Origin: Candidatus Accumulibacter phosphatis
GTDB taxonomy: Bacteria; Pseudomonadota; Gammaproteobacteria; Burkholderiales; Rhodocyclaceae
Length of the DNA stretch: 32,050 bases
NCBI RefSeq assembly: GCF_012939955.1
Contig: NZ_SPMY01000049.1
Coordinates: 1 to 32,050, forward strand
Direction of reading: 5' to 3'
Numbering within the stretch: position 1 is the stretch's first letter; each line of letters opens with the position of its first letter. A model generated the notes under the pieces. That model made no database searches and was not told the DNA's origin. It saw only the letters and a program-made list of their open reading frames with translations. Positions 1-32,050 of this stretch are shown one piece after another. Position numbers and translations under genes: made by a program.

Positions 1-45
1 CCCCTCTCCCCAACCCCTCTCCCGCGAGGGGGGAGGGGCTATGGG
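1..45 (-). repeat. partial copy of a dispersed palindromic repeat
   Basis: The first 45 bases are a C/G-rich inverted repeat whose core is CCCCTCTCCCGCGAGGGG. On the minus strand it resembles the copies near 17083-17117 and 25022-25062 (pattern CTCCCC, C/T, GCGGGAG, AGGG, GGGGA, AGGG). The copy runs off the window edge. It lies just downstream of the tlpA-like gene, so its RNA hairpin could also end nos transcription, but there is no clear T-tract. Confidence 0.6.
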
Positions 46-107
46 CTGCGGGGAATCCTCTTGCTCCTGCCTTTATCGTAACACCGAGCGACGCGAGCAC
101 TGGCCGC

Positions 108-608
108 TCAGAGAATCGGCCTCACTGCGTCTTCCATGGCCGCCTGATCCATGGCGCCAAGTGCGTTGCTGCGGATGCGTCCGTCACGGTCGATGACGAC
201 GGTAAACGGCAGGCCCGCCTTGCTGTTGCCCAGCGCCTTCATCAGCGCGATGCTCGCCTCGCTGCCACCAATCAGCGAAGTGTAGTTCATCTCGTAGGCC
301 TGGCCGAATTCGCGCAAGTGATCGCGCTTGTCGGCGTCTTCGACCGCAATGCCGATGATCACCAGTCCCCTGCCCTTGTACTTCGCCTGCAGAGCGGCAA
401 GATCAGGAATCTCCTTGCGACAGGGCCCGCACCAGCGCGCCCAGAAATTGACCAGCAGTGGCTTGCCCTTGAATGACGCCAGGGCCACTGACTGTCCGTC
501 GAGCGCCGGCAGGGTCAAGGCAAAGAGGGGCGCCGCCGATGGCAGGTCGGCGGCACTCGCCGCAAAGGCCGGCAAGGCGATCAGCAGGGCCGTGAACAGG
601 CGCTTCAT
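108..608 (-). CDS. TlpA-like periplasmic thioredoxin
   Basis: This 166-aa protein is a periplasmic thiol:disulfide oxidoreductase of the TlpA/ResA type. It has a Sec signal peptide (residues 1-20, ending ASAA) and the active site WARWCGPC with Cys60 and Cys63. A cis-proline region follows at GLPFTVV, about residues 132-138. The ATG is supported by GCGGAG seven bases upstream. It is the last gene of the nos operon and begins 13 bp after nosY ends. TlpA-like proteins are known to reduce cysteines in copper chaperones such as SCO and in apocytochromes. A role in keeping NosL, SCO1 or NosZ copper-site cysteines reduced is therefore inferred from family and position. Confidence in the family is high and in the partner moderate. 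Confidence 0.9.
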   Translation of the reverse strand: MKRLFTALLIALPAFAASAADLPSAAPLFALTLPALDGQSVALASFKGKPLLVNFWARWCGPCRKEIPDLAALQAKYKGRGLVIIGIAVEDADKRDHLREFGQAYEMNYTSLIGGSEASIALMKALGNSKAGLPFTVVIDRDGRIRSNALGAMDQAAMEDAVRPIL

Positions 609-621
609 GGCGACGCTCCGC

Positions 622-1449
622 TCAAGGCAGGTCGCTGCGCCGGAAGCTCAGGAAACCGGCCAGCGCGGCCAGCGAGCCGATGGCCAGCGGGTAGAGCAAG
701 GCATAGATGCGATAACCAGCACTGCCGAAGAGGTCGAGAATGACGTAGGCCGACGGCCCGAGGACGATCAGTTGCGGGTCGAACATGGCCAGCGAGGCGG
801 TACGAAAGACCTGCAGCGGGTTGAGCAAGGCGATGCCGACGGCGACCTCGGGAGCGACCCGGCCCTGGATCATCACCCCGAGCAGAATCAGGTCCAGGAA
901 CAGCAACATGCTCAGCCAGACCATGAACGCGGCACCCTGCGCGACATCCGTACTGCGCGCCAGCGTCGAGATCAACATGCCGATGCCGAGAAAGCACCAG
1001 GCCATCGACGCCAGCAAAGCGGTGTAATAGAAGAACATCTCCCACGGCACTTCGATGTCCTTGACCTGCGCCCACAGCACGGCGCCGAACATGGCCACGA
1101 AAACGGGCAGGAAGATGGTCACGTAGCGCCCGAGAATCTTTCCCCAGAACCACGCCGACAACGACACCGGCAGCGACAGCAGGTACTCGAAGACGCCCGC
1201 CTCGCGGTCGCCGGCCACCGAACGCACGGTGGTGACCAGCACGAAAATCGGCAGGATGGCCATGGTCAGCTGGATATAGGTCACCAGCAACCGCGACAGG
1301 CCGATGAAGCCCAGCACGCGCGACTCGGTCAGGCCGAAGGCGAAGAGCAGCGCGACGATGCCTCCGAAAACGAGGCTGTAGATGAGGAACCAGCGCGCAC
1401 GCAGCGATTCGACGATGTCCAGGCGGGCAGTCAGGAGAAGTGAATTCAT
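622..1449 (-). CDS. nosY: NosY, ABC transporter permease for NosZ maturation
   Basis: This 275-aa polytopic inner-membrane protein has about six hydrophobic segments. They start at residues 20-40 and 56-77 and end with YALLYPLAIGSLAALAGFL near the C-terminus. The loop SVAGDREAGVFEYLLSLPVS is typical of the ABC-2/NosY permease family, where it contacts the ATPase. NosY forms the NosDFY complex with NosF (ATPase) and NosD (periplasmic beta-helix), which remodels to pass sulfur and copper species to NosZ. The gene starts 10 bp after nosL ends. Here nosL precedes nosY, whereas many clusters have nosFY directly adjacent. The ribosome site is weak (GAAGCGG). Confidence 0.93.
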   Translation of the reverse strand: MNSLLLTARLDIVESLRARWFLIYSLVFGGIVALLFAFGLTESRVLGFIGLSRLLVTYIQLTMAILPIFVLVTTVRSVAGDREAGVFEYLLSLPVSLSAWFWGKILGRYVTIFLPVFVAMFGAVLWAQVKDIEVPWEMFFYYTALLASMAWCFLGIGMLISTLARSTDVAQGAAFMVWLSMLLFLDLILLGVMIQGRVAPEVAVGIALLNPLQVFRTASLAMFDPQLIVLGPSAYVILDLFGSAGYRIYALLYPLAIGSLAALAGFLSFRRSDLP

Positions 1450-1459
1450 AGTTGCCGCT

Positions 1460-1933
1460 TCACTTGCCGCGCGCCAGAATGCGCTCTTTCATTTCGTGAT
1501 ACGAGACCGCATCCGCTTCCGGACGCGCGACAGCAGCAAACTGGTAGCCCATCGGACTCTTCTTCCCGGGTAGATAATGCGCCTGGCGGGCGTCGATCCA
1601 GCCGCCCATGCGATAGTCGGCAACCCAGTACTCGGTGTTCGGCGTGTCCTCGTTGAACGGTCTCTGCGCGAGCCAGAACAGCGCGCAACCGATGTCGTCG
1701 AACTTCCAGGCCTTACCCTGAGGATCGCGAATCTGTGCCGCGAAGCGCTTGTCGCTGATGATCATTCCGCAGCGCGGGTCGGCGTCTCTATCCCAATGGA
1801 CCTGGGTCGGGCCGCTGCTCGGCTCACCGCTGCAGGCAGCCAGCGACCAGCCAGCAGCGACGCCCACGAGCGGCCTGAAACAGGGGCCAAGAGTCGCTGC
1901 CGGAAGAATTTCGAGAAAACGTCGTCGTTTCAT
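1460..1933 (-). CDS. nosL: NosL, copper-binding lipoprotein
   Basis: This 157-aa outer-membrane or periplasmic lipoprotein is the copper(I) chaperone of the nos system. The N-terminus is basic (MKRRR), followed by a hydrophobic stretch and a lipobox LAAC with the lipidated Cys at residue 34. The NosL signature RCGM (Cys55) supplies the copper-binding Cys-Gly-Met. The later blocks DDIGCA and SPMGYQF are also typical of the family. It sits 13 bp after nosF and 10 bp before nosY. GAGG lies ten bases before the ATG. The known role is delivery of Cu(I) to NosD or NosZ for CuZ assembly. Confidence 0.92.
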   Translation of the reverse strand: MKRRRFLEILPAATLGPCFRPLVGVAAGWSLAACSGEPSSGPTQVHWDRDADPRCGMIISDKRFAAQIRDPQGKAWKFDDIGCALFWLAQRPFNEDTPNTEYWVADYRMGGWIDARQAHYLPGKKSPMGYQFAAVARPEADAVSYHEMKERILARGK

Positions 1934-1946
1934 GGCTATTGGTACC

Positions 1947-2819
1947 TCACTGCAGGACGACCGCCGCGTCGACTTCCTTCATCTCGATACGCGACAACAA
2001 GCCGATGTAACGCGACACCGTCCCCATGAAGCGCAAGCGGTCCGGCCCGGAAACCGTGCCGTGCCACTCGATCGCATTGCCGCGGTCAGCAAACTGCCAC
2101 GTCGTCAAGGTCTTGGCGATGGCCGCATCGGCGCGCGCCAGCGTCAGGTGCACCTGGAACAGGGCCGAGAGCTTGGAATCCTCGGCGACGCGGTCGTCCA
2201 GGACGATCCGCCCAGTGTCCATTTCGACAACGCGATTGACCAAGGGCGCAACCTCGTCGAGGCGGTGGCTGGAGATGATCATGGTCGTGTTCTCGAGTCG
2301 CTCGGCGAGGAGAGAAAAGAAAATGTGCCGCGCCTCGGGGTCGAGATTGGCCGCCGGTTCGTCCATCACCAGCACCTGCGCGTCACGGCCGAGGGCGATG
2401 GCGATGAGCAGCTTCTGCTTCATTCCGCCCGACAGGCGGTTGAACGGCCGCGCCAGGATGGGCGCCACGTCAAGTCCCAGGCGCTTGGCAACCGCGTAAA
2501 TGCGCTCGCTGTCCGAGCGGCAGACGGCGGCCGCGAAACGGACCAGTTGCCCGACCGGCATTTTTAGCGGCGGCGGCAACTGCGGCACGAAACCGACCTT
2601 GCCGAGCACCTGCATACGCTCGGCGCGTGGCTGCTGCCCATCGATGGTCACCCTGCCCTGATGCGTATACTCGCCGAGCAGACAACGAATCAAAGTCGTC
2701 TTGCCGGCGCCGTTCGAGCCGATCAGCGCGATGCGCTCGCCAAGCGCGATATCGAGCTCGACGCCATCGAGTACACGAATCTTCCTGAAGTCCTTACCAA
2801 CGTTTTCAAAACGGATCAT
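1947..2819 (-). CDS. nosF: NosF, ABC ATPase for NosZ maturation
   Basis: This cytoplasmic ATPase subunit of the NosDFY complex is 290 aa from the chosen start. Walker A is GSNGAGKT at residues 34-41, the ABC signature is LSGGMKQK and Walker B is VLVMDEPAANLD. The switch histidine lies in IISSHRLDEV. An in-frame TTG six bases upstream (2825) gives a longer frame. ATG 2819 was preferred because GAAGG lies six bases ahead of it, a spacing that would be zero for the TTG. The gene follows nosH by 9 bp. Identification is secure from motifs and neighbours. Confidence 0.95.
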   Translation of the reverse strand: MIRFENVGKDFRKIRVLDGVELDIALGERIALIGSNGAGKTTLIRCLLGEYTHQGRVTIDGQQPRAERMQVLGKVGFVPQLPPPLKMPVGQLVRFAAAVCRSDSERIYAVAKRLGLDVAPILARPFNRLSGGMKQKLLIAIALGRDAQVLVMDEPAANLDPEARHIFFSLLAERLENTTMIISSHRLDEVAPLVNRVVEMDTGRIVLDDRVAEDSKLSALFQVHLTLARADAAIAKTLTTWQFADRGNAIEWHGTVSGPDRLRFMGTVSRYIGLLSRIEMKEVDAAVVLQ

Positions 2820-2828
2820 TGACAACCT

Positions 2829-3791
2829 TCAGAGCAGCTTGCTCAAGCCCTTGACGTCAAAGACCAGCGCCCCGCTTGGGCAAACATCGACACACAGACC
2901 ACAGCGCGTGCAGTCGGGTCCGATCGGGGTGTTCATGGCAGCGGCCCGGCCCTTGATCACCACGTCGAGGACGTGCGGCACCAGGCAGACCTTGCGGCAA
3001 TCACCTTCGTGAAAGCACTTGTCCAGCCGGTACTCGACGCGCACCGGCGAAACGGCGCCCACGATACCATAGGTCAGCCCGATCGGGCAGACGTAACGGC
3101 ACCAGGCGCGGCGTGAGTAAACGACCTCGAAAACAAGCAGCAGCAGGACCCAGGCGAGCGCCAGCGAGGGACCGTAAATCAGCGCCCGCGACAGGATGCC
3201 GGTCGGCGAAATGGTCTCGAAAACGGTATAGCCGCTGACCACCGCCAACAGGGCAAAGGCAACCCAGAAAACGGTGCGCGTGCCGCGGTGAAACTCGTGC
3301 TCGCTGACCAGTTTCTTGCTCACCAGCTTCAGGTGCAGCCACTCGAACCACTCGGCAAGCAGATGGTAGGGGCAGACCCAGGAGCAGAACGAACGCCCGC
3401 CGAGCAACGCCCAGAGAACAAAGACCGTCGCCGTGCCGATGAACAGATTGACGATGATGTGCTGGTGCGCCAGCATCACCTGCAGCGCCGAGTTGAGGTC
3501 GATGAGGTGAAAACCGACGAAGCGCGAGGCCGTCAGCGCGCCCTCGAGAATCTGGATATCAAGCCAGAACGAGAAGGTGAACAAGAGGTTGGAAAAAATC
3601 AAGACCGCCCAGCGCCGGTTGCGCCATTTGTGCGTCACCAGTTCGTGGTCGCGGGCGTGCTGCTTGATGGCCTCGAAGTCGGCCTTGGTCATGCGCTTCA
3701 GGCTGTGCACCTGCTTCGCTTCCGGCGTCACGACGGTCGGCTTTTGCGGGGCCGCACCGAACATCACCCGGATCTGTTCAAAGTGGCTCAT
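2829..3791 (-). CDS. nosH: NosH, NapH-like membrane iron-sulfur protein
   Basis: This 320-aa inner-membrane protein has several transmembrane helices and the two cytoplasmic motifs CSWVCP and CRYVCP of the NapH family. A C-terminal ferredoxin-like region carries CFHEGDCRKVC and CTRCGLCVDVCP. NapH/NosH proteins take electrons from menaquinol or quinol and pass them to NapG/NosG-type ferredoxins, and in clade II nos clusters this pair is thought to feed NosZ. The start ATG overlaps the nosG stop as ATGA, so a longer in-frame extension to 3881 is not needed. The overlap indicates translational coupling with nosG. Confidence 0.92.
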   Translation of the reverse strand: MSHFEQIRVMFGAAPQKPTVVTPEAKQVHSLKRMTKADFEAIKQHARDHELVTHKWRNRRWAVLIFSNLLFTFSFWLDIQILEGALTASRFVGFHLIDLNSALQVMLAHQHIIVNLFIGTATVFVLWALLGGRSFCSWVCPYHLLAEWFEWLHLKLVSKKLVSEHEFHRGTRTVFWVAFALLAVVSGYTVFETISPTGILSRALIYGPSLALAWVLLLLVFEVVYSRRAWCRYVCPIGLTYGIVGAVSPVRVEYRLDKCFHEGDCRKVCLVPHVLDVVIKGRAAAMNTPIGPDCTRCGLCVDVCPSGALVFDVKGLSKLL

Positions 3792-4696
3792 GACGCGCTC
3801 CAGGGCTGGCGTGCATCGACGACGATCGCCGCCGCCGGCTCGACCGGGCAGATCATCTCGCAGACACCGCAACCGACACATTGCTCGAGCACCTCTGGCC
3901 GGTACTGCTTGCTGCCGTCGGCAGCAATCGACGCGCTCATCTGGATGGCATCCTTAATCGGACATTCGCTGACGCAGAGGTCGCAAAGCTCGCGCTCGTA
4001 GGGATGCTCACGCACCGGCACCGGCTGCCAGCGATCGATCGCCACGTAGCGCAGGTGGCCGCGAAAGTCGGCACCACGCGCTTGCCCGCTGAAACCCTTG
4101 CCCTGCACAGCCAGGCAGGACTCCGGGCGCGCCAGGCGGGCGACGCCGATGCGTTCGCGGAGGTTAAGCGTCGGCTCGGGGTCGTCTTCCTTGGCCTTGA
4201 GCACCGGCGGCTGCGCCAGAGGCATGCCGGCACGAATGTTGAGCGCTGCCGGCTTGATGTAGGTCAGCGAGCCGGTCGGACAGGCCAGAATGCACTGCAC
4301 GGCGTCGCAGGAAAAATCGCAAGCCTGGTCGCGAGCGTCGATATACGGCACGCCGACGCCAAAGCCATGGTCGATGTCGTCGAGTTTGATCGCCGCCACC
4401 GGGCAGACCTGAACACACTGGCCGCACTTGATGCACGAGGACAGGAAATCCTTTTCCTCGAGCGCGCCGGGCGGGCGCAGGCGCGAATTCCGCGCGCTGG
4501 CCACCGGCAGATAGCCAAGCATCGCCAGGCCGAGCACGCCGCCGATCATGACCGTCGAGCGAATGAACTTGCGCCGGTTGGCCTGCTTGCGGACCGGCGC
4601 CTTGGCGCGCGTGTTGATGACCACCGGCTTGGCTTCGCCAGGGGGCGGCAGTGCCGTGCCGTCAGCCGCCGCTTCTGTTTCCTTCTTGTCGTTCAT
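3788..4696 (-). CDS. nosG: NosG, NapG-like periplasmic ferredoxin
   Basis: This 302-aa iron-sulfur protein probably carries four [4Fe-4S] clusters. Cysteine clusters are seen at CIKCGQCVQVCP, CDFSCDAVQCILACP, CDLCVSECP and CVGCGVCEMICP. An N-terminal twin-arginine-like signal (NRRKFIRST followed by a hydrophobic stretch) indicates export in folded form. The partner is NosH, which starts inside its stop codon. In the raw sequence this frame is continuous with nosD, giving an apparent 776-aa protein. ATG 4696 is chosen because it overlaps the restored nosD stop as ATGA. Confidence 0.93.
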   Translation of the reverse strand: MNDKKETEAAADGTALPPPGEAKPVVINTRAKAPVRKQANRRKFIRSTVMIGGVLGLAMLGYLPVASARNSRLRPPGALEEKDFLSSCIKCGQCVQVCPVAAIKLDDIDHGFGVGVPYIDARDQACDFSCDAVQCILACPTGSLTYIKPAALNIRAGMPLAQPPVLKAKEDDPEPTLNLRERIGVARLARPESCLAVQGKGFSGQARGADFRGHLRYVAIDRWQPVPVREHPYERELCDLCVSECPIKDAIQMSASIAADGSKQYRPEVLEQCVGCGVCEMICPVEPAAAIVVDARQPWSAS

Positions 4697-6118
4697 TTGA
4701 CAGACCTCTTGCTGGTCTCCGGGGGTTTGTTGAAAACCGGCGCTTCGTCGCGCAGCAACATCACCGGCGTCGAAAAAAGGCGCCAGGCGCTCGAGGAAAT
4801 CGAGCGTCTCCATCATCGGCGCATTGCGGAAGAAGCGCGCATAAGGCACCTCCATCCACAGCTGGTCGGTATAGGCGTAGAGCTCGTGCGGACGGTCGCC
4901 GACATCGTCCTGGTTGCGGTCGAAACCCTGATAGTCGTCCCAGTAGTTGCCGCGCCAGAGGTTGCGACTGGCGCTGCCGGTATCGCCCATGGCCACCTGG
5001 GTGAGGTTTCCCTCGAAGACGTTGTTCTCGATGATGGTGCCTTTCTTGTCGGACAGGAAGCTGACCCCAATGCCGTTATAGGCGATGCGATTGCCACGAA
5101 TGGTGATCGTCGTGTCCGGCTCGAAGGGCGACATGTCGAGACCGACGCCGACTGCGCAGTAAAGGATCTCGTTACCCTCGACGAGGACGTTCGACGCTTC
5201 CTTGAAACCGACGGCCATGCCGGTCGGGCCATTGGCGTGCGAAAAGAGATTGTTGCGAATCGCCCCGCCGCCGGAATACATCACGTTCACGCCGACAGCG
5301 TTGTCGTAAAAGCGGTTGCCTTCGACAAGATTGTCGGCAGCAAACATGAAGTGAATCGAATAGCGACTGCGCCGTGCGACGTTGTTCAGATAGTGGTTTT
5401 CGTTCGCGTACCAGGCGACCATGTCGCGAGAATCTTCGATCAGGTTGTCGGCAACCAGGTTGCGGTGGCTGTACCACAGGCGCAGGCTGTCGCCGCGTGT
5501 GCCAAGGTCGAAGGGCTTCGAGCGAATGCGGTTGCCGCGCAGGACATTATCATTCGACATCTTCAGATCGATGCCGAACAGGCAGTCGTCGATGTGCAGG
5601 TTCTCGACGACATTGCGGTCGCCGCGGACATTGAGACAGGCATCGTCCGAGTCGTGCGAGACGCCGGAGTTGGTCAGTTGCAGATCGCGCAGGACGGCAT
5701 CGCTGGCTTGCAGCACGAAGACCGTTCCCTTGCCACCGCCATCGATGCTCGCTGCGCCGCCGCCGTCGATGGTCAGGGGCTTGTTGACGACGACCGGGCC
5801 GGAGTACCTGCCCGGCTTGAGCTTGAGTACCGAGCCCGCAGGCGCTGCGTTGATCAGTTCCTGCAGGAAGGGCAGACCGCTGACCCGCGGCACGGTCGGG
5901 ATCGGCGTTTGCTCGTTGAGCCCGCCCCAGCCGGCGACGGCGGGCTCGGCCATCCCGCCCAGGCGGCTATCGACCGGCTCGTCGGCAAGCACACGCCCGC
6001 TGCCGACGGTGCCCGTGCGGTGCAGCGCAGTCAACGCGTCCTCGGCATCGCCCGGCGAGGGAAGAACGACCAGAGCAAGCCCGCAGAGCACTCCGGCCGC
6101 AAGCAAGCGGCGCGACAT
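4693..6118 (-). CDS. nosD: NosD, beta-helix copper-site maturation protein (one-base frameshift)
   Basis: This periplasmic right-handed beta-helix (CASH/PbH1) protein is part of NosDFY and docks on NosZ during CuZ assembly. It has a signal peptide (residues 1-25), then the pattern SVLKLKPGRYSGPVVV and many repeats such as NVVENLHIDDCLFGI and NVLRGNRI. ATG 6118 has GGAGT five bases upstream. Near the 3' end the minus strand has six T (plus-strand A-run 4773-4778). With five, the frame continues as STPVMLLRDEAPVF, a typical NosD tail, and ends in TGA overlapping the nosG ATG. As written, the frame slips and fuses with nosG. The extra base is a sequencing error or a recent mutation. Confidence 0.9.
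4773..4778. other. homopolymer frameshift site in nosD
   Basis: There are six A on the plus strand. Removing one restores a complete NosD C-terminus and an ATGA junction with nosG. Confidence 0.8.
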
Positions 6119-6121
6119 CGG

Positions 6122-7111
6122 CTACTCCGCTGTACCCTCGCGCATCTGTTTGCGCCGGATGAGCAGGGCAAGCAGGAGACAAACCATGACCCCCAGCAGC
6201 AAGCCGTAGCCCCAGTAGGGATAGGAGTAGGTCGAGAACTGCGCCACCTTGCCCTCGCCAAACACCGTCGGCATGAAAGGCTTGACCGTGAAAGCGCCCC
6301 AGGGGTGCATGTTGTGGCCAAAGAACCATAGCCAGCCGGCGTAGGTGATGACGAAAAAGACCGGCAGCAGGGCCGGAACCAGCGCCAGCAACAGCGAAAA
6401 GCTGCGCATGCCGGCGACACCGGCCAGCACCACCAGCATTGCCAGCAGCGTCCCGGCGATCACCACATGCGTGATAGTGGTGACATTTTCACCCCAGCCC
6501 TGGATCTTCTCGGGCTCGTTGAAGAAGGTTGCCGTTTCGCTGACATAGTGGGCGACATGCGCTTCCAGTCCACCCATCACGTACTGGTCGACAATGATCC
6601 AGCCGGCGACCGCGGCAAAGCCGACAGCGAGCAGCAGCAGCCGCGGCTTGCGACGTGGCACCATGAAGCCGACGAGCATCACCGTGAAGAAGGCGAAGAA
6701 GAACTTGGCCAGCGGCTTCTCCACCGGCGCGCCGGTGGCGATCGGGAACATCCCCACGTAGTGGTTGATGGTGTTCATTTCGTGCACGCAGTCGAGACCC
6801 TCGGCACCCTTGTTGACGTCCCTGTTCTTGTCGGTGATCGGGTTGTAGCGCTCGTCGTCGTGCGCGAGCTCCTTCTGGATGATCTCGCTATCCATGCGCG
6901 TGCCCTTGCCGGCCGCCTTGCAGCCGTTATAGACACCATCGAAATGGAAGTGGATGCGAATGCCATCGGGGAAGGCGTCGGCGGGATAGTTCGGCGCGGT
7001 CAGGGAGACCCACCAGATCGGCGCGAAGAAAGCGGCGATCATCAAGCCGGTGGCGACCGCGGTAAGCGCGGCGACGATGAAATTCTGCTTGCTGGGTGCT
7101 GCGGCTGACAT
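6122..7111 (-). CDS. nosB: NosB, clade II nos cluster membrane protein
   Basis: This 329-aa membrane protein has about six predicted helices: residues 12-35, about 135-150, about 160-180, and three to four between about 215 and 320. A periplasmic loop of about 100 residues after the first helix contains two cysteines (NGCKAA and LDCVHEM). Position between the di-haem cytochrome and nosD matches NosB, a membrane protein found with Sec-exported clade II NosZ. Its biochemical function is not firmly established; electron transfer or maturation has been suggested. CGAGGA lies seven bases before the ATG. It begins 3 bp before nosD. Confidence 0.82.
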   Translation of the reverse strand: MSAAAPSKQNFIVAALTAVATGLMIAAFFAPIWWVSLTAPNYPADAFPDGIRIHFHFDGVYNGCKAAGKGTRMDSEIIQKELAHDDERYNPITDKNRDVNKGAEGLDCVHEMNTINHYVGMFPIATGAPVEKPLAKFFFAFFTVMLVGFMVPRRKPRLLLLAVGFAAVAGWIIVDQYVMGGLEAHVAHYVSETATFFNEPEKIQGWGENVTTITHVVIAGTLLAMLVVLAGVAGMRSFSLLLALVPALLPVFFVITYAGWLWFFGHNMHPWGAFTVKPFMPTVFGEGKVAQFSTYSYPYWGYGLLLGVMVCLLLALLIRRKQMREGTAE

Positions 7112-7228
7112 GGTTCAATCCTCGTTCAGGACGCTTGCGCTGTTCACGACCGGCGATGCAGGTGGCGATCCGTGCCGTGCAGCAGCGGTCTCCAGAATAT
7201 TATTCATTACTTATACTTGCCGGGAACT

Positions 7229-7260
7229 AAAGCCCGCCGCAGAACCTGCGGACGGGCTTT
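7229..7260 (-). terminator. hairpin between the di-haem cytochrome and nosB
   Basis: AAAGCCCG-C-CGCAG and CTGCG-GA-CGGGCTTT form a long GC-rich stem with an AAC loop. It lies 42 bp downstream of the cytochrome stop and 117 bp before nosB. On the minus strand only TTT follows the stem, so it may be a partial terminator or an mRNA processing and stability hairpin. It would let the cytochrome be made in excess over nosB and the downstream genes. Confidence 0.55.
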
Positions 7261-7301
7261 GGCAGCGACAAAACGCGCTCCTTGTTACTTGCAAAGCATG
7301 C

Positions 7302-8033
7302 TTACTTCTTGGCCGTTGCCTTTGGCTTGCACATATTGCCCGGCATGACCAGACTCGACTGATAGGCCGAAATGGCGACCAGCTGCTTGTCGTCGTACTT
7401 CTTGATGATCTTGACCATGTCCGGGTTCGCGTTGCGGCGGTGGCCGTCGCGAATCTCGGTCATCTGGCGCAGCAGGTACTTGTAGTGCTGGCCGGCGATC
7501 ACCGGGTAGAACTTGTCCTTGACGCCCTCGCCATTCGCGCCGTGACACTCCTTGCATTCCTTCTCGTAGAGCGTCTTGCCGGTCGCCAGTTGCGCGGCGG
7601 CATCGGGACCCTCGTATTTGCCGTGTTCGATGGGGATACACAGCGCTTCGATATAGACCGCGACGTCAGCCAGTTCCTGCGGGTCGATAAGGGTCGCGGC
7701 AAAGGGGTACATCGTCGGATTGTCACGCAGACCGGCACGGATATCGGCCATCTGCTTGATCAGCACGGTGGTGTGCTGGCCCGCCAACTGGGGAAAAGTG
7801 CCATCGGGACGGCCGGCTCCGGACGGCAGGTGGCAGGCGCCGCAGACCTCGTAACCTTCCTCGCCACGCACCTTGTCACCCTTGAGCTTCAAGGCCTCCA
7901 TCTTTTCGCCTTCGTCGGCGTTCCATTTGTAGGACTTGTCCTCGATGCCGTGCGCCTTGGGTGGTGGCGGACCAGCCTGCGCGGCACCTGCCGCGATCAT
8001 CGCCAGCGAAACGGCCAAAATCAGTTTCTTCAT
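7302..8033 (-). CDS. periplasmic di-haem cytochrome c (c4/c553-like)
   Basis: This 243-aa exported protein has a signal peptide (residues 1-20, ending AQA) and two haem-binding motifs, CGACH (64-68) and CKECH (160-164). Each is followed by a PxxAGQ block and a KQM/RQM segment typical of class I c4 cytochromes. Such cytochromes accompany clade II nosZ and are presumed to deliver electrons to the CuA centre of NosZ. GGGAG precedes the ATG. A perfect FNR-type box lies 66-79 bp upstream of the start. The tail is basic (KPKATAKK). Confidence 0.9.
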   Translation of the reverse strand: MKKLILAVSLAMIAAGAAQAGPPPPKAHGIEDKSYKWNADEGEKMEALKLKGDKVRGEEGYEVCGACHLPSGAGRPDGTFPQLAGQHTTVLIKQMADIRAGLRDNPTMYPFAATLIDPQELADVAVYIEALCIPIEHGKYEGPDAAAQLATGKTLYEKECKECHGANGEGVKDKFYPVIAGQHYKYLLRQMTEIRDGHRRNANPDMVKIIKKYDDKQLVAISAYQSSLVMPGNMCKPKATAKK

Positions 8034-8070
8034 TTCCTAACTCCCTCGTGTTTGAGAATCCACAGCTGTC

Positions 8071-8112
8071 AATCTAACAAGCAGCCCGACGTTTGGCGTT
8101 GATACTCATCAA
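8071..8112 (-). promoter_or_regulatory. FNR-dependent promoter of the cytochrome-nosBDGHFLY operon
   Basis: TTGATACTCATCAA (8099-8112) matches the FNR/ANR consensus TTGAT-N4-ATCAA exactly. A minus-strand -10 candidate TAGATT lies at 8071-8076, centred 32 bp from the box centre. That is the spacing expected when FNR binds at -41.5 in a class II promoter. The predicted start is near 8064. This implies activation when oxygen is low. The binding protein (FNR, ANR or Dnr type) cannot be told from the site. Confidence 0.75.
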
Positions 8113-8194
8113 GTCAGGCGCGCGACACTCGGCTCGCTAGCCGCGCCCTGCCCACCGCCTGCGCCTGCCAGCGACAACTGCTGCCGACAAGAAC

Positions 8195-8509
8195 TCAGGG
8201 CTTGAGCTTGGAGAGGTAATCGGCCAAGACCTTGATCTGCTCATCGCTAACCAGCGGCATGACGCCTTTCATCGCTGCCGAGTTGCCGTTGGCACGCGCC
8301 CCGCTCTTGATGTCCAGCATCTGCTTTTCGAGATACTTGGCATTCTGTCCGGCGATCTTCGGGTAATCAGGCATCAGCGTCTTGTTTCCCGCCGGGCCGT
8401 GACACGCGGCGCAGGTTTTCTCCGCATACACTTTGGCGCCGTCTTCCGCCGCCAGAACCGGCGAGGCGGCCAGGGTCGCCAACACCACCATAGCCATCAA
8501 CTTCTTCAT
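8195..8509 (-). CDS. small periplasmic cytochrome c
   Basis: This 104-aa class I cytochrome c has a signal peptide MKKLMAMVVLATLAASPVLA, one haem site CAACH (33-37), and a distal methionine candidate in AMKGVMPLV. It resembles cytochrome c552/c553-type carriers and is a likely electron donor to NosZ, whose gene ends 83 bp upstream. An ATG six bases earlier (8515) is in frame. ATG 8509 was preferred because AAGGA lies six bases before it and directly abuts the other. Confidence 0.9.
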   Translation of the reverse strand: MKKLMAMVVLATLAASPVLAAEDGAKVYAEKTCAACHGPAGNKTLMPDYPKIAGQNAKYLEKQMLDIKSGARANGNSAAMKGVMPLVSDEQIKVLADYLSKLKP

Positions 8510-8592
8510 GGTCATTCCTTTTTCTCATAAGAAAACGGGGAACAGAGTAACTCCGCCCCCCGCTGAGTTGCCTTGAGCCAGATCAATACGAC

Positions 8593-10891
8593 TTACTTGG
8601 CCGGCTTGGCGCCGTTCTGCTCGAGATAAGTCTTGGCACGCAGGCCGAGGTCTGCCGCCTTGACCTGGTATTGCCAGATCTGCTCGGTCCACAGCGTGGC
8701 GTTGTTCCAGTCCTTCTTGCCAGAAGCGTCGTCAGCCTTGGCCTTGGCGTCCTTGATCTTGCCCAGCTGGTCGACCGCGTCGTCCATCATGGCGACCACA
8801 TCCGGGAAGTCCTTGTAGTTGACACCGGTGATGTAGCCAACCACCGAGTCGATCACCGCCTGCGTATCGACCACTTTCTTCAGCTGCGCCTTGTAGTCCG
8901 CTTCGCTGTAGTTGGTGCCGGCAGTCATCGCGGTCTTGGTCGGTTTCCAGCCTTTCGGCTTGACCAGCAGGTAACCCTGCATCTCGAGGTGCAGCGCCGA
9001 GCAGAACTCCGTGCAGTAGTACGGATAGACGCCTTCCTTGTCAGCCTTGAACTTGACCTGGACCGTCTTGCCCGGCTCGATCGACGCATGCACGTTGTAG
9101 GTCGAGACGGCAAAGCCGTGCGTTTCGTCCTGCGCCCGCTCGAGGTTGGTCAGGTTGATGGTGACTTCGTCACCCACTTCGACCTCGATCGTTTCCGGCG
9201 TGATGTGCGAACGGATCAGCGTGCCGAAGACTTCGACCTTGTTGCCGGTGCGAACGATTTTCTCCTCACCCGCGCGCACAGCACCGGCATGCTTCTTGTC
9301 GGTGCGACTATCGGTACCGACCTTGTAGCGCACACCAGGCTTCAGCTTGTTCGCCTCGATGGCTACCACGTAGTGCGGCTCACCCAGCGGCAGAGGCATG
9401 TCGTAGAGCAGCTGCATCTTGTCTTCGCTGATGTCGATCAACTGGTGATTCTGCGGATGCAGCGGACCAACCGGGGCAAAGCGGTCGATCGACAGCTTGT
9501 TCAGCGCCACCAGGTAGCGACCCTTGGGAGCCATGGAATCGCCTTCCATGGTCATCAGATGGCCGATGTTGTAGTGCACGCTGATCTTGTCGAGGACCTT
9601 GCCTTCGCAGTAGTTCCACTTGGCGACCTGCGAGTCCACATACAGCGAGGTGTAGGCCACGCACGGCTTCGAGTCATACTGGGTATGCAGCGGGCCGAGG
9701 CCGAGCTGGACCTGGGTATGCAGCGCGTCCTGCATGTTGATCACCGGCAGGCCGTAGGGGTCCTTCGACTCGAACTTGCCGGCCTTGATCGCGGCCATGA
9801 TCTTCTCGAAGGAGTACACCGAAACGTGCGTGTCGAGCTTGCCGGAAACGGTGATCAGCTTGCCGTCCGGAGTGACATCGACGCCGTGCGGCGATTTCGG
9901 TTCCGGAACCAGGAAGACGATGCCTTCCTTGATCGAAACATCCAGCGGCAATACGTTGTGGCCGTTGATCTTCTTGGCCTTGCCGGCAGCAACCAACTCG
10001 GCGGCTTTCTTCCAGTTGATGACGTGCATGTAGTCGGTGTCTTTGGCCGAGCAACCCGCTTCATACGGGGGGGCGACCTTTTTCGATACCGCCGACGTAA
10101 CGCTCGGTACAGAAGGAGTTGGTAAACGACCAGCCGTCAGACGGTCCCTTGCCGGCATCCGACAGGTCCTGGCTGTACGGCGGCAACTCGATCGAGAAGG
10201 ACAGCGCCGGATCGATGCGGCCTTCCTTGCGATCGAACTTCCAGTAGGTGACGCCGCCACGGTATTTCTCGTTGAAGTCCTCGAGTGGCTCGAATTTCTT
10301 GTTCGCCAGCGGCGTCGCGTACTGCGCAGCTTCGATCACGTACTCGGTGTCGGGGGTGACGAAAGCGCCGCCGTGCTCGGACTTGTAGATCGGGTTGACG
10401 ACGATCTGCTTGGTCTCGAAATCACGCAGGTCGATGACCGCCAGGCGCGGGTTGGCCTTGTCGTTGATGAACAGGAACTGCCCGTCGTACTGGCCCTGCG
10501 TCTCCGACATCGCCGGGTGGTGGGTATCGCCCCAGGTGATGTCCTTGCCATCGATCTTGCCTTGCGCAAGGATGGCCTTCGAGCTCTCGTCAAAGCCGTA
10601 GCCCTGCCAGGGTTCCGGCGTGAACACGCCGATATATTTGAGGATACGCATCGACGGCACGCCGTAGACAATGACCTGTCCCGACTGGCCGCCGGACGAA
10701 AAGGCGATGAACTCATCGCGCTTTCCGGTCGGCACATAGGTCTTGGCAGCGGCCAGCAGGTCCTGCTGTGAAAGGCTTCGACGCTTCATCACGTCCTGTA
10801 GTGATTCGGCAGCATAGCTGCTGCCGGAAGCTGCGAAGCCAAGTCCTGCGACCAGTAGCAGCGACGCGACTTGCTTCATGCGAAATTCCAT
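8593..10891 (-). CDS. nosZ: NosZ, clade II nitrous oxide reductase (one-base frameshift)
   Basis: NosZ reduces N2O to N2 in the periplasm. The restored product is about 765 aa. The signal peptide is of Sec type (residues 5-27, no twin arginine), the hallmark of clade II. CuZ ligands are visible in DTHHP (124-125), SEHGGAF (173), PLHTQY (402), HYNIGH (439, 444) and HPQNH (478, 482). CuA lies in CTEFCSALHLEM (C626, C630, H634, M637) with H591. About 115 residues follow CuA, with no CXXCH motif, longer than standard NosZ. Seven C on the coding strand (plus-strand G-run 10067-10073) break the frame after residue 275. Six C restore GRPPYEAGC. ATG 10891 follows GGGAGAG. As written, neither half could make an active enzyme. 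Confidence 0.95.
10067..10073. other. homopolymer frameshift site in nosZ
   Basis: The run is seven G on the plus strand. With six, the two reading frames join without loss as KGRPPYEAGC. The upstream frame as written stops with TGA at once, after PPV. Confidence 0.85.
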
Positions 10892-10960
10892 TCTGTCTCT
10901 CCCTTTGAACAATTTGGGTTTGGCTTTCCCGTCCCTATCGCCAAGCGACATGGCGCCACT

Positions 10961-10990
10961 GCGGCAATATGCCGCACATTGTGCGCACAA
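10961..10990. promoter_or_regulatory. two palindromes at the nosZ start region
   Basis: GCGGCA-ATA-TGCCGC (10961-10975) and the perfect 12-bp palindrome TTGTGCGCACAA (10979-10990) lie between the FNR box and nosZ. The second overlaps the predicted nosZ -10. The first spans the predicted transcription start near 10971. Either could be an operator for a second regulator, and the first could form a 5' mRNA hairpin. No regulator is identified. Confidence 0.4.
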
Positions 10991-11047
10991 GCGCTGCGCG
11001 ATAATTTGAGCTGCATCAATTTTCGCCGCGCCGCGCCTTTGCACAAT
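10978..11047. promoter_or_regulatory. bidirectional FNR-type promoter between nosZ and the SCO operon
   Basis: TTGAG-CTGC-ATCAA (11006-11019) differs from the FNR consensus at one base. CACAAT occurs on the minus strand at 10978-10983 and on the plus strand at 11042-11047. Both are centred exactly 32 bp from the box centre, as in FNR class II promoters. Predicted starts are near 10971 (toward nosZ) and 11054 (toward the 155-aa gene). One FNR dimer could serve only one direction at a time at the -41.5 position, or alternate between them. Confidence 0.65.
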
Positions 11048-11172
11048 GGCGGGCTTGCCACTTCGCTGCGCTGCGCGTGCTCACCAAGGCCCCGCCGCCC
11101 TTGCCGCCCCACAAGACGAGACCACTGCGTGCTCGACCTGCCGCAGACCGCCACTGAGCCAGCATTTCTTCG

Positions 11173-11640
11173 ATGACCAAGAACCTCTTGCTCGACGCCA
11201 CAATTCTGCTCGGCCTCGCCGTGCTCGGCGTCATTGGCTACAAGCTAGCCCCCTTGCTCAGCCCGAAGGCTGATATCGAGCTAGCGCTATCGGCGTGCAA
11301 TCTGAACCAGCAGTCGTGCACTGCCGCTCTGCCTGACGGCGGTCAGCTCGAGTTCTCGATCGAACCAAGACCCGTCCCGGCGCTGAAGCCCCTGCAGTTG
11401 CAGGCGACGGTCAGCGGTGGCGAGGTGCGCAGGGTCGAGGTCGATTTCGCCGGTACCGAAATGAAAATGGGCTATAACCGGCCGCAACTGGCGAGCGAGC
11501 CGAGCAACAGCCAGCACTTCTCGGGAGTGGCCAGCCTGCCGGTATGCATCACCGGGAGCATGGAGTGGGATGCGACCGTGCTGGTCGATACCGGCAAGGC
11601 TCTGGTGGCGGTGCCCTTCCGCTTCCAGACCGGCAACTGA
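11173..11640 (+). CDS. membrane-anchored protein of the copper operon, function unknown
   Basis: This 155-aa protein has one N-terminal transmembrane segment (about residues 6-28, LDATILLGLAVLGVIGYKLAPLL), followed by a periplasmic domain. Two cysteines in CNLNQQSC (residues 42-49) and one in LPVCITGSMEWDATV, with MKMGYNRPQL, suggest a beta-sandwich domain with possible metal or redox residues. It is not assigned to a named family here. It starts the operon leading to SCO1 and PCuAC, with 13 bp to the SCO1 start, and is driven by the shared FNR-type promoter. A role in copper delivery or NosZ/oxidase assembly is inferred from context only. Confidence 0.75.
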   Translation: MTKNLLLDATILLGLAVLGVIGYKLAPLLSPKADIELALSACNLNQQSCTAALPDGGQLEFSIEPRPVPALKPLQLQATVSGGEVRRVEVDFAGTEMKMGYNRPQLASEPSNSQHFSGVASLPVCITGSMEWDATVLVDTGKALVAVPFRFQTGN

Positions 11641-11653
11641 AGCCGGCGCGCGC

Positions 11654-12292
11654 ATGAAAACCCGCTTGCTGTTGATCGCCCTGATCGTCGTGCTGAGTAG
11701 CGCGCTGATCTTCCTGATCGCCTTCTGGGAACCGCTGCCGCCAGCGACCATCGCCGCTGCTCCGCCCCACGCCCGCCCGGCGACCGCGGCCAAGCCAGCG
11801 GGAGGCGACTTCACCCTCCACGGAGCACAAGGGCCAGTCTCACTCGCCGACTATCGCGGCAAAGTCGTCCTGCTCTACTTCGGTTATACCTATTGCCCCG
11901 ATGTCTGCCCGACCTCGCTGGCGCTGATCGCGCAGGCGCTGTCCGGCCTCGCAGCCACAGAGCAGCAGCAGGTGCAAGCCTTTTTCATTTCGGTCGACCC
12001 GCGACGCGATAGCGCCGAGCGCCTGCAGGAATACGCGCCCTTCTTTCACCCGACCCTGATCGGCCTGAGCGGCACGCCACAGGAGATCGCCCGCGTCGCC
12101 GCGCAGTATGGCGCCAGTTATCAGGCGCAGCCACCGAATGCACAGGAGCAATACAGCGTCGACCACTCGTCGGCGACCTACCTGATTGATACGCAGGGAA
12201 AACTGGCGCTGACCCTCCCACACGCCTCGACCTCCGCACAGCTCCTTGCCGCCATCCGCGAACACCTGGCAGCGCCCGTTGCCGCCAGGTGA
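11654..12292 (+). CDS. SCO1/SenC copper chaperone
   Basis: This 212-aa membrane-anchored thioredoxin-fold protein has a single helix at residues 5-25 and a proline/alanine linker to about residue 50. The copper site is Cys81 and Cys85 in YCPDVCP, with His171 in VDHSS. SCO proteins insert copper into CuA centres, and both cytochrome oxidase and NosZ have CuA, so NosZ is the natural client here. An in-frame extension upstream to 11570 overlaps the previous gene and was not used; ATG 11654 gives the signal-anchor start. The preceding ribosome site is poor. Confidence 0.92.
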   Translation: MKTRLLLIALIVVLSSALIFLIAFWEPLPPATIAAAPPHARPATAAKPAGGDFTLHGAQGPVSLADYRGKVVLLYFGYTYCPDVCPTSLALIAQALSGLAATEQQQVQAFFISVDPRRDSAERLQEYAPFFHPTLIGLSGTPQEIARVAAQYGASYQAQPPNAQEQYSVDHSSATYLIDTQGKLALTLPHASTSAQLLAAIREHLAAPVAAR

Positions 12293-12341
12293 GACCAACA
12301 ACATCCCACTCGATCAGTTACCGACAGGAGAACTCTCAACC

Positions 12342-12836
12342 ATGCGTTTGCATCCCGCTCTCATCATCCTTGCCGCGGCACTCACCCTACCCTTGCCCAC
12401 CCTGGGCAGTGAAACCAGTGAAACCGATCTGACCATCGCCGGCGCCTATGTGCGCATGGTGCCGCCGGGAACGCCCAACAGCGCCGCCTTCATGACCATC
12501 AGCAACCGCGGCAGCAGCGACCGCAAGCTGATCCAGGCAGCAAGCCCGGTCGCCAGGAAAGTCGAGTTGCACACCCACCTCAATGACCAGGGCATGATGC
12601 GCATGCGCCAGGTCGCGGACATCGAGATCAAGGCCGGAGCGCAGACCGAACTCAAGCCCGGCAGCTACCACGTGATGCTGCTTGACCTCCAGCAGCCACT
12701 GCAAGAGGGTGACAGCGTAGCCCTCACGCTGCGCTTCGACGACGGCAGCACCAAAGAGATCGACGCCGCGGTCAGGAAACCCCAGACGGAAATGAAAGCC
12801 CAGGACACTCCCGCGCAGGGCGCGATGAAGCACTGA
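12342..12836 (+). CDS. PCuAC-type periplasmic copper chaperone
   Basis: This 164-aa exported protein has a signal peptide of about 22 residues and the PCuAC (DUF461) fold. Copper ligands match the family pattern, with His and Met in ELHTH, MMRM and SYHVM. The C-terminus ends in Met and His (GAMKH), which may add a metal site. PCuAC hands Cu(I) to SCO or directly to CuA sites. ATG 12342 has CAGGAG eleven bases upstream and lies 49 bp after SCO1. It is the last gene of the plus-strand copper operon and is convergent with the 56-aa gene. Confidence 0.93.
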   Translation: MRLHPALIILAAALTLPLPTLGSETSETDLTIAGAYVRMVPPGTPNSAAFMTISNRGSSDRKLIQAASPVARKVELHTHLNDQGMMRMRQVADIEIKAGAQTELKPGSYHVMLLDLQQPLQEGDSVALTLRFDDGSTKEIDAAVRKPQTEMKAQDTPAQGAMKH

Positions 12837-12888
12837 GCGAAGGCCCATCGGCCGCTGCCGCAGGCAGGCACCAAGACCTCTGCCCTGG

Positions 12889-13059
12889 CTATCGGCGAGC
12901 GCCGTAGATGCGGGCCTTCCTGCGCCAGCAAGCAGGCTTCTGCAAGGCCGAAACATCCATCCGCGGCGCCGTGAAGATCTCCTGCGCAACAGCCCAGCGC
13001 TGAGTCTCCGCCTGATAGACGCCTGCGATCTGCTCAAACAACTTTTGAATGCGATTCAT
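12889..13059 (-). CDS. 56-aa hypothetical protein
   Basis: This short basic protein (MNRIQKLFEQIAGVYQAETQ at the N-terminus) has no recognised domain. The first 25 residues could form an amphipathic helix, and the tail is rich in Arg and Lys. The ribosome site GAGGAG eight bases before the ATG and the A-tract-rich upstream DNA support a real gene. In the raw frame it is continuous with an open frame reaching to 14121, but nothing between about 13060 and 13780 looks like protein. Function is unknown. Confidence 0.55.
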   Translation of the reverse strand: MNRIQKLFEQIAGVYQAETQRWAVAQEIFTAPRMDVSALQKPACWRRKARIYGARR

Positions 13060-13132
13060 GGTGACTGACTCCTCTATCGGGATCGGTTGATCGAATTCGC
13101 TGCAGCGGATGCAAGAATACCGAACAGCTGTA

Positions 13133-13172
13133 TTTTTTGTACAGCTTTTTTGCAGTTTTTTTGCAGTTTTTT
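13133..13172. promoter_or_regulatory. phased T-tracts, likely bent DNA
   Basis: Four runs of 6-7 T are centred near 13135.5, 13148.5, 13159 and 13169.5, so the last three repeat at about 10.5 bp with GCAG between them. Phased A/T-tracts at helical period bend DNA. On the minus strand they form A-tracts about 75-115 bp upstream of the 56-aa gene, where an UP element would sit. TATTCT at about 13113-13118 on that strand is a weak -10 candidate. Confidence 0.5.
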
Positions 13173-13174
13173 CG

Positions 13175-13779
13175 TGCCGCAAGCACTCATGGCTTCGTTC
13201 TGCGAATGCACGGCAGAAAGCCCTTCTGACCACCCCCCCGTGCTCCAACCAGCGAAATCCGTGGGCAGTGGCCGCCCCCAACAATCCCGATGCTGCTTGA
13301 CAGTGCAGCCGGCTAATGGCGCTTTGCCTGGGTTTCCTGTACCCATTTTTTGGCATTTTTGTGAGCTCAGGTCCTTCCCCCTGCCCTGGGGAAAAGCCAA
13401 GACCGGAGCGCGCATGTCCCCGTAGCGCACGACCGCGCTTCGCCGCCGCCGCTTGCCGGCGCGAGCACCCGCCAGCGAACTGTCCGCGAGAGACTCCTGC
13501 TTCGATCGGCAAGCCTCGCCGCTCCTCGCCTGCGCCTTTTCTTCGCCGGCCCGGCGCACACTGGCGCAGCCGCAAGGCCTGCTGCTCGACCTTCGCCGCA
13601 GCGAAGCGTCCCGGCGACGATTGCTGCTCCCCGGGCAAGCAAAAAAGTCGTCGCGGCCAGGCTTTTTGCGCGAAGTGCAAGGCAGCGACGCTTGCCACAC
13701 GAGCCATTTTTTCAGGCGCGCGCCGCACAAAGCCTGGCGCTTGCGGTTCGAAAGCTTGCCTTTTGCCGAAATTTGGCTC
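13175..13779. other. 600-bp GC-rich stretch without a credible gene
   Basis: Several frames on both strands are open, but the translations are Arg/Ala/Pro-rich and carry no signal, fold or motif. None has a good ribosome site. The stretch separates the 56-aa gene from the Mrr-like remnant. It might be a degenerate or repetitive element, which cannot be decided from one copy. Confidence 0.5.
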
Positions 13780-14118
13780 GATTGCCCTGATACCACGGCA
13801 CTTCGGAAAAGCCGTGCATCCCCAGAACACGCGAAAGAGGTCTTCGCGTTTGCGTCGTTTGCAGAAGGATGTGGCTGCGCCGGCCAAGAAAACCAGAGGG
13901 ACGATGAACTGAGCGTAGAAGGCTAGCGCCTTGGCCATCTGACTGACCACCATCTGCCCAATCTGCCCGGCTGGCGCATGTATAGGCAGATCCGCAGACG
14001 CATACCTGTGCAAGAGCGCATAGGCGACGACCGCCAGGATGCTCCCGAGCCACCACGGCAGCATCGCAGCAATTCCGAAGAGGGCTTCGAAAGCGCCGCT
14101 GTTCCTTCTTCTTGCCAT
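13780..14118 (-). pseudogene. collapsed Mrr-like nuclease/zinc-ribbon membrane protein
   Basis: The frame encodes about 113 residues that look genuine. They comprise a basic start (MARRRNSG), two transmembrane helices (about residues 14-35 and 67-84), then CKRRKREDLF joined directly to RVFWGCTAFPKCRGIRAI. The last block is the second half of a topoisomerase-type zinc ribbon. Known proteins with this N-terminus and tail usually carry a type IV Mrr-like endonuclease domain and the first Cys pair between them. These are missing, so an internal deletion is inferred. The stop after the zinc ribbon is also lost and the frame runs on. A natural short fusion is possible. A GTG at 14121 is the alternative start. 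Confidence 0.5.
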
Positions 14119-14165
14119 CACTGGCTACTGTCATCATGCCTGCCCCGCCCCATGAAGCGCTCCGG

Positions 14166-14723
14166 CTATCGTCGCATCGTTGCGCGAATGTCAAACGATG
14201 CTGCGATTTTACCTACACCAACCGAAACCGCGGCGAGGTTGAGCTGGGCGTACTTTTGGGCAGAAGAGACAGCCAGCCGCCCGGACATGCGACGATTGTA
14301 GCCGCTGTAAGTACACCCGGAGAATGTCACGTCGAGGTTTGCAATAGTTGCCATCCCGCCCGGCGTAGCAAGTCCCTTCAACTGGCAACCGTTTTCAGGG
14401 CTTGAACCCACTACTTTGCCCTGTGGATCAATTTCGATGATCATCTGAACCACGGCATGTGCCTCGGGCGAAGCGGCTCCAGCGATATTCGTTTGATATT
14501 GCGCCTGGCCTCGCCAAGCACCCGTGCTTGTCGTGTAGGCGGAATTGGCAAGGTCACCAACGGCGTTGTTCGGTTTTCCTTGCGGCCGCAGCTTGCTTTG
14601 TCCCTGGTCGGAAGCGCAAGGGCGGTCAGTCAGGAGCGTCCGGCCGTCCTCGACGCATCGATATTGGGCGTGAGCGCTTGAGGCAATGAAGCCGATGGCA
14701 ACGGTTGCTAGCAGATTATTCAT
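14166..14723 (-). CDS. secreted hypothetical protein, DUF4124-like N-terminus
   Basis: This 185-aa protein has a signal peptide (residues 1-19, ending AHA). The opening QYRCVEDGRTLLTDRPC resembles the DUF4124 pattern of a small Cys-paired domain in periplasmic proteins. The rest (about residues 70-185) is Ser/Gly/Ala-rich with a further Cys pair (NGCQL and SGCTY) and suggests a beta-rich fold. It ends 45 bp before the Mrr-like remnant. No function is assigned. The ribosome site is weak. Confidence 0.65.
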   Translation of the reverse strand: MNNLLATVAIGFIASSAHAQYRCVEDGRTLLTDRPCASDQGQSKLRPQGKPNNAVGDLANSAYTTSTGAWRGQAQYQTNIAGAASPEAHAVVQMIIEIDPQGKVVGSSPENGCQLKGLATPGGMATIANLDVTFSGCTYSGYNRRMSGRLAVSSAQKYAQLNLAAVSVGVGKIAASFDIRATMRR

Positions 14724-14790
14724 TTCATGCTCGGTGCAAGTCAGCAGCGTCGAATAGTTTCCCTATATCTTACCGGCAGCATGGATCATC

Positions 14791-14837
14791 GGGTCAAGTC
14801 TTTCCCCGGGCCCTGGGAACAAGTCAAGACCTGACCC
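14791..14837. repeat. REP-like palindrome
   Basis: GGGTCAAGTCTT (14791-14802) and AAGACCTGACCC (14826-14837) are inverted with one mismatch around a GC-rich loop containing CCCGGGCCC. The right arm context AGTCAAGACCTGACCCCGTC is matched at 17 of 20 bases at 17171-17190. This is the type of short palindrome scattered in betaproteobacterial genomes and moved by REP-associated transposases. No such transposase is in the window. Confidence 0.6.
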
Positions 14838-14931
14838 CGTCGGCGCTTCGCGCGATATACGATTCGCGCGTGCAGTCGGCAAGGCCGCGCAACAACATGG
14901 CGTCGTTCATCCGCTGGCGTAATTCAGTCAT
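14824..14931 (-). pseudogene. N-terminal stub of a tyrosine recombinase
   Basis: This 35-residue frame opens LRQRMNDAMLLRGLADCTRE, which resembles the SAM-like N-terminal DNA-binding region of XerC/integrase-type tyrosine recombinases. ATG 14931 has a strong GAGGAG site six bases upstream. The frame ends with TGA inside the REP-like palindrome, so the catalytic domain is absent. The frame is also open upstream to 15075 with a hydrophobic stretch (AQLLLLMVIDAIFVIGNV), whose origin is not recognised. Best read as a gene cut by REP insertion or by a deletion ending at the REP. Confidence 0.5.
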
Positions 14932-15166
14932 CTCGTTCTCCTCGTTCTCCTCGTCAGGATCGGGAACATTCCCAATGACGAAGATCGCATCGATGACCAT
15001 CAGCAAAAGCAGTTGCGCTTTCTCAGGATGAAGGCGCCTCAGAAACGGCAACGCGGCGGCGGGATTCCCCAACACCGCGGTAGCGGTTTAGTTCAACGAA
15101 ATTATTGAGCGGCGGAATCTCCTTGCTTTGCTGAGGTTTGATGATCTCCAACGAGCATAGCGACAA

Positions 15167-15814
15167 TCATCGAACCATATTCTGCCAAGCGGTAGTAAAC
15201 TTCCAAGCCGCAGCCGCGACCTTGTCCGCTGTCATGCCTGGTTTATAAAGCGCTGATCCCAAGCCGAAGCCTGTCGCCCCGGCACTAAGATACGGCTGCA
15301 TGTTCTCCGGCGTGATGCCGCCGACGGGCAGTAGGCGCGTCCCCTTGGGTAGCACAACACGGATCGCCTTAAGAATTGCTGGTGTGACCAGTTCCGCCGG
15401 AAAAATCTTTAGCGCATCGGCACCCGCCGCCAGCGCTGCAAAGGACTCGGTTGGGGTAGCTACACCTGGCGCACAGATCAGTCCCGCGTCTTTGGCCGCA
15501 CGAATCACCGCGGTATCCGCATGCGGCATGACTACCAGTTCGCCACCGCAGGCCTTGAGTTGCTGAACGTTCTCGATCGTCATCATGGTGCCGGCACCGA
15601 CCAGCGCATCAAGGGGCAAGGCACGGCGAATCGTGGCGATGCTGGCGAAAGGATCGGGTGAGTTGAGCGGCACTTCGATCAGGCGGAAGCCTGCTTCGTA
15701 GAGTTTCAGCGCAACACCTTCCGACTCCTCCGGCTTTAGGCCCCGCAGAATGGCGACCAGTGGCAGTTTTGAGTTGGCTGAAGCAAAACGTTCAGCGACA
15801 GAATTAGTCGACAT
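15167..15814 (-). CDS. dgoA: 2-dehydro-3-deoxy-6-phosphogalactonate aldolase
   Basis: This 215-aa cytoplasmic class I aldolase of the KDPG/KDPGal family cleaves 2-dehydro-3-deoxy-6-phosphogalactonate to pyruvate and glyceraldehyde 3-phosphate. The Schiff-base lysine is K136 in ADALKIFPAE and the catalytic glutamate is E47 in LIEVPLNS. VGAGTM and LPVGGITPENM are phosphate and substrate loops. The block PLVAILRGLKPEES and the pairing with dgoK point to the galactonate enzyme rather than Eda. AGGGA precedes the ATG. It is 33 bp downstream of dgoK and probably cotranscribed. Confidence 0.9.
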   Translation of the reverse strand: MSTNSVAERFASANSKLPLVAILRGLKPEESEGVALKLYEAGFRLIEVPLNSPDPFASIATIRRALPLDALVGAGTMMTIENVQQLKACGGELVVMPHADTAVIRAAKDAGLICAPGVATPTESFAALAAGADALKIFPAELVTPAILKAIRVVLPKGTRLLPVGGITPENMQPYLSAGATGFGLGSALYKPGMTADKVAAAAWKFTTAWQNMVR

Positions 15815-15847
15815 TTTCGATTCCCTATTAGATTTCAGGGCATTGCC

Positions 15848-16816
15848 CTAAGCAATCCGCCCCGACGCCATTGCGAGATTCCATAATCCGGCCGGGGCGG
15901 TATTGTCGAGCACGGCATCAGCGGACTGACCCATGTACTTCAGGGAGTGCACATAGCGCTGACAGAGCGACGGTGCGCCGATCATGACCAGTGGAACTGA
16001 AGTTAAATCGCCAGCGCCGGCCATTCCAGAAACAAGTTCATGACCGATCAACAGGCCGGAGAGATATTCGGCTAGAGAAGCTAGCGGCAATCGACCGGCC
16101 AATCCCAGCGTGCGCGTCCCGAAAATCTGTCGCGACAAATCTCCAGGGCCGCTGCGTCGTGCGGTGGCCAGCCCTAGTTCGAACGCAGCTGGATCGGATT
16201 CCGATTTACTATCACCCTCTGCGGGCATCAAGCGGCCCAGGATGGAGTGCTTGCTCAGAACGGAAAATAGCTCACCGGTCAGATAGGTGGAGTAGCGGAC
16301 AATCCGGCCGTTTTCGATCTGCGCCCACTTCGAATGGGTCCCCGGTAGCAGCATGCAGGATCGGATCGCCCATTGTGGGTTGGTCAGCAAGGCGCCGGCA
16401 ATCTGAATTTCTTCTCCGCGCATAACGTCCGGCAACGCATCCGGTACGTCGAACAGAACGCCGGGGGCAATCAGAATATCCGGCCCCAGCCCGCTTTGCA
16501 CCGTAATGCTCTTGCTCGCGAGGAGCTGCATGTCAGCCGGGCAGCGCACATAGGGTGCTTCCTTCCAGCCTTGGGCGCTACCGACCATACCACAGGCGAC
16601 GATAGGCAATTGCGGCCATTGCGCGACCCAGTCACCGGCGATTTCAGCAAAGGCCTGCTCGTAGCCGGCAGTTCCTGATGACGGAAGGTGCTGGATGCCA
16701 TGCCCGGATTGCCGAGTTTCAATAACATTGCTCTCGCGCATCAAAAAAGCACGAAGACTTGAGGTGCCCCAGTCTAGGCTAAGCAACTGGGGGGTGAGAC
16801 CAAAGTAATTGCTCAT
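15848..16816 (-). CDS. dgoK: 2-dehydro-3-deoxygalactonokinase
   Basis: This 322-aa sugar-acid kinase phosphorylates 2-dehydro-3-deoxygalactonate at O6, the step before DgoA in the De Ley-Doudoroff pathway. The ATP-binding opening LSLDWGTSSLRAFL (residues 13-26) and the motif LPGTHSKW are typical of DgoK. No galactonate dehydratase, transporter or regulator of the pathway is in the window. The base composition looks somewhat less GC-biased than the nos genes, consistent with, but not proof of, separate acquisition. Confidence 0.9.
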   Translation of the reverse strand: MSNYFGLTPQLLSLDWGTSSLRAFLMRESNVIETRQSGHGIQHLPSSGTAGYEQAFAEIAGDWVAQWPQLPIVACGMVGSAQGWKEAPYVRCPADMQLLASKSITVQSGLGPDILIAPGVLFDVPDALPDVMRGEEIQIAGALLTNPQWAIRSCMLLPGTHSKWAQIENGRIVRYSTYLTGELFSVLSKHSILGRLMPAEGDSKSESDPAAFELGLATARRSGPGDLSRQIFGTRTLGLAGRLPLASLAEYLSGLLIGHELVSGMAGAGDLTSVPLVMIGAPSLCQRYVHSLKYMGQSADAVLDNTAPAGLWNLAMASGRIA

Positions 16817-17033
16817 GTCTTTTCGCTCAAAAAGAGGAGTCGGCTCGGTATACTTAGGGAGCCGCTGATCAATTAGCTGCCGATGCGTTACCTAACCGCT
16901 CGGCATCGGATTTCTTTGCATCCCACCGCGATTTTTGTCAAACTGCCCAAAATTTCGCGGTTTTCTACCTTTTTCGGCCCATTCCCGAGCCTTTCGTCCT
17001 ATTCAGAACGCACTCAGTTGGGTCTGGCCCCAT
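16817..17033. other. gene-free interval upstream of dgoK
   Basis: About 220 bp, more AT-rich than its surroundings, with no credible coding frame. It should hold the dgoK promoter, but no convincing -35/-10 pair or operator is visible. Confidence 0.4.
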
Positions 17034-17165
17034 GCCTTAATGTGAAAGTCGCGCAAGCGACTCACGAAACTCCCTTCTCCCCTTGCGGGAGAAGGGGCAG
17101 GGGAAGAGGGAAACGGTCATGACTTTTCATCATCCGGGGGCGTCTCGATTGTCATGACCGTTAGG
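17034..17165. repeat. dispersed palindromic repeat, copy A
   Basis: This is a composite of three hairpins. AGTCGC-GCAA-GCGACT (17047-17062) has a GNRA-type loop. CTTCTCCCC-TTGC-GGGAGAAG lies near 17083-17104. A perfect 12-bp inverted repeat AACGGTCATGAC / GTCATGACCGTT spans 17112-17123 and 17151-17162. The second and third blocks recur at 25022-25105, and the TAATGTGAAAGTC start recurs at 25106-25118. Confidence 0.75.
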
Positions 17166-17183
17166 CAAAAAGTCAAGACATGA

Positions 17184-17207
17184 TCTCGTCGTGCCCGGGC
17201 ACGGCGA
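17184..17207. terminator. hairpin downstream of the SecA-like operon
   Basis: CTCG-T-CGTGCCC / GGGCACG-G-CGAG is a near-perfect palindrome about 100 bp after the last gene of the minus-strand operon. A T5 run follows only about 15 bases later, so an intrinsic terminator is possible but not typical. Confidence 0.35.
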
Positions 17208-17303
17208 GACGATTGGGATTGACGTTCATGAGCTTCACCTGGCAAGTCTCAGTAGTGTCCACCTGCCGCGCTGCGAAGTGGCTCAGCGGCGAACCGCCTC
17301 AGC

Positions 17304-18242
17304 CTACATCGCTTTTCCCGTGCGCGCCGGCACGGGTTGGCCTGCCGCACGCGGCGCGGGCGGCGCCGAGGTGCTGGCAGAACCGCCGATGGCCGGGAAG
17401 CTGGCCTTGCACTTGATGCCGGCCGGCAGCTTGAAATCCGGATTGGGCAGTTCGAGGCGCACTCCGAAAGTTCCGCTGGCGGCGTCGAAGACGCGGTCGA
17501 TGACCTGCACGGTCGCCATGTAGCGTCCGCCGATCGGCGCTTCCGGCAGGACCTCGACTTTCTGGCCGGCGCTGAGTTTGTCGAAGGCGTCGATCGGCAT
17601 CAGCACCTCGACGTACAGCGTGCCGATGGCCGCCAGTCTGAGGATCGGCTTGCGCAGGTCGCGATTGTCGGCGAGTTCGCCGGCGCTGAGCAGGCGATCG
17701 ACGACGACGCCGTCCACCGGGCTCGCGATGGTGCGCAGACGCAGTTGCTCGGACAGGCGGCGATATTCGAGCTCCGACAGGCGGCGGTCGTCCCTGGCTT
17801 CGAGCAACTCGGATTCGGCGAGCTGCTTCTCGGTCAGTGCTTCGTCGCGGTCGTGCAGCGAGATGAAGGCCTGCTTCGCCAGTTCCTCGCGACGCTTGTA
17901 CTTGGTCGTCGAAAAGGCGACGCGGCTTTCGCCGGTGCGGATGCGCCCCTTCATCGTCGAACGATAAAGTGCGGCGTCGGTCGCGGCGCGTTCGACGCCG
18001 GCATCCAGGGTCACCAGGACCTGGCCCTTCTTGACCATGTCGCCGCGATCCACCCAGATCTTCTCGATCAGACCCTCGCTCGCCGCCCGCACCTCCACGC
18101 TCTTGCTCGGCTCGATGATGCAGTCGAACTCGGCTGCCAGCCCGCTGCCCGACGCCAACAGCGCCAGCAGCACGGCGCTGCCGATCCGGCTCCAGACGGC
18201 ACTCCCGACGCCCCTCCTCACCCGCTTTCCTCGACTGCGCAT
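17304..18242 (-). CDS. HlyD/MFP-type periplasmic adaptor
   Basis: This 312-aa protein has a basic N-terminus and one signal-anchor (about residues 15-37). The biotinyl-lipoyl-like half VRAASEGLIEKIWVDRGDMV is followed by a helical hairpin (about residues 95-170) and the second lipoyl half RTIASPVDGVVVDRLLSAGE. A beta-barrel follows, with YVEVLMPIDAFDKLSAGQKV. This is the membrane-fusion-protein architecture. No RND or ABC partner is adjacent. ATG 18242 has GAGGAG nine bases upstream and lies 4 bp after the SecA-like stop, so longer upstream frames were dropped. It is likely an adaptor that spans the periplasm for the SecA-like/M50 system. Confidence 0.85.
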   Translation of the reverse strand: MRSRGKRVRRGVGSAVWSRIGSAVLLALLASGSGLAAEFDCIIEPSKSVEVRAASEGLIEKIWVDRGDMVKKGQVLVTLDAGVERAATDAALYRSTMKGRIRTGESRVAFSTTKYKRREELAKQAFISLHDRDEALTEKQLAESELLEARDDRRLSELEYRRLSEQLRLRTIASPVDGVVVDRLLSAGELADNRDLRKPILRLAAIGTLYVEVLMPIDAFDKLSAGQKVEVLPEAPIGGRYMATVQVIDRVFDAASGTFGVRLELPNPDFKLPAGIKCKASFPAIGGSASTSAPPAPRAAGQPVPARTGKAM

Positions 18243-18246
18243 TTTT

Positions 18247-20262
18247 CTATTCTCCTCTTCCAGCAAACGCCAGAGACTGCTCGACGCGCTTGTCCATTTC
18301 AACCGTCTGCCGCCGAATCCGCGAATTCTGCCGCTCGGCCGCTGCTTGTGCGGACCGGCGCAGCAGGCGTGCGAGCGGTGCCGGGAGTAGCCCGGCCTCT
18401 GAGACCTGCGCGCGCAGCCAGCCGCGCCACGCTGCAGCATGGGCGAGAAACAATTCGTCATCAAGCGAGACGATCGCTTCGCATGATCCGGGATCTCCCT
18501 GCCGACCGGCACGGCCGAAGAGCTGCCGATCGATGCGTGCCGAGTCATGGTATTCGGAAAGAATGACGTGCAGGCCGCCGGCCTGGCGAACTTCCGGGCT
18601 GAGCAGGATGTCCGTGCCGCGCCCGGCCATGTTGGTGGCCACGGTGATCCGCCCCGGCTGACCGGCGTCGGCGATGATCTCGGCTTCGCGCTGGTCCTGG
18701 CGCGCGTTGAGCACTTCGTGCGCCAGTCCGGCTGCGCTCAGACAGCAGCTAGCCAACTCGGAAGCGGCCACCGAACGCGTGCCGATCAGCACCGCCCGTC
18801 CCGCCGCCCCTATTTCGGCAGCGCGCTGCACCACCGCGGCCCAGCGAGCATCGCTGTCGAGGAACACCCGCTGCCCGAGGTCGCGGCGCACGACCGGTCG
18901 ATTCGGCGGAATGCGCAGCACGTCCATGGCATACACCGAGCGCATTTCCGGCGCCACTTCGGTGACCGTGCCGCTCATCCCGGCGAGACACAGGTAGCGG
19001 CGAAAGAAGCGCTGATAGGTGATGCGCGAGATGGTGTCGCGTCGTTTACTGATTGCCAGCGCCTCCTTGACCTCGATCATCTGGTGCAGGCCACGCTCCC
19101 ACGAACGGTCGGCCATTACCCGGCCGGTGTACTCGTCGACGATCTGCACCTTGTCATCGGCGATGATGTAATGCCGGTCGAGTTGAAAAAGATGCAGCGC
19201 CGACAGGCCCTGTTCGACCAGTTCCTCGCGCGCCCGCGGGATGCGCCACAGGCCGGACAGCCCGCAGGCGAAATCGCCGACCGCCGCACGACCGGCGTCG
19301 GTCAGCTCGATGCTGCGTTCCTTCGGGCGGAGCAGGTAATGGCCCTTCTTTTTCAGGCTGGCGGCCAGGGCCAGCGCCTGCTCGTAGAGGGCACGCCCGT
19401 TCGGGTCGTCGACGTCGCTGGAAATGATCAGCGGCGTTCGCGCCTCGTCAATCAGAACACTATCGGCTTCGTCGACGATCGCGAAATAGAGACCACGCAG
19501 CAAGACCTTGCTGCGCGCCTGAGCCGGCGCGCGCGGTCCCGCCAGCCAGCCGTCGAGCACGGCCCGCGGACCGGCGCGCACGCGTTTCTGCGTAATGCGG
19601 TCGCGCAGATAGTCGAAGACCAGATCCTTGTTCACGCAGTAGGTGACGTCGGCGGCGTAGGCCGCGCTACGCTCGGCGGGCTCCTGGTCGGGGACGATCA
19701 GGCCGACACGCAAGCCGAAGAATTCGTAGACCGGCGCCAGATACTCGGCATCGCGAGCCGCCAGATAGGGATTGACGGTAATCACATGCACTGGCGCGCC
19801 GGCCAGGGCCACGGTCACGGCCGGAAGAACGGCGGTCAGCGTTTTGCCTTCGCCGGTCTGCATTTCGGCCAGCGCGCCGGCCAGCATGGCGTAGCCGCCC
19901 ATCAACTGCACCGGGTAGTGGCGCAGACCAAGCTGCCGCGAACAGACTTCGCGCACCAGCGCAAAGCACTCGGCGACCGGCGCCTCGGCAAGCCCTTCGA
20001 CGGCCAGAAGCGTGCGCACGGCGCCTGCCCGGCTGCGCAGCCCCACGTCATCGATGGCCAGCAAGTCCTCCGCCAGCACCTGCACGCGCGCGGCAAAGCG
20101 CCGTAGGTCGTAGCGGCGCAAGGGCGAACCCAACTGCGCGCTGCGCCCCAGCAGGCGCCCGATGAAGCGGTCGAGACGATTGTCCTTGAGGTCGCGACGT
20201 TCGGCGTACAAGCCGGGTGCAAACTCATGCACCTGCCAGCGATCGAGCAGCGCCCTAGACAT
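18247..20262 (-). CDS. SecA-like translocase ATPase, short form
   Basis: This 671-aa DEAD-type motor resembles SecA but is well below the usual length of about 850-900. Visible motifs are Walker A MQTGEGKT (134-141), YCVNKDLVFDYLRD (SecA has TNNEYGFDYLRD), DEAD (264-267) with VLIDEARTPLIIS, LAGMSGT, TNMAGRGTDI and QLFGRAGRQGDPGS. The C-terminal linker and zinc-binding CPCGSGKKY-type domain of housekeeping SecA are absent. ATG 20262 overlaps the M50-gene stop by eight bases, indicating coupled translation. It is probably an accessory SecA dedicated to substrates of this operon, pushing them through SecYEG or into the M50/HlyD proteins. Which of these holds is inference. Confidence 0.9.
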   Translation of the reverse strand: MSRALLDRWQVHEFAPGLYAERRDLKDNRLDRFIGRLLGRSAQLGSPLRRYDLRRFAARVQVLAEDLLAIDDVGLRSRAGAVRTLLAVEGLAEAPVAECFALVREVCSRQLGLRHYPVQLMGGYAMLAGALAEMQTGEGKTLTAVLPAVTVALAGAPVHVITVNPYLAARDAEYLAPVYEFFGLRVGLIVPDQEPAERSAAYAADVTYCVNKDLVFDYLRDRITQKRVRAGPRAVLDGWLAGPRAPAQARSKVLLRGLYFAIVDEADSVLIDEARTPLIISSDVDDPNGRALYEQALALAASLKKKGHYLLRPKERSIELTDAGRAAVGDFACGLSGLWRIPRAREELVEQGLSALHLFQLDRHYIIADDKVQIVDEYTGRVMADRSWERGLHQMIEVKEALAISKRRDTISRITYQRFFRRYLCLAGMSGTVTEVAPEMRSVYAMDVLRIPPNRPVVRRDLGQRVFLDSDARWAAVVQRAAEIGAAGRAVLIGTRSVAASELASCCLSAAGLAHEVLNARQDQREAEIIADAGQPGRITVATNMAGRGTDILLSPEVRQAGGLHVILSEYHDSARIDRQLFGRAGRQGDPGSCEAIVSLDDELFLAHAAAWRGWLRAQVSEAGLLPAPLARLLRRSAQAAAERQNSRIRRQTVEMDKRVEQSLAFAGRGE

Positions 20263-22402
20263 TGAAACGCGAGAGGAAGAGCTGTCGCAGCCGCCGCCCC
20301 CACTGCTCGGCCAGGGGCTCGGCGCGGTGGTGGAAACGCACATAGACGCGCGTACCGATCTGTAGTGGCCCCACCTCCGGCGGCAACTCGAGGTCGAACT
20401 GAAACAAGCGCTGCAGCGACTTGAGGCCGTTGGGGTCGCGCGGATCGGTGCCGTGCTGGCCGCCGCCTTCGAGCGACAGCGCCCTGCTGGGCAACTCATC
20501 ATGCCCACCCGGCACCTCGCGAATCAGGCGCGCGCTATAGGTCTGCTCGACGCGGTCGGCGATCTTTACCCGCACCTCGTCGCGTGCTTCGCGGACCAGG
20601 GCAATGTCATCCTGGCTGACGACCACCCGCACCAGCCGCGGCGGCCCGTCGAGCACGTAGCCGAGCAGCTCGCCCTTCTTCACGAAGCGCTGCGGCAGAT
20701 CCTGCGGCCGCGCCAGCTTGAGGGCGCCGGCTACGGCGGCAACCACCAGCAGTGAATCGACTTTTTCTTCGGCGCGCGCCAGGGCACTTCTTTCCCGGCG
20801 CAGATCCTCCTTGGTCGCCGCCGCCTGCGTACGCTCGTCGAACATCTGCGTGGTGTACTGCACCTCGAGCTGGCGTACCCGCGCCCGCGCCTGCTCAAGC
20901 TCGGCAGCAAGCGTCGGCTGGGCGGTCACCAGCAACACCTCGCCGACCTCGACGCGCTCTTCTGGCTGCACCAGCAGCTGTTCGACAAAGCCATCGGCAG
21001 CGGCGCGCACTTCGGCATTCTCGGGAACCCAGACGACGCCCTCGGCGTGGGTGCGCAAAGGCATCGGCACCGAGAGCACGAAGAGCACAAAGGCGGCCAG
21101 CGACCCGAAAGTGACCAGGCGGGCACGCGTGCGGTGGCGCTGTAGCTCGGGACTGGAGAGCACATAGTTGAGACCCTTGCCGATCGGTAGCACGAACATC
21201 GTCGTCGCTGCCCAGAGCGCCAGCAGCACCCCGACAAAGAAGAACTCCCCGGCAATGAACAGGGTGATGACGATCATCACCAGCGTCCGGTAGACGAACG
21301 ACGCCGCCCCATAGAACAGAAACCAGCGCCGTTCGCCGAGCGACGCCGGTGGTCGCTCGACGCTCGTGATGCCAAAGAGGTAGCGCTTGGCGAGCCATTG
21401 CCAGTATTGATTCGAGCGGTTGCCGAGATTGGCGATTTCGATCAGATCGGCGAGAACGTAATAGCCGTCGTAACGCAACAAGGGGTTGCCGTTGAAGAGC
21501 AGGGTCGAGGCACCGGCAACGAAGAGCACGTTGAAGGCGATCGAGCGCACCAGCCCGGGCTCGACCATCACCCACACCGCCATGGCGATCGCCGCCAGGA
21601 ACAGTTCGACCAGCATCCCGGCGGCGCCGACCAGCGCCCGCCGCCATTTGTTGCGAAAAGCACCGGAGGCGGTCGCGTCGACGTAGGGAATCGGCGCCAG
21701 GACGAGCAGCATGATGCCCATCTCGTGCACCTCGCCGTCGCCCGACTTGACGGCGTAAGCGTGACCCAGCTCGTGCAGCGCCTTGATCAGCGGGTACACC
21801 AGCCAGAGCAGGATGAGGTTATGCGCCGAGAGCACCTGATCACTGAGGTTGGCGGTCAGCTCATGCCAGTTCACGCCGGCAAGAACCATCGCCGGCAGCA
21901 CCGCCAGCAACCACAGCAAAAGCCCGAGCGGAGCGAACAGCGGCCGCATCAGCGGCCAGCTGCGGTCCAGGAAAACGTCGGGATCCCACAGCGGAATGCG
22001 GATCGACATCGGGTTGATGAAACTTTGCAGCAGCTTCTGACGCTTCTGCTTGCTGCCGCGCTCGGCCAGCTCATCGACATCCGGAGGCAGGTCGGCCTGC
22101 AGCAGGTCACCGGCGTGCAGTTGCGCCAGCAGGCGGATCACTTCGTCCTGCGTCGGCGCCTCTTCGCCGGCTTCTGCGGCCACCTCGGTCCACATCTCGT
22201 CGATCGTGCGCTGCCCGTCCATCAGCTGGATCACGCGGTAGGCCGCCGGGCTGAAACGATGCAGCTTGCCGGAGGCGCTATCGTGCAGCACGTACCACGG
22301 CTGGCCGCGAAAGCGCTGGCGATGGATGCGCGCATGCGCGCGCAGCTCGGGGCGCAGGCCGGCGACGCGATACCAGGAGGCACTGAGAAACGGGGCGGCC
22401 AT
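20255..22402 (-). CDS. PqqD-like / M50 metalloprotease / HlyD fusion protein
   Basis: This 715-aa membrane protein has three parts. Residues 35-105 resemble a PqqD-like winged-helix or RRE fold (HDSASGKLHRFSPAAYRVIQLMDG). Residues 150-450 are polytopic with the zinc site HELGH (210-214) and a second NPLLRYDGYY block, as in M50 site-2-type intramembrane proteases. Residues 465-700 form a HlyD-like adaptor (VRAAADGFVEQLLVQPEERV, then a coiled coil). RRE folds bind leader peptides in RiPP systems, so a peptide or leader-bearing substrate is plausible. It starts 13 bp after the GAF-HlyD gene. Relatives are annotated as peptidase M50, with function generally unknown. Confidence 0.88.
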   Translation of the reverse strand: MAAPFLSASWYRVAGLRPELRAHARIHRQRFRGQPWYVLHDSASGKLHRFSPAAYRVIQLMDGQRTIDEMWTEVAAEAGEEAPTQDEVIRLLAQLHAGDLLQADLPPDVDELAERGSKQKRQKLLQSFINPMSIRIPLWDPDVFLDRSWPLMRPLFAPLGLLLWLLAVLPAMVLAGVNWHELTANLSDQVLSAHNLILLWLVYPLIKALHELGHAYAVKSGDGEVHEMGIMLLVLAPIPYVDATASGAFRNKWRRALVGAAGMLVELFLAAIAMAVWVMVEPGLVRSIAFNVLFVAGASTLLFNGNPLLRYDGYYVLADLIEIANLGNRSNQYWQWLAKRYLFGITSVERPPASLGERRWFLFYGAASFVYRTLVMIVITLFIAGEFFFVGVLLALWAATTMFVLPIGKGLNYVLSSPELQRHRTRARLVTFGSLAAFVLFVLSVPMPLRTHAEGVVWVPENAEVRAAADGFVEQLLVQPEERVEVGEVLLVTAQPTLAAELEQARARVRQLEVQYTTQMFDERTQAAATKEDLRRERSALARAEEKVDSLLVVAAVAGALKLARPQDLPQRFVKKGELLGYVLDGPPRLVRVVVSQDDIALVREARDEVRVKIADRVEQTYSARLIREVPGGHDELPSRALSLEGGGQHGTDPRDPNGLKSLQRLFQFDLELPPEVGPLQIGTRVYVRFHHRAEPLAEQWGRRLRQLFLSRFNV

Positions 22403-22415
22403 TGCTGTCAGCCGC

Positions 22416-24293
22416 CTAGGGCAACCAGATCCAGGCCTGCATGCGCAACCAGTCGCTCAGTCGATGCGTCCAGATCCAGGCATAGCTCTGCTCGCCGACG
22501 CTGATCTTGCCAACCCCTTCCATGCCCGGGCGCAGCTTGAGGTCGCTGCGATCGAGCTGCGCTTCGACGCGGAAAGTGTTCTTGCCCTCTTCAGCCTCGG
22601 CCATCGAGATGTTGCGCACTTCAAAAGCCAGGGCTTCGCCGGTCAAGCCGGTGAGCACCAGCTTGCCCGACTGGCCGACGCGCACATCGCGAATATCGCG
22701 GTCCTCGACTTTCAGGATCACCCGGTAGGCATCGAGCGGCGCCAGCTCGAAAAGCAGCTTGCCCTGTTCGACGGGCGAACCGAGCAACTGGCTGAGATCG
22801 CCCGACACGACGATACCGTCGAAAGGGGCGACGATGTTGGCGCGCGCCAGTTTCTCGTCGACCAGCGCCAGTTGCGAGTTGGCTTCCTGCATTTGCGCCA
22901 GCGAGACATTGGCCGTGGCTCTCTCGTGCTTGGCCAGCGCTTCGCGGTAGCGCCCCTGGTGCTGCTCGCGCTCGGAGAGCCAGCGCTGGCGCTCGACGCG
23001 CAGGTCGCGATCGTCGAGCGTCGCCAGCAGCTGTCCCTCCTTGACGACGAAGCCGGCGCGCACCGGTGCCTCGCGCAGGAAGCCATCGAAGGGGGCCACC
23101 GCCGCGCGCTGCACCTCCCCCTCGACAACCGCCTTGGCGCTGACTCGATAGTCGCCGTCGAGCAGGAAAACACCCAGCAAGAGGAGCAGTGCTGCGGCCA
23201 GCGCGACACGAAAACCGGGGCGGCGATGATCCTTGAGATGCAGCCACCAGCCGCGCAGCTTGTCGACCAGGCGACCGGCAAACCAGCGATGCTGATCGAC
23301 CCGGCTCTCCAGCAAGGGCCCGAGCAAAGCGCTGACCGCTTCGAAAAGCCTCGTTTCCTCGGCGCTGAAAGGCGTCCCCTGATTACGCTCGAAAGTCAGT
23401 ACGCCAACGCCGATGCCGCGGCTGCCGAGCACCACCGAACACACGGCTCGCGTGGCAGCAAAATCGCGGTGAGCAATGGCGATGCCGCCGTGGCTTTCCG
23501 CGCCGGCCGGAAAGAGCACGCTGCGCCGCTGATCGAGGGCTTCGTCCATGGCGTTTTCGAGAGCGGTGACGAACTGGCTCTTCTTTTCAAAGAAGGCCGA
23601 GTGTGACATGGCCAGCAAACGCGCCCGCCCTCCCCGGTCGACGCCGAGCGAAACCCGGTCGCAGTCGAAGCGGCTGGCAAGATCATTGACCACCGCCATC
23701 GCCATGGGATTGAGGCGGGCCTGCTCGGCGGCCACGCCGAGAACGTCGAGGGCCACGCGCGCACGCTGCAAGGCCTGCGCGTCGTCACCATTCTGGCGGC
23801 GCAGGAAGAGCGTTTCGATCCAGCCGATTCCCCAGTGCAGTTGCCGAAGCACCAGTTGCAAGGCCACGTCCGAGCGTTCGGCGACATCGAGCACGACCGC
23901 CCCGTGCACCTGTCCTTCACGTTCCACGGGATAGGCGACGACCACCACAGCACCTGCCTGGCCCGGCAGGAGAAGCCCGCGCCGCTGGCTCAGGCACTGC
24001 TGAGCGGCCGGCGCGAGGTAGGTGACGTCGGTCTGTTCGGACGGCCAGACGGCGGCCGGAACGAAAGTACCGCTGCCCTGCTCGAGCAGCAGCAGGGCCG
24101 CACGCACGTCGGCGACCTGCAGGCATTGCAGCGACAGCCAACTAGTACAGAATTCGGCCGACGTCTGCGCTGCCGCAAAAGCTCCCCACAGCGCATCGTC
24201 GTGCGCTCGCCTGGCATGATCGCCAAGCCCGGGAGACAGGCCTAGGGCTGCGCCTGTCTGCGGCCCGCTGGAAGAATGGAAACTGGAAGGCAA
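22416..24293 (-). CDS. GAF domain-HlyD adaptor fusion protein
   Basis: This is a 625-aa protein. A cytoplasmic half (about residues 30-340) has a GAF-like part with VVNDLASRFDCDRVSLGV and GGIAIAHRDFAATRAVCSVVLG. One transmembrane helix follows (VALAAALLLLLGVFLL, near residue 365). A periplasmic HlyD-type lipoyl/hairpin region follows (VAPFDGFLREAPVRAGFVV and NIVAPFDGIVVSGDLSQLLG). GAF domains bind small ligands or partners, so this adaptor may sense a cytoplasmic signal. TTG 24293 is chosen because GGAGG lies seven bases upstream. A TTG at 24320 gives a longer frame without such a site. It is followed at 13 bp by the M50 fusion gene. Confidence 0.85.
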   Translation of the reverse strand: MPSSFHSSSGPQTGAALGLSPGLGDHARRAHDDALWGAFAAAQTSAEFCTSWLSLQCLQVADVRAALLLLEQGSGTFVPAAVWPSEQTDVTYLAPAAQQCLSQRRGLLLPGQAGAVVVVAYPVEREGQVHGAVVLDVAERSDVALQLVLRQLHWGIGWIETLFLRRQNGDDAQALQRARVALDVLGVAAEQARLNPMAMAVVNDLASRFDCDRVSLGVDRGGRARLLAMSHSAFFEKKSQFVTALENAMDEALDQRRSVLFPAGAESHGGIAIAHRDFAATRAVCSVVLGSRGIGVGVLTFERNQGTPFSAEETRLFEAVSALLGPLLESRVDQHRWFAGRLVDKLRGWWLHLKDHRRPGFRVALAAALLLLLGVFLLDGDYRVSAKAVVEGEVQRAAVAPFDGFLREAPVRAGFVVKEGQLLATLDDRDLRVERQRWLSEREQHQGRYREALAKHERATANVSLAQMQEANSQLALVDEKLARANIVAPFDGIVVSGDLSQLLGSPVEQGKLLFELAPLDAYRVILKVEDRDIRDVRVGQSGKLVLTGLTGEALAFEVRNISMAEAEEGKNTFRVEAQLDRSDLKLRPGMEGVGKISVGEQSYAWIWTHRLSDWLRMQAWIWLP

Positions 24294-24340
24294 GTAGTGG
24301 CCTCCAAACCGGCGCAACAATGGAAAGAGGGAAGCAAGGC

Positions 24341-24356
24341 CTGCTGCCGGCAGCAG
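24341..24356. repeat. 16-bp perfect palindrome between operon genes
   Basis: CTGCTGCCGGCAGCAG lies in the 120-bp gap between the DUF3467 gene and the GAF-HlyD gene. It could form a short hairpin that lowers expression of downstream genes or protects the DUF3467 mRNA. There is no T-tract, so a full terminator is unlikely. Confidence 0.45.
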
Positions 24357-24413
24357 CTATCCCCGCAGCGAACGGATGCTGGCAGCAGGCGCCCCGGCCA
24401 TCATACGGGCTTC

Positions 24414-24755
24414 CTAGTTTCCCTGGTTCAACTCGCCGTAGCGACCCTCGTATTCGCTGACCAGCTTGCCAAGCATCAGCGCCAGGCGCTTGGCGGCGAA
24501 GGGACTCATCACAATGCGATGCTCCAGCCTGACGTCGTACTCGGAAACGCCCCGGTCCCAGCTCTCGTTGACCCCGAAGTTCATCACCACTTCCTCGCGC
24601 GTCGTGGTCACGTTGACCATATTGCAGTAGCTGCTCTTCACCGACGCCGTATTCATCCGGATCTGCTGTTCCCCGGCCGTCGCAGCTCGCGTCTCGACCG
24701 CTCCTGCCGAAGCCTTGACCGGTGCTGCAGGGGTTTCAGGTTTTTCTTGTGCCAT
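24414..24755 (-). CDS. DUF3467 family protein
   Basis: This 113-aa soluble protein has a low-complexity Ala/Pro/Glu N-terminus (residues 1-30). The family core follows: MNTASVKSSYCNMVNVTTTR, EEVVMNFG, RIVMSPFAAKRLALMLGKLV and EYEGRYGEL. Function of the family is not established, and the small beta-rich core with a helical end suggests a binding or chaperone role. ATG 24755 has GGGAG nine bases upstream. In-frame sequence before it is not protein-like and was dropped. It is the first gene of the operon and is 120 bp ahead of the GAF-HlyD gene. Confidence 0.85.
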   Translation of the reverse strand: MAQEKPETPAAPVKASAGAVETRAATAGEQQIRMNTASVKSSYCNMVNVTTTREEVVMNFGVNESWDRGVSEYDVRLEHRIVMSPFAAKRLALMLGKLVSEYEGRYGELNQGN

Positions 24756-24875
24756 CTCTCGGTTCTCCCAGGAATTCTTCATCAAACTTGGCCGTAAAGT
24801 GCGTATTCGTCGCCGCAAGCGCCCCGGCGGCGAGCGGGCCATGGTCGCGCGCAAGGATTTACAGCGACCGCGAAG

Positions 24876-24948
24876 ATTGTAGCGACGCTGCCAGGGTAAT
24901 CTGTGAACTACTGCTTCGATTGGCAGAATTATTCGTAAATTGCTTACG
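24876..24948 (-). promoter_or_regulatory. candidate promoter/operator of the SecA-like operon
   Basis: TACAAT on the minus strand (24876-24881) is a good -10 match about 120 bp before the DUF3467 start. No strong -35 is seen. Further upstream CGTAA-ATTGC-TTACG (24934-24948) is an inverted repeat in an AT-rich stretch and could bind an activator. No FNR-type box was found here. Confidence 0.35.
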
Positions 24949-25017
24949 ATCATGAATGCTATGGTTAAAAACAACACCCCCTTGGCAACCAGAAAACGCT
25001 TGGCGTCAAACACGGTT

Positions 25018-25142
25018 GCTTCTCCCCTCGCGGGAGCAGGGTTGGGGAAGAGGGGAAACGGTCACGACCTTCATGACCTGGGGTATCTCGACAAGTCATG
25101 AGCGCTAATGTGAAAGTCACGTACGCGAGTTCACATTAGCGG
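25018..25142. repeat. dispersed palindromic repeat, copy B
   Basis: It shares with copy A (17034-17165) the CTTCTCCCC-GCGGGAG hairpin, GGGGAAGAGGG, AAACGGTCA and a TCTCGA...GTCATGA end. Next comes CGCTAATGTGAA / TTCACATTAGCG (25103-25114 and 25130-25141), a perfect 12-bp inverted repeat. The TAATGTGAAAGTC block lies after the C-rich hairpin here but before it in copy A, which suggests a longer alternating unit. Confidence 0.75.
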
Positions 25143-25191
25143 GTGAATGGAATCAAGCGCTGATAACGCATACGCCTTGCTTGGCGCCGTT

Positions 25192-26073
25192 TCAGGATTT
25201 GCCTGCTCCGAAAATCTCCTCGAGGCTGGCCGCGTCAAGTACTTGATCAAGCCAAAGGTCGACCTGCTCAAGGGAAGCCGTAGAGATCATCGCCAGAACA
25301 GGCGACGGGACGGTACCAAAACGCTTCTGCAGCAGCTTCTGCAAGGCCAGCGCTTCACCCTCGGCTTTTCCTTCGGCTTTTCCTTCAGCCTTGTAGGCGT
25401 GCGCCCATTCTTCGAGTCGTTCGGCCAACATGACATTCAGCTCCTGTAGGTCATCCATCCGAGGCAACACGATACGATATTCGGCCTTGCGCATCAACGT
25501 CGCGCGGATCCAGAGGGCAAACCTCCGACGCAGGTCGGGCCGGTCGACCAGCCACTCGTCGAGGAGACCGAGCAAGACGCCGATGGTGGCCAGCGACGCC
25601 GGGTGTTCGATGCGAAAGACGGCCGCCACCAGGTTGTTGAGCGAGGCCAGTTCGCCGTCGGTGTAGGCGTTCTCGTCGATCAGCAGGTACTTCAGCCGGG
25701 GCTTGAACTGCTCGACCAGCCGCGGCACCGGCGGGATCAAGTCAAAGACGTCGCTTGACGCCGTCCAGCGCTGGCTGCCGTTGTAGAGGACGATCGGCAG
25801 GACGGGCGGCAGGCGGCCGTCGGCCAGCACCTCGCCACGCTTGATCAGGTCCTGATAGAGCAGCCCGACATAGACCATCATGCGCAGCGCCATGTAGCGG
25901 TCGACGCGGCTCTGGAATGTCAGCAGCAAATAGCACGCCGCGAAGAACTCGGCGAAAGTCAGCACTTCCGTCTGCGCCTTGGCCTGCCCGCGAAGGTTGG
26001 CACCGAGAGCTATTTCTGCCCTGAGCGACCTTGCCTGCTTGCGTGCATCGGCCAGCGCGAGGTCGATCGTGCG
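25192..26073 (-). pseudogene. integrase fragment fused to the C-terminal part of an Rpn-type nuclease
   Basis: From about 25932 down, the frame is clearly the Rpn/YhgA-like transposase-nuclease family: FQSRVDRYMALRMMVYVGLLYQ, then LPPVLPIVLYNG, and a DUF4351-like tail ALALQKLLQKRFG. The N-terminal PD-(D/E)XK catalytic part that normally precedes FQSRVDRYMALRMM is missing. In its place residues encoded at 25942-26073 (VGRTIDLALADARKQARSLR, then TFAEFF) resemble the arm-binding and SAM-like start of a tyrosine recombinase. The join looks like a deletion between two elements. A KAEGKAEGKAEG repeat lies before the DUF4351 part. The open frame extends to 26391 without recognisable protein. Probably not a functional nuclease. 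Confidence 0.6.
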
Positions 26074-26962
26074 GCCTACTTTCTGGTGGCAGGTCTTGCC
26101 ATTGATAAGGCCTGCGCACTGGTAAGATGTCGCCCTCGCTGAGGCAACTTGAGCGCCCTCAGCTCGCCCCCCCTTCCGATATCCGAAAAGCCAAGGTTTG
26201 TTGGCTAACGAATTGGAGGCCGCCATGACTATCGCTGCTGCAACACCACCAAGCGCCATCTTCAGCACTTTGCCGCTATTGGCGCTGCTGCTGGTCATCA
26301 TCGCCATGTTCCGCTGGAGTTGGACCTGGCGCGCCAGGGGCTTGCCATGGGGGCCAATGTCATTGTCGGGCTTCGCAAGAGCAACGCCCACTATGACCAG
26401 GCCGGATCACAATGGCGAGTGTCGCGCGTCACGTACCAGGGGACGGCTGTCGTCGTGGACCGGAAAATGCCGCGGGCTGAATCGGCGGCGTGAACGGGCC
26501 GCCGTGGATGCTGGTATCGACACGTCGCTCTACGGCACGGCCAGCTTGATTGATCGCCGGACCAAACCTCGGGAAGAAGCGAGTGCGTCCTCGGGCAAAT
26601 CACACGGTGACGCGAGCGGTGATCCGCTGGGGCACGGTCGACAATGGCCTTGCCATCGCTGAGCGCACACGGCGTTGCTCGGCGATGGCCCGTGTTGCCG
26701 GCCTCTCAAACCGGTGGTCAGCAACCCGGCGCGGACGCCCGAACCTGGCTTGATGACAAACGAAGAAAAGACCGTCAATATTCACGTGACGCTTGTCGCG
26801 AAATTTTGCTGGGGCGGGGGTACTAACTGAAGTGGACAAGTCTCGCAGCGGCAGCACCTCTCAGATTTTCGCCCATCGGGAGCGCCGGGGACAACTGGCT
26901 GACTGGTGGCACAAGACGGTCTGCGTAGAAAACAAGCCCGGGCGGCACGAGGGTAAAAGCGC
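26074..26962. other. remnant-rich interval without a clear gene
   Basis: No frame here is convincing. Two things stand out. A plus-strand ATG at 26225 with GGAGG five bases upstream opens a hydrophobic segment (PLLALLLVIIAM). An overlapping plus-strand frame open from 26209 to 26493 ends with a protein-like stretch (LARQGLAMGANVIVGLRKSN, then VSRVTYQGTAVVVDR) without its own start. They could be one frameshifted small membrane protein. A C7 run at 26167-26173 is another possible frame-slip point for the minus-strand frame. Confidence 0.35.
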
Positions 26963-27397
26963 ATGAGCAAAAAAGCACGCAAGTGGCCCATCCAGAGTAA
27001 AGCGCGCTACCTGTCTGCACAGGAGGCCAGCGTCACCGGTGAGGTTTCGTATATCCAGCGCCTCGCCTTGCAGCGCGATGCTCGTGTAGTAACCCTGGGT
27101 TCGCTGGTCTTCTTCTCGACTCATAGCGGCGACGCATGGCTGCTCGACACGGAAGATGGTTTGGCACTTAAGCTTGCTGAGGATGGCGATCCCTTGCCCA
27201 ATCGAATCATCGAGACGACGGAACGGTTCATGATCGAATGGAACATGAACTACCAGATCGAAGATAGCGCGTTCATATATCTTGACGCTACTGGCAGTCG
27301 GCGGGTGATCGTCGGCTATCCGATCGCGGAGATCCGTAAGGCAATTGAACGGGGGGCAGCGGTGACGAGGGGGACTTTTCGTCCCAACAGCGGTTAG
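26963..27397 (+). CDS. conserved-looking hypothetical protein, 144 aa
   Basis: This soluble 144-aa protein has no signal peptide or membrane segment. The sequence RVVTLGSLVFFSTHSGDAWL, then EDGDPLPNRIIETTERFMIE and a basic N-terminus (SKKARKWPIQSKARYLS) look like a small folded alpha/beta domain, not a random frame. GAGGG nine bases before the ATG supports the start. No family was recognised. It lies in the mobile region, 72 bp before another small plus-strand gene, possibly in the same transcript. Confidence 0.65.
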   Translation: MSKKARKWPIQSKARYLSAQEASVTGEVSYIQRLALQRDARVVTLGSLVFFSTHSGDAWLLDTEDGLALKLAEDGDPLPNRIIETTERFMIEWNMNYQIEDSAFIYLDATGSRRVIVGYPIAEIRKAIERGAAVTRGTFRPNSG

Positions 27398-27469
27398 TGG
27401 TCCACCGGTCACTTCCCTTTGGGCACGTGGCGGCAACGTTGAGCGCTCAAGGGTGAGGGGGAGTTCGGT

Positions 27470-27685
27470 ATGAGCATCGGCGTTCGGGTCATGTTTCTTG
27501 ACGGTGAGCGCATCATCCGCGTGCCCGTGCGTCGCTTCGATCGCCTCTTCGATCGAAACTTCAATGAAGCCATGCCTGAGTATGCAGGCCAACGTGTTCG
27601 TTGTGCGATGGTCTATGTGAGTACAAATGGAAACCCACGGAGAACGAAAAAGCGCGCACTGGTGGACCTGGCGCTTGAGCACTGA
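27470..27685 (+). CDS. hypothetical protein, 71 aa
   Basis: This small basic protein starts MSIGVRVMFLDGERIIRVPV and has a GERI/RVPVRRFDRL core and a KKRAL tail. GGGGGA lies seven bases before the ATG. No known family is recognised. A T8 run follows the gene (27693-27700), without a clear hairpin. Likely cargo of the mobile region. Confidence 0.55.
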   Translation: MSIGVRVMFLDGERIIRVPVRRFDRLFDRNFNEAMPEYAGQRVRCAMVYVSTNGNPRRTKKRALVDLALEH

Positions 27686-27819
27686 GTGTTGGCTTTTTTT
27701 TATTCGGGCCGGTGGGCGGGCCGAGGGAAAAGTGTCTCGCAGTGCGGGTGGCTTCATGAATGGAATCTCAAGGACCCGGTTCTCGAAGAGATGACGGCAA
27801 GGAAGGAAAAGAAAGAACA

Positions 27820-28273
27820 ATGCAGGCTGGACATCTGACATTCGCGTTGCTGCTGCTGGCAAGCATCGCTGCCCGCGCGGAAACCCTGGTTGGCACGGTA
27901 GTGGGCGTGGCCGACGGCGATACCGTCACTGTTCTCGACGCTGACCATCAGCAGCACAAGATCAGGGTCGGGGGGGGTGGATGCCCCAGAAAAGGCCCAG
28001 CCAAACGGGCAGCGGTCCAAGCAAAGCATGTCGGCGCTCGTGTTCGGCAAAGAGGTCAACGTCCAGTGGAACAAGCGCGACCGGTACCGCCGTATCGTGG
28101 GCAAGGTGATGGTCGCACCTTCCGACTGCCCTACCTGTCCAAAAACGCTGGACGCAGGCCTTGCGCAGATCACGATGGGGCTCGCCTGGTGGTACGAGAA
28201 ATACGCGATGGATCAGTCGGCCGAGGATGCGGGCGAGGAAGTTGCTGCCCGGCCGATGTCTGTACTGGAATAG
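27820..28273 (+). pseudogene. staphylococcal nuclease-like (SNase) protein, frameshifted and with altered C-terminus
   Basis: This exported nuclease of the thermonuclease family has a signal peptide (residues 1-20, ending AARA), then GDTVTV (calcium-binding Asp), KIRVGG-VDAPE (Arg and Glu of the active site) and DRYRRIVGKV (second Arg). The G-run at 27970-27977 has eight G. Seven restore the frame between VGG and VDAPE. After QSAEDAG the expected C-terminus, usually ending in a GLW-type motif, is replaced by EEVAARPMSVLE. That segment is encoded in part by a 27-bp sequence repeated in inverted orientation 133 bp downstream. GGAAGG precedes the ATG. Without frame correction it is inactive. Confidence 0.75.
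27970..27977. other. homopolymer frameshift site in the SNase-like gene
   Basis: Eight G. Seven restore a continuous SNase-like frame (RVGGVDAPE). Confidence 0.75.
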
Positions 28274-28414
28274 TGATTTGCGAAGACAACAAGCCTCCCA
28301 AAGGACGAAGACCGATGCCCGAAACCCCTGAACAGGCGACCGAACGCTACCTTCGCAGCGGCGAGCACGACGCCCACTTTCGGGCCTGGCCGGGCAGCAA
28401 CTTCCTCGCCCGCA
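28228..28414. repeat. 27-bp perfect inverted repeat, arms 28228-28254 and 28388-28414
   Basis: The left arm begins TGCGGGCGAGG and ends TGCCCGGCC. The right arm is its exact reverse complement, separated by 133 bp. The left arm lies in the 3' end of the SNase-like gene, the right arm in the 5' part of the 285-aa gene. Identity stops abruptly at both edges. The pattern suggests template switching or a foldback event that copied the right arm into the SNase gene. Confidence 0.8.
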
Positions 28415-29172
28415 GCCACTGCGGAGACGCCGCGCTGCGCTCGGCGCTGATCTCCGCGGTCCACAGCCGAACCCTGCACGTCGCATTCCCCGAAACAGTC
28501 GCCAACATCGACGACGTCGCCTTCACGCGCGGAAAAGTGGCACCGATGGTGCGTGGCCTGTTCCCGGCTTGCGAGCAGGCGTTGGTCCTCAGTCTGCTCG
28601 AACGCTCGGTCATTCTTCTCACCCCGGCCACCATCGAGGCGCTGCTGCAAAACACACAATGTCTGGCTACCGCCTGGAATCTGGCGAACCTCTATCTGGC
28701 GGGACTGGGCGCGGACCTGCTTGCCGAGAGCGCTCCCGGCCTGCTGGGCCTGAGCGAGGAGACAAGCTGCTATCTGTCGGCAGCCTCTTTCGACGCGGCC
28801 GGTCGCTTCGAAGACTTCGTTGTGCACGAGGCGGCGCACATCTTCCACAACTGCAAGCGCGAGACGATCGGGCTACCGGAAACCCGAACACGTGAGTGGC
28901 TGCTGGAGATCGATTACGGCAAGCGCGAGACTTTCGCCTACGCCTGCGAAGCCTACAGCCGCCTGCACTCGCTTGGCGACAGCCCGCGGGGTAGGCAAGA
29001 GCTGCTCGCAGAACACGAGCGGGGATCGATGCCTCCCGATGAACGCGTCGATGCGTTGGAGTACGTGGACATTCTGCGCGAGGCCGTTGCCGCCCGCAAC
29101 GGCTGGAAACGGATCCTCCAGCGCTGTTCGCCTCCGCGCGTGGCGCGACGCGCCCGGATGAAAGCAGCGTGA
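28315..29172 (+). CDS. zincin-like hypothetical protein
   Basis: This soluble 285-aa protein has HEAAHIFHNC (about residues 171-180), a gluzincin/metalloprotease-type HExxH. A downstream glutamate-rich helix KRETFAYACEAYSR could supply the third zinc ligand. The N-terminal half (FRAWPGSNFLARSHCGDAAL, then ALVLSLLERSVILLTPATIE) is not recognised. There is no signal peptide, so it acts in the cytoplasm or is exported another way. AAGGA precedes ATG 28315. The open frame upstream belongs to other genes. It lies 55 bp before the 228-aa gene, perhaps as a pair. A protease or toxin-like cargo role is only a guess. Confidence 0.7.
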   Translation: MPETPEQATERYLRSGEHDAHFRAWPGSNFLARSHCGDAALRSALISAVHSRTLHVAFPETVANIDDVAFTRGKVAPMVRGLFPACEQALVLSLLERSVILLTPATIEALLQNTQCLATAWNLANLYLAGLGADLLAESAPGLLGLSEETSCYLSAASFDAAGRFEDFVVHEAAHIFHNCKRETIGLPETRTREWLLEIDYGKRETFAYACEAYSRLHSLGDSPRGRQELLAEHERGSMPPDERVDALEYVDILREAVAARNGWKRILQRCSPPRVARRARMKAA

Positions 29173-29227
29173 TGCGATCGTTCATGGAAGGACAGCGCCC
29201 TCCTCTGCTTCAGGTGTAGGCCCCAGG

Positions 29228-29914
29228 ATGACCAGCCGCATCACCGATCCGGAGAGCCTGCGAAAGGAGCTGCGAGCAATGGATCGCGGCGATCTGCTGA
29301 TCATCGCCGAACGGGCAATAGAACTCGTGCCGAGGGTGACATTGCAGGCTCTCGTGGGCGACTACGTGCACGTAGAAGACGGCGCGTCAGAAGCAAGGGC
29401 GACACCAAACGCCTTGCTCGACGAAGTGCAGAAGTTCCACGTCGATAGTCTCGCTGGTCGCTACTTCGAAGACTTCGAGGTGAATTCCAGGAACTGCACG
29501 GAACAGTCGCGGGGCACGGATGCCTTCATCGCCGAGTTCAAGCGTCTCCTGCGCGAATGCATCAGTGCCGCGGACAGCGGACAATACGCAGTCGCCGGCC
29601 AGGCGTTCGAGCTTCTTTTCGGGCTGCTTCGGCATATCGACGAGGGACACGACGACGTGATCTTCTTCGCCGACGAGGGCGGCTCCTGGCAGCTTGGCGT
29701 CGACTGGTGCGGCGTTTTCGCTGCCTACTTCCGGTGCCTGGCCGAGACCGCTACGGCAGAAGATTTCGCGAGCACCGTCGATCAGGCCATTGATGACTTC
29801 GCCGAACATGACCGACCACAGTACCTGCGCAGCGCACACGCGGTGGCGAGTAGCGCACAGCGAGCGGCGCTCGAAGCGTTGGAACGGCGGGCCGCAGACC
29901 CCGCCCGTCGCTGA
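29228..29914 (+). CDS. hypothetical protein, 228 aa, partner of the zincin-like gene
   Basis: This acidic, mostly helical soluble protein has no signal or membrane segment. Blocks such as FIAEFKRLLRECISAADSGQ, YAVAGQAFELLFGLLRHIDE and DDVIFFADEGGSWQLGVDW look like a genuine helical-repeat fold. No family is recognised. It follows the zincin-like gene by 55 bp on the same strand. Downstream lies a decayed copy of the traG-like 3' end on the opposite strand. Confidence 0.65.
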   Translation: MTSRITDPESLRKELRAMDRGDLLIIAERAIELVPRVTLQALVGDYVHVEDGASEARATPNALLDEVQKFHVDSLAGRYFEDFEVNSRNCTEQSRGTDAFIAEFKRLLRECISAADSGQYAVAGQAFELLFGLLRHIDEGHDDVIFFADEGGSWQLGVDWCGVFAAYFRCLAETATAEDFASTVDQAIDDFAEHDRPQYLRSAHAVASSAQRAALEALERRAADPARR

Positions 29915-29965
29915 GCACGGCTGTTGGGCAAGACGCTCATTGCCCAGATGGCTACGGCACTCGGC

Positions 29966-30080
29966 TCAAGGCTTCTTCTTCCCGGCCAGCGTAACCTGAA
30001 CATACTCAGCGGGATCATCCCCGCTCAGCCCCGCGACCACCCATCCCGCCGCTTTCCCGAACTCATCGGTAAGCGCCGCC
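29966..30080 (-). pseudogene. orphan duplicate of the traG-like 3' end
   Basis: Read on the minus strand it encodes GAALTDEFGKAAGWVVAGLS, then GDDPAEYVQVTLAGKKKP and a stop. This closely matches the C-terminus at 30906-31020 (GKAAGRVVEGLSGDDP, then TLAGKKKP). The two DNA copies align without gaps at an offset of exactly 940 bp over about 115 bp, with roughly 100 identical bases. Upstream of this copy the frame is broken. It marks an old duplication or recombination junction. Confidence 0.75.
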
Positions 30081-30200
30081 CCATCAGTGTTGTCTCACGC
30101 CACATGCGCGCTCGTCGCGAATTACCGCATGGGGGTTGCGTGGGCTGATCGCAGGGCCTGTTCTTGTGCCGACACCACTTGCTCGCCCGGCAGGACGCGC

Positions 30201-30590
30201 TCAAGTGTCGCGCGGCGCGCTGTGCTCGCGTAACCAGCGCGCGAACGTCGCTTCGTCGATCTGGCCGGCCGCGACGACGAGCACAGTCAGCGTGGCATCG
30301 GCCTGGCTCGCCACCAGGCGCTGGCCGTTGAGCGCCAGAAACAGGCCAACCGCCAGAAAAGCGACGCGCTTGTTGCCGTCGACAAAAGGGTGGTTACGCG
30401 CCAGACCAAAGCCGTAAGCGGCAGCCAGGTCGGCCACATCCGGCTGGCCATAGAGCGCAAGATTCAGTGGCCGCGCGAGCGCGGATTCGAGCAGACCCTC
30501 GTCACGCAGCCCGCTCGCGCCGCCATGCTCGGCCAGGCTCTCGTCGTGCAACAATTCGAGCGCGCGCCGGTCGAGCCAGCACCAGCTCAC
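30201..30590 (-). CDS. Doc-type toxin
   Basis: This 129-aa Fic/Doc-fold toxin has the Doc motif HPFVDGNKR at residues 67-75. Doc kinases phosphorylate EF-Tu and stop translation. The opening MSWCWLDRRALELLHDESLA and GLRDEGLLESALARP are typical of chromosomal and plasmid Doc proteins. The start is GTG 30590, overlapping the antitoxin stop as GTGA, so translation is coupled and antitoxin is made first. It sits between the two traG-like 3'-end copies. Confidence 0.9.
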   Translation of the reverse strand: MSWCWLDRRALELLHDESLAEHGGASGLRDEGLLESALARPLNLALYGQPDVADLAAAYGFGLARNHPFVDGNKRVAFLAVGLFLALNGQRLVASQADATLTVLVVAAGQIDEATFARWLREHSAPRDT

Positions 30591-30811
30591 TTGGCGAGCT
30601 GGTGGAAGGTGTCGCGGTACTCGTGCATGAACTCGCGCCCGATCTCGAGTTGCTGGTCCAGATCAGGGTCGTAGGGCGTCAGCATCACGCCATTCGCCGC
30701 CTCGGTCACGAATACCGTATCGCCCTTCTGCAGCTTGAGTCGCGCCAGCACTTCCCTGGGCAGGATGAGGCCAAGCGAGTTGCCGATCTGGGTAAGCTTG
30801 AGGGTGGTCAT
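30587..30811 (-). CDS. AbrB/MazE-type antitoxin
   Basis: This 74-aa DNA-binding antitoxin has a swapped-hairpin AbrB N-terminus: LKLTQIGNSLGLILPREVLA, then LKLQKGDTVFV. The C-terminal arm (DLDQQLEIGREFMHEYRDTF) should wrap the Doc toxin. Doc is classically paired with Phd; AbrB-Doc pairs are a known variant. GGAG lies six bases before ATG 30811. The in-frame extension upstream to 30958 is not protein-like. It probably autorepresses through the palindrome just upstream. Confidence 0.88.
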   Translation of the reverse strand: MTTLKLTQIGNSLGLILPREVLARLKLQKGDTVFVTEAANGVMLTPYDPDLDQQLEIGREFMHEYRDTFHQLAK

Positions 30812-30834
30812 GGAAGGCTCCACACGGTCGATGT

Positions 30835-30850
30835 TATAACTGTCGTTATA
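30835..30850 (-). promoter_or_regulatory. operator/promoter of the AbrB-Doc module
   Basis: TATAAC-TGTC-GTTATA is a perfect inverted repeat 24 bp before the antitoxin start. Read on the minus strand each arm also looks like a -10 hexamer (TATAAC). An AbrB-type antitoxin bound here would block the promoter, giving the usual autoregulation. Confidence 0.65.
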
Positions 30851-30905
30851 CCAACACAGAGGGTGCAGGGCAAGTGGCGCGCAACTCGGGATCAAGACTT
30901 CTGCA

Positions 30906-32050
30906 TCAAGGCTTCTTCTTCCCGGCCAGGGTGTCCCGAACATGCTGACCGGGATCATCCCCGCTCAGCCCCTCGACCACCCGCCCCGCCGCTTTCCCGA
31001 CCTCACCGACAACCGCCGCGCCCTTGCCGAGCGGCGACACCGCTTCCAGCGTGTCGAAATCAGTCGGCGTCGCGGTCTCCTGGTGCGCCTGCGCCGCTGC
31101 CTCCTTGCGGTCCCGTATCGCATACGCGTTTGTCGAAAATTCACACATCGCGGTATGCGCGGTCTGATCACTCGGGCGCCCCTGTGCCGAAACCCCGGCA
31201 CCTGCCGCCCTGCCCGTCACCTGACCAAGATACCCGTCGCCCGCCTGCCCGACCGCAGCGACACCGGGAACGCTGCTTCGATCCGCCTCGTGCCGCGCGC
31301 CGACTGCATCTGCCCCCTGCACCTGACCGGCCATCTCGCCAAGCATCCGGTCGTAGTTCTGCGCGGCGTATTCGGCGATGTAGGGCGCAGCTTGTTCGGG
31401 TCGCCCATGATCCCCTGGAAGGTCTCGTAATTGAAATCCAGTTTGGGCAGCAGAAAATCCTTGATGAAGTGATCCTGGAGCTGCAGGTTCGAGCCCAGCT
31501 GACCGCTGTGCGACAGCTCCCACATCTGCCGATGCCCTTCCGTTTCCTGCAATGAGGCGCTGAAGGCTTCGCGTGATTGGCGCGCGTGGTCCAGCGACGC
31601 GCGCATCCCCTCGCTGCCGGCTGCCCTGCCCTCGTCGAAGCTGCGATAGTTGCGCTCCCAGCCGTTGTCGAGCACGGTGCCCACCTTTTTGCCAAAACTC
31701 GATTCGCTGGCGAACTGGGCCATCTCCTCCAGCGATCGCGAAGCGTCGGCAGAGTTGCGCAGCTTGGCGGAGAACTCCACCCCACCGCGAAGCCCGGCGA
31801 TCTCGAGGAGCTGCGGCGTATTCATGCCCATCGAGGCGCCGATCATCATTTCCATCGCCACCTTTTCGCTGACGCCGAGCTTTTTTGGCCCACTGATCGA
31901 CCTGGCGCAGGCTGTCGTTCGCCTCGTGGTGGCGACTCGACCCCATGCCGTGGCGGTAGCCTGTGCCGTCGCTGCTGCCTGGTCAAGTTCTCCGGGGTCG
32001 GCTTGATGATGGCCAGCGCCCTCTTCCGCTCGGCGCTTCCCGCAGCGCTT
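30906..32050 (-). pseudogene. 3' part of a conjugative TraG-like gene, frameshifted, runs off the window
   Basis: The minus strand encodes fragments that together resemble the C-terminal half of an F-type TraG mating-pair protein. They are GMGSSRHHEANDSLRQVDQW, then LGVSEKVAMEMMIGASMGMN, then QDHFIKDFLLPKLDFNYETF and YIAEYAAQNYDRMLGEMAGQ, ending TLAGKKKP. The frame breaks at a plus-strand T6 (31881-31886), where five T restore WAKKLGVSEK. It breaks again near 31398-31400, where one more base in the GGG run gives GDPEQAAPYIAEY. A further break is likely between 31930 and 31995. The family call rests on overall pattern and context, not on a single motif. It suggests a conjugative element or plasmid beyond 32 kb. 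Confidence 0.5.

Follow-up and report, generated by a model that had tools for sequence, protein, structure and literature searches.

A five-gene SecA-like/PqqD-M50-HlyD operon of Candidatus Accumulibacter phosphatis as a probable exporter of giant LEPR-XLL proteins

Our analysis indicates that five adjacent genes of Candidatus Accumulibacter phosphatis probably form an exporter that works without an ABC transporter and is dedicated to giant LEPR-XLL proteins. The genes lie on the minus strand at positions 17304-24755 of the window (the whole stretch of 32,050 nucleotides that was analyzed) and encode, in the direction of transcription, a DUF3467 protein, a GAF-HlyD protein, a PqqD-M50-HlyD membrane protein, a short SecA-like ATPase, and a periplasmic adaptor (MFP). 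The preliminary description had the coordinates, strand and order right, and three of its four intervals (13 bp, an 8-base overlap and 4 bp) are exact. The remaining spacing, between the DUF3467 and GAF-HlyD genes, depends on the start codon: with the TTG at 24320 it is 93 bp, and the 120 bp given earlier points to a more internal start. The same genes are found together in many other genomes and in the same order, so the arrangement is more than chance. No ABC transporter was found by Pfam among the five genes. The earlier claim that the window holds none was incorrect, since positions 622-2825 hold an ABC pair of the NosF/NosY type that belongs to an unrelated nos cluster. As had been noted, the window has no TolC: there was no OEP/TolC match among the 30 of its ORFs that were compared with Pfam, nor was TolC found by a home-made profile over its frames of at least 60 aa.

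The locus had been presented as undescribed. Yet Kamneva, Poudel and Ward reported in 2015 a secondary SecA_DEAD locus of "completely unknown" role and proposed for it a type I-like export, with SecA as the ATPase and the M50 protein as a possible pore (PMC4452313). According to the accessible parts of that paper, their locus has the same four core genes, encoding GAF-HlyD, M50-HlyD, a SecA_DEAD protein without SecA_SW and an HlyD/biotin_lipoyl adaptor, and sometimes an OEP; no cargo, PqqD domain or DUF3467 is named in those parts. The present locus likewise encodes, in addition to the housekeeping SecA, a distinct SecA_DEAD protein that lacks SecA_SW, and its neighbors are a GAF-HlyD, an M50-HlyD and an HlyD/biotin-lipoyl adaptor. 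New here are the likely cargo, i.e., the link to LEPR proteins, the PqqD-like domain, degenerate SecAs and a sister gene set. A link between LEPR giants and this locus was absent from the openly accessible literature that we searched, with subscription papers and preprints mostly outside, and the accessible parts of two papers mention the term LEPR in passing (PMC10868602, PMC9611531).

The evidence that LEPR giants are the cargo of the five-gene module is strong. LEPR-8K, or LEPR-XLL (NCBIfam NF012209), exists as a protein-domain model only, and we propose its members as the cargo. Among the matches listed for 101 relatives, LEPR was present in 25 genomes and the short SecA in 24; 23 had both, 2 had LEPR only, 1 had the short SecA only and 75 had neither (Fisher, 2e-19). 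This SecA count is based on our choice of more than 450 bits for a match that extends to the query end; it leaves out G010 (a piece with 2 stops) and the pieces in G003 and G050:C20, and includes G023, which is cut by a contig end. Counted by genus, the contrast among the matches listed is 7/7 versus 0/67. Across 299 genomes of the phylum, again among the matches listed, LEPR occurred in 39 and the short SecA, defined by us as a match to about residue 656 at no less than 590 bits, in 34, with 28 genomes having both, 11 LEPR only and 6 the short SecA only (p 1e-24). The corresponding figures by genus, among the matches listed, were 14 with both, 8 with LEPR only, 4 with the short SecA only and 128 with neither (p 3e-11). 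Three genomes (G110, G169 and G102) were scored as having no short SecA despite a degenerate or cut copy in place, and G283 as having no LEPR despite a LEPR start there. Among the matches listed, a relative of the M50-HlyD protein was present in 38 of 39 LEPR genomes versus 48 of 260 others; the "high" cut-off of this family, 370 bits, was chosen by us. LEPR was seen in 2 of the 14 genomes of the group around the genome of locus L084. Secreted proteins with LExRxLL starts are known from Planctomycetes, a group outside our genome searches.

The giants are also physically linked to the operon. Of 52 LEPR starts, 23 are no more than 40 kb away from an M50-HlyD gene, with about 2 expected, and the giant genes are often codirectional with the operon and adjoin it. 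Stop-to-stop frames on either strand, shadow frames included, reached at least 2000 aa in 39 of 80 named loci versus 0 of 20 control stretches, and at least 1500 aa in 46 of 80 versus 1 of 20. The named loci, the best-ranked 80 out of 538, were found through the M50 gene, which is thus present in all 80 by construction; the control stretches were placed by us at even steps in 3 genomes. Six of 30 long frames beside the operon, and 1 of 4 annotated plasmid giants, have no LEPR motif. In one complete plasmid the DUF3467 gene shares 4 bases with the gene of an annotated LEPR-XLL giant, and another has, consecutively, giant, DUF3467, GAF-HlyD, M50, SecA, MFP and TolC genes.

The Accumulibacter genome itself encodes two LEPR-8K giants, whose open frames span 8156 and 11266 aa (NF012209 scores of 38.4 and 30.6 bits for a cut-off of 17 bits), on contigs C35 and C55, neither of which is the contig of the operon. 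The N terminus of the giants has a leader that is mostly basic and ends with the motif (F/L)ExLEPRxLLxA(D). These leaders are generally less hydrophobic than signal peptides, with hydropathies of 0.63-1.57 versus 1.55-2.41 for the signal-peptide comparators. The two ranges just touch, and for all comparators except the adaptor of the window we took the start codon with the highest value, a choice that favors a difference. At the other end of the giants, 6 of 10 C-terminal pieces match RTX-type models and one matches a T1SS-143 repeat model, with no score reaching its cut-off. These matches, together with the adaptors and TolC, which are parts of type I systems, are what one would expect if the giants left the cell through a standard ABC exporter of the LapB type and the five genes served something else. 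We consider this highly unlikely: no type I C-terminal target model is among the matches listed for the 10 pieces, the giants adjoin the five-gene operon, and the LapB-type model TIGR03375 scores above its cut-off in 7 of the 25 genomes with LEPR versus 23 of the 76 without it (p=1), and nowhere in the genome of the window. Given this lack of association, LapB-type secretion was rejected as the giants' exporter. The proposed exporter does resemble type I secretion (HlyBD-TolC, LapBCE) in its adaptors, putative TolC partner and giant repeat-rich cargo; here the adaptors are in the operon, and TolC, not found in the window, is encoded in or beside some related operons. It differs in that the five genes include no ABC transporter and in that its signal would be N-terminal, whereas that of type I secretion is C-terminal.

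The motor candidate is the short SecA-like ATPase (671 aa, 18247..20262, minus strand; Pfam SecA_DEAD 1e-94, P-loop_SecA and SecA_PP_bind). Its Walker A TGEGKT (19840..19857), DEAD box (19462..19473) and motif VI GRAGRQGDPG (18487..18516), all on the minus strand, are intact, as described before. The chain stops at the first scaffold-domain helix, and canonical SecA features are absent: Pfam found neither SecA_SW nor SEC-C, the C-terminal zinc domain already reported to be missing, and the housekeeping SecA of the same genome has both. The scaffold and SEC-C parts of SecA contact SecY. The wing does so as well, according to the accessible parts of PMC4452313. The possibility that the gene is merely a duplicated housekeeping secA was ruled out, since 23 short SecAs and 12 housekeeping SecAs (of 13 candidate loci, one of which gave no usable frame) form separate clades with support of 100/100. 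Nor does the protein reach the cut-offs of the four listed NCBIfam SecA2 models (TIGR04397, 542 of 1085 bits; TIGR03714, 454 of 930; TIGR04221, 440 of 725; NF012136, 382 of 1100), unlike the Gram-positive SecA2 systems, with which the locus has in common a SecA additional to the housekeeping one. Some accessory SecA2 systems have dedicated large surface proteins. The present system further differs from them in its adaptors for a two-membrane envelope and TolC, with no second SecY found in the 24 relatives that have the short SecA.

These features bear on a more conventional mechanism, in which the short SecA and SecYEG would together make up an accessory Sec pathway and the giants would reach the M50, adaptor and TolC parts after SecYEG. 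We consider this rather unlikely. The motor is a SecA and no other known pore is encoded, but it ends at the first scaffold helix without SecA_SW and SEC-C, and most of the leaders are of lower hydrophobicity than signal peptides. The missing second SecY also argues against it, yet SecA2-only systems need none (PMC4452313, accessible parts). Further support for SecYEG comes from a sister gene set (L143-L148), comprising LEPR giants, adaptors, M50-HlyD and mostly TolC: four of the genomes that carry it (G182, G290, G137 and G164) have the housekeeping SecA only, and G106 has a short SecA too. In five loci (L126, L132, L137, L183 and L184) the SecA-like gene lacks Walker A, DEAD and motif VI. 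Genome G283 has a LEPR giant, GAF-HlyD, M50 and MFP, and no second SecA was found there; its SecA match of 24-25 bits is taken for another helicase. The degenerate SecAs, together with the sister system in genomes with a single SecA, disfavor a simple SecA-motor model. Since some family members have a SecA-like gene that lacks the ATPase motifs, and one genome has no such gene, we treat SecA as a candidate for the energy source.

The membrane component (715 aa, 20255..22402, minus strand) combines PqqD (Pfam, 1.6e-6), HlyD_3 and a weak Peptidase_M50 match (1.6e-4, below Pfam's cut-off). The PqqD-like domain (22100..22294, minus strand), overlooked in the preliminary description, is the proposed leader binder. 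Pfam PqqD matches 13 of 17 family members at E <=0.01, and the family profile matches the solved PqqD 3g2b (E 5.9e-6). In an AlphaFold2 model (pLDDT 83.6) residues 24-97 form strands and helices. The C-terminal part matches MexA in a fold search (E 8.7e-11); the 50 fold matches listed are all adaptors, with no PqqD or M50 structure among them. Both motifs of M50 intramembrane proteases are present, HELGH (HExxH, metal binding; 21761..21775, minus strand) with H210, E211 and H214, and the distal Asp of NPxxxxDG with N306, P307 and D312, all invariant in 17/17 members; protease activity is predicted from them. PqqD-like leader-binding domains occur in RiPP pathways, and the M50 part is related to daptide/epipeptide HExxH membrane proteases. 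One could imagine a small peptide, matured by the PqqD-M50 protein and exported by the adaptors. The best NCBIfam match of the protein is indeed the daptide HExxH protease (NF041824, 146 bits for a cut-off of 300), and several relatives carry the NCBI name "PqqD family peptide modification chaperone." Yet the recurrent neighbor of the operon is a giant gene, and we regard this scenario as most improbable. The M50 protein also differs from those proteases in falling below the model cut-offs, in its fusion to an adaptor and in its proposed giant cargo.

Pfam bears out the earlier count of three HlyD-type adaptors, one fused to GAF and one to M50. The GAF-HlyD protein (22416..24320, minus strand, putative TTG start), present in 29/31 and 78/80 loci, has a GAF domain, a hydrophobic segment and an RND-type adaptor (Pfam GAF, HlyD_3, HlyD_D23). 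The periplasmic HlyD/RND-type MFP adaptor (17304..18242, minus strand; NCBIfam RND_mfp 3.7e-36, Pfam HlyD_D23/HlyD_3), with an N terminus that is signal-peptide-like in hydropathy, occurs in 26/31 and 57/80. DUF3467 (113 aa, 24414..24755, minus strand; PF11950, 7e-18) is found in a minority of loci (10/31 and 26/80), at several of them between the giant and GAF-HlyD. Its predicted structure comprises three strands and a helix (pLDDT 78.6). When a SecB-like chaperone role was considered, the fold search gave no PDB structure at E <=0.001, and the sequence search one match at chance level (E 0.73).

The specialized export module for large, leader-bearing substrates envisaged in the preliminary description, with a SecA-like ATPase and HlyD adaptors, is thus supported. 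How it works we infer as follows. The PqqD-like domain would bind the LEPR leader, and the short SecA would grip the unfolded giant and feed it N terminus first into a membrane part that is, or is docked on, the M50 protein, bypassing the usual SecA-SecY contact. The M50 protein may cleave the leader after the LEPR motif, the adaptors would seal the channel to a TolC encoded elsewhere in the Accumulibacter genome, the GAF domain could gate the exporter and DUF3467 could be an accessory factor. Accumulibacter would use this exporter for its two giants. We propose only tentatively that this is a distinct, one-step secretion process, in which a minimal SecA motor, free of SecY and docked on PqqD-M50-HlyD, drives proteins ranging from thousands to perhaps 19,000 residues in length N terminus first through adaptors and TolC, while PqqD-M50-HlyD recognizes and removes the N-terminal LEPR leader. 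It could occur in Pseudomonadota and, by record titles, in Nitrospirota and Omnitrophota.

Two questions meet here: how bacteria export their largest proteins when neither an ordinary signal peptide nor an ABC exporter is involved, and what the locus of 2015, to which the literature searched assigns no cargo, carries. A specific cargo, often adjacent and with a short N-terminal tag, makes both questions testable in a single strain. The answers would show what a SecA is capable of once its SecY-contacting parts are gone, and they would bear on the giant proteins that biofilm and sludge bacteria, Accumulibacter among them, place outside the cell.

The five minus-strand genes are real and were drawn correctly in the preliminary description. 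By Pfam and NCBIfam naming they encode, in transcription order, DUF3467 (24755-24414), GAF-HlyD (about 24320-22416), PqqD-M50-HlyD (22402-20255), a short SecA (20262-18247) and an HlyD/RND adaptor (MFP; 18242-17304). The window is the 32,050-base contig C53 of a 5.04-Mb draft genome, whose separate housekeeping SecA is full-length and has both SecA_SW and SEC-C. Directly downstream of the operon, on the minus strand, lie a KDPG/KHG aldolase and a 2-keto-3-deoxy-galactonokinase (15167-16816), and positions 108-10260 hold a minus-strand nos (nitrous-oxide-reductase) cluster with NosZ-like and NosD-like genes, a NosF/NosY-type ABC pair, NosL, cytochromes and a redoxin. Upstream is a minus-strand YhgA-like gene (Transposase_31, DUF4351; 25192-26391); a related gene is likewise upstream of the operon in L041 and L047. 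The system had been presented as a candidate undescribed one, but the locus already appears in Kamneva et al. 2015 (PMC4452313). In the parts of that article examined, the cargo had been left open; the word "giant" does not occur in its text.

The five genes do occur together elsewhere, with unequal constancy. In 31 loci (the window and 30 loci of relatives) we found the short SecA 31 times, M50 30, GAF-HlyD 29, MFP 26 and DUF3467 10. In the 80 named loci (the best 80 of 538, located through their M50 gene), the counts were 76 (including three degenerate SecAs), 80, 78, 57 and 26, respectively. Four of these 80 loci lack SecA: for L078 and L084 a short SecA is found elsewhere in the same genome, and L128 and L135 end just past the M50 gene.

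As a candidate cargo marker we tested the LEPR-XLL domain (NF012209). The window's genome has two matches, one in a frame of 8156 aa and the other in one of 11266 aa; over all genomes, open frames holding matches reach 19,427 aa, some short ones lying at contig ends. Among 101 relatives, LEPR was present in 25, short SecA in 24 (among the matches listed) and both in 23 (Fisher 2e-19, a value inflated by close kin). Counted by genus, the link is 7/7 versus 0/67. LEPR stands without short SecA in G012, which is 88% complete, in 820 contigs and without any kind of SecA found, and in G019, where the match sits in a 235-aa frame; the reverse case is G006 only. Across 299 genomes of the phylum, short SecA was found in 34 (among the matches listed), LEPR in 39 and both in 28; by genus, 14 had both, 8 LEPR only, 4 SecA only and 128 neither (p 3e-11). 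Of the 34 short-SecA genomes, 33 fall among the 37 with a high-scoring M50 family, again among the matches listed. We consider it very likely that the LEPR giants are the cargo of the five-gene set.

Long frames are also found around the operon. Stop-to-stop frames of at least 2000 aa, on either strand, occur in 39/80 named loci, 5/30 loci of relatives and 0/20 control stretches. The 110 loci that have GAF-HlyD contain 44 frames of at least 1000 aa on the same strand whose ends lie no more than about 2.5 kb upstream; a few, such as that of L059, are clearly other genes. LEPR starts lie at most 40 kb from an M50-HlyD gene in 23/52 cases of the phylum set, and 12/31 short-SecA loci of relatives lie as close to a LEPR start. 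In L036 of G018 (7745-8880), GAF-HlyD was not found and the M50 gene is reduced to its C terminus; this genome has five LEPR matches. About 14 upstream giants have a C-terminal region in common; in those of L067, L069, L082, L151 and L153, a shared C-terminal stretch shows a DFVNHLG...RNPNAxLRV-like pattern. At the end of the C35 giant frame (L006), about 110 residues resemble a shifted frame, possibly a frameshift or assembly error.

Of 30 long frames whose beginnings were inspected, most of them chosen for length or presence of the motif, 24 have the LEPR motif. Of the six others, four resemble shadow frames (L056, L090, L100, L101), one begins at the locus edge (L145) and one has an ordinary-looking signal peptide (L153). 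In 27 motif-bearing frames, the stretch preceding the motif has a net charge of 0 to +15 and a best 15-residue hydropathy of 0.63-1.57, versus 1.55-2.41 in nine signal-peptide-like N termini. Two giants carry the variant LEDRILLSAE.

The system is also found on plasmids. The M50 protein matched 17 PLSDB records, 13 of them over at least 80%, and 12 of these 13 also carry the short SecA at 1e-100. Six of the 17 records were inspected: in four a giant gene lies directly upstream of the operon, and in two the operon is near the record start, where start-crossing genes go unlisted. Three of the four plasmid giants have the LEPR motif at their annotated start; one giant, annotated LEPR-XLL, has a 4-base overlap with DUF3467. 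The gene row of Methylosinus sp. C49 is giant, DUF3467, GAF-HlyD, PqqD protein, SecA, MFP and TolC. The short SecA of this row (NZ_AP022333.1, L205, 22222-24138) is annotated as a prepilin peptidase, but over 91% it shares 50.5% identity with the short SecA of the window. A search of the phage collection at a threshold of 1e-20 found no match.

In the short SecA, the DEAD, preprotein-binding and P-loop domains are retained, and the protein ends at the first scaffold helix. Going by the established structure of SecA, the missing parts include the wing and the two-helix finger, which work with SecY. No second SecY was found in the 24 relatives with short SecA: 21 have a single match, G000 and G009 one gene split into two adjoining pieces, and in G070 none was found. 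The only SecY match of G000 (G000:C27:182637-183655) is broken, like that of G009, into two pieces that overlap but lie in different frames, possibly a draft error. By our own patterns, all three ATPase motifs are present in 98 of the 112 SecA-like frames that reach 600 aa. L183, L184 and L132, as well as L126 and L137, which are shorter, show no ATPase motifs at the locus, yet their genes occupy the SecA position; that of L184 had no Pfam match. Judging from sequence, these five could be SecA pseudo-enzymes. G283 has a LEPR giant and the remaining parts; the sole SecA match besides its housekeeping copy scores 24-25 bits. In a sister set (L143-L148), the LEPR giant adjoins HlyD adaptors, a distant M50-HlyD and TolC (TolC not seen in L146); 4/5 of its genomes have a single SecA, and G106 also has the five-gene type. 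Given the degenerate SecAs, G283 and the sister set, M50-HlyD, adaptor and TolC look like the constant core, with SecA a usual but replaceable part.

TolC-like genes, several inside the operon, occur in 13/80 named loci, 1/30 loci of relatives and 7/11 loci (L150, L178-L187) that were included because they were exceptions or held low-scoring copies; all eight checked by Pfam are OEP. In the predicted model of the M50 protein (pLDDT 83.6), three strands and three helices make up an N-terminal domain at residues 24-97 that fits a PqqD-like winged helix. The model further shows a membrane part made of helices and an adaptor domain that matches MexA; all 50 listed fold matches are adaptors. Pfam finds PqqD in 13/17 members of the M50 family, and a profile search also links the protein to solved PqqD. 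In RiPP pathways, leader peptides are bound by PqqD-like domains; by analogy, that of the M50 protein may bind the LEPR leader. The full export mechanism we propose is tentative, and rather doubtful in its entirety; that the system is an exporter dedicated to LEPR-XLL giants seems probable.
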